In this document: positions 1-64,000 of the stretch, in pieces
Position numbering within the stretch: the first letter of the stretch is position 1
How the letters are laid out: each line of letters starts with the position of its first letter
Assembly: GCA_006503475.1 (NCBI GenBank)
Contig: RSEH01000208.1
Location: 23,197-87,196 of the forward strand
Direction of reading: 5' to 3'
DNA from: Stentor roeselii
Lineage: Eukaryota; Ciliophora; Heterotrichea; Heterotrichida; Stentoridae
DNA: 64,000 bases
Position numbers and translations under genes: made by a program
The notes under the pieces: model-generated
The model's database searches: none
Seen by the model: the letters and a program-made list of their open reading frames with translations, nothing else
Told to the model about the DNA's origin: nothing

Positions 1-1043
1 ATCTAAACATGAAAAGTGTTGATTCACTCAAACAGTTGATGAAGACCTGGAAGGACAAGTTGCTTTCAGAGATAAAACAATATGAAACTCGATTTATAGA
101 CCAAGACTGCCCAGATCTCAGTAATTTTTACAGTAAAGAAATCGAATTGCCTTTAGTTTCTGAAAATTCAGTGATCATGGAAAGAGTCCATCCAAAAATC
201 ATGACACTTCGTGCAATGAACTGCAAAAAAGTCTTAACTTTTAAAGGTTCTAACAATAAAGACTATGAATTTCTAGTAGAATACCTGGGTGATAACAACT
301 TGCTGAACATTTCTTGCATTTTATCATCTCTTCAACATTTTATCCAATCAAACTACTGCAAAATGACTCACAGGGTGTTAGGGTCGAACTTCGAGCTTCA
401 AGCGATTCAACCTCTTGGTTTTCATTATTTTTTAATAGAAATGAAAACCCGTACAGTGAGTCTTCAAGAGATCTTCGAACTTACAGTCAATGAAGAAATG
501 CAAGATCCTGACAATATTATCATGAATGGAATTTCAGTTCCAAGTTACTTATTCAGCTCTTATATTCAAAGACTTCTTCAATCACCAAATCGATTCGCTG
601 TCTTTCGAAGACAATTTTCAGCTCAATGGGCTTTGATGTATGTTTTTTGTGCACTTTTTAATGTTGCTTTGAATGAAATTCAACTTTCAAAGATCTGGAT
701 TTCTTTGAGATCTGGAGTCGTTTCTTTTGGACTTTTTGATGTCAGCTTGTTTGAACAGGATATCGGCGAGTTTAGACTTACTCCGAATATTTTTGAAATG
801 ATTGGCCAGGCTGCTGTTGTTGGACTTATTCCGAATATTGTGCTTAATGTTTTTAAGGTTTTGAAAAAACAACTTCCTCAGGTCCATGCGATGATTAAAC
901 TGGTACTTGATGATAAGTCTGTTGATTATGAGAAGATGAAGGAAAATGTAGAGAATAACAACCAGTATGATTATGTTCTTGCGAAATTAGAAGAAGCTAG
1001 AGATGCCAATACTGAGTCTTATGGATGGGTGCCTTCGTTTTAA
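1..1043 (+). CDS. TRRAP: TRRAP/Tra1-type PIKK pseudokinase, C-terminal part (5' end outside window)
   Basis: Only the last ~345 residues are in the window. The frame is open to the left edge, so the ATG at 9 is probably internal. The protein follows the C-terminal pseudokinase region of TRRAP/Tra1, the PIKK-family scaffold of SAGA and NuA4/TIP60 histone acetyltransferase complexes. It has an N-lobe-like stretch (residues ~56-95), a block beginning RFAVFRRQFSAQWAL (~197), the FRLTPNIFEMIG element (~256), and a terminus ending YGWVPSF that corresponds to the FATC end (WHPWL in human). The HRD-like and DFG motifs of active PIKKs are absent, as expected for this pseudokinase. Full-length members are about 3,800 residues, so most of the gene should lie upstream. 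The family call is firm; the upstream exon structure cannot be seen. Confidence 0.85.
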   Translation, partial: LNMKSVDSLKQLMKTWKDKLLSEIKQYETRFIDQDCPDLSNFYSKEIELPLVSENSVIMERVHPKIMTLRAMNCKKVLTFKGSNNKDYEFLVEYLGDNNLLNISCILSSLQHFIQSNYCKMTHRVLGSNFELQAIQPLGFHYFLIEMKTRTVSLQEIFELTVNEEMQDPDNIIMNGISVPSYLFSSYIQRLLQSPNRFAVFRRQFSAQWALMYVFCALFNVALNEIQLSKIWISLRSGVVSFGLFDVSLFEQDIGEFRLTPNIFEMIGQAAVVGLIPNIVLNVFKVLKKQLPQVHAMIKLVLDDKSVDYEKMKENVENNNQYDYVLAKLEEARDANTESYGWVPSF

Positions 1044-1454
1044 GAAGGGTAATTAATTCAAATTTAAGGTTTTAGAAAGGAGTTTAGGAGATTAGTGAAA
1101 AGTAGAGTTAAGATTATAGGGATTTTCATTTATTTAAGGAAATAAAACTGCGATTAATATCGTTTTGATCTACATGAAGTACCTAAAAACCTTCTCAACT
1201 GCCTAAAATCCAGTCTAATCCAAATTAAACCTAAAAAGTCCAAAAAGCCTCCATCTTATTCCATCTCTCATCCGACCCCCAATAATCCCAAATTAATAAT
1301 CCAAAACTATATCAAAACAATAAAATGCCTAACTTTCATTCAAACTTCTCCTCATATCCATCCCAATTCTCCAAATCACACAAAACAAGAAATCCAAGAA
1401 GATTCAAATAAGGATACAAAAGGATACATATTTATTTATAATTCAACGGACAAA
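1044..1454. other. Intergenic, no gene seen
   Basis: This 411-bp gap has a G/T-rich half after the TRRAP-like stop and a C/A-rich half before the next ATG. The switch in strand composition falls near 1170. No ORF, RNA gene or repeat was recognised. Confidence 0.6.
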
Positions 1455-1901
1455 ATGCAAGCATCGTTAGTGCCCTGCAATTCCCTTGCCGATTTCGATG
1501 ACTCATCAGAATCATCCCAAGCCTCAACAGCGAACTCGACTCCCCAAATGCCCAACAAAGTCAAACGAAAATCAAGAGCATCTGAAACAGACTTCAGCAT
1601 AATCGAGAAAAGCATGTCAATAGAAAGGAAAAAAACATTAATGTGCACTGAACAAAGCACCTTCGGACTTCTTCACAAGTTAAAAACTAAAAAACTTCCT
1701 GGAAAAAAATACAGTGCAATGGCTCCGAGCGAGTATGAAAAGTATATAATTAAAACTCTCAATATTCATGTTGGGAGATCTGATGGGCTTAAGTATGAAT
1801 ATCCCAAGGAATTTGAGTTAAAATCGGAGGAAAATGGAAAAATTTCAGAGAAGGATGGGAATAAACGGAAGACAAGATCTACGACTTGTAGGGTCTTTTG
1901 A
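1455..1901 (+). CDS. Hypothetical protein, Ser-rich N-terminus and basic C-terminus (148 aa)
   Basis: I do not recognise a family. The protein is polar. Residues 15-30 are rich in Ser and acidic residues, a basic stretch KVKRKSRASE follows at ~35, and the C-terminus is highly charged and Lys/Arg-rich. There is no membrane segment or signal peptide. It is kept as real because it has an ATG with an A-rich context, a typical C/A-rich leader on its sense strand, and a soluble eukaryote-like composition. The overlapping minus-strand ORF is a shadow. The end is a TGA, one of few TGA stops here; if TGA were read as Trp the protein would gain only seven residues. A regulatory or cytoskeletal role would be a guess. 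Confidence 0.6.
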   Translation: MQASLVPCNSLADFDDSSESSQASTANSTPQMPNKVKRKSRASETDFSIIEKSMSIERKKTLMCTEQSTFGLLHKLKTKKLPGKKYSAMAPSEYEKYIIKTLNIHVGRSDGLKYEYPKEFELKSEENGKISEKDGNKRKTRSTTCRVF

Positions 1902-2536
1902 GAGTTTGATTTAATTTGGTAATTTTTTGAATTGGTAGATTAGATTTTGTGGTTTAAAGAGGAGATAGGGTGGATGTTATGCATTTTACTTTTGGGTTTA
2001 TATTATTGTGAGGATTTTGGGGATTGTTGGAGATTATCTTTTAGGATTTTGGTTTTTTTTTTGATATAGAGAGATTTTAGCTTGATTTGATCTGGATTTG
2101 AAGTAGATGGTTTTTTAGGTGGAGGAGAAGTGGATAGTTTTAATTTGATTGATTCCTCATCTGAAGATCAAGCCTGGAGAGTTAATTTAGTAAATCGATT
2201 AGAGCTAAAAATAAGAATTTCAAATGAAAATCAAGATTTTCTGATGCACAAACCGAATCATTCTTAGTTAACATATAAAAATCTCAGCCCATAAAAAGAA
2301 AAGTCGAATAAAGTTGATTATTCCAAATCTTTTCTGATCAATAAGCAAATTTGCCTCCTAATTTATTTCCCTCTTCTTCAATCAAGTCTCAGCGAAACTT
2401 TTCTCACAATTCTCTAATGATTTAACGGAATAAAGATAAAAAATCTAAAATCTTTTCAACTCGAAGTAAGCCAAACCACCCAAAACACATACCCTTCTAA
2501 TGAATATCTTCAAATCCAAATTCCCTTTAATCAGCA
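1902..2536. other. Intergenic, no gene seen
   Basis: About 635 bp between the orphan ORF and the flippase relic. The first ~200 bp are G/T-rich and the rest is C/A-rich. It may contain more decayed N-terminal flippase sequence, but I could not align any with confidence. Confidence 0.5.
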
Positions 2537-3190
2537 GAGCCAATCATTAAGTACCAACCAAGTTTTGACAGCCTGTTACTCAATCTTGACATGAATTCCC
2601 AAAATTATTTATGCAGTTCACAAGGATAAACAACATTTACTTCTTATTGAAATCAGTTTTATCATTCATACCCTTTTCACCGAAATCGCCATTCAACCTT
2701 GCAGGAACATTACCAGTAGTTTTGATTTTTACAATGTTTAATAAGGATGCAAGCAAGACGAAAAAGTCAAAAATCAGTTGTTTTGGAAGTACTAGACTAC
2801 AGGCATCTATTCAAAGAGGTCAAATATCAGGAAATTCGAGTTGGAGACGATTTGAAAATGAATGAAAATCAGGGATTTCCAGTTGACTTGGTCTTAATTG
2901 GCAAGAGTAACATGAAAGGAATCGCTTTTGTAATGACGATAAACCTGGATGACTAAAGGATTTAAATGAAAAGGTCATCTCTTATGGAACTCTCGGAAAC
3001 ATGAACTTCCAACTGCAAGTCGACCATCCAGCATATGTGTAGTCAAGTGAACATACTTTACAATAACTCTATCAAGCCCTTGTCTTTTAAACAGCTGCTG
3101 ATGAGAGGATGCATCTTGAAAACACTTAGTTTGCTTATGGCGTCGTGATTACACTGGGACTGACTTGAAGATTGTCATCATACCAAGATC
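2537..3190 (+). pseudogene. P4-ATPase (aminophospholipid flippase) pseudogene, N-terminal third
   Basis: Several short reading frames together spell the order of conserved P4-ATPase segments. First comes PKLFMQFTRINNIYFLL followed by SFIPFSPKSPF (2600-2695; M1-M2 region). Then VGDDLKMNENQGFPVDLVLI and a degenerate actuator-domain segment ending NLDD (2835-2955), where intact flippases have a DGETNLK motif. Then QLLMRGCIL, a frameshifted FAYGVVI and YTGTDLKIV (3089-3180; loop before M3). Getting from one block to the next requires at least three frame changes and crosses in-frame stops. The GET active-site motif is lost, and the phosphorylation domain (DKTGT) is not seen. I conclude this is a decayed gene copy. 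The fragment covers only part of a ~1,100-residue protein. Confidence 0.8.
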
Positions 3191-4298
3191 TTTTTATTCA
3201 CTGGCTCCCTTCGCTTTTAACATCTTCTGGACTGGATGGCTTGTCTCACGTTTTTCACACTGGAAAAGATTGGATGTTGATAAGCTTGAAGTTTGTTGGC
3301 CTTTAATCGGTAGAAATTTTTTTTTATATTAAAAGTTCTGGATATGGCTTGTTTTGGAGGCTTTTCGACTGTTTGGATTTTTTGGATTACTGTTTGGCTG
3401 GTTTAAATGGAATAATTCTTATGGTAGGATGACTGAATTGTTTAGGATTTTAAAGTTTATTATGTTATACCTTTTCATATTGTTATTTACATGTTGAGGA
3501 TTGTTTCTGGGTTTTGGAATAAGTATTCGATTTTTACCTTTTTTTATTTTTTTCATGTTTTATGTGGTCGCGTTTGTTTTAAGTAGCGAAAAGTTCCTGA
3601 TGAGTTTCAGCTTGAATTCAGTGGAATGTTTTTGGAATTATGGCTCATATGAAAAAGTGAGTTGTTGTTGTTGCTGGACCTGCTGGTTGTAGAGTCTAGG
3701 ACTGATTCAAACCAGAAGTAATAAGGGATTATATGGTTTGTAATTGAAAGAGAATAGTAAATCACAAATGATTATGAAAAATTAAAATTGATGTGATATT
3801 CAAGTTCATATATCTGTATTAATTCATCATGGTAACCAGATATTCAACAGAAACAACAGCCTTCAAAAAATTACATCCTTTTGATAAGTCTGTAAAACAT
3901 ATCTTTAACTCTATAAAAACTGTTAATCTGGTTCTGTTCTAATTCATTATCCATATAAACTAAAGAGACCTATTTCAATCACACCAGTCCTTGCTTTAAT
4001 TCAAGATTTCATATAAAGTGTATCGAATCGATTTATTTTCCTAACCCGACTAAAATCATAACGAAAGAGTAATCTAAAAATCTATAAAAATATCAATTGA
4101 ATAGAAAAACACAACTTAATAATTTACTTATTAACTCAATTATTATATTCACCAGATTCCTACTCACCATAAAAAAATCCTTAAAAAAATCTAAAAATTC
4201 ATCAATCTCATTATTTCCTAACCCCTTCAAACTAAAATTTTATCCCAAAACCTTCCAATTGCAATAAATTAATTCTAACCTACTTCCTCCTTTAATAA
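3191..4298. other. Intergenic/decayed sequence after the flippase relic
   Basis: About 1.1 kb without a supportable gene. 3191-3320 can be read as a hydrophobic stretch (FNIFWTGWLVSRF) that could be decayed membrane-domain sequence. A 63-codon hydrophobic ORF at 3501-3692 has no recognisable motif. From ~3700 to 4298 the sequence is A/T-rich without coding character. Confidence 0.45.
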
Positions 4299-5198
4299 CT
4301 AAACAGTAGCTCTACACATAGGACAGGTATTCTGAGACTGAAGCCAAGGATTGATACATTCATCATGAAAATAATGTTCACAAGGTAATTTTTTGGTATT
4401 TTCTCCAACCTTAAAGTCTTCTTGACAAACAGTGCAAGCTTGATTTTCAGCAATGATTCCACTGGTCATCTTAACGTCCTTCAACCTTGAACGATTTCCA
4501 GGGTGCGACGATTGTCCCTGTTGTCCAGAGCTCATCATGCTGAGGTGACTGAGGATTTCTCCAATGTCCAGTCCTCGACTTTGCCTGGAATTGAAAAAAT
4601 CATGAAAAGGGTCAAAGTTAAAAGCATCAAAATTTTGATTTCTTCCGAAAAACATCTCCAACAAGTTTTCGTCTCTTCTTCTTCTGTTGCTTGTTCTTCT
4701 TATCCCGTTATCTAAAAATAAGTTTATTGAAGGCATCAGGTCGAATAAGCCAGGGTTTCTTCGTCGAGAATTCGAGGATTGTCCTAAATCATCGAAAACT
4801 GAATGAATGTTTAAGAATAAGTCGTCTATTGAAGGACCTTGTGGCCTTCTTTCTTGCATTCTTCTGTTTTGGTTAGGGAAAAACGAGCGACCAAAAGGAA
4901 ACAACTCAAAATCATTACTTGGATCATTGAAAAAATCATTGAATGGGTCGTGTTGAACCTGCCTTCGCTGAAAGTGGTTCTGATTTCCATAGTCTCTCCT
5001 TTCGTAGTTGTTGTATTCGCCAGGGTAATGCCTGTCGTGATAATGATCCGCATCACGACTTCTTTGAAGATGATTATTGTAGCCTCTTTGATTAGCATTA
5101 AAAGTTTGAGTATTTCTGTCAAAGTCTCTCTGTTGATTTCGGTGGCCTGACTGATGATGATGACTGGAAGATCCTTGAAATCGATTATAATTACTCAT
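4299..5198 (-). CDS. RING-H2 zinc-finger protein, probable E3 ubiquitin ligase
   Basis: A 299-residue protein. The last ~45 residues form a complete RING-H2 finger: CTVCQEDF, then CEHYFHDECI, then CPMCRA. This is the C3H2C3 zinc ligand order seen in RNF115/RNF126- and RHA-type E3 ligases, which recruit E2 enzymes. The N-terminal ~100 residues are rich in Asn, His, Gln, Arg and Tyr. The middle has repeated Phe/Asp-rich segments (FNDFF, FELFPFGRSFF, FDPFHDFF) likely to be disordered. There is no membrane segment. The ATG at 5198 is preceded by TATATAAT and lies 124 bp from the divergent start at 5323, so the two genes share a promoter interval. Substrate is unknown. Confidence 0.85.
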   Translation of the reverse strand: MSNYNRFQGSSSHHHQSGHRNQQRDFDRNTQTFNANQRGYNNHLQRSRDADHYHDRHYPGEYNNYERRDYGNQNHFQRRQVQHDPFNDFFNDPSNDFELFPFGRSFFPNQNRRMQERRPQGPSIDDLFLNIHSVFDDLGQSSNSRRRNPGLFDLMPSINLFLDNGIRRTSNRRRRDENLLEMFFGRNQNFDAFNFDPFHDFFNSRQSRGLDIGEILSHLSMMSSGQQGQSSHPGNRSRLKDVKMTSGIIAENQACTVCQEDFKVGENTKKLPCEHYFHDECINPWLQSQNTCPMCRATV

Positions 5199-5322
5199 AT
5201 TATATATCCAGCTTCACTCTTCTATCTTTTATAGAATATTCGAAGTTTCAACATGGAGATTCGAAATTTTACATAAGAAAAATTTCGCTAGTTTATTAAT
5301 CCCGATTGTTATTCTTATTTGA
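5199..5322. promoter_or_regulatory. Shared divergent promoter interval
   Basis: Only 124 bp separate the start codons of the RING-H2 gene (minus) and the PG-rich-repeat-like gene (plus). Both core promoters must therefore lie here or overlap the coding regions. A TATATAAT element abuts the minus-strand ATG. Promoter function is inferred from geometry alone. Confidence 0.5.
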
Positions 5323-6276
5323 ATGAACACATTGAAAGATTACACAGGTCGCAAGTTTTACTCAAAAGTCGGGCGAGCTTCCAATGCGAGTTCAAAGCCT
5401 CATTACCCAACATCTCAAAACCGTTCATATCACGACATTACAATGGATTACATTCGAGACGAACTAGAAAAAGCTCGAATAGAAAACATAAAAAAACTAA
5501 GACTAAGAAAAAAACATCAATCGAACACTTCCAGCTTCTTATCAACGACACGTGAAACTTACATGCGACAATTCGTAAAAATCACTTAGAAGTTAACGTC
5601 ATCAGAGACTCCAATACCAGGGAAGTACTCTCCTAACATTGACTTCATCAAGCCAAGCCCTAGCCCTGTGCTTCGTTTTCGAGAACATTCAGAAGGAAGT
5701 AAATCTCGGTTGATATCTCTGCCGTCTTGCATTGATACCTCAGTTTTCGAATGTCTCTACCCGAAAAAGACTGAAAACTCAACAATTTCTATCAGTGAGC
5801 TGGAAAAACAAGCAGATGAAAAACGTTTCCTTAAAAGTAAAAGTCTTAAAAAAAACAGAAATTTAGTCGTTTTTGAAAGACAAACGAAAAGACTTTTTCT
5901 TCCTTATCATAAAGTAGCAGATGAAAGATTTGAACAGTTTAATCACTTTCCGAAAATTTCATCTAAAGCGAAAAGGTTACCAGTGATTGACTTTACTTAC
6001 TATATTGACAGACGAGAGGAAAATCTTAGAAATTCTCCTTGTTTTTATGATTATGATGATAGAATCGCGAAAAGTACTAAAGCGCTTCATAATTTTGATA
6101 TGGGAAAAGTACCTGGCAGGAACTTAAGAGATGAGTGGAAGCCTGATACGGTTAATAAGGACAAAGTCAATGAAAGTTTCGGGAAAGTCATGCCTGGGAC
6201 TTATGTATCCGGGCCTTGCTTTGAAAAGATGACTGACAGGAACTTCAAGGCACCTGGGGCCAGGAGTTTCAAGTAG
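5323..6276 (+). CDS. PG-rich (SHIPPO/STPGR-like) repeat protein, probable axonemal; one 15-nt intron
   Basis: Exons 5323-5574 and 5590-6276 join across the in-frame intron GTAAAAATCACTTAG (TAG is its last codon) to give 312 residues. Without splicing the locus looks like two unrelated ORFs. Protein features are a short charged helix (~41-65), TPIPGKYSPN just after the splice junction, KVPGRNLRDEW, and MPGTYVSGPCFEKM near the C-terminus. These Pro-Gly-x-Tyr elements resemble the sperm-tail PG-rich repeats of microtubule-inner and axonemal proteins. That assignment is an inference from a few repeats, not a full family match. The gene converges on enkurin, another axonemal protein, with 17 nt between stop codons. 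The intron assignment is very secure: it has the same form as the other introns here and keeps the frame. Confidence 0.75.
5575..5589 (+). other. 15-nt spliceosomal intron (phase 0)
   Basis: GTAAAAATCACTTAG. It fits the local consensus GTAA-N5-A-N3-AG, with A at position 10 as probable branch point. It contains an in-frame TAG, so retention would truncate the protein at 88 residues. Confidence 0.9.
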
Positions 6277-6293
6277 ACTTATGATAAACCTAA

Positions 6294-7103
6294 CTATGCA
6301 TTCGTGTCAACGAAGACAAATGGCTTTTCTAGTAACGCCAGGTCTTTTTCGATCTGGGCAAGTTCTTTCTCACAATTTTCTTTCTTTCTTTTGAGCCCTT
6401 GGGTGTCAACTTTTCTGATATGGGTGATTGTCTGATACTCCTTATTCACTGAGTCCCATTTCTTCTTAAGCCCTTCTTTTAACATTTGAATCTCATCAGC
6501 ACTCATTAAGAATTTTTGTCTGTCTTCTTCATCAAGTTGCTCTTGTTTCAATTGTCTTAAAGTAGAGTACTCTTCTTCAATATCATTTTTAATCTTTTGC
6601 AAGTATTGAGGAGTTTTTCCATAAGTTTTCTTCTTTAATGGGTCCTTCAGTTCAGGAGTTGCCTTGGCAGGCTTTAAAATGACTTCAACAGCATTAGAAA
6701 CTATGAAGTTTTTCTCAGTCTTCAGGCCGTGAATAGGAGCTTCGTCTTTTTTCGGTATTGCAGGCTTCCGTTCTTGAGTCGTGTAATTGAATTTATTGAT
6801 CTCTGGAAGAACAATGGTTCCTGTGCCTTTCTTTCTAAAGCTGTCTGGAGTTGGCTTGAGAGTTCCTTTTGGCTTCCCGAAGTGAGCAGAAACAGATTTA
6901 TTGTTATGAGCTCCGTCGAAGCCTTCGTAGTCACCTGCCATGTTGCTGCATATCTTTGAAGTCGTTCCAAGGCTTTATGGAAATTACCAGAAGGTTGAGT
7001 AAGTCGGTTGAGTGTTTGGAGGGTATTTTGATTTGTGCATCTTTGGCTTGGGAGGAGGAACGTACTCTTTTGGAATCAGGTTGTAAATTGACTCTTCTTC
7101 CAT
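6294..7103 (-). CDS. ENKUR: Enkurin, axonemal/TRPC-adaptor protein; one 15-nt intron
   Basis: Exon 1 is 7103-6988 and exon 2 is 6972-6294, joined across GTAATTTCCATAAAG, giving 264 residues (human enkurin 256). The N-terminus reads SIYNLIPKEYVPPPKPK, the hallmark SIYNLIP box of enkurin. It is found only when the intron is recognised, because the longest unspliced ORF starts inside exon 2 at MAGDYEGF. Later come AHFGKPKGTLKPT, a PAIPKKDEAPIHG-NFI segment, YGKTPQYLQKIK, and the C-terminal enkurin domain with LKKKWDSVNKEYQ and a coiled coil ending EKPFVFVD. Enkurin binds TRPC channels and calmodulin in sperm and sits in motile cilia as a microtubule-associated protein. Its presence fits a densely ciliated cell. 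Start choice is set by the match to the family N-terminus. Confidence 0.95.
6973..6987 (-). other. 15-nt spliceosomal intron (phase 2) in enkurin
   Basis: On the minus strand it reads GTAATTTCCATAAAG. Removing it joins the SIYNLIP exon to the enkurin body through a TG|C Cys codon. A is at position 10; the acceptor is AAG rather than YAG. Confidence 0.9.
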
Positions 7104-7512
7104 TTTTGGATTATGGATGTGGCAAAACAAGAGAAACTGACAGAAAATTTGAAGTTTTTTTAAGGTTTTTTCTTGTCGGATATTGTTTTTAGTGAAGTTG
7201 GTGGAAATTATGTGAAAGGATGAGATGGATTTTTAGTGATTTGGGTTTGGAAGTGATTTGGTGAAGGCTTTGAAGGGTTATGGCTTTGATGTGTTTGATG
7301 TTAATAGGACTAAGAATGAAAGATTAAAATTTTAATGTTAAGTCGATTTTTAGATTATCCTGGGAAATGCTTCAAAATTCAAAATAATAGCTGAGCTTAT
7401 CTACCCATCAACCTCCAATAATGATTAATCCTGTCATTACCTACTCAAACAAAAAAATCTCCTTAAGTCAATTCTTGAACCTTATTTAATTACTCTCAAC
7501 ATTAGACTATAT
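7104..7512. other. Intergenic between divergent genes, no gene seen
   Basis: About 409 bp between the start of enkurin (minus) and the start at 7513 (plus). It is G/T-rich near enkurin (C/A-rich on enkurin's sense strand) and turns C/A-rich toward 7513, so both starts see the usual C/A-rich leader. No other structure was found. Confidence 0.6.
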
Positions 7513-8043
7513 ATGTTTAATCGCGGATACTATAGCAGAAAGAAGAAAGGCAATTCAATCGGATCCCAATTTTCCGAAGTAGAACCGAACTTAAAACCGA
7601 ATCTAAAAGTTAAACTTACTCCAATAAGTCCTGATAACTCCTCCACAAATAGAAAAACAAGTCTTCCTAATGCTCCACCTTTTCAGATGAATGGATTTCG
7701 GTCTCCTTTACCTTCTTTTCTCAAAGACAAACAACAAGAAATCGAGATAGAGCTCTGCAGACATTTAGGAATCAACTTGAATTCAAGAGAAAGCGAATTT
7801 GAAGAGAACCAGTCTCCTCTCATCAAGTTCGAAATCAAGACTCCTAAAAGATTCATTTGCAAGTCTTCAGCCGTCGATAAAGAACGAGCTAGAAGTCAAC
7901 TTCGAATAGAAAATCAAGATTTCACGCTAAAGAGGGCCAGGAAATTGACGCACCTGGAAACGATGAATGATAAGCCGAAGATATTCATCGCGAAACCGAA
8001 AAACATTTTTTTAAAAGGAAACTTTACGGCTGATAGAACTTAA
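7513..8043 (+). CDS. Hypothetical basic protein (176 aa)
   Basis: Not recognised. The protein is Lys/Arg/Ser/Pro-rich with no membrane segment. It begins MFNRGYYSRKKKGN, has Pro-rich stretches at ~35-75, a short amphipathic segment IEIELCRHLGI (~77), and a basic C-terminal third containing KRARKLTHLE. The ATG follows CTATAT directly. The stop codon lies at the very start of a three-copy tandem repeat that fills the space to the next gene. This suggests the last few codons and the terminator belong to the repeated unit. The composition resembles the other small disordered proteins in the window; function unknown. Confidence 0.65.
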   Translation: MFNRGYYSRKKKGNSIGSQFSEVEPNLKPNLKVKLTPISPDNSSTNRKTSLPNAPPFQMNGFRSPLPSFLKDKQQEIEIELCRHLGINLNSRESEFEENQSPLIKFEIKTPKRFICKSSAVDKERARSQLRIENQDFTLKRARKLTHLETMNDKPKIFIAKPKNIFLKGNFTADRT

Positions 8044-8350
8044 TGTAAATAAGACTGAAAAGCTATAATTTTATTATCAATTTTATTTGATAGGTAGCCT
8101 TTGATGAAGATAGTTTCTTGGAGTATAGTTTAAAAGAAATTCAATGCTGATAGAATTTGATGTAAATAAGACTGAAAAGCTATAATTTTATCATCACTTT
8201 ATTTAATAAGGTAATCTTTGATGACGATAGTTTCTTGGAGTATATTTTAAGAACTTTATGTAAATAAGACTGAAAAGCTATAATTTTATCAGCACTTTAT
8301 TTAATAAGGTAATCTTTGATGACGATAGTTTCTTGGAGTATATTCTATAA
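8036..8350 (+). repeat. Three-copy tandem repeat (units of ~117, 98 and 93 bp) between two genes
   Basis: Units begin with ATGTAAATAAGACTG at 8043, 8160 and 8258. Each continues through AGCTATAATTTTAT, a variable A/T stretch, TTTGATGA-GATAGTTTC and TTGGAGTATA. The second and third copies are nearly identical; the first is longer and more diverged. The array starts at the stop codon of the upstream gene, and its third copy runs into the ATG at 8351. The unit therefore seems to be a duplicated terminator/promoter module. A regulatory role is inferred from position. Confidence 0.9.
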
Positions 8351-10342
8351 ATGGAATTTGATAGTGATTTAGTCCTTTACACACAAAACTCAATAATCAT
8401 TGTCTTATCGGGCATCCTAGTCCTAGCTTATCACTTTTCTAGTAAACTTCAAAGACACCCAGGTAAAATAATTCAAAGCATCGCGTTATGTGATGTTCTG
8501 GCTTCATATCACATCATCATCTACAGAATAGGACCTAAAAAAGTGTTTGATTCCTTAAAACTTTACATGTTTCAGATATGGTATTACTTTGGGATTGAAG
8601 AAGACTTCATTTTCAGTATATCCTGCCAGCTGAACATCGTAATTTTAACTTTTGCCTTCATTTGTGGACTTTTATACAACTTTGTGCTTTGCATCGACAT
8701 GACTTTGACTTTGCGTAACCCTTTCAGAATAGCTTATAAGCGGATGCCAGTATATCACCTGATAGTCGCTGTTTTATCATTAGGCATGGCAGGGTTTATT
8801 TCATATGAACTAATTAATTCGCAATGTCGGGCAAATCATGAACCAAGCGAAGACATCATAGAACACATGGTGCAAAGTACCTTTGAACGAAGAAAGCAGA
8901 ACCTATATCATAAAAAATTTTCAACAATTGATTTAATGGAAAAAAACAAGGAAATTGTTTTACCTTTGATTTTAAGTTATCTTGTCGTTGGTTTGCTTAC
9001 AGTTTTTTTCTCAATCTTCCGTCTTAGTACAGAATTAAAGCTTGTCTCTTACATGTCTCATAAAAAATCACTGATTCCTTACATTATTTACATATCAGTG
9101 AACATGATTATCTATGGATTCTTCGCCATCACTCTCACATTAAAAGTTTTTTACGGTTTTAATCACGAGTTAATGGAAGAAATGCATTTTCTAGCAGGAG
9201 AAGTCTTGACTTATGGAGGAGTTTTACTTGCAATCATCAGATGCTTGAATAAAACATTCAGAGACAAGCTTTTCCAAGGAAGACTTTTCAGAAAAGACTT
9301 AGAAGACAATAACCAAGAAAATGAATGGAATATGCCAATTATTGAAGTCTTCAATGAACTCAAAGGACAAATAACAACTGAAATTTTTGACTCTCTTTTC
9401 ATCATCTACAAGTCAAACACTCCTGAAATTCCTTCTCAGTTCGAAAATAGACATGCTGAGAATGTCAGGTCTTTTAAAAAGAACTTTAAAAGAGAAAACC
9501 AGGATAGTTTTATTTCTGGAGATGTCGATATTGGATGCACTATTGACCAGCTTTGTCCTGAAATATTTTTCAGTATCATGCATGAATATAAACTTAGTTA
9601 CCGAAGCATGTCTGAAAGTATTGACCCGCTTTCAAATCTTGAAAGCATCATGAAGGCTGGAGAAGGCACTGGCAAGTCAGAGAGTTTTTTTTGCAATACT
9701 TTTGATGATTGTTATGTGATCAAAACAGTAAAATTAAGTGAAATTAATGCGTTGAAGAGTAATTTGCTGAAATATAGAGAATATTTAACCAGTTTTAAAG
9801 ATTCTTATATTTGTAAGATTTTTGGAGCTTTTGTTATCAACTTTCCAGGAATCAGTCCGATTTACTTGATAATCATGGAAAATATCACTTATAACTTGAC
9901 ACCGAAAGTTATTTATGACTTAAAAGGGTCACTTTTAAACAGAAGTTACAGAAAAGTTGATCAAAACTTTGTTGGACCTTATAAGGACCTTGACTTTTTA
10001 GCAGAAAATACTAAAGTTAAAAGGAAATGGCTTAAAAAGGATCAGCTTTTAAATGATTGTAAGTTTTTAGTTTCTTGCAATTTTATGGACTATTCTTTGT
10101 TGGTTTGCAAATGTGAGGAAAAAGATAAGGATGGAGATTTCGTTGTTGAGATTAAAATTATTGACTATCTTACTGAGTATAAATTTAAGAAAAGGATGGA
10201 AAGAATTTTAATCTCGATTTTGAATCCAAAAGAAAAAAATAATGCTTCAGCTATTAACACGAAAATTTATGGGAAGAGGTTTTATGACTTTATGATATCC
10301 AAAGTTTTTGAAAACGAAGAAAAAGAAACCATTAGTGGTTGA
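8351..10342 (+). CDS. 7TM receptor-phosphatidylinositol phosphate kinase fusion (GPCR-PIPK), copy 1
   Basis: A 663-residue fusion. Residues ~12-320 hold seven hydrophobic spans, including SIIIVLSGILVLAYHF, LNIVILTFAFICGLLYNF and EVLTYGGVLLAIIRCL, with an LRNPF element after span 3. From ~380 there is a PIP-kinase domain: glycine-rich GTGKSESFF with Lys in CYVIKTVK, then YDLKGSLLNR, MDYSLLVC and KIIDYL. These correspond to ATP binding, the DLKGS specificity region, and the catalytic MDYSLL and metal-binding IID motifs. The architecture matches Dictyostelium RpkA and the oomycete GPCR-PIPKs, which are thought to couple an extracellular cue directly to PI(4,5)P2 synthesis. All core kinase motifs look intact. 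The ATG directly follows CTATAA. A paralogue lies immediately downstream. Confidence 0.95.
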   Translation: MEFDSDLVLYTQNSIIIVLSGILVLAYHFSSKLQRHPGKIIQSIALCDVLASYHIIIYRIGPKKVFDSLKLYMFQIWYYFGIEEDFIFSISCQLNIVILTFAFICGLLYNFVLCIDMTLTLRNPFRIAYKRMPVYHLIVAVLSLGMAGFISYELINSQCRANHEPSEDIIEHMVQSTFERRKQNLYHKKFSTIDLMEKNKEIVLPLILSYLVVGLLTVFFSIFRLSTELKLVSYMSHKKSLIPYIIYISVNMIIYGFFAITLTLKVFYGFNHELMEEMHFLAGEVLTYGGVLLAIIRCLNKTFRDKLFQGRLFRKDLEDNNQENEWNMPIIEVFNELKGQITTEIFDSLFIIYKSNTPEIPSQFENRHAENVRSFKKNFKRENQDSFISGDVDIGCTIDQLCPEIFFSIMHEYKLSYRSMSESIDPLSNLESIMKAGEGTGKSESFFCNTFDDCYVIKTVKLSEINALKSNLLKYREYLTSFKDSYICKIFGAFVINFPGISPIYLIIMENITYNLTPKVIYDLKGSLLNRSYRKVDQNFVGPYKDLDFLAENTKVKRKWLKKDQLLNDCKFLVSCNFMDYSLLVCKCEEKDKDGDFVVEIKIIDYLTEYKFKKRMERILISILNPKEKNNASAINTKIYGKRFYDFMISKVFENEEKETISG

Positions 10343-10799
10343 TTAGAATTAGGATAATTAAATTTAGTAATAAACTTAAATATTTATCCTGGTACAGAGA
10401 ATGAAGTAGTTATGTAGAGAAAGAATTATTATGAAGTGAATGAAGTAATTATGCAGAGCATGAAATATTTGATAGTTTTTATTACAGGAGAACATTTATT
10501 TATAGTGATATGAAAGAAAATTGATTCTAAAATATTGTTTGTAAGTTCATTCATTTTTGAGATTTTTGTTAAGTCACTTTTTATCTTAATTATCAAATTA
10601 TTTTAAATATTATTAGACGTTTATAAATTTTTTATAGTGCCACACATATCGAGATTCCTTTATCATCTATGTGTAAATCTAATTATTCGAAGATATTCTT
10701 GATTACTTATAACCCTTTATATAAAATTTAATTATTTGAATGCAGGTTAAAAGTATTACCAAATCTCAATCCAAGAAATTTCTTTGTCGAGTAATAATA
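10343..10799. other. Spacer between the two GPCR-PIPK genes, with a short direct repeat
   Basis: A/T-rich. An imperfect direct repeat of ATGAAGTARTTATGYAGAG occurs at 10401-10419 and 10440-10458. The rest carries no recognisable feature. An in-frame upstream ATG at 10740 would extend the next protein by 20 residues. Confidence 0.6.
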
Positions 10800-12872
10800 A
10801 TGGAAGATCAGTCAAAGATTATCCTTTCAGTAATGAACACTCTAAACGTATTCCTAACGGGGATTCTTATAATATCGTACTTTACATCTCGTCAGCTTCA
10901 AGGTCATCCAGGAGGTATCATCGTAAGTATAGCCTTTTGCGAACTGGCTACATCATATCATTCATCAATTTTCACATGGGGTAGTGGACACGTGGTCAGT
11001 CTCCTAACAATCGACAAGATGCGAATCTGGGGCTTTGTAGGTTTAAAAGACCACGTTTTCAACGTGACATGCGGAGTAAACCTAACAATGATAACCTTCG
11101 GAATAATAAGCGGACTCTTTTACAACCTGATTCTTTCAGTCGACCTGATCCTATCGCTTCGAAACCCATTCGGAGTGGCGTCAAGAAGAATGCCTTGGTA
11201 CCACCTGCTCGTAGCTCTGGCTTCACTAGGTCTTGCAGGTTACATAACAGTGAACTCAATAATCAATACCTGCCAGATGGTTGAATGCAACAAGGAATTT
11301 TTTAAAACAACTCAAGAATACCACAGTTGTTTAACAAGCCACGGTTACTGTGATGAAGACACCAAAGATTTCAATGATTGTGCTGGAGACTATGAAAACA
11401 AAATTCAAGGTTTTGAAAACCAGGATAAACTCGAATTTATTGAAGAATATAAACATTTAATGATACCTTTATTTGGAATCTATGCAGTTGTAGGCCTTTT
11501 ATCAGCGATTTATGGAATTTTTGAAATTCAGAAAGGATTCACTCTTTCAAATGTCGCTTTAAAGAATTCCCTAACAAGACATATTTTATACTTGGCAATC
11601 AGCACCTTGATGTTCGGTTTCATGGCTTTTTCTTTGTACATCAGAGATAAAGACGATGACGGAGCACTTGAAAAGTCAACATATGAAATCGCTTCTTATG
11701 TCTTTTCACTTGGTGGAGTCTTACTCGCCATTGTCCGGTTCATGAATAAAGACTTCAGATATAAAATCATGAAAGGTAAACTTTTTGTGAAAGAATTCGA
11801 AGGAAATGACGATCAAGATGATAATGAATGGAACGAATCGTCTTTAAACACTTTAACTGAACTGAAAGCTGACCTTGTTAATAAAATTTTTCATGGACTT
11901 TACACGGCTTTTAAAGATTCTTCTAGTCAGTCTCAAAGAAACGACCGTCCTCGAAGCATGCCTGTTTTGCTGCCAAAGGATGGATCTACTACTGGAAACC
12001 AGAATTTAATGAAGAATGAAGCAGGCATCATGATTACTCAGTACTGCAATCTTAGTTTTTCTAAAATTATTGAAAAATTTGCGAATTATAATGACTTCGA
12101 AACTAGTTTCAACCCGAAGTTCAATGAGGAAGTCATCAATAATGCTAGTGAAAGTAAAGGCAAGTCTGGAAGCTTTTTTGTTGTTCCTAAAGATAAGAAA
12201 TTTTTAGTTAAAACTGTTAAGGCCAGTGAAATTAAAGTACTGAAGAAAATGGCGAGTGATTATGCCAAGTATTTAGAAGAAAATAAGGATAAGTCAATGT
12301 TGTGCAGGATTTTTGGAGCTTTTCAGCTGAATATTCCAGGAAAAACTCCGATAAATTTGATTATTATGGAAAATATTAACTCTGGTATTGAAATTGAGAA
12401 GATTTATGACCTGAAAGGATCTACTTTAGGAAGATATACAAAAGATCTAGGAAAAGGTGATGTTATTAATGATGTAGGACCTTTCAAAGATATCGATTTT
12501 ATTAGGTCTCAAGTGAAAATTGAGGTGAATCCAGAAAAGGAAAAAGATTTACATCAAAATATTGAAAATGATACAAATTTGCTAAAAAAATTTCATTTAA
12601 TGGACTATTCTTTATTAGTTTGTATCGGGACAAAAAAAGACACCGACGGCGAAATCAAACCTGTGATAGTTTATAGAATCATTGACTATTTAATCAAATA
12701 CCAGTTTTTCAAAAAACTTGAAAGAGCTTTCGTGACTCTTTTAAACCCACGTACAAAAGACAAAGCATCAGTCATGGACCCTTCAAGATACGCTGAAAGA
12801 TTCAAAAGCTTCATGAAGAAAAAAGTATTTAAACTCCAAGAAAACGACCAAAAATCACCTCAATCAAATTAG
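10800..12872 (+). CDS. 7TM receptor-phosphatidylinositol phosphate kinase fusion (GPCR-PIPK), copy 2
   Basis: The ATG at 10800 gives 690 residues and aligns with the N-terminus of copy 1 (MEDQSKIIL versus MEFDSDLVL). The ATG at 10740 would add a charged 20-residue leader without counterpart. Seven spans fill residues ~10-330 and share the HPG-I-SIA-C-L-SYH pattern and LRNPF with copy 1. An extra Cys-rich loop (TCQMVECN, SCLTSHGYCDED) lies between spans 4 and 5. The PIPK domain has GKSGSFFVV, LVKTVKASE, YDLKGSTLGR, MDYSLLVC and YRIIDYL, all apparently functional. The two copies are clearly paralogous but diverged in the linker, so the duplication is old. Expected role: receptor-coupled phosphoinositide kinase at the plasma or endomembrane. 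Only 61 bp separate its stop from the AK9 start. Confidence 0.95.
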   Translation: MEDQSKIILSVMNTLNVFLTGILIISYFTSRQLQGHPGGIIVSIAFCELATSYHSSIFTWGSGHVVSLLTIDKMRIWGFVGLKDHVFNVTCGVNLTMITFGIISGLFYNLILSVDLILSLRNPFGVASRRMPWYHLLVALASLGLAGYITVNSIINTCQMVECNKEFFKTTQEYHSCLTSHGYCDEDTKDFNDCAGDYENKIQGFENQDKLEFIEEYKHLMIPLFGIYAVVGLLSAIYGIFEIQKGFTLSNVALKNSLTRHILYLAISTLMFGFMAFSLYIRDKDDDGALEKSTYEIASYVFSLGGVLLAIVRFMNKDFRYKIMKGKLFVKEFEGNDDQDDNEWNESSLNTLTELKADLVNKIFHGLYTAFKDSSSQSQRNDRPRSMPVLLPKDGSTTGNQNLMKNEAGIMITQYCNLSFSKIIEKFANYNDFETSFNPKFNEEVINNASESKGKSGSFFVVPKDKKFLVKTVKASEIKVLKKMASDYAKYLEENKDKSMLCRIFGAFQLNIPGKTPINLIIMENINSGIEIEKIYDLKGSTLGRYTKDLGKGDVINDVGPFKDIDFIRSQVKIEVNPEKEKDLHQNIENDTNLLKKFHLMDYSLLVCIGTKKDTDGEIKPVIVYRIIDYLIKYQFFKKLERAFVTLLNPRTKDKASVMDPSRYAERFKSFMKKKVFKLQENDQKSPQSN

Positions 12873-12933
12873 TTAATCCTTAAATCCATTACCCAAATCA
12901 CATTCAAACTCCATCATCAAGCCCGCTATAAAA

Positions 12934-15900
12934 ATGGCCGAAGTACGTCTTCGAAGTACAGAAAGTCTCTCAAAAGACAAGTCCCACTTATTCGACTGGC
13001 TTCAAGAAAAGTCAGCAGTTCCTTACTACCAACAAGGAAATCGTAAATTCGAGTCCGCAGGGATGATCGACCAGCGAAACAAGGTGAAATACACAAGCGA
13101 AGTGCGAAGTGCTATAAACCGTTTCTGGGAATTGATGCCTAAGACTATAGAAGGCCGAGTTGGCAAAACTAGTTACATTGACTTGTGTTTGCGCTTCTCA
13201 AAGCTCTTGATTCCTGATTTTTCCAAGGATGAAATCCTGGCAGTTGCTGAAGAGGACTGGCTGAACGACTCAGAAGGAGCTGATAGTTTGTCTTATTCTT
13301 TGTTTTATAATGCGCTGTTTCAGTTGTGCGATGTTTGGACTGAAGATATCAGTGCTGCTGTTTATAGTGAGTTTTTGATGAAGATATTTAGAAGAATCAC
13401 TTGTAAGAAAACTTTGATGGATGATGGAAGGGTTCGGGAAGACTTGCCTTGTATTCAACTTGTTTTTCCTGATGAACTGAAAAAAGAAGCGGATTGGGAA
13501 GAGGCTGACTCGCAGGAAGAGTATGATGATGACTTTGAGTATAAGTATAATGTTTTGCAGGATGGGAAAAAGGTCAGGGAAAAAAGACTTAAGATGAATG
13601 AGGTCATGGTTGACTCTGGAGGAATTCATTATGATGAAGTTATTTTAAGTAGTTGGGAAGAAACTGCTAAGGGACAGACTCTTCAACTTGCGAGTCTTGA
13701 AGATATCATACCGCTTGGACATATTGCTGAAGACTATCTTACTAGTCTTACTAAAAAAAGTGGAAATTTTGTAGAAGTTAAGAAAGTAGTGGAAGATAGC
13801 CATGAAGAGAAGAAGACTCTTCATGAGAAAAAGACTCTTCATGAAAAAGCCAGTCATGAACGAATAGCTCAAGACAGGCCAAGCAGCCATGAAAAAACAA
13901 GTCACGAAAAAGAAACTCATGAAAAAAAAAGTCATGAAAAAACAACTCACGAAAAAGAAACTCATGAAAAAACAAGTCACGAAAAAGAAACTCATGAAAA
14001 AACAACTCATGAAAAAACCATTCATGAAAAACCAGTTCAAGAAAACCAAATCCTTCAAATATCAGTTCCTCAAAAGCAAGCAACAGTGGAAAAAATCAAA
14101 CCAGAAAAGCAAATAGTTGTAGTAAGCGACATCACAAAACATAAAATAAAACAACAACTCGCAACTTCTTACGTTACCTTAAAAAAGTCAAGTATAAGAG
14201 TCGACAGCAACAACCTGGGCACAGCAGTTCCGAATTCTCGAAAGACAGTCCATGACTTTTCCTTAAGTCTTCTAAAAAGTGACAACAAAGAAACTCCAGT
14301 GAACATCGAAAGACCTGAACTGAGTCGAATAGAAGAGATGAGAAAGACTCAGCTTCAAACGAAATATCAGACTGTCATGAAAAGAGTCGAAAGAAGGGTC
14401 TCAATGCAAGCGAAAAAAGGAATGCTTGAAGTTGAAAAAGACAGAAAAAAGGTCTTAATTCAAGAACCTGAAGTTTTTCATCCAAAGTTTGGACTACTCA
14501 AAGGTCTCTATAGTGCTGAAAAAGTCCTTCCCACTGATCCTCATTCAAATGAAAGGGATATCATTGCAAACTCTAATCTTGATACTTTAAAAATCTTGAT
14601 TATTGGACCTCCAAGGGCAGGGAAAAGCACCTTGGCTCAGGAAATTTGTAAAAGTCTTGACTTGCATCATATTGAATTAGCTTCTATTGTGGAACGACTT
14701 GTTTTGAAAGGAAAAAAAAGTGATGAGGATGAGGCTGAAGATGATGATGAAGAACAGAAAAAACCTGAAATTTTTAATGAATTTGAAAAAAGTGTTGTTG
14801 AAAGACTGCTTTTAGGTGAAAATGTTAGCATTGCTCAAGCTATTCATTTGATTGAACTTGAAATTGATTCTGATGAAGCGCAGAGTAAAGGATTTGTTCT
14901 TGATATTCCTCATCTTCAGGAATATTTTTCGATATTGTCGCAGGTGAAGTTTAATTTTATTGTTACTTTGAAGTTCTCGATTAAAGATTTGAGTCTTCAA
15001 AGCTTGGGACTTAAATGGGACCCGTCATCGAACTTAACCTACTCATCCTGGCACATCCAAGAGCTAACAAAGCCAATCCCGAAAAAAGAAGAAGAAGACG
15101 AAGACCCAAACGAAGAAGACGAAAAACCAAAGTTATCAATCCAATCACTTCTCCAACTTTCCCAAGACTTCCCTGAAAACCTTCTCGATCAAGCTCACAG
15201 ATACTTCCTAACAAGTGAGCCTCTTCTCTTAAAGCTTCCCGATTCCTTACCCGAAAGTAAAAAACTAGAAATCCAAGCAGCCGGTCTTTCTCCAGAATCC
15301 CTAAAAAACATAATCCTTTCAAAACTCGGTTACAAGCTCGAAAAACCATCAGCCTCAAAAAAACTCGAAGGCGAATCAAACCCAAAAGGCCTTCTTCTCC
15401 AAAACGTTGAAGAAAACCAGGAGCCCAGAGCCTTTAGCCTCTGGAAACAAGTAGACCCAGTCGCTTTATTCAACCAAAAACTTGTAATCGGCAAAGCCGA
15501 CTTCGCAGCTGAATATTCAGGAAACGTTTTTATGTTCGACAATGAAGAAAATCAAGAAAAGTTCTTGAAAAATCCTCAAAAATTCCTGAAAACAGAACCG
15601 AAAATGCCGAAAGACTTCAGACTTTGCATTATTGGTCCGAGAAAATCAGGGAAACAAACACAGGCTGAGTACTTGTGTGCGAAGTATGGCTGGACTTTGA
15701 TTGATGTGCCTGATTTGCTTAGAAAATCGATGCAGAACCAGAAAAAAATGATGAGAGACCCGCAACCTTCTCATCCTGATACTGGACTGGTTCAGGTTCC
15801 TGATGGTGAGTTTAGAGCTGTCTTGTCAGGTGAAAGTCTTCCTGCTCAGAATATTTTGCCTATTGTTTTGAATAGACTTGGAATACCTCTCATGAAAAAA

Positions 15901-18900
15901 CCACCTCCACCTCCTACTCCCAAAAGTGAAGAAGAAAATGAAGAAGCTGAACAGGCTGAACAGGCTGAACAAGAGTTAAAACCTTCTGATCAAGATAGTA
16001 AGTCTGATGAGGATCTGAAGGAGGATAATCAAAGTGAAGAACAGATTGAAGGAAAAGAACCGGTTTTGACTGAAGGCCAGGAACCTGCAAATCTTGAGCC
16101 CCAAGAAAAATTGCCAACACCTCCCCCAGAGCCAATAGTCTACGACGACCTTCCATTAACAGAAATAGTCCTAAAAAAAGATGAAAAAGGTCAAAGTCAA
16201 AGTTTGAAAGGCTTCATAATGCTAGGTTACCCAGCAACAGAAGAAGAAGCGACATCTTTAAAAGAATTCAACGTCGAATTCGATAAGATTCTTTATTTCG
16301 TCGATCCAAATGAAGGAGAAATTCTCGCAAGTCGAGGGGCAGAGCAAGTTGTCGACATTCCCAAAGACATCGCTTTCGCTGAGCAGGCCGCTGCTGTTTG
16401 TCGCGACGCCTTTGGTGAGGAAAGCGTTTTAGAGATAAAGATCGATGGAAGTGAACTTGAAATTCATGACAGGATCCTTAAAGCTCTTGACCCGTTTTAT
16501 TTAAATATTGATGACCCTGAAAATGTTGTTTCTAAAGATGAAGGAGGAGAGGAGGCTGTGGTTTCTACTGCTTCTGAGTACTCTCATTATGACCCCACTG
16601 TACTTAAAGAACATCAGTGGCTTATGCCAGGATCGGAAGAGTTTGAGGTTCAGTCTGCTGGGAAAAGGTTCTTGTTTGTAAGTGAAGTTGAAATGGAAAA
16701 GTTTAAGAAAACTCCTCAGGATTATATTATTACGAAACCTGTTCCTGTACCTCAGCCACATGTCTTGGTAACAGGCCCAAGAGGTTCAGGCGTAAAGACA
16801 ATAATCGAAGAGCTTTGCAACAAATACCAAATTCCAGACTTCCAACTAAAGCCAATCTACCTATCATTCCTAGAAGAAGAAAAAATGAAGCGACGTAAAT
16901 CAAGACTACTAAAACGAGGATTCCTTGCAAAAGAAACAACCGAAGAAGACGAGCCATACGACCCGCTTCTTCACGACCCAGAAATAACAGAAGAAGACGA
17001 AAATTTCGACAGGGCGATTCACGAGCGAGTATCTCTTCAAAAAGTGCTTCCAGCAGGTGACCCGCTTGTAATAAACGGGAAGTGGTTCGAAGTCGATGAA
17101 GAAAAAGTCTCTCAACCTCTCGTTGATCTGATGTTTGAAAGTCGAAGATTGCCTGAAGTCGTTCTTATTTTAAGGACTACTGAACAAGCCACTGTTGAAA
17201 GACTTCTTGATAAAAATGGAATCACTCAAAAGTTTGAAGAACTTATGGAAGCGAGAAGAAGGGAAAAGGAAAGGGTACGTGAAGAGGCTAGAAAGGAAAA
17301 AATTCAGGCAAGACTTGAAAAAATAGCCGCTGGTGAAGAGGTTGATGAAAATGAAGAGGAAGAGGAAGAGGAGGAAGAAGGGGATGACCCTGATGCACCT
17401 AATTTAGATGCTATGCTTGATGAGGCAAAACAGAAAATTATTGAAATGAGGGATAATGATAATTCAGCTATTGATGAGTTGAAAGAAGCTTTTGAAGGGA
17501 AAATGATTAGAGTTGTTGAAGTCCAGACAGAAGGCCAATACTCACGTTTAATGCAAAAAATAAACCACGAGCTCAACCCAGTATTCCTAAACCGAAGCAC
17601 TCTTCTCGAAAAAAACCTTGCACTAAAGTTAAAATCTTCTAAAGCCGATGAACTTCTTCAAAAAGGCAAAGCAAAAGTGAGTTGTTTCGGAAATCTCTGC
17701 CCAGTATCCCCTGAATACCCAATCAACAAAAACTTTCCAGTCCTATTCCGAGACCGTATTTATTATCCCGGCAGTGAAATCGACAGGGCAAAACTTGTGG
17801 AAGCGCCTTGGATGTACCTTTCTCAAGACACTCACCCCAGAGATGTTGATTTAAACATTTTCGTCAGTGTCCTTGGAGGACCTGCCTCTGGGAAAACGAC
17901 TCTTGCGAAAGACTTGGAAAAAGACTTGGGTGTTGTTCGAGTCTCGCTTAGAAATGCGGTTTCTCAACTTATTAATCTTGACTCGGAACTCGCGAAATTA
18001 GTTTTGGATCAACTTGCTCTTGGAAAGGCTATCAGTGATGATATTGCTGTTGATGTCATTTCTTGGAGACTTGGACTTGCTGATGTTTTACAGAGAGGAT
18101 GTGTTTTGGATGGATTTCCCAAAACTGCTGATCAGGCTGTTGCTTTAGCTGCTAAGGATTTGTTGCCGAACCCAGTCTTCTACTTAGAATGTGACAAATT
18201 CTCTCTCCTGAAACGTTTAAAACCAAAATTCAAACACGACGACCTCTCACTAAAACTACAAATGAACCAAGGTAACCACAGTCTTCTCGAAACCGTTTCC
18301 TGGTACGAAAACGCATACGACAACATCCGTTACATATCTTCAAACTTCTCAAAATGGTGGGTAAAAGACTCCGCAACAACCTGCATAAACTCAGTTTTCA
18401 CAAGTAAGCGAAACTACTCAATATCCCTAATAAAAGGAACTCCAGTTCGTATAAAAAACCTTCCAATAAGTCGCTCCGAGATAAGCGGAAGATTCGGAAA
18501 GTTCAAAAGATACGACCCGATAATCTTAAAGTACAAAGGCGATCTTCAAGAAGTTAGAAAAGACGAGTTTTTAGTTGAATACAGAACAAAGCTTTATGCT
18601 TTTGAAACTTTTGAAAATATGCAAATTTTCATGAAAAATCCTGAACAGATACTTAAGGGGAAAAATTTGCCGGATTATCTTCCACGAAGACTTGCGCTGA
18701 ATGAAGTAGGAGATATTTATGAGAGTCGTATTGAATTGGAGTCTAATTGTGTTGTTTCTCTTGCTGAAGATGGAAGTTTAGTTAAAGGGAACCCCACTTT
18801 ACTGGTCACTTATAACGACAAAGTCTTCTGCTTCAAAACCGTCGAACAAAGAGAAAAATTCATGAAAAGGCCTCAAAAGTACGAAAAAACCAAACTTCCA

Positions 18901-19332
18901 GTAAAGATTCCTCCAAAGCCAGATAATTTCGTCAACTTCGTTCTCGAAGAATTCGAAACCTCTGTCGGTTTCCTCGACCAGATGCTTGGCCAAGTGATTA
19001 TCAAGGCACTTTTGGAAGTTGGAACTCAAAAACTAATGTATCCGAAACTTTGTATAAAGGAAACTGCATTAAAGCATTTTGCATTATTTTTGAAAGCGAA
19101 TAATCCCAGTAATTCGAAGTTCCAGAAAGAAAAATACTCGAAAAAACTCTGGGAATTCAAACAAAAATGCTGGGTTCAAAGAGAAATTTATGAGGATGGT
19201 GTCAGGATGGAAGCCAGTGAGCTCAGGATGTGGGAGGTGGAGAATTACTTTAAGAAAGGTGAGGAGTATGACCAGTTTGTTGAGGATCTAAGGAAGAATA
19301 TTGATGGGTTTATTGAGAAGTATTTTAGATAA
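12934..19332 (+). CDS. AK9: Adenylate kinase 9-like giant multidomain nucleotide kinase
   Basis: An intronless 2,132-residue protein. Four P-loop modules are visible: GPPRAGKSTLAQ (~557), GPRKSGKQTQAE (~901), GPRGSGVKTIIEE (~1281) and GGPASGKTTLAK (~1648). The third lacks the GK[ST] and is probably inactive. Between them sit repeated YHS-like segments of the type FDNEENQEKFLKNPQKFL (~866), with relatives at ~1248, ~1889 and ~1964, as in metazoan AK9. The N-terminal ~160 residues form an acidic helical domain. Residues ~289-370 are a (S/T)HEK-type five-residue repeat, and further linkers are Glu-rich. AK9 interconverts adenine and other nucleoside mono-, di- and triphosphates and is associated with motile cilia, consistent with the ciliary genes nearby. 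The start follows CTATAAAA. Confidence 0.92.
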   Translation: MAEVRLRSTESLSKDKSHLFDWLQEKSAVPYYQQGNRKFESAGMIDQRNKVKYTSEVRSAINRFWELMPKTIEGRVGKTSYIDLCLRFSKLLIPDFSKDEILAVAEEDWLNDSEGADSLSYSLFYNALFQLCDVWTEDISAAVYSEFLMKIFRRITCKKTLMDDGRVREDLPCIQLVFPDELKKEADWEEADSQEEYDDDFEYKYNVLQDGKKVREKRLKMNEVMVDSGGIHYDEVILSSWEETAKGQTLQLASLEDIIPLGHIAEDYLTSLTKKSGNFVEVKKVVEDSHEEKKTLHEKKTLHEKASHERIAQDRPSSHEKTSHEKETHEKKSHEKTTHEKETHEKTSHEKETHEKTTHEKTIHEKPVQENQILQISVPQKQATVEKIKPEKQIVVVSDITKHKIKQQLATSYVTLKKSSIRVDSNNLGTAVPNSRKTVHDFSLSLLKSDNKETPVNIERPELSRIEEMRKTQLQTKYQTVMKRVERRVSMQAKKGMLEVEKDRKKVLIQEPEVFHPKFGLLKGLYSAEKVLPTDPHSNERDIIANSNLDTLKILIIGPPRAGKSTLAQEICKSLDLHHIELASIVERLVLKGKKSDEDEAEDDDEEQKKPEIFNEFEKSVVERLLLGENVSIAQAIHLIELEIDSDEAQSKGFVLDIPHLQEYFSILSQVKFNFIVTLKFSIKDLSLQSLGLKWDPSSNLTYSSWHIQELTKPIPKKEEEDEDPNEEDEKPKLSIQSLLQLSQDFPENLLDQAHRYFLTSEPLLLKLPDSLPESKKLEIQAAGLSPESLKNIILSKLGYKLEKPSASKKLEGESNPKGLLLQNVEENQEPRAFSLWKQVDPVALFNQKLVIGKADFAAEYSGNVFMFDNEENQEKFLKNPQKFLKTEPKMPKDFRLCIIGPRKSGKQTQAEYLCAKYGWTLIDVPDLLRKSMQNQKKMMRDPQPSHPDTGLVQVPDGEFRAVLSGESLPAQNILPIVLNRLGIPLMKKPPPPPTPKSEEENEEAEQAEQAEQELKPSDQDSKSDEDLKEDNQSEEQIEGKEPVLTEGQEPANLEPQEKLPTPPPEPIVYDDLPLTEIVLKKDEKGQSQSLKGFIMLGYPATEEEATSLKEFNVEFDKILYFVDPNEGEILASRGAEQVVDIPKDIAFAEQAAAVCRDAFGEESVLEIKIDGSELEIHDRILKALDPFYLNIDDPENVVSKDEGGEEAVVSTASEYSHYDPTVLKEHQWLMPGSEEFEVQSAGKRFLFVSEVEMEKFKKTPQDYIITKPVPVPQPHVLVTGPRGSGVKTIIEELCNKYQIPDFQLKPIYLSFLEEEKMKRRKSRLLKRGFLAKETTEEDEPYDPLLHDPEITEEDENFDRAIHERVSLQKVLPAGDPLVINGKWFEVDEEKVSQPLVDLMFESRRLPEVVLILRTTEQATVERLLDKNGITQKFEELMEARRREKERVREEARKEKIQARLEKIAAGEEVDENEEEEEEEEEGDDPDAPNLDAMLDEAKQKIIEMRDNDNSAIDELKEAFEGKMIRVVEVQTEGQYSRLMQKINHELNPVFLNRSTLLEKNLALKLKSSKADELLQKGKAKVSCFGNLCPVSPEYPINKNFPVLFRDRIYYPGSEIDRAKLVEAPWMYLSQDTHPRDVDLNIFVSVLGGPASGKTTLAKDLEKDLGVVRVSLRNAVSQLINLDSELAKLVLDQLALGKAISDDIAVDVISWRLGLADVLQRGCVLDGFPKTADQAVALAAKDLLPNPVFYLECDKFSLLKRLKPKFKHDDLSLKLQMNQGNHSLLETVSWYENAYDNIRYISSNFSKWWVKDSATTCINSVFTSKRNYSISLIKGTPVRIKNLPISRSEISGRFGKFKRYDPIILKYKGDLQEVRKDEFLVEYRTKLYAFETFENMQIFMKNPEQILKGKNLPDYLPRRLALNEVGDIYESRIELESNCVVSLAEDGSLVKGNPTLLVTYNDKVFCFKTVEQREKFMKRPQKYEKTKLPVKIPPKPDNFVNFVLEEFETSVGFLDQMLGQVIIKALLEVGTQKLMYPKLCIKETALKHFALFLKANNPSNSKFQKEKYSKKLWEFKQKCWVQREIYEDGVRMEASELRMWEVENYFKKGEEYDQFVEDLRKNIDGFIEKYFR
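13801..14040 (+). repeat. 15-bp coding minisatellite encoding HEK pentads in the AK9 gene
   Basis: Tandem units of 15 nt of the form CATGAAAAAACAAGT or CACGAAAAAGAAACT encode S/T-H-E-K-T/E. The array is imperfect at its 5' end (HEEKKTL, HEKKTL, HEKASHER) and most regular between ~13890 and 14030. The unit is a multiple of three, so expansion or contraction keeps the frame. Long antisense ORFs here are by-products of this repeat. Confidence 0.9.
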
Positions 19333-19536
19333 TAATTCTAATCGATTTCTGTTTTTGTGAGGTTTAATTGAATTTTAAATGTCGTAATTTAAGATTTTTT
19401 TTACTTTTTGGCAATTTCTTTAATCTTTTGGATGAATTGGTAAAATGAATCATATTTAGTGACTCATTGATAAAATTCGCATATTGATTTAATCTTCAAA
19501 TAACTTGATAGTCTTAATTCATTTTTCATATAAACC

Positions 19537-19959
19537 ATGGCAACTATTATCCTCGGTCTCACGTAAGTTTTAATCAGATGCCTAGCTGCCGATTTCTTCC
19601 CTGCTTATTCTTCCATCAAAACATTTCGAGAAGCTTCAAACGATTCTGACTTGAAATATTGGCAAAAATACTGGGCTGTGAGGTCAATTATCCTGTTAAT
19701 TGATTTCTTGGTTTGGCCTTATTTAGATGAGTTCGAAATCTTATACTTGCTTAAACTCGGAGGGTATATTTCTTTAAGTTATTTCGGTGTCGCTGAAGTT
19801 ATTTATGATACTATGTTTCTTCCTGTTTACAACGAAATCGAACCTTACGCTGATATTGTTGTTGAACACAAGACTCTTACTCGAGTCTTTTTGAACTGGA
19901 AAGAAAGTTTGTATAAGTTCTTTATTGAGGACCTGGAGGAGTTTTTAGTGCCTAATTAA
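19537..19959 (+). CDS. REEP/HVA22 (TB2/DP1) family ER-shaping protein; one 15-nt intron
   Basis: Exons 19537-19562 and 19578-19959 join across GTAAGTTTTAATCAG to give 135 residues. After a short N-terminus comes ADFFPAYSSIKTF, matching the YPAYASFKAIE signature of the REEP/HVA22/Yop1 family. Then come KYWQKYWAVRSIILLIDFLVWP and a second hydrophobic hairpin (LLKLGGYISLSYFGVAEVIYD). These proteins insert hairpins into the ER membrane to generate tubule curvature. Family length is usually 130-200 residues, so this is complete. Exon 1 encodes only eight whole codons plus two bases. The first in-frame ATG and most of the family signature are missed if the intron is ignored. Confidence 0.92.
19563..19577 (+). 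other. 15-nt spliceosomal intron (phase 2)
   Basis: GTAAGTTTTAATCAG, with A at position 10. Removal joins AC|A (Thr) and opens the REEP-family reading frame. Confidence 0.9.
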
Positions 19960-20472
19960 AGACTAATAATATCGAATAGGATGATTTTTGAGGTTTAAGT
20001 TTCTCTGGTTTTTAGAATTTAGGTGAATTTGAGAGATAGTAGTAAAATTGAGAGAATAATGTGAATTTTTTTGGATTGATATGTTAAAATCTACCTTGAT
20101 ATGATTTTAATGCTGTTATTGAAATTATGTTGAATGATGTATTGTTTATTTTATTTATTTGGAGAGATTTGCAGTTCTGGTGATAAAATTACGAATATTT
20201 TTAGAAAATCTCTAGAAGTATGTGACTTACTTGACTCACTTAATTATATATCTTAGTAGCTCCAAATAAGAAATATAGACTTCAATCATAAATAGCTAAA
20301 TTTTCACCTTATCATTTGGTTAGCATCTTAATACCCATATTCGATAATATTTTTTAATACTTATTTCCCTTCACCTACTTAATAATAACCCATCATAATA
20401 CAAAACCTCTAAAACCCTAAACACTTAAAAACTATAAAAATCTTCTTCTTTCTCAAATCTCCACAATAAACA
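19960..20472. other. Intergenic, no gene seen
   Basis: 513 bp. The first half is G/T-rich and the last ~200 bp are strongly C/A-rich before the ATG at 20473, with CTATAAAAATC at ~20431. A single AAACCCTAAAC near 20407 looks telomere-like but is isolated. Confidence 0.6.
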
Positions 20473-23448
20473 ATGTCTTCAAAGCCAGATAATTTTTTCA
20501 CAGGACTATCAAATCAAGGTGCTACCTGCTACATGAATTCCTTACTTCAATCATTATTCATGACACCAGAGCTAAGAAAAAGCATTTACGAATGGCGATA
20601 TGAAAGATCAAAGCACGGCCCTAAAGAGACCTGCATTCCATTCCAACTTCAAGTCCTTTTCGGCAAGCTTCAACTTTCACAAAAGCCATTCATTGAAACA
20701 AACTACTTAACTCGTAGTTTTGGTTGGGATTCAAAAGAAAGCTTTCAACAACACGACGTTCAAGAGTTTTGCCGTGTTTTATTCGAAGCCATTGAAGAAA
20801 GTGTGAAGTTCACAGATAGTGAAGACCTGATCAGTTCTTTATATGAAGGGTTTTTAACTGACTATGTAAAATGCCTTGCTTGTGGACATGAGTCGAAAAG
20901 AACTGACTCGTTTCTTGACCTGTCATTGACTGTCAGAAATGATTTCGAAGGAATTAAAAATGATTCAATTGAAAAAGCTATTCTTGGATTCACTCGCCCA
21001 GAGTTACTTACAGGAAGTAATAGATATTTCTGTGCTTCTTGTAATATTAAAGTTGATGCGAAAAAAGGACTTAAAATTGAAAAGTTTCCGTATGTTCTTG
21101 TTGCTCAGATCAAGAGGTTTGACTTGAATTATCAGACTTTTCAGAGGATTAAATTGAATGATCGTGTCAGTTTTCCTTTGATTTTAAATTGTAATCGGTT
21201 TCTTGGTGATTTTCAGGAAATTGAGGTTAAGGTTCTGGAAGGGGTTGAAGAAGAGAAAGTTGTTCCTGTTCCTGTTTTGGTGTTTGAATCTCCTAGTAAT
21301 GGCAACTTCAGAGCTCAGACGACTACTGGGTATGAAGGAATGTATGAAGATAAGGATAAGAAATGTATTTTGCCGGACCAGCTCATTCATTCAAGAATAG
21401 TCTCTGAACAAACCACCAGACGTAAACAACAACAAGACCAACTAATAACTCAATATAAAAAAGAAGGCGAGAACGTATACGAGTTATTTTCTATAATGAT
21501 TCACTCAGGTTCTGCATTAGGAGGTCACTACTTCGCCTACATAAAAGACCTCGAAAGTTGTAAATGGTTCAATTTCAACGATTCTTTAGTAAAAGAAATA
21601 GAAGAAAAAGAACTTTCTAAAGCCTTCGGCGGTGATTCTTATGCCAACTCCTCAAACGCTTACCTTTTAATGTACCGAAAAATCTCCTCAGAAAACATTA
21701 TCTCATTAAGAGACCTCGAAGTCCCTCTTCACGTGATCCAAGAAATCCAAACACAATTCGAAGAAGAATCAAAAGAAAAAGACATCCAAACAATAACCTT
21801 CAAAGTAATCCACAACAAAAAAGAACAATCCTTTAAAGTACGTAAAGACCAATCAATGAACGATTTCAAAAGACAAGTAATGCAATCCTTTGAAATTACT
21901 GAATCTTCAGAAAACGTGAGACTGAGATCTTTCAACAGTCTTTACGAAGTACTTCAAGAAACTTTTGATGAAGAAAAAAAAATCTCAAATTTGCCAGTCT
22001 GGGACTTTAAAGTTCTAGGAATTGAAATAAAAAGTCCAGAAGCTGAATGGCAGGCTTTTAACCCTAACTTGATAACTTTAAAAGTATTTGTTTGGGACGA
22101 TTCAATCAATTTTTCATCTCAGCCTGAGCCGGTTCTCTTCCAGTTCGATAAGACAAGTTCTGGAAATATGTTAAAAAAACAACTTTCTGAAAAATTCTGT
22201 ATTCCTGAGAATTCCTTAATCGTTATTAAAAAAACATTCTCCAGTTCCACCCCTGCCAGTGAAGAGATTTTAAAAGAAAAAGGGGATTTTTCTTTGCAAT
22301 CTTTGAAAATCTATGAAAATTCAAGTCTTTACATTGAATCATTCACACAGGTCAGGCCAAAATGGCAGAGTTTCATTGAAATTGAAGGAAAAAGGGTGAA
22401 AATTCGCTTTAACAACCCGGAAGAAGACTTGCCTCAACGACCGGACTGTAAATATTTTATCTTGATTGATAAAGAGTCAACTCTTCAGTGCTTGAAAAGT
22501 CTCATAAGCCAGAAAATTCTTATTCCTGAAGATAAGTTCATCATGAAAAGAAGCAACTCACTTGGAGCTGAAGTAAAAGACTTGACTTTAAAGCTTGTTC
22601 AAGCGAATTTTACTAACAATTCTTTAATTATCATTGAAAAAGGCACCCCTGCTCGACTTTCTGAATTTAAAATCGCTTTTAGTCTTGCTTTAAATTTGAA
22701 AAAAACGGAAAATGCTTCGAAATGTTATGATTTTAGTGATTTAGTTGAAATGACTGTGGATTGTTCTTTGCAGGTTGTTGATGTTAAAGCGCTACTTGTT
22801 AAGGAGGTGAAAAAAATGTTCCCTGCTTTTGATGTTGATGTTTTTAAGATGAGGTTTCGTGAACGTAACTTTGAAAGACTCACGAAATGTTTGAGGAATT
22901 CGGAAAGCTTTAAGGATTTTCAGTTGTTTGATAGGAAGATGATTTGTTTGCAGGTGTTGGATCATGAAGAAGAAGAAGTTCTTCCTTTTCAAATGATTGT
23001 TGTTGCGAAAAGATGGAATCCGGAAACTTGGCAAGTCTCTCCAGCTCAAGAGTTCACAATCCTGCGAAATTCCTCAATGTCAAGCCTCTGCGAAACTTTT
23101 TCAAATTTCTTTAAAATCGAAGTAATCCCTAAAAAGCCTTCAAAACTTCAAGTCTGCAAACTAAACCACCAGAGTTCATTCCAAACACAAGACCTTTCAT
23201 CTCTTCTCTTCATAAAGCCATTCGGGACCATGACTCCAATATCATCAAGTCCATGGCTAGTGTCCTTAGACGGAGTATTATTTTTGTAAAATCCATTCAG
23301 CGTGAAAAGTTCAGACGAGAAAATCCATTCATTCCCATCAATTTCCCAAAATATTCAAATTTCTTCAGAAAAGCCTCAAAATCGTTTAAAAGACGTGAAA
23401 GAAACAGGAATTCGAATAAAAGTCACAAAAGGGGAAAACCCTGAATAA
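20473..23448 (+). CDS. USP47: Ubiquitin-specific protease, USP47-like; one 15-nt intron near the 3' end
   Basis: Exons 20473-23285 and 23301-23448 join across GTAAAATCCATTCAG to give 986 residues. The USP catalytic domain occupies ~9-402. Its Cys box is NQGATCYMNSLLQS (Cys19) and the HDVQEFCRVLFE box follows at ~97. A zinc-ribbon pair CLAC/CASC lies at ~135 and ~187, and the His box GGHYFAYI at ~351. FGWDSKESFQQHDVQEF is typical of USP47, which deubiquitinates substrates including DNA polymerase beta. C-terminal to it are several ubiquitin-like/beta-grasp segments (~430-930). The unspliced frame stops at 23289; splicing adds 49 residues ending GIRIKVTKGENPE. The stop lies nine bases before the next start codon. 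USP40 would be the alternative family name. Confidence 0.88.
23286..23300 (+). other. 15-nt spliceosomal intron (phase 2) in the USP47-like gene
   Basis: GTAAAATCCATTCAG, with A at position 10. The donor GTAA creates the TAA that ends the unspliced ORF. Removal gives a 49-residue C-terminal extension open to 23448. Confidence 0.82.
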
Positions 23449-23457
23449 TAATTTTAA

Positions 23458-24402
23458 ATGGAAGTCAACAAGTCACAACTCGACTTGCTTATCAAGAACT
23501 TATGCGTCGTGATTCACACAGAACTTGAAAACATCGGCGGTGAGATGGCTCCAAAAGAAAAAATTAGTTCTTTGCTTAATCTTAATAGTTTTCAAGCTCT
23601 TGAGTTCATTTCAAATACCATAGAAAAAGCCTTGGAAGCGAAAAATAAGTCAAAAGAAGACTCGTTGTATGAAGAATTTTTAAATGACGAGTCATACCAA
23701 AAAGAAATGCAAAAACTTGAAAATGAAATCAGAAATCATATAAAAATCGAACAGCAGATGAAACTTTACTCAGATGCTTTGGAAGAAAAACATGAAAAAC
23801 TCGCTGCCAGGCTTAACGAAGCGAAAAAAGTAGCGGCTGGGAAGGTGGAAGTAATAAAACAGGAAAATAAACAAATTAAAGCGAAAATCTTAACAATTCA
23901 AAAGGAAATCGCTGAAAGTAAAAAAGAAGAAAAAGGCTTTCCACGGGTTTCAAGCAAGACTCGACTTACAAATTACCCGAAAAATCAAGAAATTGATAAA
24001 AAAATAGCAAAGATTGATCATGAGCAGTCAATCGCTTCTAAACTTTTACAAGATGCAGAAAAAGAGTACTCTTCTCAAAAGAAGGACAATGAAGAACTGA
24101 AGATTATTTTAAAGGAATTCGTTGCCCTTTCTGCTGAAAATCAAAAAGAACGCGCTGCGATTTACAAGAAAAAATTTGAGGAAAAGTGCCTGGAAGTTGA
24201 GTCTTTAAAGAAAAAAATGAAGGCGGAAACTAAGTCAGGCAGGTCTGTGACTCCAACTTTGACAAAGACAATCCAGATGCAAAGTCAAAAAATCATAAAA
24301 AAAACAGGGTCCAATGAGAAGCTAAAAACTATGAGATTCGAACGATTAGTGACACAGCCTGAGAAGAAAAGACTGCCTTTGTCATTCACAGCGAGGAAAT
24401 AA
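23458..24402 (+). CDS. Coiled-coil protein, unknown function (314 aa)
   Basis: Not assigned to a family. After an N-terminal helical stretch (LLIKNLCVVIHTELENIG) the protein is predicted coiled coil over ~70-155 and ~185-265, rich in Lys, Glu, Gln and Ala. The tail is basic and Ser/Thr-rich (TPTLTKTIQ, SQKIIKKTGS). There is no membrane segment. The N-terminus, with a hydrophobic helix followed by SLLNLNSFQALEFI, may be a small folded domain. Its ATG is nine nt after the stop of the spliced USP47-like gene and 33 nt separate its stop from the mS16 start. Its leader must therefore overlap the neighbour's transcript, or the two are co-transcribed. A centrosomal, basal-body or axonemal role is plausible from composition only. 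Confidence 0.78.
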   Translation: MEVNKSQLDLLIKNLCVVIHTELENIGGEMAPKEKISSLLNLNSFQALEFISNTIEKALEAKNKSKEDSLYEEFLNDESYQKEMQKLENEIRNHIKIEQQMKLYSDALEEKHEKLAARLNEAKKVAAGKVEVIKQENKQIKAKILTIQKEIAESKKEEKGFPRVSSKTRLTNYPKNQEIDKKIAKIDHEQSIASKLLQDAEKEYSSQKKDNEELKIILKEFVALSAENQKERAAIYKKKFEEKCLEVESLKKKMKAETKSGRSVTPTLTKTIQMQSQKIIKKTGSNEKLKTMRFERLVTQPEKKRLPLSFTARK

Positions 24403-24435
24403 TGTAATTTATTCATTTAACAGGATCTTATAAAA

Positions 24436-25431
24436 ATGCCTGCTCGAATACGCCTTCAAATCAAGGGCCACCCAGCGAACCGTTTCTTTTGGATCGTTGC
24501 AAGTTCTTCAAAACTCAACCCTCGAGGTAGGCCAATTGAGAGAATGGGTTACTGGTTTCCTGACAGAAAAGGCGTCTATGACGACCGTTCTATTGTCTTG
24601 AACCGTCCTCGCTTGAAGTATTGGATTGGAGTAGGAGCTGAGGTCACTGATGGCGCTTATCGGGTCCTTAGCATGGCTGGCTTTTTGCCGAAGAAGCCTC
24701 CACCTTTTGGAACTAAAGCACTTTATAACAAACCAGCTTGGCTACCCGGACCTGAACCTCCTCAGCCTGTGTTGCCTGATTTGGGAGCTGCTGAAAATAT
24801 CAGGGATATTGTGGAAACAACTGAAAAGAATGTTCAGAAGAGGAAAGATGAATATATTAATAATGCCAGGTCACAATTCCACAAACAAGACAAGAGCCCA
24901 ACCGATCAAATAAATGATTACCTAGAAAGATACAACCTCTACGAAAAAAAGCTGAAAGAAATAATCCCAAACACTCCAAAAGACCGATTGACTGCAATTC
25001 TTTCTCTAATAACCATAGGAGCGGACGAACAAAATGATATCGTATACCAAGCAGAAACCCTATCAGAGAAGCTAAATATTCCTATAGAAAAAGCCGCAAA
25101 CATAATCAAAGCATATGAAGAATCATTTCAAGACTTCGAACAGGCCGATTTAGACGATTTCGACGTTAATTTATCTCGAATGAAACGAGTCTCAAAGTTT
25201 AAACCTGAAGATAAAGTCTATGTTCCAATCCATGACACAGTCACTCCAATGCCCGACTTAGAGAACTATGAGGATCTTTACCCAGGGGACTTCCACGGAA
25301 TCAAGACTTCTCTGAGGCCGAATAAGGAATACGGAGTTTGGTTTGACAAGATGAAGGAGGAACAAAGGAGTTATGAAAAACAAAAGCATAATTATCATAT
25401 TTTTGATCCTCAAGAAGATAAGAGTAGTTAG
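24436..25431 (+). CDS. MRPS16: Mitochondrial ribosomal protein bS16m with ciliate-type C-terminal extension
   Basis: Residues 1-~90 are a bS16 domain: RIRLQIKGHPANRFFWIVASSS, RGRPIERMGYWFP, LNRPRLKYWIGVGAEVTDGAYRVLSMAGFLP. The bacterial protein ends around there (~80-90 residues), but this one continues for ~240 residues. The extension has a Pro-rich linker, a charged helix, and a segment LTAILSLITIGADEQNDIVY, then an acidic stretch and a Tyr-rich tail. bS16 binds 16S-type rRNA in the small subunit body. Large extensions are typical of ciliate mitoribosomes. No obvious cleavable presequence is seen, as in many bS16m. The start follows CTTATAAAA. The final codons (DKSS, TAG) run into the tandem repeat that precedes the next gene. 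Confidence 0.94.
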   Translation: MPARIRLQIKGHPANRFFWIVASSSKLNPRGRPIERMGYWFPDRKGVYDDRSIVLNRPRLKYWIGVGAEVTDGAYRVLSMAGFLPKKPPPFGTKALYNKPAWLPGPEPPQPVLPDLGAAENIRDIVETTEKNVQKRKDEYINNARSQFHKQDKSPTDQINDYLERYNLYEKKLKEIIPNTPKDRLTAILSLITIGADEQNDIVYQAETLSEKLNIPIEKAANIIKAYEESFQDFEQADLDDFDVNLSRMKRVSKFKPEDKVYVPIHDTVTPMPDLENYEDLYPGDFHGIKTSLRPNKEYGVWFDKMKEEQRSYEKQKHNYHIFDPQEDKSS

Positions 25432-25745
25432 ATATAATGAAGAGAAAGATTTTAGATGAATTTTATAAATCTCTTGAAGATTTGGGTAGATAGAGATAAT
25501 GGAGAGAAATATTTTAGATGATTTTTATAAATCTCTTAAAGATTAGGGTAGTTAGAGATAATTAAGAGAAACATTTAGATGATTTTTTACAAACCTCTAG
25601 AAAATTAGGATATTTAGATATAATGAAGAGAAACATTTAGATGATTTTTTAGAAACCTCTAGAAAATTAGGATATTAAGATATAATGAAGAGAAAATTTT
25701 AGATGATTGTTAAAAATCTCTACAAAATTAAGATAGTTAGATAAA
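25427..25745 (+). repeat. Five-copy 62-bp tandem repeat duplicating the next gene's leader and start codon
   Basis: Units are anchored on ATGAAGAGAAA-type starts at 25437, 25499, 25561 (ATG changed to ATT), 25623 and 25685, with a period of 62 bp. The sixth member, at 25746, is the actual start of the downstream gene. Each unit contains a leader (TAGATATA-like), the start codon, codons for K-R-K/N-x-L-D-D-F-Y-K and A/T-rich filler. Copies 1 and 2 still encode short in-frame peptides of 18 and 15 residues; copies 3-5 are interrupted by small indels. Confidence 0.93.
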
Positions 25746-26972
25746 ATGAAGAGAAAAACATTAGATGATTTCTACAAACCTCTGAAAATCGTGAAAATTC
25801 AGGATTCTTGCATTGATGGCTCTAAAGATATTAAAGGTAGGCAAAGTTCAGCTAAGGGGAAAGATGCTTTTCAGGTGATTATGGCGACTTCTCAGAAATC
25901 ACAGAATTTTAATCTACATCTTGAATATCAGCAAATCGAAAACAGGCATAAATGGACTTACTCATTCACTACTGTTCATTCTGCAGTTTTCCAATCAAAA
26001 TCACACAAGTTAAAACTAAATTCTAATGACCCAAACGAGATCATCTTAACCTTTTCAACTAATCATCAAGGCAGCAAGGTCCATTATTTCAACCTTTCAA
26101 AAATTCCTTCTTTTTCCCCTTCTCTACTCAAGTCAATTCTTCAAAAGGCAGTGAGAAGACAGAACCTAAATTCAAGTCTAATGACAAGTCTTCAATTGGC
26201 GGTAAATATCGGGTAAGTCTTACTCAGAATTCAAGAACTTGCAAGAAGACTTTGCGTGATAGTCTTAGAAGACACTTGTTTACACCCTGACTTCCCTCTG
26301 CTCGTCTGGTGCATGGGCGTGAATGATTTCGAATATTCTCAAGAAATGCTTGAAAGTATTTTACAAGTCGTTCATGATATCACTGTCCTCGATTATCAGG
26401 ACTTTTGCATACCTCAGGAAAATTACTCTGTTTATGATGTCTGGAATAATGCAGACTTAATTGTTAAGACTTTGCTTATTCGCGCCTTTTATAAGGGAAT
26501 GGCTGGAGATGTCAAGATGCTCATTGATTTTGCAGTTATTTGGAAGGAACGATTTAAGAAGGAGGAATGGAAAGGTGCTCTTTGTGAATTGTTTCATGGA
26601 ATGATGGATGTTAGATTGTTTGAATTCCAGAAAAAGTATCAACGTGAACATGTATTGTTGGAAGGTGTTGATTTTCATTGTTCGGATATGATTGAATGGA
26701 TTGTTGGTCAGTTGGAAAATGGGGAAAATGGATTTGATTGTCAGGAAAGTTTTAAAAGATATTTAAAGAAAATTATTTGGGACTTGAGAAGCTCGGTTAA
26801 TTTTCGGAAAGGACTTTTTTGTCATGTGAATCTTGGAAAACTTGTGGAGGGGAAAGATGCTTGTGAGAGGGAAGAGGATGTTTTTTATTTGAATCAGGTT
26901 TTACCTTTGATTGAACGATTTTCTCAGGAGGAAATAGATAAAAGGTTTAGGAGAGATAAATTAATTAAATAG
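25746..26972 (+). CDS. Unknown protein with degenerate PIP-box-like N-terminus; one 15-nt intron
   Basis: Exons 25746-26212 and 26228-26972 join across GTAAGTCTTACTCAG, giving 403 residues. I do not recognise the family. The N-terminus MKRKTLDDFYKPLK resembles a PCNA-interacting peptide (L-x-x-F-Y), but the first position is Arg rather than Gln, so this is only suggestive. The central region contains LLKSILQKAVRRQ and, across the splice, ELARRLCVIVLEDTCLHPDFPLLVW. This helical segment, Arg-Arg-Leu then Glu-Asp-x-x-x-His-Pro, is well formed. The C-terminal part is helical and rich in Trp and Phe. No membrane segment is present. Upstream, the gene's start region is repeated five times in tandem. 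A nuclear, replication-linked role is a weak inference. Confidence 0.78.
26213..26227 (+). other. 15-nt spliceosomal intron (phase 2)
   Basis: GTAAGTCTTACTCAG, with A at position 10. It joins GG|A (Gly) and merges two ORFs that otherwise look like separate small genes. Confidence 0.9.
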
Positions 26973-27630
26973 AGGTTTATGGATATTTATGGTTTTGATT
27001 ATTTTAGGAGATGTTTTTTATGAATAGAGATAATTATTTTTTTTGGTGAATTATGCAAATATTTTTTGTGAATCGATATCAAGTTTATTGGCCAAAGTAT
27101 ATTTATCTTTTAATAATTATACATGAAATTACTCAACTATAAAAATAACTTCTACCACGTATAATTAAATTAATTGCATCAAAAGTTATAAATAATATTT
27201 CTCACTAGTGATTATGGTAATTATTCAAGCAAGACTTAAGCAATTAACTTTTATAGTTCCTATGCTATGGTTATTATCTTTTGAAATCATTAAATTGAAT
27301 ATATTACTGAAGAAAAATAAATTCTAATAAGTCGATTGGCCTCTCAAAAAATCAGAGTCTGATTATTATAAAAGGGTTAACTTGATTAAATATTAATTTG
27401 AAACAATTCTCCAACAATTCAACAAGTTCCAATTCGGCTAATTTAGGGTAATTTTCCGAAAATTAAGTATCTAATGATTAGTTACATTAGTATAACAAAA
27501 TCCAAATCTCAATAATTACTGTTTAAAATAATCGTTATTAAAAATTATCAGAAAGACAATCGATTCCTAACTTTTCCTCTCTTATCCTTGTCAGAAAGCT
27601 TCAAAAAACCCTCCATCTAAAATAATATAA
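26973..27630. other. Intergenic, no gene seen
   Basis: 658 bp, very A/T-rich with scattered TTATAAATAA and AATTAATTG-type motifs. No coding, RNA or repeat structure was recognised. AATATAA directly precedes the ATG at 27631. Confidence 0.6.
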
Positions 27631-30600
27631 ATGGAGCATATGAAGGACCCATATTCCGCATACATCGAACTTCTTTCCTCAGCGTTTGAAAAAATATGCA
27701 AAGCTTTGAGCACTCGAAAGAACAAAGAAACCCGCGACATGTGTTCATCAGCATTAGAAGTGATAAAAAACGACCACAGTCTTGACGCAAACAAATATTT
27801 CCCAATCTTCAAAGAAGCGCTCGACTCAAAACTAACAAAAGTTCTAGAAACCACTCTTTACTACATCCAAAAGTTAATATCCCACGGTTTCCTAACCGGA
27901 AACTGCGAAGACACGTGCAGCTACCCAGAGTCTCCTTCCCTTTCATCCCAGCGTCACCCCCGCAAGATGATAGACGGCATCGTAGAGAGTGTTTGCAAAT
28001 GTGTTCAAGAGACTGACGACAACGTCCAACTTCAAGTGATTAAAACTCTTTTAACAACAATCACGAGCTTCAACTGCGAAGTTCACGACAGGACCTTGCT
28101 GGAGGCCTTCCGCGCTTGTTACCACATTCACATCACTTCAAAGAACCTTGTCAACCAGACGACGGCCAAGGCGACTTTGACTCAAATGATGCATTACGTG
28201 TTTCAAAGAATGGAAAATAACTCAATTGCTATCAGTGAAGACCCAATCAACGCGATGGTTAAAACTGTTGTGAAAGGACTTGTGGATGACGTGGTTCTTT
28301 TTCAGGAAAAACCGGATGATGCACCTTTGAGGACTGTTCCTTATCTTCTAGACCCTGATGATGGTAACTATCAAACTGTTCCTCTTGTTTTTTGCAATAA
28401 TGATGAAGGATTCGTCAGTGGAAAGTTCGGATGGTGCGCAGTTTGTAGAAAATCTGCTGAATTTTACTGTCTTGAGACAAGAGACCCTGTTTGTTCTGAG
28501 AACTGCAAAAAAGCGCATTTGAAAAATATTGAACTTGCGGAAAGATGTCTTAGTGGAGATTATAATGATTACTTATTAGATGCTGTTGTGATTTTTAGAT
28601 CTATTTGTAAACTTAGCTTGAAGGAACTTCCTACTTTAATGCCAAGTTTGACTTTCAAGTCAAAAGTACTGAGTCTCGAGCTGATACTTGCAGTGATTGA
28701 TAATCCAGGCCCAGCTTTTAGTTCACGTCGTCAATTTATGGAGATTATTAGAGGGACTTTATGTGAAAGCTTAATCACGAATTCTTTATCGACAGAAAGA
28801 ACGATCTTCGCACTTTCACTTTCAATTTTTGTTTCACTAGTAAACAACTTCAAGGATAGTTTGAAATCGGAGATTGGGGTGTTCATGGAGCATATTTTCA
28901 TTAAAATCTTGGAATCAGAGAACTCTTCATATCATCATAAGCTTCTGGTAGTTGAGGTGTTCTTTAGAATCACTCAAAACCCACGAACGACTTTAGAACT
29001 CTTTTTGAATTATGATTGTGATGTGGAAGAAAAGGATATTTTCGCAAGGATGATCGATATTTTAGGGAAAATCGCTGTTGGGAAGAATAAGTTTGATAAC
29101 ACCCTACAGCCCCAACAAGAGGGGATACTTAAACTCACTGCTCTTGAAACTTTCACAAGTATTGTCACTACTCAGGTCGCGTGGCTGGAAAAACAGATTG
29201 TTTCGAATAAAACGGAAAATCCTGAAGATGATGAGTCTACTAGTGATATTGGAAGTGATACTACTTTGATTGAGTTTGAGAAAAATAAACTGTTGAAGGC
29301 AAGTATTGGTAAGGCTGTTACTAAGTTTAACATAAAACCAGTCATCGGTATCAAGTACCTTGCGGAGTCAGGTCACATAACATCAGGAAACCACAAAGAA
29401 ATCGCATCATTTTTAAAATTCACTCCAGGAATCGACAAGACAATCCTAGGAGAATTCTTCGGTGGTAACAAAGAGCCAAACATATCAATATTCAACGAAT
29501 TTGTTCAACTCTTCCAATTTGAAAACCTTGGAATAGTGGAGGCCATTCGAGAGTTTTTACTTTCTTTTCGACTTCCCGGAGAAGGGCAGGTCGTAGACCG
29601 AATAATGCAGAAGTTCGCAGAGAAGTACTTCAAGGACAACCCGGAGCACTTCGAAGAGGCTGACACAGTTTACGTCCTTTCATTCGCGATTATCATGTTG
29701 CAGACAGACCTTCACAACGATTCAATTCAAAAGAAAATGCCTTTGGCGCAGTTCCAGATAATGAACAGCGGGATAAACAAGGGAAAAGACCTTGACCCTC
29801 ACTATTTAGAAGAAATTTACAACACAGTGAAAAACAACAAGTTCACCTTAGAAGAAGATGAAGAAGCTCGAGAAAAACTTGAAAGTGCAGGCAAGAAAAA
29901 ACAGCAACTTTTTGTAAGAGAATCTGAAAAAATGTTACAAAAAGGACAGAAGTTGATAAAAGAAAGTAAAAGAACCTCGACTTACTACACCGCTCAGCAT
30001 ATTGACCATCTGAAGACCATGCTTGAAGTTCTCTGGCATCCACTTTTAGCTACTTTTTCCATCATCTTAGAAGAAGCAACTGACCCGAAGTTCTGGAAAC
30101 TTAGTCTTCAAGGTTTTTCTTCTTGCATTCGAATCGCTTGTCGATTTTCCATGACTTTGGAACTTGAGATCTTTTTATCATCTCTTGCGAAGTTCACGTC
30201 TTTGATCTATCTGCACAACCAGATCTCTGAGAAAAACATTGAATGTATGAAAGCTCTTCTTGAAGTTGCTAAGTTTGAATCAAATTTCTTGAAAGGCTCA
30301 TGGTTACATATTTTAAGGTGCTTGTCAAAGTTAGACCATCTTCATCTTATCAGCTCTGGAGTTCAGTTTGATGGACCGGTTACTGAAAATGATATCATCA
30401 ACTCGGAAAGTGTTTCTTTGCAAATCACTCCTGCGGAAATTGACTATATTTTTAATATGTCTGCTACTTTAGATAATGATACTATTATTGAATTTGTCAC
30501 AAGGCTTATTGAAGTCTCACAAGATGAACTCTGGGGACCTCATCCAAGAACTTTTTGTTTGCAGGCTTTGGTGAATGTTGCTGATGTCAACATGAACCGT

Positions 30601-32169
30601 ATGAGGTATGTCTGGTCAAGGGTCTGGAAAACTTTAAGAGACCATTTTTCTCAAGCTGGACTTCATAAAAATCAGTTTGTTGCTTCTTTTGCGATTGACT
30701 CTTTGAAACAACTTGCAATAAAATTCTTACAAAAGGAAGAATTAGAAAATTTTCATTTTCAAAAAGATTTTTTACAGCCTTTTGAGGTGATAATGAAAAA
30801 CAGTGAAATTATTTCGATTAAAGAACTAGTTGTTGCTTGTATGAGCACTTTTGTCTTCACTGTAGGACATAATATAAAATCTGGATGGGGAACTATTATC
30901 GAGGTCTTAGTCTGTGCAACTAAAGAACAGTCTCCCTGTATTCATGAGCAGGCATTCGCAGCACTAAAGAAAATCGTCGAGAAATATCTGCAAAAAGTTC
31001 AAGACTTTCACAGTCAAATCACAAATATCTTGATGGTCTTCGCTGAAGGCAACCTGGAAAGTGTCGCATTTAAAAGTCTTGAAGTGTTAAGCAAAGCAAT
31101 TCTTGAATTTTTACAAATGGAAAAAGGTCCTTGGAAGCCACTTCTTCTAGTCCTCGCCAAGGCGACGAAGGAGCCGCGGCCTGCAGTGAGAGGACCAGCT
31201 CCTTCAGTACTTTACTCTACTCTAAACCAAGGAAAATTCAGTGAAAATCAGTTAAAAGAAGTTTTCAAAGAAATCATCAGTCCTCTCTTCGAAGACTTCA
31301 AAGGTGAGACTGATAAAGACTGGATAAGCAGTACTTTTACGATGAGTCTTTCAGGATTAAGCAGTTTGATCTCAGAAAAATTCGACTTGCTGCAAGATAT
31401 CGTCCCAAGTTTCATTCAGATCATTCAGACCTCAGTTCTTTCAATGAATGAAAATCTTGCAAAAGTCGCTTTGGCAGTTTACAAAGGCTTTATTAGTTTA
31501 AATTACCCGAAACTTTCAAAAGGTCTTTGGGATGTTTTTGTTGTTTCTACAATGAAAGTCGTTGAAAGTGCAACACCTGATGAGCTTTTTCAGGAAATCG
31601 TGAATAATAAACTTCCTTTCGACCCGAGACATATTTCTGATAAGATCTTGATTTTACATCATTTTTTACTCTGCATGAAAGAATTGATTAACTGTGAACT
31701 GGAGAAGGATGTGACTGAAAAGTGCATTAAAATCTTTTACTCGGTTTATGATTTTGCAAGGAAATTCAACTCAAATCACTCGCTGAGGAAAGCGCTTTGG
31801 CATGCTGGGTTCATGGCTGGAAATAAAACCCTTCCTGGGCTTTTCAGGCTGGAAAAAGAAGCTCTTATCATCGTTCTTGAACTTATTCATAAGGGAAATG
31901 AACAGAGCCAGATTTACTTGATTGCGAAAGATTTACTTGCTGATGTCAGTCAAAAGGATAAGTTTTTCAATGAGAGGAAAGAAGAAATTGCCTCTTTAGA
32001 ACAGGTTGTTGCTAAAAATTTACTACCGAATCTTGCTGAAAGGGTTGAAGATGCCATGAAATTCGTTGGCGAGGAAATTGTTGAACTTGTCACTGTCCCT
32101 GACTTGAGCATTCGTGATGAACTCAAAAAACTCTTGAGATGTAGTTTGAAGGTTTTTAAAAATGGGTAA
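27631..32169 (+). CDS. BIG/Sec7-type guanine nucleotide exchange factor for Arf, with an inserted zinc finger
   Basis: A 1,512-residue protein with the BIG1/2-Sec7p layout. The DCB/HUS helical N-terminus spans ~1-480. The Sec7 domain (~565-755) has the catalytic Glu in FRLPGEGQVVDRIM (~650) and the Arf-docking segment AIIMLQTDLHNDSIQ. HDS-type HEAT repeats follow to the end. It activates Arf GTPases at the trans-Golgi/endosomes for coat recruitment. A Cys-rich insert, CAVCRKSAEFYC then CSENCKKAH (~267-290), sits ahead of the HUS box and looks like a HIT/MYND-type zinc finger. It is absent from animal BIGs as far as I recall. GBF1-type GEFs are excluded by the HUS-Sec7-HDS arrangement and length. 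The 5' end is unusually C-rich in codon choice. Confidence 0.95.
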   Translation: MEHMKDPYSAYIELLSSAFEKICKALSTRKNKETRDMCSSALEVIKNDHSLDANKYFPIFKEALDSKLTKVLETTLYYIQKLISHGFLTGNCEDTCSYPESPSLSSQRHPRKMIDGIVESVCKCVQETDDNVQLQVIKTLLTTITSFNCEVHDRTLLEAFRACYHIHITSKNLVNQTTAKATLTQMMHYVFQRMENNSIAISEDPINAMVKTVVKGLVDDVVLFQEKPDDAPLRTVPYLLDPDDGNYQTVPLVFCNNDEGFVSGKFGWCAVCRKSAEFYCLETRDPVCSENCKKAHLKNIELAERCLSGDYNDYLLDAVVIFRSICKLSLKELPTLMPSLTFKSKVLSLELILAVIDNPGPAFSSRRQFMEIIRGTLCESLITNSLSTERTIFALSLSIFVSLVNNFKDSLKSEIGVFMEHIFIKILESENSSYHHKLLVVEVFFRITQNPRTTLELFLNYDCDVEEKDIFARMIDILGKIAVGKNKFDNTLQPQQEGILKLTALETFTSIVTTQVAWLEKQIVSNKTENPEDDESTSDIGSDTTLIEFEKNKLLKASIGKAVTKFNIKPVIGIKYLAESGHITSGNHKEIASFLKFTPGIDKTILGEFFGGNKEPNISIFNEFVQLFQFENLGIVEAIREFLLSFRLPGEGQVVDRIMQKFAEKYFKDNPEHFEEADTVYVLSFAIIMLQTDLHNDSIQKKMPLAQFQIMNSGINKGKDLDPHYLEEIYNTVKNNKFTLEEDEEAREKLESAGKKKQQLFVRESEKMLQKGQKLIKESKRTSTYYTAQHIDHLKTMLEVLWHPLLATFSIILEEATDPKFWKLSLQGFSSCIRIACRFSMTLELEIFLSSLAKFTSLIYLHNQISEKNIECMKALLEVAKFESNFLKGSWLHILRCLSKLDHLHLISSGVQFDGPVTENDIINSESVSLQITPAEIDYIFNMSATLDNDTIIEFVTRLIEVSQDELWGPHPRTFCLQALVNVADVNMNRMRYVWSRVWKTLRDHFSQAGLHKNQFVASFAIDSLKQLAIKFLQKEELENFHFQKDFLQPFEVIMKNSEIISIKELVVACMSTFVFTVGHNIKSGWGTIIEVLVCATKEQSPCIHEQAFAALKKIVEKYLQKVQDFHSQITNILMVFAEGNLESVAFKSLEVLSKAILEFLQMEKGPWKPLLLVLAKATKEPRPAVRGPAPSVLYSTLNQGKFSENQLKEVFKEIISPLFEDFKGETDKDWISSTFTMSLSGLSSLISEKFDLLQDIVPSFIQIIQTSVLSMNENLAKVALAVYKGFISLNYPKLSKGLWDVFVVSTMKVVESATPDELFQEIVNNKLPFDPRHISDKILILHHFLLCMKELINCELEKDVTEKCIKIFYSVYDFARKFNSNHSLRKALWHAGFMAGNKTLPGLFRLEKEALIIVLELIHKGNEQSQIYLIAKDLLADVSQKDKFFNERKEEIASLEQVVAKNLLPNLAERVEDAMKFVGEEIVELVTVPDLSIRDELKKLLRCSLKVFKNG

Positions 32170-32206
32170 TTGTTCGGGGTTAGTTATTTTTATTATATCA
32201 TAGAAT

Positions 32207-32830
32207 ATGAAACATAAACAAAATTGTACGGAAACTGGATTTGATTCGATGAGGATTGAAGTTGACATTGCATCTTACATAACAGACCTCAACAAACTAA
32301 ACAAAAATCCCAAGAAAAAGCAAAGCTCAACAATAATCACCAACCTCAAGCGACAGATCGAGAAAGATTCAAGATTCATCCACCTCCTCTGCAGCAACTC
32401 AAGAAAAAAGCCTTTCAAAACAGAATCCCCAATAAAACGCAATACTTTAAGCATTCCAAACCTAGACTATTCCTCCGAAAGCAGCAGCATGACTCCATTC
32501 CAAAACACAATTCTCCGTACAATGCAAACTCCAATATCCTCCTCAATAACCAAAAACCCTTCCTCATTTTCAACTCACAGTTCAGGTTCAGAAAAGCAAA
32601 AACCACGTAAAACAAACCCAGGACATTTATTCAAATTAACAAAAAAACGAATCTTCAAGAGCATCGACCACTACGAGCCTCTAAGAATAAACCTTACTCA
32701 AAAATTGAAAAAACGTTTACTTCACGGCGAAAATCCTGAATTTAGGATGTTCGACCCTCAAGAAATTATGAACATCACGAATGGGAAGTTCGAGTTGAGT
32801 AAAAGAAAACCTCGGGTGCACAGCTCTTAG
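32207..32830 (+). CDS. Hypothetical basic, Ser/Thr/Lys-rich protein (207 aa)
   Basis: Not recognised. The first ~65 residues are partly helical and basic (YITDLNKLNKNPKKKQSS, LKRQIEKD). Then comes a long disordered Ser/Thr/Pro-rich stretch (~65-140). The C-terminal segment is basic and helix-prone, ending near MFDPQEIMNITNGKFELSKRKPR. There is no membrane segment. It sits in the same orientation between the BIG and TM9SF genes, with 37 and 35 nt spacers. The abrupt shift to C/A-rich codons at ~32280 makes it look like many real genes here. Probably real; function unknown. Confidence 0.7.
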   Translation: MKHKQNCTETGFDSMRIEVDIASYITDLNKLNKNPKKKQSSTIITNLKRQIEKDSRFIHLLCSNSRKKPFKTESPIKRNTLSIPNLDYSSESSSMTPFQNTILRTMQTPISSSITKNPSSFSTHSSGSEKQKPRKTNPGHLFKLTKKRIFKSIDHYEPLRINLTQKLKKRLLHGENPEFRMFDPQEIMNITNGKFELSKRKPRVHSS

Positions 32831-32865
32831 TTTTATTAGTAATTTACTAAGATCCAATATTATAA

Positions 32866-34575
32866 ATGTGGATCCTGCTTTTATTGCCATTCGGTCTTGC
32901 TGATGAGAGGACTCATAAGTACTCCGAAGGGGAAGATGTGGTCCTTTGGTTTAATAAGCTTGTCCCTTTTAATAACCCTCAAGAGTCTTATGCCTATTCC
33001 AACTTACCTCTTTGTAGGGGAAGTAAAGACTTCAAAAAGTACTCCATGGGAATTGGCGAGATCATTGAAGGATATGAACTTGAGGATAGTGGAATTGAAA
33101 TTAAGTTTGAAAGACCTGGATCAGGGCAGTACTTTTGTGAAATTGAAGTTAATAGGGAAGTTAGGGATGCACTTTTTGAAGCTGTTTCTAGGAAGTTTTG
33201 GCTTCAGATGTATTTGGATGACTTGCCCATGTGGTCTGCTTTGGGGGATTATGATGAGGCTACTAATCAGGCTTATTTGTTTACTCATTATACCTTTGCT
33301 ATTTCTTATAAGAAAAATCGAATTATTTCTGCTAAGGCTAATTTTGAAAGACCTGTGAGTTTATCAAAGTCGAGTTCAATACAATTTAGCTATTCAGTTG
33401 TTTGGCACCAGTCAGATACTCCATTTGGTCAGCGTTTCAATAGTTACCTCGACCCAGGTTTCTTCGAAAACAACGTCCACTGGTTTTCAATAATGAATTC
33501 ATTTGTAATGGTCCTTCTTCTATGTCTGCTGGTACTGTTGATAGTTTATCGCACAGTCTCTAAAGATGTTGATCGTTACAATATACAAGAAGTCGAAAAC
33601 GAGTTCGTTGAAACAAAAGGATGGAAACAAGTAGCAGGAGATGCTTTCCGACCACCCCCGTTGCTTCCAATTTTTACATCATTAGTAAGCACTGGCTGGC
33701 ATCTAGCAATAATGACCCTTCTAGGAATATTCACAAGTATCCTCCACCCAATGTACATGGAAAGAGGTTCACTGACCTATTACCTCCTGCTAGAGTACGC
33801 ATTACTCGGAACAGTCGGAGGTTTCCACTGCGGTTCAATATACACAGAATACAAAGGAAAGCGTTGGCCAAGCACAGCCCTTTTAAGTGCCTTCGGTTTC
33901 CCAGCAATAGTAATGTTAACCGGTACAATTCTAAACCTAACAGCATTACTTTACTCATCATCAGCCTCAATTCCAGTTTTCACTATTTTTGAGCTTCTCG
34001 CCCTTTTCAGTTTTATTTACCTTCCTCTCTTCGCACTAGGACTAGTAATCGGTCGAAAGTACCAAATGACCCAGTCATCTCCAGTCCGACTAAATTCAGT
34101 TCAAAGTCCAATCCTAAGAGAAAAAAAATACTACAACAAGCCATCAGTTCTAATGTTATTAGGAGGTATTCTTCCTTTTTCCAGCATATACGTCGAGATT
34201 TATTATATCTTCACGTCTTTTTGGAATTACAAGTTTTATTATGTTTATGGATTCACTTTAATGACTTTTGTGCTTCTTGCTATATCAATTGCATGTGTGG
34301 CTATTGTGGTCACTTATGCCACTTTGAACTCGGAGGACTACAGGTGGCACTGGGTGAGCTTCTTGGCTTCTGCTAGTGTCGGGGCGTATCTTTTTGTTTA
34401 CTCGGTTTATTATTATTTCGTCAAGACTCAGATGACTGGGATCTTTCAGTTCTCTTTTTATTTCGGGTATATTAGTATCATTAGTTTGTATCTCGCACTT
34501 GTTAGTGGCGCTCTTGGGTACTCTGCTTCGGGATTGTTTGTTGGAAGGATTTATTCGAATATCAAGAGGGAGTAG
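32866..34575 (+). CDS. TM9SF (nonaspanin/EMP70) transmembrane protein
   Basis: A 569-residue multipass protein. It has an N-terminal signal peptide (MWILLLLPFGLA) and a lumenal domain (~13-205) with YYFCE-like and HWFSIMNS signatures. Nine membrane spans follow from ~208, including FRPPPLLPIFTSLVSTGWHLAIM, the nonaspanin hallmark block after TM1, and LEYALLGTVGGFHCGSIYTEYKGKRWP. The cytosolic tail GRIYSNIKRE is close to the KxD/E-type Golgi retention/COPI-binding signal of this family. TM9 proteins act in Golgi-endosome sorting and surface delivery of transmembrane proteins, and in adhesion and phagocytosis. It most resembles the TM9SF1/3 type by length. The start follows ATTATAA. Confidence 0.96.
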   Translation: MWILLLLPFGLADERTHKYSEGEDVVLWFNKLVPFNNPQESYAYSNLPLCRGSKDFKKYSMGIGEIIEGYELEDSGIEIKFERPGSGQYFCEIEVNREVRDALFEAVSRKFWLQMYLDDLPMWSALGDYDEATNQAYLFTHYTFAISYKKNRIISAKANFERPVSLSKSSSIQFSYSVVWHQSDTPFGQRFNSYLDPGFFENNVHWFSIMNSFVMVLLLCLLVLLIVYRTVSKDVDRYNIQEVENEFVETKGWKQVAGDAFRPPPLLPIFTSLVSTGWHLAIMTLLGIFTSILHPMYMERGSLTYYLLLEYALLGTVGGFHCGSIYTEYKGKRWPSTALLSAFGFPAIVMLTGTILNLTALLYSSSASIPVFTIFELLALFSFIYLPLFALGLVIGRKYQMTQSSPVRLNSVQSPILREKKYYNKPSVLMLLGGILPFSSIYVEIYYIFTSFWNYKFYYVYGFTLMTFVLLAISIACVAIVVTYATLNSEDYRWHWVSFLASASVGAYLFVYSVYYYFVKTQMTGIFQFSFYFGYISIISLYLALVSGALGYSASGLFVGRIYSNIKRE

Positions 34576-34689
34576 TTAGATACTAATAACTAATTAAGCT
34601 AAAGATGAGTCGAATAGGGTTGATGCTTCGTTTAATAGGTGGAAGTAGTCACTTTGAGGGTTTACCCTTCGAAGCAATCTAAATATCCC

Positions 34690-35373
34690 TTACTGTTCAT
34701 ATTCCTCATAACTTTCATTAACAATCCTCTTAATCGCAATCAAATTTTTCAAAGTGACAGCCAAGTCCTGTGTATTCCCCTCGACCTTACAATTCTCCAA
34801 AGCTTTCTTCAACAAATTTTCCGCCTTCGCGAAATTCCCTTCATGCACAAGACAAAGCGCAAAAAGATTCAACAAAATGCTAGACTCTCCAAATTTAGCA
34901 ATAAGTTCATTAGCGATTCCAGCAGCTTCTTCAAATTCTCCTTTCATAAACAAAGAAAAAGCAAGTAAAAGGCTAAATCCCGCTTCTTCTTCATCTTGAT
35001 TCAAAGCAGCTTTCATTGCTTTTTCAGCGTATTCAGGTCTGCGTATTTTAAGAAGAGCAGCAGCTAAAAACATGATTTTTTCGTAGTTGTCAGGCTTTAT
35101 GTTGTCGATCAACTGACACTCCTGACCAGTGTTAAGCTGCAGAAGGAAGGTCAAAGTTTCACTCAAGGCGTCGTCGTGCACTGAGACTGATGAAAATGAA
35201 TTCAAATGATCTCTAAGTGATTCTAAGTTGTTTAGTGATAATGATGGCTTCTTTCCTAGTTGAACCTGGGCACGGGATATAAGAAGCTCTATTGAATCTG
35301 GCTTCTTTCCTGGAGATTGAAGAAGGGATGAATAGTTACCTGTGAAAAATAAAGAACGAAGCTTTCCTTCCAT
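34690..35373 (-). CDS. COPE: Coatomer epsilon subunit (epsilon-COP)
   Basis: A 227-residue all-helical protein of TPR type. It has an N-terminal LRSLFFTGNYSSLLQ repeat, then IKPDNYEKIMFLAAALLKIRRPEYAEKAMKAA, a central repeat with LLLAFSLFMKGEFEEAAGIANEL, and a C-terminal repeat LFALCLVHEGNFAKAENLLKKALEN followed by TLKNLIAI. The order and the last two motifs fit epsilon-COP, which caps alpha-COP in the COPI cage for retrograde Golgi-ER transport. It is shorter than animal and yeast proteins (~300), with a reduced C-terminus. Another TPR protein cannot be excluded by eye. It converges on TM9SF, whose tail is a COPI-type sorting signal. Spacing between stops is 114 bp. Confidence 0.75.
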   Translation of the reverse strand: MEGKLRSLFFTGNYSSLLQSPGKKPDSIELLISRAQVQLGKKPSLSLNNLESLRDHLNSFSSVSVHDDALSETLTFLLQLNTGQECQLIDNIKPDNYEKIMFLAAALLKIRRPEYAEKAMKAALNQDEEEAGFSLLLAFSLFMKGEFEEAAGIANELIAKFGESSILLNLFALCLVHEGNFAKAENLLKKALENCKVEGNTQDLAVTLKNLIAIKRIVNESYEEYEQ

Positions 35374-36421
35374 TATTTTAATAGATGGAAAAGGTTTTGA
35401 ATTTGGACTTAGCGTTTCTTGGTTTTTTTGGATTTGGGGATTTTTGGGGGTAAGGGATTTTTAGTTGAATTTGAAGTTTTTTTGGGGAAATTTTTGGTTT
35501 GAAATAATTTTTTGCGTTAGACATACGTTATTATATTGGTGGAGATAATTATTTAAAAAAGTTTTGTTTAGTTTTATTTGATATCTTGGGCTTCTTCATG
35601 AATTAATTTAGGATTAGGTTTTGTTTCCTTGAATGAAAATCCGAATTTTATGAAGTTTAACTATTCTAGAAATTAATAGTGAAAATTTACCTTGACAAAA
35701 AAGCGAAGAATATCCTTAACTTGGTTCTAAATCGATTTAAATCAATCCAGCGATTTAAGTTATTGTAATTTACTATTGATAAAATATGTTTTGATATTTG
35801 TAATGATGAAAGATAAATTATTGTTTGATTGTTACTTTAGGAATATTAAACTTCAAAAAAGGATATAGAGTTTCATATCAGGGATAAATTCTTGTCTCTT
35901 TGTGCTTGAGGGCCGTGTTTCTAAGTCAATTGAAGTCTTTATCATGAATAAGCAGATTTTTCATAAAACGCCTTTCGACTTCTTGAGACCAGAAAAAATT
36001 AAAGAAAATCTACAACCATTTTCCTATTCAAGTTAGACTCCAAAAAAATCCAATTCTGCCTTGTTCATCGAAAAAATCATTCTATTCAATTTTAAGTATT
36101 CGAAAAGTATCAATTTCTAAATTTTTATTGTTTATATCATCGAATTCCAATTTTTCATCCCTGAATTCATTAGGTACTCCATTTCAGTAAAAATTTGATT
36201 TCTTACCCTTAAGAAGGTCTAAAGATAATCTATCCCTCTAAGAATATCAGAAACTTAATCTAAATCAATTTATCCTCTTTCCCGAGACTGAAGATCGTCA
36301 TTCTTGGTAGTTCAACCAGAGTTTGTGGCGCCGAAATTTTAGGCAATTCAAAGTTTTCTAGTTCTTTAAACTGTATTTCTTCTTGAACAAAACCTTCCAG
36401 ATGATGAAAGATACAAGTTAG
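35374..36421. other. Intergenic ~1 kb, no supportable gene
   Basis: G/T-rich next to the COPE start (C/A-rich on the gene strand). A 30-codon ORF begins at 35944 (MNKQIFHKTPF...), too short and without motif to call. Near 36289 one frame reads LKIVILGSSTRVCGAEIL, reminiscent of a small-GTPase P-loop but lacking GK[ST] and with no continuation. Confidence 0.5.
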
Positions 36422-36760
36422 CTATATGTTTGTTACTTTTAGCTCTTTGAACTCTCTCTGCCTCTTAGTAATCATTGAGAGTTCTTTATGAAGCTTTCGA
36501 TGATTGGACAGTTGACTACTTTGCCTGAACTTCTTGCCACATAAGGGCTCTGGGCATGTATAAGGCTTGACCTTGGTGTGAGTGTATCGATGTTCTTGCA
36601 AGTTTTGCTTGGATGACAAACATTTCCCACATAATCTGCATCTAAATCGCTTGTGCTTACTGTGGCTTGATTCTAAGTGGCGACTGAGGTTGTACTTGCT
36701 TGAGTAAATTTTATTGCAATTCGGATAACTACACTTGTATAAAGCTGGTTTTTCTGACAT
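36422..36760 (-). CDS. Three-finger C2H2 zinc-finger protein
   Basis: A 112-residue protein consisting almost only of three classical C2H2 fingers: YKCSYPNCNKIYSSKYNLSRH, FRCRLCGKCLSSKQNLQEH and YTCPEPLCGKKFRQSSQLSNH, each closing with a second His. Linkers are of the KHKR and TKVKPY type. Fingers 1 and 3 use the C-x4-C spacing of TFIIIA-like fingers; finger 2 uses C-x2-C. The tail (TKRQREFKELKV) is basic. This suggests a DNA- or RNA-binding protein, possibly TFIIIA/YY1-like, but three fingers are too few to name it. It is isolated by ~1 kb of non-coding sequence on both sides. Confidence 0.88.
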   Translation of the reverse strand: MSEKPALYKCSYPNCNKIYSSKYNLSRHLESSHSKHKRFRCRLCGKCLSSKQNLQEHRYTHTKVKPYTCPEPLCGKKFRQSSQLSNHRKLHKELSMITKRQREFKELKVTNI

Positions 36761-37706
36761 TTGCGGCTAACTGGTTTATATGATTATCTCACTAGAAATG
36801 CAAGAGATAACCAGTGAGATGGCTCTAAATTACTACTAAGCTGAGGTTTGGAATGGCTTTATCGTTATTACCAAGTTTCTAAAAATTTGTATTAGTTTTT
36901 TTGAATGGAAAAAGAATTTTTTTGTGGTCTATAAATTAGAGAGGTTTATTAGGACATCTTTTACAAAAATTGATTTTTTTTGAGTTTGATGATTAATTGA
37001 ATCTTGCTTATTCGGATATAAATAAAACCAGGTCTTAACTAATAGTTCTTAGAGGGATTTCTAATGAGTACAACAATTTGATGAGATTTGTAGAATTTTG
37101 AAAGTTACATGTAAACTCTTATTTAGCATATTTTGTATAAAAATGCTTTATTACTATTTTTTAAGTTTAAAAACATCTAAATAAACCCAAGTTAAAACAA
37201 TAATTTTAATCAAGGCTTTATTATAAGTGCTCTCCCTAACTAGGACTTTATTAAGCTTTCAAATCTTTTAAATTTACAAAAACTTAGTTAAATTAGCCAA
37301 AATTACTCGTTTAAACCAACTTGCCGCATATAAAATCAACTTGACATCAATTCCCCAAGATTAAAACGCTTAAAATTTATTTTTTTTAATTAGTTAATTG
37401 CAAACCCAGAATCAAAAACAAACAAAATCATTTAAATTCTTAATTAAGAAATAGAGAAATGTTAAATGCAGAGTCAATTACTTCAAAAGTATGAATTTCT
37501 TAAGGATTTTATTAATTTTGAAAAATTACCCACTTTCAATTCTTCCATTTGTTTAAATATGAACCTAAGATGAAGTCTTTTCATCAACTAAATAATTTTA
37601 CGCTCAACTAATTGATTTTATTCTAATCCCAATTTTTTTTTACTTTTCCCGGCACGTTTTATTCAAATAATCTTTGATCGAAATAACCTAATCAATACAG
37701 TTTTAA
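36761..37706. other. Intergenic ~0.95 kb, no gene seen
   Basis: Very A/T-rich. No ORF above ~40 codons, no repeat, and no intron-like element joining short ORFs was found. It contains the promoter of the zinc-finger gene (minus) and the 3' end of the coiled-coil gene (minus). Confidence 0.6.
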
Positions 37707-38699
37707 TTAATTATACTCTCGGGAATCAAAACTCAAAGAATCAAACGGGTCGAGTATAAAGTTCTCTTTTCGTACTTTTCTTGCTGAGTTCAACTTATTT
37801 TTTTCAACGAATTTCTGGATTTTTCCTTGGTATTCACCATTTTTCTTCAGTGGAGTCATTCCTAATGGGTTCATTCTGCTACTTGGATAAAATCCAGTGT
37901 GAGTTTTGTTCTGAGTAGCTTTTCTTTCTAGTTCTGCTACTTTTTGTCTTAGTTTTAAGATTTCAATATTGAGTTTTCTGACTTCTTCTTGATGTTTGCA
38001 CTCTTTAGTCTTTTCTTCAGTTTGCATTTTCAAAATAATCTTTTTAAGCTGTTCTAATTCTTCTCTTTGAGGAGAATATCTTCTTTCTCTAGATTTTTCG
38101 ATTCTTATTCTTTTCAACTCTTCCATCTCTACTTTTTTTAGGTGAACAAGTTCCTTTTCCTCCTTTTTCAATTCATTATTTTTCTGTTGGAGCTGTTCCT
38201 TGATCTGTGTGATTTTTTCTAAGTTAATTATTCCTTTTTCAGGTGATTCATTTCTACAGAACCGATTTCTAAGTGTTCTTAGCTGAGAAGAAGACTGACT
38301 TCGAGTATAAGTGCATAAATGGCCTTCGCCCCTTTTCAAGAATTTAGGATTGGGAGAACTAGGAAGACTTTGTAAATCAGTCAAACACGGCACATTAAGT
38401 TTATTAGAAAGACTTGGTAAATCTAGTTCTGAATTTTCATCGATTTTTTTGAAAGTAGGGTTTTTAGATAGTTGCTCTTCAAGAAGCTCCTCAAATTTTT
38501 TTTTCACTTGTTTGACTGGAACCTCATCATGTGGATTTGTCTCACGTGATGATCGTTGAGGGGACATTGAGTGAATGGGTGAAGATTTCAAAGAGTTGCT
38601 TGATGGACTAGGTAACGGATAGACTGACGCTAAATACCTCAGGTAGTTTGCTTGCATTTTCAACAGTTTAGCTTTTTCGGATGAGTAGATGGACTCCAT
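37707..38699 (-). CDS. Coiled-coil protein, unknown function (330 aa)
   Basis: Not recognised. The N-terminal half is Ser/Pro-rich and probably disordered, with one helical motif KKFEELLEEQLSKNP at ~68. Residues ~165-265 are a long Lys/Glu-rich coiled coil. The C-terminus is basic with a short FDSLSFDS tail. There is no membrane segment. It lies 51 bp downstream of the stop of the small membrane protein gene and on the same strand, at the end of a tight run of minus-strand genes. Composition would fit a basal-body or cytoskeletal protein, but this is not demonstrable from sequence alone. Confidence 0.75.
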   Translation of the reverse strand: MESIYSSEKAKLLKMQANYLRYLASVYPLPSPSSNSLKSSPIHSMSPQRSSRETNPHDEVPVKQVKKKFEELLEEQLSKNPTFKKIDENSELDLPSLSNKLNVPCLTDLQSLPSSPNPKFLKRGEGHLCTYTRSQSSSQLRTLRNRFCRNESPEKGIINLEKITQIKEQLQQKNNELKKEEKELVHLKKVEMEELKRIRIEKSRERRYSPQREELEQLKKIILKMQTEEKTKECKHQEEVRKLNIEILKLRQKVAELERKATQNKTHTGFYPSSRMNPLGMTPLKKNGEYQGKIQKFVEKNKLNSARKVRKENFILDPFDSLSFDSREYN

Positions 38700-38750
38700 T
38701 GTAATCGTTAATTATAACAAGTATTAAGCCTTAAGTTAAGGGTTGACTTA

Positions 38751-38939
38751 TTAGTTAAGTGTACTCTTTCGGTATAAATAGGCATACAATCCTAAGAAAA
38801 AACCAACAATAAGAACAAAAGTGATAGGATACACATAAGTACTTCCAAGTCGAATCGATTCCTGCTGCCAATGAGCCCTTTTAATTTTTTCCTTCCTCGT
38901 CGGTTCCCTAATCGGTTTTTTTCCAAACCCTTTAACCAT
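38751..38939 (-). CDS. Small single-pass membrane protein (62 aa)
   Basis: The ATG at 38939 was chosen because it follows GTTATAAAT, the start context common here, and clears the upstream gene. Longer frames would begin on a non-ATG codon inside that gene. The protein has a basic N-terminus (MVKGFGKKPIREPTRKEKIKRAHWQQ), then one hydrophobic span (TYVYPITFVLIVGFFLGLYAYLY) and a short tail RKSTLN. The basic N-terminal arm and single span are reminiscent of small respiratory-complex or ER subunits, but no family is claimed. Spacing is 19 nt to the preceding QDPR stop. Confidence 0.72.
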   Translation of the reverse strand: MVKGFGKKPIREPTRKEKIKRAHWQQESIRLGSTYVYPITFVLIVGFFLGLYAYLYRKSTLN

Positions 38940-38958
38940 ATTTATAACCTCAACTAAC

Positions 38959-39672
38959 TTAAAGATACTCCTGAGTGACTTGAGTACCAAGTTTGAATCC
39001 CACAAAGCTTCCATTTTTCGGTGTATTGATTCCTTGATTCCACTTAAATATCAAATCAGCGATTTTATCAGGTTGAACCCACTTCGAAAAGTCAGCAGAA
39101 GGCATTGCTTTTCGATTAGCCTCAGTATTAAGAATATCTGGCAAGATACAAATAACAATATTTTCACTTGTCAGGTCTTTTCGAGTCGACATGTTAAGTG
39201 CCAGACTATGCACCATGTTTTTAGACACTCCATAAGCCAACATACTTGGAGTGTCTTCTTTGAAAGCAAGTAAAGACCCTGTAAGTACCAACATTCCCAT
39301 TTCTGTTAAGAACTTTGAAGATAAATGACTTGCCAGAAGACTTGGGTATGGGTTGCCTCGCAGGTTCAACTCGAATTGAGGGAAAATGTTTTGACCTTCG
39401 ATGTCGCCTTGACACCAGGTCCCTGCTGCGCATAAAATTAAATCATATTTACCTGATAATTTCGATAAAACGGATTCTCCTTGCTTTTCAAGATTGTCTT
39501 CTTGGCTTAGGAGGATGTTGTGCTTCGATAATCGATTTTCGGTGAAATCGATGCTGGTCATTTCCCAGTCTTTTTGAAATCGAGAGATTATGCTTGAGCC
39601 TAGGGCTCCGGAACCTCCTATCACGATTCCTCTTTTGTCTTTAAAAAAGAGTTTTCGTAAAAATTGAGTCAT
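38959..39672 (-). CDS. QDPR: Quinoid dihydropteridine reductase (SDR family)
   Basis: 237 residues from the ATG at 39672; a longer frame starts on TTG three codons earlier and was not used. It is a short-chain dehydrogenase: Rossmann motif GIVIGGSGALGSSI (~17-30), DLILCAAGTW (~76), and catalytic Tyr-x3-Lys in AYGVSKNMVHSLAL. The C-terminal half, ILPDILNTEANRKAMPSADFSKW, matches the conserved VLPVTLDT-NRKSMP-ADFSSW block of QDPR, which regenerates tetrahydrobiopterin using NADH. Length agrees with the family (~240). It is squeezed between PP1 (21 nt upstream) and the small membrane protein (19 nt downstream), all on one strand. Confidence 0.88.
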   Translation of the reverse strand: MTQFLRKLFFKDKRGIVIGGSGALGSSIISRFQKDWEMTSIDFTENRLSKHNILLSQEDNLEKQGESVLSKLSGKYDLILCAAGTWCQGDIEGQNIFPQFELNLRGNPYPSLLASHLSSKFLTEMGMLVLTGSLLAFKEDTPSMLAYGVSKNMVHSLALNMSTRKDLTSENIVICILPDILNTEANRKAMPSADFSKWVQPDKIADLIFKWNQGINTPKNGSFVGFKLGTQVTQEYL

Positions 39673-39693
39673 ATTTACCAATTCTTTAATGGA

Positions 39694-40689
39694 CTACGTA
39701 AAACTTTTCTTAACAGTCTTTGTCCTCGGAGGAGTAACAGGACGTCCTGCATTAAGTCCTCCATAGTTAAACTTCTGTTTCTTCTCAGAAGGTTTAATAA
39801 TCTGAAAGCTACACATGAGTGTATCATCAATACTCATCATACTTCCCGCATTATCAAACTCTCCACAATAATTAGGAGCAGAAAACACAGTAACAAGTTG
39901 TCTCTTAGCAAAAAACTCATACCCATCTTCAACAACTTGATGTGCTCTGCAAATCAAATCAAGATCATGTCTCCTTAAAAAGTTAGCAACGACGTCCATT
40001 CCAAAAGTAAAAGAAACTCCTCTATCATTTTCTCCCCATCCCTGAACTTCCTTATCAGGGTCACTCCAAAGCAAGTCACAAAGCAATCCAGTATCAGGAA
40101 CATCAGTCGGCCTCATAATTCTCTTAATCTGGTCAATACTACTCAGTTCAGGACTAAGTCCACCATGCATGCAAAGTATTTTATCATCAACTAAAGCAGC
40201 AACAGGTAAACAATTAAAACAATCAATGAAAGTTTTCCAGATTTTTACATTGTACCTTCTTTTACACTCATCATAAAAGCCATAGATTCGATTAATTGAG
40301 GCACATTCATGGTTTCCTCGAAGGATGAAGAAGTTTTCAGGGTATTTTATTTTGTAGGATAACAATAGACAAATAGTTTCTAAACTTTGCTTGCCCCGGT
40401 CGACATAGTCTCCTAAAAATAAGTAATTGGCTTCAGGGGGAAAGCCTCCGTACTCGAAAAGACGAAGAAGGTCGAAGTACTGCCCATGGATGTCACCCGC
40501 TATCTTGATGGGTGCTTCTAATTCAAGAAAAATTGGCTGTGACATAAAGATTTCTCGTGATTTCATGCATAGAGCTCTTACTTCACTTTCTGTTAAGTTT
40601 ACTTGTTTTCCTGGTCTCGCTCCTTGCACTTCGAGTAGTCTTTCAATGATACTATCAAGGTCTAGGTCTTGCGGGTTGTTACTTACCAT
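39694..40689 (-). CDS. Serine/threonine protein phosphatase PP1 catalytic subunit
   Basis: A 331-residue PP1 with all metal and catalytic motifs in order: [40 protein letters not shown], and the C-terminal [13 protein letters not shown] (beta12-beta13 loop binding microcystin-type inhibitors in the family). [11 protein letters not shown] and RGVSFTFG are PP1-diagnostic, and the length equals animal PP1 (~330). PP2A and calcineurin are excluded by these. PP1 dephosphorylates a wide range of substrates and is targeted by RVxF regulators. The C-terminal tail ends in [12 protein letters not shown], retaining the Thr-Pro-Pro-Arg inhibitory CDK site of animal PP1. The start follows AATATAA. Confidence 0.98.
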
Positions 40690-40715
40690 TTATATTAAGT
40701 TTGAAAATTCAATAA

Positions 40716-42011
40716 CTACTGCTTTTCTAGTATCGCGATTTTTGTTCTTATTGAATTGACCAGCATGCCGTTGACTTGCTCTGAGTATTTAATTGATTTT
40801 GAGTTAAAAGGACTCATAAGTTCAATTTTCATTTCGCCAAGTCGAGCTTCTTTGTCGTACTTTTCAATGACTTTTTTTAGTCTTCGGTCTGAAAGGAACT
40901 CGGGCTGGTCTATTGAAAGACTTTTCAAGTCCTGGTCACTCAAGCTTCTTTTTCTTTGTTTTCGAAATTCGAGTAGGTAGTCTTTGGTTTCAGGGGTTTT
41001 TTTTTCAGGTTTTTCTGGAACCATTGGATTTTTCTTGAATTTTCGAGGACTGAAGGAATAAGTTCTCTCTATCGGCTGGTCTTTCTTGATGAAAAGAGCG
41101 GGACTACTAAGTTTCGCTTTAATCAGTTCCATTTCTTTTTTTTTCAACATATCGACTGAAGGTGGGAAGACTTCTTTAACAATTTGAGAATATTTTTTAA
41201 CTTTGTCTTTTAAGTCTTTCTTTATTTCTGATTTTTCTGCTTCAAATAAGAACTTTTCCCGGTCTTCTTCGAGTATTCTTTGAAGAAACTTCGACCTGGT
41301 GGACTTGGAGCGTTCATTGAAGATAGTCTGTGGTTTATGTTGATTTTGAGAAATTTCAAGATACCTGCATCGTTCTCGGAGCTCATCATAGTCCCAAGGT
41401 TTGAACAACTCATGTTTTTTTCGAAGTTCTTCTTTTCTTTTCGCTAGTTCTGGCATTTCAACATTGCTCACAAATTCCGATTCGATTTTTTTGTAAAGAG
41501 GAGTCGTTGAGACGACTTTTCTGAAGTCTCTTTCGCTGATTTCTTTTAATTTTTTCATTTGAAGTTTTCTGTGTTTTGATTTTTCAAGCATGGCTCTTAG
41601 TTGGTCTTCTTTTTGTTTTTCTTTTTCTTGTTGGGTGTAGTAATTGTCGATTTCTTTTTGACGTTCTTCGTCGAGTTGCTGTTGTTTTAGTTCTTCTTCT
41701 TTTTCTTCTAGACGCTGTCTTCGCTCTTGCTGTTCTTTCATTAGTTTTAAGGTGAATGCTCGGTTTGACTCTGCTTTTTCTTTGAAGTCGGTCATGTATT
41801 CTTTTTGGTTGAACTTGAAAAAGGACTTTTCGGGAGACTCTAGATTTTCTCGCTTTTTGAATCGTTTTCGCTTTTGGATTGTTAAGACTTTTTGTTTTAT
41901 TTGGATTTTGACTGACTCGAGACATGACTTCAGAGCCTTTTTTATGGCTTTCTTTTTAGTTGACTTGCAGGTCAGTTCTTTGAGGAAGTCTTTTAAGTAC
42001 TTAGAAGCCAT
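40716..42011 (-). CDS. Long coiled-coil protein, unknown function (431 aa)
   Basis: Not recognised. Highly basic and helical throughout. Lys-rich N-terminus (~1-60), a Glu/Gln/Lys coiled coil at ~75-165, a segment LFKPWDYDELRERCRYLE (~205), then KKYSQIVKEVFPPSVDMLKKKEMELIKAK (~270). The C-terminus contains LLEFRKQRKRS and a further helix. No membrane segment. The Pro-flanked helix at ~270 looks like a conserved functional segment. The 26-nt distance to the PP1 start is notable. A microtubule or axonemal association is plausible given composition; confidence in being a real gene is high, in function none. Confidence 0.82.
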   Translation of the reverse strand: MASKYLKDFLKELTCKSTKKKAIKKALKSCLESVKIQIKQKVLTIQKRKRFKKRENLESPEKSFFKFNQKEYMTDFKEKAESNRAFTLKLMKEQQERRQRLEEKEEELKQQQLDEERQKEIDNYYTQQEKEKQKEDQLRAMLEKSKHRKLQMKKLKEISERDFRKVVSTTPLYKKIESEFVSNVEMPELAKRKEELRKKHELFKPWDYDELRERCRYLEISQNQHKPQTIFNERSKSTRSKFLQRILEEDREKFLFEAEKSEIKKDLKDKVKKYSQIVKEVFPPSVDMLKKKEMELIKAKLSSPALFIKKDQPIERTYSFSPRKFKKNPMVPEKPEKKTPETKDYLLEFRKQRKRSLSDQDLKSLSIDQPEFLSDRRLKKVIEKYDKEARLGEMKIELMSPFNSKSIKYSEQVNGMLVNSIRTKIAILEKQ

Positions 42012-42689
42012 AAATTATATGGAATGATTTTTAGGGAGTTGGTAGAGTGGATCTTGAGGATTTGGAGATTTGAAGGGTGAGAATCGTTGAGTGCTTTTTT
42101 TATTCTAGAGAAGGAATGTTGGTGAATTGATGGTTTTCATGTGGATAGTTAAATAGTGAAGGTAAGGAGATTTTATTGGAATTTGTTTGGTAATGTATGG
42201 AATTCCGTTTCGTTTTGGAGATCTATCAATAGAAAATATTAAGCTTGGTCTCTTAAGTAGAAGTGAGATAAAGGAAAGTATTTATTTAGATCTATCAAGA
42301 GTATTTGCACTTAGATGTTTAGAGATCATTTGGAATAAAGGCTCGATTTTTATTTATTGAGAGAAATGATTTTCAGAGCATCATATCCTAATAGAGACAA
42401 ACTTTTTGCACAGCAGATAAATCATGGTATGCAGAATAGTTTATCAACCCTTGTGCCATCACTGAGATAAATTTATAAAAAAATTATCAAATTCTCAACT
42501 CTTTTTAAAATATAGACACACACCCGTACCTGCATCGAATTTTAAGCATACTATATTTAGATCTATAAATTGAATAGAAGATATAGATAATTCTAATAGA
42601 GATTCACATAATTAATTACAAGATGTATTAAGGGGCACAAGGGTATTCCTCCACAACACCTCTAAAAAATAAAATCCAAAAAAATAATA
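42012..42689. other. Intergenic between divergent genes, no gene seen
   Basis: 678 bp. G/T-rich next to the minus-strand gene and C/A-rich next to the plus-strand kinase start. The motif ATAGA(T/A)-CTATA(A/T)A recurs near 42550. No coding content. Confidence 0.6.
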
Positions 42690-44975
42690 ATGGAAAACCA
42701 ATGTTTTATTTGTCGTCAAGCTTTACATCCAACTGATGATTGGAAAATTTGCAAGATATGTAGTATAAAAGTCCATAAAGAATGCACATCTTTAACACCT
42801 CCTGATACTGACATGAGACTCGCACTTCGATACTGCAACAGATGTCTCTGGATTGTAGATAATTCACACCGAGATGAAAATCTTGAAAACATGTATCGAA
42901 CGTTACCTGCAGTAATTGAAACAAATGAAACTCCAACAGAAATCCTTTCAGAGCAGTATGCATTTTTAGAATATTACAGTAATCCAAGCAACAGACACTT
43001 CCGACATCATCCTGAAATACCAAAAAAAGCGAAAGAAATAGAAAATAATGAAAACTATAACCTTGGTTCAAGTGATGATGAATTACAAAATGTTAGCATT
43101 GTTGAAAGCATTAAAAACTTTCATAAAGATGAAGTGCAAGAGGTTTACAATGGAATGATTAAAAATTCGGAAGAAAATAAATTTGTTAGTTGTAATCTTG
43201 AACCTCCTGAATTTGGAAAAATTAACAGTTTTGAAAATTCAGATGAATATAAACTATCGATTGAAGAAAGTCTGAAAAGTCATAGCTTGGAAACGATGAG
43301 GAGACAAAAGGAACAGGAAAGAATAGAAGAAGAAAAAAAAAAAGAATATGAAAGAATCAGATTGGAAGAAATTTGGATGAATAATGAAAGAGAAAGATTA
43401 GAAAAAATCAAAATGGAGGATGAAAGGATTAAATACGAAAATGAATTAAGGGAAAATGAAAAACAAGAAAATGAAAAAAAAAATTTTCAAGATCTGAAAA
43501 GTTCTCAGCAAAAAATAACACCTCCTAAATTATTAAAAAAAAGAGAAACCAATACAAATAAATCACCAGAAAACTATATTAATTCTGATAATATACAATG
43601 GAATCCTATCAGAAACAGCGAGGTTTTTAAGCCAGGCACCTTTTCTCAACCACCCCCCTCGTTCCAGCCATGTCCTGTACCTGAACAAGTTTCTTTGTTT
43701 TATCCTTCAAATATGTTTAATACCCCTACAGGACCAATAGGTGAACAAGGATACATGATTCCTAATAATCCAGGGTATTCTTATGAGGATATTACGCAAA
43801 GTAGAGTATATTATAACAATCCGATGCCAGTTTATAATTATCCAACTTTCAGCTATGAAGATATTGAACAAGATAGGGTTCCAATAACGGTCGCCAGTCA
43901 AAGGACAAATGAAGTTCCAGAGCCGACAATGCGTCCTCCTCCAGATTCAGCAAGAAATCCATCTTCTTCTAATCCACACGACTCTGAACTACTCCCCGGT
44001 TACAGTATCCTAAACCCAGCTCCAATATCAAACCCATCCTTAATATCAAGCAATTATTCAATCCTACCCGATCTCCAAAACAATAACTCAAATCGTAAAT
44101 CCGTCTATCAAGAACTAAAACTAATAAAAGAAGACCCCAGAAACCACTTCGATCTCTTAAAAAAAATCGGAAACGGCAGCATCGGGCAGGTTTTTTTATC
44201 AAAAGAAAAATCAACAAACAAAGAATTTGCAATAAAAATCCTAAACCCTTCATCAGAAACCGAAAAAAGGTTAATCTTAAATGAAGTGACTTTAACAGTC
44301 AACTCCCAGAACAACAACATAATCATTTACCATAAATTTTACGAACATTTTCAAGAAATCTGGATAATCGAAGAGCTTATGGCATGTTCTTTAGCTGACT
44401 TGATTCTAGACCGCCCAGGAAGGATCCCTGAGTCAATAATTGCATATCTTTTAAGAGAGATATTAAAAGGACTTGCCTATCTTCACAGAAGGCAAAGGAT
44501 TCACCGAGACTTAAAGTCGGATAATATTCTTCTTTCAATGGAAGGACAAGTGAAAATTGGAGATCTTGGTTATTGTGTCCAACTTTCAGACCAAAACCCG
44601 AACCGACAAACTTTTGCAGGGACTCTTCTTTGGATGGCTCCTGAAGTAGTGAATCAAGACTTTTATAATGAAAAAGTTGACATCTGGAGTCTCGGGATCA
44701 TCACTTTTGAACTCGTCACTGGAGAGCCTCCTCATTATAAAGATGGACAGCAGAAGATAGTCATCAGTATTTTAAATCATAATGCTCCAAGTATAGACAG
44801 GAACAATTTCAACATTAGTGATGAACTGTTTTCTTTTGTTTCTCGTTGTTTAGTGAAAGACCCGATGAGAAGAGCTGGCTGTGAAGAGCTTTTATTTCAT
44901 CCTTTTATTCAGAATTCGCCATGCACTTGTGATGAGTTCAGAGGGTTTTTTGAAGAATGGAAACTGAATAGATAG
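42690..44975 (+). CDS. PHD-like zinc finger plus PAK/STE20-type protein kinase
   Basis: A 761-residue protein. Residues 5-52 form a Cys4-His-Cys3 arrangement (CFIC, CKIC, H29, C32, CNRC) of PHD/RING-related zinc fingers. A Glu/Lys/Arg-rich coiled coil spans ~195-270, then a Pro/Tyr-rich disordered segment (~300-480) contains two copies of SYEDI-x-Q-x-R-V. The kinase domain is ~486-750: IGNGSIGQVFL, VAIK-type FAIKIL, HRDLKSDNILL and GTLLWMAPEVV, as in PAK/GCK kinases. DFG is replaced by DLG. The C-lobe WSLGIITFELVTGEPPH is intact, so activity is likely. No CRIB is seen. The zinc finger fused to a STE20-type kinase is an unusual combination. Strand composition resets near 43950. Confidence 0.87.
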   Translation: MENQCFICRQALHPTDDWKICKICSIKVHKECTSLTPPDTDMRLALRYCNRCLWIVDNSHRDENLENMYRTLPAVIETNETPTEILSEQYAFLEYYSNPSNRHFRHHPEIPKKAKEIENNENYNLGSSDDELQNVSIVESIKNFHKDEVQEVYNGMIKNSEENKFVSCNLEPPEFGKINSFENSDEYKLSIEESLKSHSLETMRRQKEQERIEEEKKKEYERIRLEEIWMNNERERLEKIKMEDERIKYENELRENEKQENEKKNFQDLKSSQQKITPPKLLKKRETNTNKSPENYINSDNIQWNPIRNSEVFKPGTFSQPPPSFQPCPVPEQVSLFYPSNMFNTPTGPIGEQGYMIPNNPGYSYEDITQSRVYYNNPMPVYNYPTFSYEDIEQDRVPITVASQRTNEVPEPTMRPPPDSARNPSSSNPHDSELLPGYSILNPAPISNPSLISSNYSILPDLQNNNSNRKSVYQELKLIKEDPRNHFDLLKKIGNGSIGQVFLSKEKSTNKEFAIKILNPSSETEKRLILNEVTLTVNSQNNNIIIYHKFYEHFQEIWIIEELMACSLADLILDRPGRIPESIIAYLLREILKGLAYLHRRQRIHRDLKSDNILLSMEGQVKIGDLGYCVQLSDQNPNRQTFAGTLLWMAPEVVNQDFYNEKVDIWSLGIITFELVTGEPPHYKDGQQKIVISILNHNAPSIDRNNFNISDELFSFVSRCLVKDPMRRAGCEELLFHPFIQNSPCTCDEFRGFFEEWKLNR

Positions 44976-44996
44976 GGTTATGAGAATTAGTAATAA

Positions 44997-47627
44997 ATGG
45001 GCTACCCGGCTTATCCAACTATGAAGCTTTATATTACCAGAACTTACTTTATTTTGCAAACTCCTGACCTTGGAGCGAAGTATCAGCTGGTCATTGAAAG
45101 AGAATCTGGCAGGGCGTATAGTTCTGAAAATTTCAATCCTCTTGGACATTCTAGTGGAAGACCTGAAATTTTCTACCTGGATATCTTTCTTATTATTGGA
45201 ATTGTTCCTGTTAATGAAGTCTTGTATCTGGCCGTAGTAACCGAAGCCGACATAATCGACAGTATAAAAGACCAGAACATCTACACAATAACAGGAGTCC
45301 GATTTATTCCAATCAGTCTCGCAATGAAAGAATCCGAATCCGATAAATCAGAAACCCATAATCTAATAAAGCTCCTTTCCTCAGGTTTCTACTTTTCTTA
45401 CTACTACGACCTAACACGTTCACTTTCAAATCACAAGTCAGAAGGAACATTGCATGAAAAGGCAGATCCAAGTTTTTATTGGAATTTCGAACTTTGCCGC
45501 GACTTTTTATCTCAATCAGTAGACACTCAATGGTTTTTTCCAATAATTCAAGGATTTATAGGCATTCAAACAGTTGTTGTTAATGATAACTTGACTATGC
45601 TTTTCGCTCTTATTTCTAGAAGAAGCTGTGAACGCACAGGCACCAGGTATAACTGCAGAGGTCTTGATGATGAAGGAAATGTTGCGAATTATGTGGAGAC
45701 TGAACAGATATTGATTCAGAATGATACGATTTTTTCTCATATACAGGTCAGAGGATCGGTTCCGTTGTTTTGGGAACAGACTGGGATGTCTGCTCAAGTC
45801 TCTATCACCAGGTCTCTAGAAATGAACGAAATTGGGATCAGAAAACATGGAGATGAAATGTGCAGAAGATTTGGAAAGGTCTTTATGGTTAATTTGCTAT
45901 CCTCATCGAAAAGTGGAGAAAAAGAACTCACTGATGCTTGGGAATTATTGAATCATTCTTTATCTCAGGTGTTTGAGAATAAAATTTATTATCAACATTT
46001 TGACTTTCATAGCATGTGTAAAGGAAATAGGTTCTCGAATTTAAACTCTTTTATTTATAGCTGTCTTGAAGACTATATCAACTTTTTTTACTTTCATATG
46101 GAAAAAGGGGATAAAAAGATTTATGATCAGAAGGGTGTTATTAGGACTAATTGTTTGGACTGTCTTGATAGAACTAATGTTATGCAGAGTTATATTGGAT
46201 GGATGGTCCTTCACCTAAACCTCCAAGAGCAAAAAATATTCCTTCCAAAAACCATGGAGGGTGCAAGTAACCTCCAAATCTGCCGAGTCTTCAAAAACCT
46301 CTGGGCCGACAACGGTGACGCATTAAGCCTTCAATACACAGGTACAGGTTCAACAATATCTGGTGTAACAAGAGAAGGAAGGCAAGGTTTCAAAGGATTG
46401 ATCTCCCACGGTTTAAAGTCCTTAAACCGTTTCTACAACGCAAACGTAGAAGACGCATCCCGTCAAAAAGGCATCGATTTCCTTCTCCGAAAGAAAGGCG
46501 ACGCGAAGCTATTAGGTGCAGACGAGCAGATATTAAATAAAAGAAAACACGAATTTACCCAAACCCAAAAATTTCATTTAAGAGCCGTCACTTGGAACCT
46601 GGCAGGAAGAAAAATTCCAGAATCAACAGATTTTTCTGAAATCATCATCGGCTCACATGCCCCTGACCTTCTTTTCATAACTTTCGAGGAATGTGTGAAG
46701 TTAAACCCTAGAAATGTTCTTCAAGAAGGAAATAATCGTGAAGCCGTTCAAAACTTAAGAGATATAATTGAAAAGTCTCTTTTTAACACAGGTATTGGAT
46801 ATTCTAAACTTTGTCAGAATGACTTGGTTGGCATTTGCTTGTTTATTTATGCGAAAAGAGTCCATTGTGATAAAATCACAAAACTTGAAACTGATGCTAT
46901 TCGAGTTGGATTTGGAGGAAAAATGGGAAATAAAGGAGGTGTCGCTGGAAGGCTTAACTTTTATGATACTTCTATTTGTGTATTAGGCTGTCACCTGGAA
47001 AGTGGAAATGAAAACAACGAAGCTCGTATTTCTCAGTTGTTAGATATGCATAACCGAGCTTTTCAACAAGAAAAAGTAGGAAAAACGAATCAATTTCATA
47101 TCATGCAACACAATATGCGCTTTGTGATGGGCGATTTGAACTTTCGAGTACCGCTTCCTAATCATCAGGTACGTGCAAAGATAGCGAATGGGAACTTTCG
47201 TGATTTGATTAATGATGATCAGCTGATTCAAGCCATGCTTTCGAATAAGATCCCTGAGTATCAAGAACATCTTATTGACTTTATTCCCACTTATAAGTTT
47301 GACTTTGGGACTAATGTTTATGATACTTCGAAGAAGCAAAGGTCGCCTGCATGGTGCGATCGAGTCCTCTTCACGGGGTCGGGGGTTAAGTGCACTGGCT
47401 ATGAAAGTATTGATAATAGAATCTCTGATCATAGACCTGTTGTCGCTGATTTTAGTATTATGGTCGAAAAGATTGATGCTGAACTTAAGAGGAAAATTGA
47501 AGAAGATATTATTTTGTTAGGACGAGAAGAACCTGAAGAGAGAGCAGAGAGAGAAGAGAGAGGAGAGAGAGAAACTCCTGTGTATTCAAGGAAGTCGGCA
47601 CCGGAGTTTGTCGATTTATTAGCTTAG
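44997..47627 (+). CDS. Synaptojanin-like phosphoinositide phosphatase (Sac1 + inositol 5-phosphatase)
   Basis: An 876-residue protein with two phosphatase domains, as in animal synaptojanins and yeast Inp51-53. The Sac domain (~1-500) has the catalytic RTNCLDCLDRTNVMQS (CX5R, ~383-398). The 5-phosphatase domain (~528-850) has RAVTWNLAGRK, FITFEECVK, GGKMGNKGGVAGRL, MGDLNFRV, SPAWCDRVLF and SDHRPVVADF. Together these can strip 3-, 4- and 5-phosphates from phosphoinositides, terminating PI(4,5)P2 signals and driving clathrin uncoating. The Pro-rich tail of synaptojanin is replaced by a short Glu/Arg tail. Its start is 21 nt after the kinase stop. It is the natural antagonist of the PIP kinases at 8-13 kb. 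Confidence 0.95.
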   Translation: MGYPAYPTMKLYITRTYFILQTPDLGAKYQLVIERESGRAYSSENFNPLGHSSGRPEIFYLDIFLIIGIVPVNEVLYLAVVTEADIIDSIKDQNIYTITGVRFIPISLAMKESESDKSETHNLIKLLSSGFYFSYYYDLTRSLSNHKSEGTLHEKADPSFYWNFELCRDFLSQSVDTQWFFPIIQGFIGIQTVVVNDNLTMLFALISRRSCERTGTRYNCRGLDDEGNVANYVETEQILIQNDTIFSHIQVRGSVPLFWEQTGMSAQVSITRSLEMNEIGIRKHGDEMCRRFGKVFMVNLLSSSKSGEKELTDAWELLNHSLSQVFENKIYYQHFDFHSMCKGNRFSNLNSFIYSCLEDYINFFYFHMEKGDKKIYDQKGVIRTNCLDCLDRTNVMQSYIGWMVLHLNLQEQKIFLPKTMEGASNLQICRVFKNLWADNGDALSLQYTGTGSTISGVTREGRQGFKGLISHGLKSLNRFYNANVEDASRQKGIDFLLRKKGDAKLLGADEQILNKRKHEFTQTQKFHLRAVTWNLAGRKIPESTDFSEIIIGSHAPDLLFITFEECVKLNPRNVLQEGNNREAVQNLRDIIEKSLFNTGIGYSKLCQNDLVGICLFIYAKRVHCDKITKLETDAIRVGFGGKMGNKGGVAGRLNFYDTSICVLGCHLESGNENNEARISQLLDMHNRAFQQEKVGKTNQFHIMQHNMRFVMGDLNFRVPLPNHQVRAKIANGNFRDLINDDQLIQAMLSNKIPEYQEHLIDFIPTYKFDFGTNVYDTSKKQRSPAWCDRVLFTGSGVKCTGYESIDNRISDHRPVVADFSIMVEKIDAELKRKIEEDIILLGREEPEERAEREERGERETPVYSRKSAPEFVDLLA

Positions 47628-47629
47628 GT

Positions 47630-48529
47630 TTAAATACTGTCCAACACGCGGTAGCTTGCCTCATAAGCCATGAAAAACAGCGCTTGGGTCGGAATGACCT
47701 TAACTAAAGTAATCCCCAATCCCCTATAAAACCCTTTAAACCCTTCATTTCCCCAGATATCCTTAATACAATTGAAAACTCCTGAATAAATCATCTTTCC
47801 TCCAACTTTTCCCTGAATTTGACTAGCTTTCATAGGAATAGCTGAAATAAACTGTTCTTGCTGCAGGCGCATCTTCAACAAGACAACAGGAAAGAAAAAA
47901 GAACAAGCGAGGCACTTGCTAGCCGAGCCAGAAAACCCAGAATTCAAATTCAAGTCTTCAAAAACTCTTCTTTCCTTAATACTTTCATATAAATACATGG
48001 AAAGTGTCCCGTCAAAAGCCAAAAGCAATCCAACGCTATATCCTCTCCAAAACCCAGAAATTCCATCAACTTTAAAAGTTTTCACTAAAGACTCTACAGT
48101 ATCACGAAGCCAATTTTCACTGTTTTGTAGAAGTAAAGCACGAGTTTTCACTACAAATAAAGGATTTGACATGAAATTGCCCAAAATTGCGCTTTGAGCT
48201 GCTACTGAAAACTTGTAAAGCTCGTAATTGTCTTTTCGGAAGGATTCTGAAGGAAGTTTCTTGAAATACTCGTAGATGAAGAAGTAGTTTGCCCAGGCGA
48301 TACTTGCGGATAACTGTAAATGGAAACCTCGGTAAAGGTAACGAAGACCTTTTTGACGCATTGAGTGGAAGAGGGATAAAGTCGATGGGTAGAATGGGAT
48401 TGAGTTGCGGGATTTACTTTCGGAGACTATCATGTGAACTTTCATCTTTTCTAAAGGGAATAATGTCATTGTTGCACAGCCTGCTATGAAACCGGAGACA
48501 CTTGATTTCCAGGATGATTTTTCTTTCAT
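47630..48529 (-). CDS. Mitochondrial carrier family (SLC25) transporter
   Basis: 299 residues with three tandem carrier repeats. Signature P-x-[DE]-x-x-[KR] is seen as FPLEKMKVHM in repeat 1 and as the degenerate NPLFVVKTRAL in repeat 2; repeat 3 has FFPVVLLKMRLQ. Each is followed by a G-x-x-G-type matrix helix (RYLYRGF, SGFWRGY, KGFYRGL). Six membrane spans are expected in the inner mitochondrial or peroxisomal membrane. The pattern around GLRYLYRGFHLQLSASIAWANYFF is similar to SLC25A32/SLC25A17-type FAD, folate or cofactor carriers, but the substrate is not certain. Its stop is only two bases from the synaptojanin stop, so the 3' ends of the two transcripts must overlap. Confidence 0.9.
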   Translation of the reverse strand: MKEKSSWKSSVSGFIAGCATMTLFPLEKMKVHMIVSESKSRNSIPFYPSTLSLFHSMRQKGLRYLYRGFHLQLSASIAWANYFFIYEYFKKLPSESFRKDNYELYKFSVAAQSAILGNFMSNPLFVVKTRALLLQNSENWLRDTVESLVKTFKVDGISGFWRGYSVGLLLAFDGTLSMYLYESIKERRVFEDLNLNSGFSGSASKCLACSFFFPVVLLKMRLQQEQFISAIPMKASQIQGKVGGKMIYSGVFNCIKDIWGNEGFKGFYRGLGITLVKVIPTQALFFMAYEASYRVLDSI

Positions 48530-49342
48530 TTTTTAGATATTATGTAGAGGATGGATTTTGGGTTGAAGAGGTTAGAAGTAGAGTGATTTGAATTTGGATT
48601 GATAAAGATTTGAATTTAAGAAATTGCAAATATCAAGTGGAAGATTGGAAGAATTTTTAGAAATATAATTTTAGGTAAATTTAGACATCGAAAAACTATT
48701 AAGAGGATCATTCGGTTATCTCTTAAATTCGGTATTTTTTTCATAAAGTTTTTTTTAAAAGTATTAGAGAAAAATAGTAAATTTGTTTAAGTAGACTTGA
48801 AGAAAGTCTTTAATACTTCATTTGAACCTCTGTAGTAAAAAAAATTAAATTTCATAAACTTTATCAGTGATTATAATGATTTTACCTGAATCACTCTTTG
48901 AAGGATAAGAATAATGACTAGGTAATTTTTCCGTTTTTAAAGAATTAGGCCATGACACTTTTGTGTGATTTATGAACTTTAGTAGATTTTAAAGATTTCA
49001 GGCTTTAGGCGGTAATTCAAACCTTGTTCATGCAATTTTTACTAATCTCAAACTCGCCTTTTAAGTGTGTGAAAGTTTTGTCTAAACTTCATTGATATGG
49101 AAGATCTTCTGCCTTTATATTGTGGTTGAAAGTGGAATGTCTGAAATGTTTTGAGAATCATTATTCTGTAATGATATCTAGTATGATTTAGGAAATTTTT
49201 CAAGGTTAAGGTGTTATTCGATAGCTGATGTAAATCCTATACTATATCAAACTATAATTATTTGTTCACAATATCATCTGACGTTATTATACCATCAAAC
49301 AACCTGCACTTAATAATTAATTCTAAACTAAATTCCCCTAAT
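48530..49342. other. Intergenic ~0.8 kb, no gene seen
   Basis: G/T-rich for ~80 bp next to the carrier start, A/T-rich thereafter. No ORF above ~40 codons and no recognisable RNA. It marks the switch from the dense left part of the window to a sparser right part. Confidence 0.6.
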
Positions 49343-52300
49343 CTAAATAGTCTTTTTTTCTTCTAATTGTAGATCAAATCGCTGCATTTCTATTTTCGAA
49401 GCAGGAATCACATCTTTTTTATCATCAAGATTTTGTTTTAGAAATTTTGGACATATTTTCTTTTGGCAGAAGTAAATAATTAAAGTTATAATCATAAAAA
49501 AATTGCTTGCTAAAATCAATATTGCAATTTTAATATAATTTTCTTTCTCATCATCTCTATTCTGACTTAGTGTAAACCCTACTGAACAGTCAATATCTGT
49601 AGTACACTTAATAAATATCTCAATTGTACAACTCTCTGAAGGGCAGTACTGTTTTATTTCTTCACTATATAAGTAATATACTGGTTCATATTCATATTTA
49701 CTTTCATGAGCGTACAATCTATCCTGAGGACGTTCAATTTCCAGAGCTTTATTCCTGTCTTGAATTCTATATTTCCAAAAATACATATAGTTGGAATATT
49801 TCTGATAATCAATGATGGTTATAATCAACTTGCGCTTAGCAGAAATATTACAATAGTAGTATCCAGGTTTACCTTCATCTCTTTTAACAATTTTATTTAA
49901 TTTTATCTGAACTGGATCAATAGGGCTATCAGCCACCATTATATTAATATATCCAGGTAATATTGAATCGCTGCTTATTTCAACTTTAATAACTATATCT
50001 AAGTAGCATTCAGTATAGTTAACTATCTGTTCAGTATCATTTAAGTTTAAGCATCTGTCTTTATAGTCCTCCCAGAAAAGGATATCTTTCTGATTTATAT
50101 CACCAACTCCTGTATTGTTCATTAATAGATGATAATCCTTATACATATCAGTACTTCCTGAAAATGAAATTAAAATATCTCTATAATTTTTAGATATAGG
50201 GTATGTTAAATTTATATATCCACTATTGTATATAGTTAGATTCATTTCTTGATTTGGATATAAAAGGATTTTTTCTTCAAATTTTTGAGTTTGAGAATAT
50301 TGAATTAGATATACTGCAGACTTGTCAAAAATGAATTCTTCACCTTCAACAAGTACAAGAATCTTATTTTCATATTTATTCAAACGATTGTCAGATTTCA
50401 TATAAAAAAACAAAGAATCATTAATAAAACTTATGTTTTGGTCAATCCATATATAATCATCTATATTAATTTTTTCTCTTAATTTTTCAGAGGTTCCGGC
50501 AATTGAAAATTTGACTTTTCCTAAAATCGGTGTCACTTTTATCTCAATTTCTGATTGACTCACACTGATACTAAAGAAATAAATTTGATAGTTTTGTTCA
50601 GATATATTATAGACCAAATCTTGAATTGGAGTATTAACATTGATCTCTATAAGTTTATCATAAGTAATTTTTTCTATGGAGGCAGTAACTGAAAACCAGT
50701 ATTCTTGAGCTTCTGAGGCGGAATAGTCTTGCTCTGTATATAAAGCATATTTTCCTTTAGCTGAGGAAAAATCTAAGCCTCTTGTCCAAGTAAATTCATG
50801 TGAATTATGAACCATTGCATATTTTCCTCCAAGAGAAGAATATTCCGAGTTAGAGTAGATTGGAACTCCTTCACCTAATGCAGTCACTTTAAAAATTACT
50901 TTGGAAGATGAAAAGTCACTGATAGAAAAATTTATGATGTCATTAGTTTTGAGATTTACAGTCTTTCCAGGTGATAGTTTGAAATGATTTTTTGTTGAAG
51001 TTATGTCTAACTGGTAATTTGATTTTTCTGTCTTTCCAAGAATTCCTATGATATAAGAACACTTTGAAGGGTCCTGGCAATTTTTAGGATAATGAGGAAT
51101 TTCGATGTATTCATTTCCTTCATTTAATGAGGAAGAAAAGATGTCTATCGGATTATCGATTTCATTTTCTGTAAATTCACAATTTGATATATCAGTTTTA
51201 CAGACTTTTGCGTATAAGTCTGAGTTTCCAGTTAAAACATCGAGGAAAATCATTATTTTTGATTCAATTTCTAAGTATTCAAATGTAAAATAGGTGATTT
51301 GATTTTCGTATGTCACACCACTTTCAGGATAATTTATGGGGATTTTATGATACTTTGATTTAGAGTTTTCATAAAAAAGACTATAAAACATTATTCCAGA
51401 GCCGAAGACTCTTATAAAATATTTACCTGTAGTTTTCCCTAATTTCACTCTATCTTCTGGGTTAATAATAACAGCGATTTTCAGCTGATATGCAGATGCA
51501 AAATCAAAGTTCTCATCTGAAATATTCTCTAAATGACTGATTAAAATATATCCATTTCCATTCGATGTTTCTAAGCTAATTTTTGCTATTTCATCACTAG
51601 TTTCGATATCAACGAAATACAATTCAGAACCTTGGCCAATTGTTATAATGCTTTTTTGAATCTTTCCCAATACAAGTTGTTTTTGTTCTCCAGTAGTAGT
51701 CTTTACCATAATATAAAAAATTTCATCTAGAAAATAATCATTACCAGATAGAATATCAACATATACCAGAAATTTCGACCCTATTCTAACATCTGAAGTT
51801 CTATACTCAGAATTTCCGCTCCAAGTTTTAAATACTGGTTCGGTATTAGTTTCATCTGGGATTTCATCCAAGTCTTTCGTAATGTACATCAGAATGTTGT
51901 TAGTTGTTGTAAGGCAGATTGAAAGGAAGTCTAAGTTTGAGTTCTCAACATCAAATGAAAAAAGATGAAAACTGTCGTTAGTAACTTTTAGTTCTCTGTT
52001 TTGAATCATTTTAACAGCTTTCTCTGTGACTCTAACAGTGATTTGAAATCTGCAAAAGTACTCACTCGTAAGTACAAAGTAAATTTTTGATTTACGAATG
52101 AGGACAAAATATATTTCAAAATTATTCTCAGGGTAAATGTCAAATATTCCTTCATATTCAGATTCTGTCGGTATCGAATCAATTCCAACCTTCAATATTG
52201 CTGAGGTTCCATTATTTTCTTCCATAATCAAATTATGATTGATTCGAGTGTCTCCAATAGTAAAGTCCTTTAAGTCCATCACAAAAACTAAAGATTCTTG

Positions 52301-52405
52301 TTTACTTGGATCAAGATTAGCTTCCTCTTGCTTGTTGTTTAAAAGGGTTATCTGGTTCCCTAAAGCTATTCCTACGAGCACGAAAGCTAACATTATTACA
52401 GCCAT
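49343..52405 (-). CDS. Large type I membrane protein with repetitive beta-rich ectodomain (1,020 aa)
   Basis: Not recognised by name. Signal peptide MAVIMLAFVLVGIALG, then a ~930-residue ectodomain with many N-glycosylation sequons, and one transmembrane span (IKIAILILASNFFMIITLIIYF) near the C-terminus. A ~45-residue charged cytosolic tail begins CQKKICPKF. The ectodomain has recurring ~100-residue beta-type segments with the phrase F-V-D-I-x-S-G-N-x-x (YVDILSGNDY, FLDVLTGNSD) followed by short acidic turns. This suggests tandem sandwich modules like PPC-type domains. Cys pairs are sparse. This looks like one of the large surface proteins expanded in ciliates. Adhesion, surface coat or receptor roles are possible; none is shown. 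Gene ends and orientation are certain. Confidence 0.82.
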   Translation of the reverse strand: MAVIMLAFVLVGIALGNQITLLNNKQEEANLDPSKQESLVFVMDLKDFTIGDTRINHNLIMEENNGTSAILKVGIDSIPTESEYEGIFDIYPENNFEIYFVLIRKSKIYFVLTSEYFCRFQITVRVTEKAVKMIQNRELKVTNDSFHLFSFDVENSNLDFLSICLTTTNNILMYITKDLDEIPDETNTEPVFKTWSGNSEYRTSDVRIGSKFLVYVDILSGNDYFLDEIFYIMVKTTTGEQKQLVLGKIQKSIITIGQGSELYFVDIETSDEIAKISLETSNGNGYILISHLENISDENFDFASAYQLKIAVIINPEDRVKLGKTTGKYFIRVFGSGIMFYSLFYENSKSKYHKIPINYPESGVTYENQITYFTFEYLEIESKIMIFLDVLTGNSDLYAKVCKTDISNCEFTENEIDNPIDIFSSSLNEGNEYIEIPHYPKNCQDPSKCSYIIGILGKTEKSNYQLDITSTKNHFKLSPGKTVNLKTNDIINFSISDFSSSKVIFKVTALGEGVPIYSNSEYSSLGGKYAMVHNSHEFTWTRGLDFSSAKGKYALYTEQDYSASEAQEYWFSVTASIEKITYDKLIEINVNTPIQDLVYNISEQNYQIYFFSISVSQSEIEIKVTPILGKVKFSIAGTSEKLREKINIDDYIWIDQNISFINDSLFFYMKSDNRLNKYENKILVLVEGEEFIFDKSAVYLIQYSQTQKFEEKILLYPNQEMNLTIYNSGYINLTYPISKNYRDILISFSGSTDMYKDYHLLMNNTGVGDINQKDILFWEDYKDRCLNLNDTEQIVNYTECYLDIVIKVEISSDSILPGYINIMVADSPIDPVQIKLNKIVKRDEGKPGYYYCNISAKRKLIITIIDYQKYSNYMYFWKYRIQDRNKALEIERPQDRLYAHESKYEYEPVYYLYSEEIKQYCPSESCTIEIFIKCTTDIDCSVGFTLSQNRDDEKENYIKIAILILASNFFMIITLIIYFCQKKICPKFLKQNLDDKKDVIPASKIEMQRFDLQLEEKKTI

Positions 52406-53269
52406 TAAACAGAGTACTTGATTTAATTTTTGTCAAAGGAATACTTTTTGTATATGCATTCAATATTTCCAGGAGAAAGTTAAATTACTTATGAGGAATG
52501 TTTTATTATGTTGCAGATTAACTCTTTTCAATGATTTTGATTTTACAGGAGGTTGTTTGGAATGAACTTAAGTAGGTTATTTAAAAATACTCTTAACTAA
52601 GGTCTTGTTGATAGAAAGGGTTTTAGACTTTTTAAACTTCATCGAGATATTGATTAGATTAGGAAAACAATTTAAAGAGAAGGAAGTAAAAGCTGAAGAT
52701 AAGTTTCTATGCATTTTTAGGGGGATTTACTTGGTTTAACCTCAAGATTTGTTGTTTTAAGAGATTGCATAAGATTCAATATTCGAAAATCATTCATAAG
52801 TAAAATCTAAGACAAGCATTTCGAATGTTGGAGAGAGGATAATTCGCCCAGTTTAGATTACAGAAAAAAATTAGACGATAATTTTTGAGATCAGAATGAT
52901 TTAATCCCTAATCACTTTCAGAAATAAATACGACAATAGTTATCAGAGTGTGAAGAGAGGGTGATTCGCTTACTTGAATTTTAAGAAATATTCGATTAAT
53001 TTCTTACAAAAGTAAATAAAACTCAAGAATTATAAAATCTTTGAAGTGAGAGAAAGTTGACAATAAGGATTTCGGAGTAAACAAGAGAATGTTATTTGTT
53101 TAATTTCAAGTACAGTATATGATTGAAGGGATATTTTTATGATTTCTTGAGGCTATAATTGATCTGATTGATCTCAGCAAGCTTAAATATCTCATTCAGT
53201 GCTTAAGTGTCAATCTGGTAATAGTTCAATCTTAATTTTTCAATTGTTAAGAGTAAAAATACTTTATAA
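52406..53269. other. Intergenic ~0.86 kb, no gene seen
   Basis: A/T-rich. Two loosely similar segments (GAGAGGATAATTCGCC near 52834 and GAGAGGGTGATTCGCT near 52955) may be an old duplication, but the similarity is short. CTTTATAA abuts the ATG at 53270. Confidence 0.5.
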
Positions 53270-53818
53270 ATGTCTTTAAAAACTACTAAAAAAGAAAACC
53301 TTTTGATAAAAGTATTTATTATTGGAGATTCTGGTGCTCACAAGGAAATGATTCACATTGTTTTAATGAAAAAGCTAAACCAAGGTTACCAGATCCCAAG
53401 AGTAGGAATTGATTTCACAAGGATTTTTTTGACGCTCGAGAATATCCTTATTAAATTCCAGCTGGTAAGCATTACTTAGTGGCATACAGCAGGACAAGAA
53501 AGATTCAAATCATTCACTGATACTTATTTCAAAGGAGCACAAGCGATTTTGGCTGTTTTTTCAGCATCATCTCATAATTCATTTGATTTTATTGTTAAAA
53601 CTGTTGAGAAAATTAAAAAAATGAGAATGCCAGGAATTAAAGCTATACTTCTGCTTGGGTTTATGGATGAAGGAGAAAGAGAAGTTACTATAGATGAAGC
53701 TAGGGATGCGGCTCTTAATCTTGGAATAACATATATTGAAGCGAAATTTGATAATAGGAAGCAAATAAAGGAGGCACTTAGAATTCTTGGAAATCAAATC
53801 ATTGAAAATTTTGATTAG
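53270..53818 (+). CDS. Atypical Rab-like small GTPase with degenerate nucleotide motifs; one 15-nt intron
   Basis: Exons 53270-53464 and 53480-53818 join across GTAAGCATTACTTAG (in frame, ending in TAG) to give 177 residues. The exon junction falls just before switch II, which reads WHTAGQERFKSF, clearly Rab. However, the P-loop is GDSGAHKEM instead of GDSGVGK[ST], the WD of switch II is WH, and the NKxD motif reads GFMDEG. There is no C-terminal Cys for prenylation (IIENFD end). It keeps Rab length and helices but probably binds nucleotide poorly and is not lipidated. It could be a pseudo-GTPase scaffold or an early-stage decaying copy. A second Rab-like relic lies at ~63.4 kb. Confidence 0.82.
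53465..53479 (+). other. 15-nt spliceosomal intron (phase 0) in the Rab-like gene
   Basis: GTAAGCATTACTTAG, with A at position 10. It carries an in-frame TAG; removal joins IKFQL to WHTAGQERF, restoring the Rab switch II block. Confidence 0.95.
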
Positions 53819-54283
53819 GATTATCAGGTAAATTTAAATATCAGAATTTCATAAATATCAGAATTAGATGAGGCTTATACAAAGCTGATTTATATGATAG
53901 GATTCTAGAAATATAACAAGATTATCTATACCTTTATTAAACATAAATTTATCATTCTTCAAGAGAGTTTAAAGTTAATAAATCCAGAACATCTCAAAAA
54001 AACAATATAAAAATTATTGAAACTTAGAAGATACGAAAAGATTAAGACTTTATTTATTTCTGCAAAGATAATCACAGATCAAGGGCATGCATTCAATTAA
54101 TTAGTTATCTAGTATCAAGACTTTACTAGTTGAAAATTATGAAAAAAATATCCCAGTTGAAAGCGATTCGACTTTCAAGTAGTCCAAACTTGAATAAGAT
54201 CCATAAAATGACCAAAACTTAGTCTTACTAAATCTTAATTCTTTATCCCATAATCCATCTAAACATTATGTTATTTCTGATAA
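53819..54283. other. Intergenic, no gene seen
   Basis: 465 bp, A/T-rich; C/A-rich over the ~40 bp before the ATG at 54284. No structure recognised. Confidence 0.55.
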
Positions 54284-57200
54284 ATGCTTTTATTGTTCTT
54301 TTCTATGAATTGTTTAGCACAATCAATGAAATCAACTCTTCTAATCCACGGTCCAAAGACTCCTACAACGTTAAAATCCAACTTCAACAATACAATCCAA
54401 CAATATCTATCCTCTAGTTGCGATTCAATCGACTTCTCATCAATAGTCTTTCCATCATTAATCCTCGACATCTCTCTCGACCCAAGCCTATTCCCAATCC
54501 TTGATTCAATTTCCAATTACTTCAAAGTCCCTCACCTAACAATAACCAAAACATCAGAGCTTCAGTTCTCATCTAATCGATTCTTTGTTTTCCCGCCAAC
54601 GAGTCAAGAAGCCGGGTCATTGATGGCCATGATAAAATATTTTGAATGGGAAAAATTTTCAGTTCTTTCATCAAACTCAGAAGAAAATTTGAATATTTTA
54701 GAGAAATTAAGTGATTTTTACCCTGATATCCAAGTGAAAAAATATATTTATAATAAAAATATTAATGAAGATGAACTTGATTTTTTAATTAAAAGACTTG
54801 TCAAAGCAGCAGGGGTAAAAAATTTAGTTGTTTTGGATCAAGGGGATTCTTTGGAACTTTGTATTAAATTGATTAAGTTGAGGAAGTTGGAAATGTTTGG
54901 GAATTACTTTTTGTTTGGATTGGGGAATTTTTATTATGGAGTTGAAGGAGCTGTTGAACTTGCTTATGAGGTTGGGAAAGATGCAAGATCTATTGAGGAA
55001 TTTTATATTGAAGTACTTAACTATCTCATCAGTAAGTTAAAAACTTTTACCTTTTACAACTTAAATGAAATATGCAGTGAGCACCTTTGTCTGAAAGATT
55101 TTTTAATCGTTAATGTGAAGAATGGTTTTAAAGAAATAGTTGGCACTGTGAAAGAATCAATAAAAATAACTAAACCATTATTGTTTTCAGGTAATAATAC
55201 AAATATGAAAACTAGGAATTCAAAGAAAAAGTTGCCTATAATGATTGCGAATGGGACAGCTGAACCAAATGGCCTTATTATTAAAAAAACTTCTTATTCC
55301 TTTAATGGAGCTCTTTATGCTGCTGAACTAGTCAAATCAGATAAAGATTTTGAAGATTTTGAATTTGTGTTTATTCCTACAGACTGCGGAAATCTTTACT
55401 ATGACTTACCTTGGTGCAAATCGTGCTTATCAAAACACATAAAAGATCTCGGCCTTGTCTATATAACTGGCTTTTGGAGAGAATCGAGTATGGCCAATTA
55501 TCTGAGTTTAAAAGAAATGAATATTTTTCTTCCACAAATATCTACTTCATCTGGTACTGGTTATATGGATAACAAAACCTTATACCCGGAATTTATAAGA
55601 ATGACTGGAGATGGTTATCTATTCATTCAAAACTCACTGCTTATGTTTAAGGTCTTTAATTGGCATGATATGATACTACTTACAGGTAATAGTACCATGG
55701 ATAGACTGATGTATAGCCTCTATGCTAAGATTTTTGAAGATATTGGTATTAATATAATAAACTCTGAAGAATATAGATTTTTTCCAGAGAATTACACTAG
55801 GAATGATTTCGAAAAGTATAGGTATTTTTTTGAATATATTAGAAACACGAAATGCAGAGTGGTATTTATATTTATCACTTACTATGCTGAAATACTTGAA
55901 GGACTTTATGATGTCGGATTAAGAAGAGGAGATCTTATCATCGTTTCATACATAGTGAGTTTTTATTCCACAGAAGACAATATAAATGAAAAACTCGTTG
56001 AAAAACACTTGGAATTATTAGATGGTAGCCTATCTATTTCATCACGAGAATATAAATCAGATTTTGGAAAAATTATAGAAAAAGAATTAAAAAAAAAATT
56101 TTCTCCTATAATCAACATGTGCAATACTTTTGATACATTTTTAACTGTAAGTAATTCTTTAAAATATCTGATCATCAAAGGAGAAGACTATGAAAACCCT
56201 TACTCTATTATAGAGGCTATGATTAGCCAAAGGTTTACAGGATGTAGTGGAGATGTTTACTTCAAGAATAATCAGAACGTTAGAGTATTACAATCAGCAA
56301 CTTTCTTTCAGTTTGTAGTTAACTCAACTACAAATAAATTTGACTATATTCAATTTTTAGAAGTAAGCAAGTTTTTCATTTTAGCTGCTGAAAAAATCAA
56401 CGAGGCCTCTTGGGCCACAGATGATGGCTCTACTCCAAGTAACTACAGAATATCAAGTTATTGTGTATATTCAAAATATAAGCAAAGATCTAAATATGGT
56501 TTACTAATGATGCATACAATTTCTATAATACTTTTCATAATCACTGCAATTGTTGCCTATTTCTCTCAAAAAAATTTTGATGAACCTATTCCAGAATTAG
56601 TAGGTAAAACACTTCCAAGTTACCAAGACGTTATTTATCAATTTTACTTGATATGTGAGTTTTTCCAGATAATTGCATTGGATGTTCAAAGCGGGATCAT
56701 CAGTTCTATTTCAAGAGACTATAACTATTTTCTAGGTCTAGATCTTGTAACATTTTACAACTTCAAAAACAATCAATTTTGGATTTTCCATATATGGCTT
56801 ATAGTACTAACCTCAATATATTCTTCTACTGTGATCATCACGTACTTTATAGAAAAAAAATATAAAAACATTTTAAAGAATTTCGAATATGTGATTGAAA
56901 ATTGTTTACCTTTCATAGCCCATGTTGGATTCATGCCACTGATTTTAATGTTGATGAATATTTATAAATGCGAAGAAGGATTAACAAATAAAATAACTGA
57001 CTCATTTTTATCAAAAGACTGTTCAGAGTACTGTTACAATGGAAAACATTTAAAATATGTAACAGTTTCAAGCATATCCTTAATCATTTTTCTAATAATT
57101 TCTACATTTTTCAAACCTTTTTGGCAAACCATCCAAGTCGGTCTTAGGCTCAGGACAAGTTCGAAGTATTTATCAATCCTGAGCATTTCACAACTTCTTC

Positions 57201-57634
57201 TTGTTTTACTTAAAGTCAACCTGGAGCCTTACAGTAAAGTGATCAGTGGTTATCTGATTTGTTCAGTGATTTTATGCATGATTTTTTTTGCCTTTAAAAT
57301 GAAACCATTCAATTATGGAAAAATTACCAGATATCAAATTATTTCGCTTTTGATGAGTTTTTGGGTAATTTTAGTTAGTACAACATTTGAGTTTATTTCT
57401 TCAGAGAAGTTTTCTATGTTGGCTTTATTCGGTGGATTGTGTCTTATCTGTGGGATAGGCTTGAAAATTTCTGATAATTCGAGGGAGGTTTTTATTTCTG
57501 ATAATCCTAACTTGATACCTGATTTGATTAAATTTCAATTCGGTCCAGATCAAAATCGTGTTAGACCTGAGTCTAGGTACCTAGCGGATGAAGATAGTGA
57601 GAATAGTTTGGTAGAGCATCATAATAATAGTTAA
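54284..57634 (+). CDS. Double periplasmic-binding (ANF/Venus-flytrap-like) multi-pass receptor, copy 1
   Basis: A 1,116-residue protein with signal peptide MLLLFFSMNCLAQS. The ectodomain holds two consecutive type I periplasmic-binding-like lobes. One is at ~17-290, with SLILDISLDPSLFPIL, PHLTITKTSEL and FEWEKFSVLSSNSEENLNIL. The other is at ~315-700, with FNGALYAAEL, a Cys-containing YYDLPWCKSCLSKH loop, FLPQISTSSGTGYM and FKVFNWHDMILLTGNS. The last two are the family's substrate-cleft and lobe-2 signatures also seen in class C GPCR ectodomains. About eight or nine hydrophobic spans follow (~740-1050), then a short charged tail. The membrane part does not match the standard class C heptahelix by eye. 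Probably a surface chemoreceptor. A paralogue follows at 58232. Confidence 0.82.
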   Translation: MLLLFFSMNCLAQSMKSTLLIHGPKTPTTLKSNFNNTIQQYLSSSCDSIDFSSIVFPSLILDISLDPSLFPILDSISNYFKVPHLTITKTSELQFSSNRFFVFPPTSQEAGSLMAMIKYFEWEKFSVLSSNSEENLNILEKLSDFYPDIQVKKYIYNKNINEDELDFLIKRLVKAAGVKNLVVLDQGDSLELCIKLIKLRKLEMFGNYFLFGLGNFYYGVEGAVELAYEVGKDARSIEEFYIEVLNYLISKLKTFTFYNLNEICSEHLCLKDFLIVNVKNGFKEIVGTVKESIKITKPLLFSGNNTNMKTRNSKKKLPIMIANGTAEPNGLIIKKTSYSFNGALYAAELVKSDKDFEDFEFVFIPTDCGNLYYDLPWCKSCLSKHIKDLGLVYITGFWRESSMANYLSLKEMNIFLPQISTSSGTGYMDNKTLYPEFIRMTGDGYLFIQNSLLMFKVFNWHDMILLTGNSTMDRLMYSLYAKIFEDIGINIINSEEYRFFPENYTRNDFEKYRYFFEYIRNTKCRVVFIFITYYAEILEGLYDVGLRRGDLIIVSYIVSFYSTEDNINEKLVEKHLELLDGSLSISSREYKSDFGKIIEKELKKKFSPIINMCNTFDTFLTVSNSLKYLIIKGEDYENPYSIIEAMISQRFTGCSGDVYFKNNQNVRVLQSATFFQFVVNSTTNKFDYIQFLEVSKFFILAAEKINEASWATDDGSTPSNYRISSYCVYSKYKQRSKYGLLMMHTISIILFIITAIVAYFSQKNFDEPIPELVGKTLPSYQDVIYQFYLICEFFQIIALDVQSGIISSISRDYNYFLGLDLVTFYNFKNNQFWIFHIWLIVLTSIYSSTVIITYFIEKKYKNILKNFEYVIENCLPFIAHVGFMPLILMLMNIYKCEEGLTNKITDSFLSKDCSEYCYNGKHLKYVTVSSISLIIFLIISTFFKPFWQTIQVGLRLRTSSKYLSILSISQLLLVLLKVNLEPYSKVISGYLICSVILCMIFFAFKMKPFNYGKITRYQIISLLMSFWVILVSTTFEFISSEKFSMLALFGGLCLICGIGLKISDNSREVFISDNPNLIPDLIKFQFGPDQNRVRPESRYLADEDSENSLVEHHNNS

Positions 57635-58231
57635 AAGAGAATTAATAAATTATAAACTTCTTTAAAATGATGAATAATTGTAAACCTTCAAAATAAAACT
57701 TCTGGAGATTTTGTATAAGATTCATGAAATTACTTAGTTTCAATAGTGATTGAAAAAATATTCAAGATCACTAATATTCCATATAAAAGTACCTATAAAA
57801 AGTTAATATTGTCTTACTATTTATATCTGCCATGAAATCATAAAACATATTATAACCAAAGATATCAAATATTAATCTTACTGGTAGTATTATTGAAATT
57901 TTCTTAAGATTTCAGCTAAAAGAGATTTTTAATAATCAGGTCTGGTTTAAAGTGTTTATCTTTCTAATACTCATCCTTGCTTAAAATAATCTTCTCGTTT
58001 TCTGGTATTAGGCCAAACTGATGCCAATCAAATAATCATCACCTCCAAAAAACATTACAATCTAAGAAACGATAACTAATCCAAGCTCATAAACCAATCG
58101 CATTTAAATTTCAAACTAAATTCAATAAATGCTCTAATTCTAAATACAATCAAAATCTCTTATCCAACTAAATCAACCATGAGTATTCAACAACTATAAT
58201 CCCTTATCTCCATCCTAAATAAATTACAAAA
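57635..58231. other. Spacer between the two receptor genes, no gene seen
   Basis: 597 bp, A/T-rich, turning C/A-rich over the last ~220 bp before the second receptor ATG. No obvious homology to the spacer upstream of the first receptor beyond the C/A-rich leader. Confidence 0.55.
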
Positions 58232-61200
58232 ATGCTTTATTTTCTAATATCTCTGAAAAGCTTAGTATTCTCTCAAGTCCCAGGACTTCTAATTTACGGT
58301 CCAAAGACTCCTTCAAGATTAAAATCAAATTTCAACAACATCTCATCTCTATTCCTCTCAGAGACTGAAAATTCCATCGACTTCTCATCATTCGACTTTC
58401 CATCGCTGATCCTCGATATTTCCCTAGACCCAATTTTTTTCCCAATACTCGAATCAATATCAAACTACTTGAAAGTGCCTTACTTAACAATAACTAAAAC
58501 TTCTGATTATCAATACTCTTCCAACCGATTCTTTATTTTGCCACCAACAAGCGAAGAAGCTGAGGCTTTGATCTTGATAATAAATTTTTTTAAGTGGAAG
58601 AAATTTGCAGTTCTTTCATCAAATAATCAGGATTCTTTAAATATCTTGAAAATTTTAAGTGATTCTTTTACTGAGTCTCAAATGATTAAATGTATTTATG
58701 AAAAAAATAGCACTGAAGAATATTTAGACTTGATTATTAAAAAGTATGTGAAAGCTGCAGGTGTTAAAAATTTACTTGTTTTGGATCAGGGGGGCTCTTT
58801 GGAAACTTGTGTCAAGATTTTGAAATTTAGGAAATTTGATCAGTTTGGGAATTATTTGTTGTTTGGATTGGGAAATTTTTATAATTGGATTGAAGGGTCT
58901 GTTGAGTTGAGTTATGGGGTTGGAAATGAGGTTAGTTCTGTTGAACAATTCTACACAGAAGTTATCAACTATGTATTAAGTAAATTTACCTCTTTTACAC
59001 TTCAAGAGTTCAAAAAAATCTGCAGCAAACAAATTTGCCTTCAAGATTTTTTTGTTGTTAATAACAAAAATGGTAAAAAAGTAGTAGTCGGGACAGTTAA
59101 AGAATCAATAAATATCATAGAGCCGATTCTATTTCCTGGGAATAATTCAAATATAGAAGGAATTAACTTTAAGAAAAATTTACCGATAATGATTGCCAAT
59201 GGTACATCTGAACCAAACAACATCACGAATCCTAAAACATCTTATACCTTCAATGGCGCTTTTTATGCTGCTGAACTAGAGAATTCAGAAAAAGATCTTG
59301 AAGATTTTCAGTATGTGTTTATTCCCACAGATTGTGGAAATCTTTTATATGATTTAACATGGTGCATGTCATGTATATCGAAATATAAAAACAACCTAGG
59401 CCTTGCTTATATCACAGGCTTTTGGAGTGAGTCAAGCATTGCAAATTGTTTGAGTCTTAAAACATTGAAGATTTTTCTTCCTCAAATATCTACCTCATCC
59501 GGTTCTGGCTTCATGAATAATGTTACATTATTTCCTGAGTTTTTAAAAATGACTGGAGATCCTTTAGAGGTAGTCCATAGCTCACTTCTTATGTATAAAT
59601 TTTTCAATTGGAATAAAATTCTTTTGATCTCAGGTGATGGAGAATTGAATAGATTGAGACATGATTCGTTTGTTAAAGTTTTAGATAAAATGGGCATAAC
59701 AATTGTAAATCCGATCGAATATCAATTTTTTCCAGATTATTACAAAAGGGATGATTTTGAAAAGTATAAACACATATTTGAGTATTTAAGAGATACGAAT
59801 TGTCGAATAGTCTATGTCCTGATTACTTTTACTAAGCATTTCATTGAAGGACTTTATGATGTTGGCTTAAGAAAAGGAGATGTGATCATAATATCTTCCG
59901 TAAAAAGCCTTTATTCTAAAGATGAAGAAAATGGATTATTTCAGAATAAACAACTTGAACTGCTTGATCGAAGTTTGCTCATTTCCCCACCAGAATTCTT
60001 TTCTGATTATGGAAAAAAAATAAAAAAACAACTAGAAAAAAAATATTCTCCTATCATCAATATGTGTAATACTTTTGATACTTTCTTAGTTATAAGCAAT
60101 TCTATTAGATACCTTATCAAAAAAGGTGAAGATTTTGAAGACCCCTGGCAGTTAATTCAAGCGATGAGAAGTCAAAGGTTTAAAGGTTGCACAGGAAGTG
60201 TATTCTTTAGGCATAATGAAAATACTAGAGAGTTGCAATGGTCTAGTTACTATCAGGTTGTAATAAATACAAGCACAAATCGTATAGACTACAATCAATT
60301 TCTCGCATTAAGCAAGTTTTCTGTTTTAGCAGTAAAACTGATCAATGAGCCTATGTGGCCGACAGGCGAAAGCACTGCTCCTAGTAATTTCAGAGTATCA
60401 AGTAAATGTGTTGATTCAAAACAAAAGCAAAGATCAGATTATGGTTTACTTGTACTTCATATATTTTCAATTATTTTCTTGATTATAACTATTATTATGG
60501 CTTTTTATTCTCAGAAGTATTTTGATGATTCAATTCCAGAATTAGTCTATAAGTCACTCCCAAGTTCTCAAGATGTGATTTATCAATATTGCTTCATCTG
60601 CGAGTTTTTCCAGATATTATCATTAGACCCAGCGAATGGATCAATAAGTAAACTATCAAGAGACTATAACTATTTGGCGGGTATTGATTTGATCACATTC
60701 TTCGACATAAAAAATAATGAATTTTGGCATTTTCAAAAATGGCTTATTGGAATTGTATTAATGTATTCATTAATTATTACTTTAGCCATTATTGCCATGA
60801 AAAAAATTACGAAAATAGCAAAGTTTCTTGAAATTGTTATAGAAAACGCTTTACTGTTAATTGGGCATATAATGTATATGCCACTTATTTTGATGTTGAT
60901 GAATATTTATCGATGTGAAGAGCAAGTAGCAGATAATTTAACTGACTCTTTCTTGTCAAGGGACTGTTCACAAAATTGCTACAAAGGAAAACACTTGATT
61001 TATGCAATAATTTCAAGTATCTCAATTGTCATTTTTTTAATAATTTCAACATTTTTAAGACCTTTTTGGCAGACAATTCAAAATAGTCTAAGATTAAGGA
61101 CAAAGCCGAAGTATTTATCTATTTTAAGCATTTCACAAGTATTACTTGTACTAGTTAAAGTCAATTTAGAACCTTACAGCATGTTGATTAGTGGATACTT

Positions 61201-61594
61201 TATATGTGGAGTGATTTTATGCTTAGTGCTGCTTACTTTAAAAATGAAGCCTTTTAATTATGAAAAAATTATGGGGTATCAGATCTGCCTCCTTTTGATG
61301 GACTGTTGGGCGATTCTTTTCAGCACGACATTTAGCTATGTATCAATTGGAAAGTTTTCTTTTTTAGTTATAGTCGTAGGAATATGCATTATTTATGTGT
61401 TTGGATTGAAGATCTTCGGAAATTCTCGAGAAGTTTTTGTTGTTGATGAGCCAGATATGATCCCTAAGTTAATTAAATTTCAGTTTAGCACAGATTTCAA
61501 TCGAATAAGACCAGAATCCAATTACAGAGCTGTAGATGAAAGTGAGAATTGTATGCTGGAATTTCAACCTCATAATTCAAGTTTGAATGATTAA
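58232..61594 (+). CDS. Double periplasmic-binding (ANF/Venus-flytrap-like) multi-pass receptor, copy 2
   Basis: A 1,120-residue paralogue of the preceding gene in the same orientation. It aligns along its whole length, including YGPKTPSRLKSNFNN, FLPQISTSSGSGFM, FFNWNKILLISGDGE, INMCNTFDTFLVISNS, SSQDVIYQYCFICEFFQIL and the extracellular DSFLSRDCSQNCYKGKH loop. The two differ mainly by substitutions, with almost no indels, so both are under constraint. The signal peptide is less clear here (MLYFLISLKSLVFSQ). The conserved extracellular Cys pairs in both copies point to disulphide-linked lobes. The tail is acidic and rich in Asn/Ser/Glu. Ligand and effector are unknown. The two genes probably arose by tandem duplication and may bind different ligands. 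Confidence 0.82.
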   Translation: MLYFLISLKSLVFSQVPGLLIYGPKTPSRLKSNFNNISSLFLSETENSIDFSSFDFPSLILDISLDPIFFPILESISNYLKVPYLTITKTSDYQYSSNRFFILPPTSEEAEALILIINFFKWKKFAVLSSNNQDSLNILKILSDSFTESQMIKCIYEKNSTEEYLDLIIKKYVKAAGVKNLLVLDQGGSLETCVKILKFRKFDQFGNYLLFGLGNFYNWIEGSVELSYGVGNEVSSVEQFYTEVINYVLSKFTSFTLQEFKKICSKQICLQDFFVVNNKNGKKVVVGTVKESINIIEPILFPGNNSNIEGINFKKNLPIMIANGTSEPNNITNPKTSYTFNGAFYAAELENSEKDLEDFQYVFIPTDCGNLLYDLTWCMSCISKYKNNLGLAYITGFWSESSIANCLSLKTLKIFLPQISTSSGSGFMNNVTLFPEFLKMTGDPLEVVHSSLLMYKFFNWNKILLISGDGELNRLRHDSFVKVLDKMGITIVNPIEYQFFPDYYKRDDFEKYKHIFEYLRDTNCRIVYVLITFTKHFIEGLYDVGLRKGDVIIISSVKSLYSKDEENGLFQNKQLELLDRSLLISPPEFFSDYGKKIKKQLEKKYSPIINMCNTFDTFLVISNSIRYLIKKGEDFEDPWQLIQAMRSQRFKGCTGSVFFRHNENTRELQWSSYYQVVINTSTNRIDYNQFLALSKFSVLAVKLINEPMWPTGESTAPSNFRVSSKCVDSKQKQRSDYGLLVLHIFSIIFLIITIIMAFYSQKYFDDSIPELVYKSLPSSQDVIYQYCFICEFFQILSLDPANGSISKLSRDYNYLAGIDLITFFDIKNNEFWHFQKWLIGIVLMYSLIITLAIIAMKKITKIAKFLEIVIENALLLIGHIMYMPLILMLMNIYRCEEQVADNLTDSFLSRDCSQNCYKGKHLIYAIISSISIVIFLIISTFLRPFWQTIQNSLRLRTKPKYLSILSISQVLLVLVKVNLEPYSMLISGYFICGVILCLVLLTLKMKPFNYEKIMGYQICLLLMDCWAILFSTTFSYVSIGKFSFLVIVVGICIIYVFGLKIFGNSREVFVVDEPDMIPKLIKFQFSTDFNRIRPESNYRAVDESENCMLEFQPHNSSLND

Positions 61595-62399
61595 CTAGAT
61601 TAGGAAATTAATCAAATTGTTAGATATTTTATTTATTTGGATAAAATTAGAAATATAGAGAATCGAGTATTAAAGACTTATTAAGAGATTTAAATACTTT
61701 TATATGTTTTTTCAAATTTATATCAAAAGTGAAAGATTTCTGATATAATCATCTTTTAATTAATCAATTATACCCTGAAATAGTTTTTTAAACAAAACAA
61801 CTATATCAACACCTTCGTCAACATATTAAATTTATCTATAGTTAAGTAAGAAAATCACGATAGCCTATCAAGATATATATGAAAAACTTGAATAAAAAAA
61901 ATATACTACTAATCATATATTGATTAATCGCAGTTTTGAATAAAAATAGGAAACCTTTATAGCTAGTAGTATGAAAAACTAATAAAGATCAGAAAATTAT
62001 TTATTTTATGTTAAAAATTGGATAAGGGTTATTATTTTTGGAATTTAGGAAGAGGTTTTGGAATATCACATCAATATACTTAAGATATGACTTAGAAGAA
62101 TCTTTGAACTAGATTTTATTATTTTTGCTTGCAAAGAATTGAAAAATTTTACCAGGATAAAGGAAAAGGACTGGTGAACACGCTGATATAAGTAAAACTA
62201 GCTTGAGAGAAAACTATCAAGTGTTAAAAATATCAAAGTTTGTAATTCTTTCTAGCTTGGATGAATAATTTAACTCTTATAGAGATATGCTTATTGCATT
62301 TGAGAGTTTACTGAGAATAGTTTCTAAGAGTGAAAAAAGGCTTATAATAATTATTAGGCTTTAAGGGTTTACTAATACTTGAATCAAATATGTCTATAA
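61595..62399. other. Intergenic ~0.8 kb, no gene seen
   Basis: Very A/T-rich with no ORF of note. TCTATAA abuts the next ATG at 62400, in the same start context as other genes in the window. Confidence 0.6.
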
Positions 62400-62852
62400 A
62401 TGTCCTGCTCAAACTTAGGATGTCTTAAAGACATTAAAGCCATGTGCAAAACTTGCCTAAATCCTACTTATTTCTGTAATGAGCACCTTTGGACTCACAC
62501 TGAAAACTCTGAGCATATCTTCATGCCAATTAACGAAACTCAGCTGAAGTTATTAGCTCAGATCGCATTAAAGTCCAAAATAAAACAATGCATTCATGAA
62601 ATTTCAATAAACACTGTCAAAATAGTTACAGCTATAAAGACAGTTTCCAGAAATTCTATAAAATTACTGAAAAATTTGAAGGAAAATCTAAAAAATCCCT
62701 CTGAATTTAATCCAGTTGTTTTCAATGTGGAACAAGTACAGTCATTACTGCATCGGATCAGTCTTTTGTCTAAGAATTTGGAGAGGCCATTGAAAGTTGA
62801 GGAGATAGTGAGGGTAAATCACAGTGCAGTGTTTTATCAAGCATTGAATTAA
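62400..62852 (+). CDS. B-box-like zinc-finger protein, 5' part of a disrupted gene
   Basis: 150 residues. The N-terminus has a B-box-type zinc-binding pattern (CSNLGC, then CKTCLNPTYFCNEHLWTHTENSEH), followed by a helical region with basic heptads typical of the coiled coil after a B-box. The ORF stops at a TAA (62850), but 20 bases later a different frame encodes a RING-H2 finger that looks like the missing partner. A segment ATTAACCACAATTAG (62848-62862) spans the TAA and matches the local intron except that its first base is A, not G. This could be a mutated intron, but a further one-base frame change is still needed. The start codon follows CTATAA. It is likely transcribed, with a truncated or non-functional product. 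Confidence 0.6.
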   Translation: MSCSNLGCLKDIKAMCKTCLNPTYFCNEHLWTHTENSEHIFMPINETQLKLLAQIALKSKIKQCIHEISINTVKIVTAIKTVSRNSIKLLKNLKENLKNPSEFNPVVFNVEQVQSLLHRISLLSKNLERPLKVEEIVRVNHSAVFYQALN

Positions 62853-62872
62853 CCACAATTAGAATTTTGTGA

Positions 62873-63205
62873 AATCAAAAAGATAAAAATTCAAAAAGTC
62901 GAAAAGAAGAATGTGATTCATGTGGAAAATTAAATAATCAGTGGTATTTTCCTCCTTTTTGTGAAAAATGCAGTATTTGCATTTGTTGTGCACTGAACTC
63001 TGATGTATGTTTAAACTGTGAGAGTAAAAATGTTGTATTGTATGAAAACAGGTGTCCTTCGTGTGTTAAACGAATAAGAGAATGCGATTTGGTTGTACCT
63101 TTCAAATGCTATCATTTTTATCATCAAAATTGTATACCAAAAGGAAAATCATCGAATTGCTATGCTTGCAGACATAACATTGCTCAGTCATTGAATAACT
63201 TTTAA
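62873..63205 (+). pseudogene. Out-of-frame RING-H2 coding remnant, 3' part of the B-box gene
   Basis: The frame encodes a Cys-rich stretch with CDSCGKLNNQ, CEKCSICICC, then CPSCVKRI, KCYHFYHQNC and CYACRHN. The last three give the full C-x2-C, C-x-H-x2-H-x2-C, C-x2-C set of a RING-H2 finger. There is no ATG and it opens just after a TGA, so it cannot be an independent gene. The best reading is the 3' exon of the upstream B-box gene, with the frame lost by a small deletion or mutated intron. An assembly error of one base would give the same picture. Confidence 0.6.
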
Positions 63206-63391
63206 TACTTTCTTAACCAAGTAAAAATAAACATTATATTCTCAATTTATATCATCTTCATTTAAACTCTCTATTAGCTTAATTTATATTCCTTTGATAG
63301 CAAACATAATATTCAGAAAATTATAAATAAACTAATTATTAGATAAAAGATAGCATCATCATTATCTTAGAACATCAGAAATATTTAGCTT

Positions 63392-63826
63392 ATGATGTCA
63401 TCTGCAGGAAAAACAGTCTTTTTAATTGATTTTCAATCAAGTAAATCCATTCTGATCTGAATTTATCTATTTCAATAATTAACCATAGTAAAAATTCTAA
63501 ATCAAGGAGAGATTTAATCAAAATTACTCTCTGGAATAATTCATATCAAGATATAAAACCTGATGTCGATTGTAGGCAAAATTTAACAAAGTGCTTTAAT
63601 TTTTTGAACAAATTCAATCTTGGCCGAGTATATAAACACTAATCAAACAAAAATCCCTAAAATTCTTATTGTGACTAAATCTGATTTTTTTGATTTCAGA
63701 AGAATAATTTCGATTATGCTGCTGATTTGGCACAAAGTCATGGCCTTAAAAATATGAAGGTCTCGGGATTGTATAACATTGGAGTAGATTTCGAACTTGA
63801 CCTCCTTTACATAAGATCCATCTAGT
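63392..63826 (+). pseudogene. Decayed Rab/Ras-like small GTPase
   Basis: Fragments in different frames follow small-GTPase order. SSAGKTVFLIDF (63398-63433) is like the P-loop GDSSVGKTSLL. LWNNSYQDI (63510-63536) is like the LWDTAGQE of switch II. PKILIVTKSD (63655-63684) is like the NKxD strand. After a one-base frame change, FDYAADLAQSHGLKNMKVS then VDFELDLLYIRSI (63708-63823) is like the SAK helix and C-terminal helix. Stops and frameshifts interrupt each step, so the gene is not translatable as a GTPase. The middle match is weak alone; the order and spacing make the set convincing. Confidence 0.55.
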
Positions 63827-64000
63827 TTGATTAATCTAAGCTAAATTATAGTTAAATTCTTATTAAATAATTTTACTTAAGTAACACTTGACAGAATGAG
63901 ATTAATTTGAAAAGTATTAACTTGATATTTCAACCTTATCAAAACTAAAATATTCATTTGACTTAAAGAGTCTTTGCTTAAAGGTATATAAATAAATATG
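63827..64000. other. Window end, possible start codon of the next gene
   Basis: A/T-rich. The last bases read TATATAAATAAATATG, and the final ATG (63998-64000) has the TATA-like context seen at other starts. The next gene's coding sequence would lie outside the window. Confidence 0.3.

Follow-up and report, generated by a model that had tools for sequence, protein, structure and literature searches.

A tandem array before a Stentor roeselii start codon probably derives from duplication of a tight gene junction

In the heterotrich ciliate Stentor roeselii, a head-to-tail array of 62-bp units lies between a gene of the ribosomal protein S16 family and the co-directional gene that follows, whose start codon is at position 25746 of the window (the whole 64,000-nucleotide stretch of contig RSEH01000208.1 that was analysed). 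We judge it probable that this array arose by stepwise tandem duplication of a tight gene junction and that its inner copies are now decaying, with the downstream gene most likely translated from 25746 only. Judged by its letters, the array reaches left to about 25408, into the S16 coding sequence, and its unit is a duplicated gene junction in which the S16 end, a 5-nt spacer and the beginning of the downstream gene follow one another. An earlier note on this DNA was correct about the copies of the gene start, and overlooked the S16 end within the unit, a similar second spacer in the window and the tiny intron of the downstream gene.

Results

The window has a GC content of 34%, and its long open reading frames (ORFs) are in the standard code. 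This code, together with a 15-nt spliceosomal-type intron at 26213 to 26227 (forward strand; GTAAGTCTTACTCAG, with A at position 10) whose removal joins two ORFs into 403 codons, is what a heterotrich (Stentor-like) nuclear genome would show. Stentor coeruleus is described as using the standard code, with introns of 15 to 16 nt and a branch A mostly at position 10 or 11 (PMC9505925). Our gene model is a simple, uncurated codon-usage parse that permits only introns of 15 or 16 nt with a branch A at position 10 or 11; it holds 33 genes and 32 spacers, and its seven introns are all 15 nt long. Among the other genes, a ubiquitin carboxyl-terminal hydrolase (20473 to 23448; USP47 C-terminal match, obtained with the ORF to 23289) is modelled with a 15-nt intron at 23286 and stops 9 nt short of the following gene, and a BIG/Sec7-type protein (27631 to 32169; Sec7 E = 4.9e-64) is intronless in the gene model. 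Rfam searches at gathering thresholds and a tRNA scan found nothing in the window.

The gene upstream of the array (24436 to 25431, forward strand) encodes a 331-residue protein of the ribosomal protein S16 family (Pfam PF00886, E = 1.8e-11), presumably of mitochondrial ribosome origin. The gene downstream (25746 to 26972, forward strand) consists of the two ORFs joined by the intron and encodes a 403-residue protein with no assigned family. No Pfam family reached the cut-off for this protein, the two sub-threshold matches having E values of 0.048 and 0.069, and nothing was found in NCBIfam or PHROGs up to E = 1. Comparison with PDB sequences gave a single match (E = 0.84) and no relative. Pattern searches returned 71 matches in IMG/VR and 66 in prokaryote genomes, none of which was confirmed; these are viral and prokaryote collections, and the lack of a relative there says little about a eukaryotic protein. 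Structure prediction from the single sequence gave a model too poor to use (mean pLDDT 35.9).

The N-terminus of the 403-residue protein, RKTLDDFYKPLK, resembles in sequence a PCNA-binding PIP box (PCNA-interacting peptide). When compared by eye with the motif Qxx[LMIV]xx[FY][FY], the segment RKTLDDFY has the aliphatic residue and both aromatic residues, and carries R for Q at the first position. In PMC6881253, 34% of the sequences considered are without the PIP-box Q, and replacement of Q by A in p21 is given as lowering affinity 50-fold; the FEN1 peptide is given there as TQGRLDDFFKVTGSL, which the N-terminus resembles apart from R rather than Q at position 1. The PIP degron, as described in PMC8871960, has TD at positions 5 and 6 and a basic residue at +4; here the corresponding residues, again by eye, are DD and K, and the degron pattern is not matched.

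Equivalents of the start codon occur at 25437, 25499, 25561 (ATT), 25623, 25685 and 25746, with spacings of 62, 62, 62, 62 and 61 bp. Tandem Repeats Finder (TRF) delimits an array at 25425 to 25789 with a period of 62, 5.9 copies and a score of 446. Lag-62 identity within the array is 0.84 over 248 bp. When the whole window was subjected to 20 dinucleotide shuffles, identity at lags of 20 to 300 never exceeded 0.44, so that no shuffle came near the observed value. By TRF and these shuffles the array is of the minisatellite type, in that it has head-to-tail copies of a unit of 10 to 100 bp beyond chance expectation. Each unit copies the leader of the downstream gene, its start and some 12 to 14 codons. 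These results bear out the description in the earlier note of five tandem units before the ATG at 25746, with this periodicity and this content.

All units are on the forward strand. Unit 1 (25423 to 25484, ATG at 25437) contains an 18-residue ORF, MKRKILDEFYKSLEDLGR, and unit 2 (25485 to 25546, ATG at 25499) a 15-residue ORF, MERNILDDFYKSLKD; both retain the reading frame, as had been claimed. The remaining three carry indels or a mutated ATG, again as previously noted. In unit 3 (25547 to 25608) the start is mutated to ATT at 25561, and −1 and +1 indels are present that are shared with unit 4 (25609 to 25670, ATG at 25623), which has a five-residue ORF. Unit 5 (25671 to 25731, 61 bp, ATG at 25685) also has a five-residue ORF and is shorter by a net one base. 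The sixth unit (25732 to 25789) is the downstream gene's own and comprises its leader, the real ATG at 25746 and its first codons, with similarity stopping near CTCTGAAAAT.

Nine ATGs are present in 25401 to 25745, and every ORF that begins at one of them terminates before 25746. Also present are 16-nt strings like GTTAGATATAATGAAG (GT, A at position 11, AG) that resemble tiny introns; they lie at 25427 to 25442, 25551 to 25566 and 25736 to 25751, and overlap the start-codon region of unit 1, unit 3 and the downstream gene.

The left edge of the array (25408 to 25436, forward strand) holds the last seven codons and stop of the S16 gene (25408 to 25431, CCT CAA GAA GAT AAG AGT AGT TAG) followed by a 5-nt spacer, ATATA (25432 to 25436). 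When the 19 S16 coding bases from 25408 to 25426 are set in register with the five unit junctions, 13, 13, 14, 14 and 11 of 19 positions match, for a total of 65 of 95. This score is equalled by only one of 49,102 19-mers from the coding sequences of the other 32 gene models, and the next highest in-register score among the 33 gene ends, taken at equal distance from the stop, is 50. A 24-nt in-register version of the comparison gives p values of 0.0004 to 0.0016 for four junctions and 0.08 for the fifth. In a comparison of the S16 end over 60 nt with the spacer, p was 0.033 (300 shuffles).

Profile searches depend on how the units are cut. With nhmmer and a profile of units 1 to 5 cut from ATG to ATG, 25408 to 25436 is the top match outside the six units (E = 0.019), ten of its bases being already counted in unit 1. 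When all six units are profiled, with the cut placed 14 nt ahead of the ATG, there is no match at 25408, and the best outside match is 20189 to 20218 (E = 0.22). When an 87-nt S16 tail is aligned freely to the array, the local score is not significant, being reached by 220 of 1000 shuffles and by 45 of 566 other coding 87-mers. We therefore limit the claim to the in-register stretch from 25408 to 25426. The free alignment test lends no support to the larger proposal that the S16 tail is a full degenerate unit extending back to about 25373. The array itself stands as first reported, whereas its left edge, placed at 25427 in the earlier note, moves into the S16 coding sequence, with the proviso that the free alignment is not significant.

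Over 63 aligned columns no two of the six units are identical, and pairs differ at 5 to 17 columns. Units 1 and 2 differ at 8 columns, units 3 and 4 at 5, units 4 and 5 at 9 and units 2 and 3 at 11, with 12 to 15 differences for the other pairs among these five. The downstream gene differs from units 1 to 5 at 16, 17, 15, 14 and 17 columns, respectively, and is nearest to unit 4 rather than to the neighbouring unit 5. Among units 1 to 5, as read from the alignment, the order of similarity agrees with stepwise duplication in tandem. Each of units 3 and 4 has one −1 and one +1 indel that offset one another, and the constant 62-bp period is thus partly accidental. The regular period had earlier been taken to mean that the duplications were exact; the period holds, but exactness does not follow from it.

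Signs of decay include the lost ATG of unit 3, frame-breaking indels in units 3 to 5 and a stop at the tyrosine codon in units 4 and 5. Among units 1 to 5, 9 of the 13 copied codons are variable when compared in the frame of the gene, which is already broken in units 3 to 5, and 8 of these 9 change a residue, the start or a stop in at least one unit; codon 13 alone varies in a purely synonymous manner. Where the other five sequences agree, all five changes private to one unit in the codon block are nonsynonymous or destroy the start.

By codon position, 3, 1 and 5 of 13 columns vary among units 1 to 5, a third-position lean (p = 0.13) that rests on few changes and has low power. Among the five variable third-position columns are those with the lost start, the tyrosine-codon stops and an Asp-Glu change. 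Set against the unit majority, the gene has 1 difference in 13 first positions, 1 in 13 second positions and 5 in 13 third positions (Fisher p = 0.03), and three of these seven differences (codons 9, 10 and 13) are synonymous. With low power, the codon pattern fits a gene under constraint and copies free of it, as far as sequence comparison can tell; past constraint on units 1 and 2 is possible. Conservation is no higher in the leader than in the codons, with 8 of 14 columns invariant among units 1 to 5 compared with 29 of 40.

Arrays also occur elsewhere in the window. Among the 24 co-oriented spacers of the gene model, 8 are shorter than 40 nt and 14 longer than 100 nt, with 9 nt the shortest. 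A second array at 8029 to 8344, of three units spaced by 117 and 98 bp, fills the spacer between the gene models at 7513 to 8043 and 8351 to 10342; it begins within the final codons of the upstream gene and stops 6 bp short of the following start codon. The end of its upstream gene matches the spacer better than in any of 300 block shuffles, and the start of its downstream gene has no match to the spacer (p = 0.41). Whole-spacer arrays therefore account for 2 of the 14 long co-oriented spacers.

A further candidate at 34690 to 36259 is not counted: the start of the minus-strand gene at 34690 to 35373 has a gapped match to its own spacer that one of 300 block shuffles equalled, and the neighbour's edge gave p = 0.020, but these were among 48 tests. 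Two shorter TRF arrays lie within other spacers (10396 to 10469 and 20096 to 20144). Within the long gene model at 12934 to 19332 there is a tandem repeat of 15/45 bp, a multiple of three, at 13888 to 14045.

Discussion

The array could have formed as follows. A 62-bp segment over a very tight junction of two co-directional genes would have been duplicated in tandem several times, the segment running from the last seven codons and stop of S16 across the 5-nt spacer into the ATG and first codons of the downstream gene. The copies were likely joined at the short match between CCTCAAGAAGAT at 25408 in the S16 gene and CCTCTGAAAAT at 25779 in the downstream gene. At the first of these, CCTC is followed by AAGAAGAT, and at the second by TGAAAAT; they are 371 bp apart, and come to lie 62 bp apart once the five extra units (309 bp) are subtracted. 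In later rounds one or a few units may have been copied at a time by unequal exchange or slippage, which would leave neighbours mostly most alike among units 1 to 5.

Throughout such rounds the outer edges would be kept, with the S16 end and the rightmost start, that of the downstream gene, left intact, and the inner copies would be free to decay. The spacer would thereby have grown from 5 to 314 nt. The ancestral spacer implied here would be tight even for this window: no co-oriented spacer in the gene model is as short (the next is 9 nt), although the lengths are of similar order. Translation from 25746 would probably use a transcript whose short leader begins in the last units or directly after them. 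The sequence itself shows the units, the S16 end in register with them, the order of similarity and the decay; from these we infer how the ends were joined, that the spacer was once 5 nt, where the transcript starts and that the copies lack a function. The earlier note had offered a decaying duplication product as one of three readings, and this is the best supported, given the lost ATG, the indels, the stops and the alteration of 8 of 9 variable codons.

Among explanations that give the copies a role, an array that repeats the core promoter and start-site context would best account for the data, although we regard it as a minor possibility. Extra copies would add transcription starts or space the gene from S16, relieving interference. 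The leader is indeed copied in every unit and is A/T-rich, like 26 of the 32 leaders in the gene model (9 or more of the 12 bases preceding the ATG are A/T); expansion made 314 nt out of the inferred 5-nt spacer, and the second array likewise multiplies a whole spacer. Promoter tandem repeats can affect regulation elsewhere (PMC3566118). However, a leader that is conserved no better than the adjacent codons is not what this explanation would lead one to expect.

It is improbable that the array acts as a self-made uORF array, in which the units would be part of the transcript and ribosomes starting at upstream ATGs would damp translation from 25746. The nine upstream ATGs, with ORFs that all end before the gene, and the frame retained in units 1 and 2 accord with such a role, but unit 3 has no ATG, the ORFs of units 4 and 5 encode five residues, and most of the variation in the copied codons changes the peptide. 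Moreover, most upstream ATGs would fall outside the mRNA if 5′ UTRs are short here too. In the Loxodes genome paper, 5′ UTRs are taken to be short and tightly distributed, as in other ciliates (PMC11441545), which is an assumption rather than a measurement; the available text of a Stentor regeneration study (PMC9371601) and of a Blepharisma study (PMC9942856) gave no 5′ UTR lengths. We consider it very improbable that the upstream copies are translated into decoy micropeptides that would mimic the PCNA-binding-like N-terminus and compete with the product or adjust its translation. Apart from the ATGs being there, nothing positively supports the uORF and decoy reading put forward in the earlier note.

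Tandem repeats are easily misassembled, but an assembly artefact is extremely improbable here: the six units differ pairwise, and since no two are identical, reads can be placed. A spliced or decoded extension of the coding region, giving a longer protein that carries several PIP-like motifs, can practically be dismissed: despite the repeated PIP-like peptide and the GT...A11...AG strings in units 1, 3 and the gene's own unit, no GT-AG path with introns of 15 or 16 nt leads from any ATG in 25341 to 25745 to the frame of the gene, 62 is no multiple of three and the units contain stops.

Duplication of a gene junction followed by decay shares features with several known systems. The human thymidylate synthase 28-bp repeat (TSER) is likewise a tandem repeat just upstream of a start codon, with a possible effect on expression (PMC2528158, PMC7712088). 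Unlike TSER, the unit described here itself holds the start codon, N-terminal codons and the end of the upstream gene. Yeast GCN4 also has several short ORFs before one start codon, and these uORFs are transcribed and functional; the ORFs in our array differ in deriving from the gene's own start, and are known from DNA sequence only.

Partial tandem gene duplications arise by joining at short homologies or by slippage. The array resembles them in its head-to-tail copies that include the beginning of a gene, in its decay after duplication and in the likeness of most neighbours. It differs in that its unit spans a gene-gene junction, which it would do because the original spacer was only about 5 nt. 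Among the matches listed from a partial literature collection, none concerned arrays of this kind.

The locus is a readable example of what follows where spacers are only a few bases to some tens of bases long: an ordinary tandem duplication cannot avoid copying one gene's end together with the next gene's start, and start and stop codons then arise as by-products. So far there is no evidence that the copies do anything; to judge from their sequence, a promoter effect is possible and a translated uORF array unlikely. The array is most likely an ordinary accident of DNA copying. If any upstream start were in use, it would represent a new uORF array observed at an early stage. Together with the second array in the window, the locus suggests that spacers in this genome may grow by tandem duplication of whole gene junctions.
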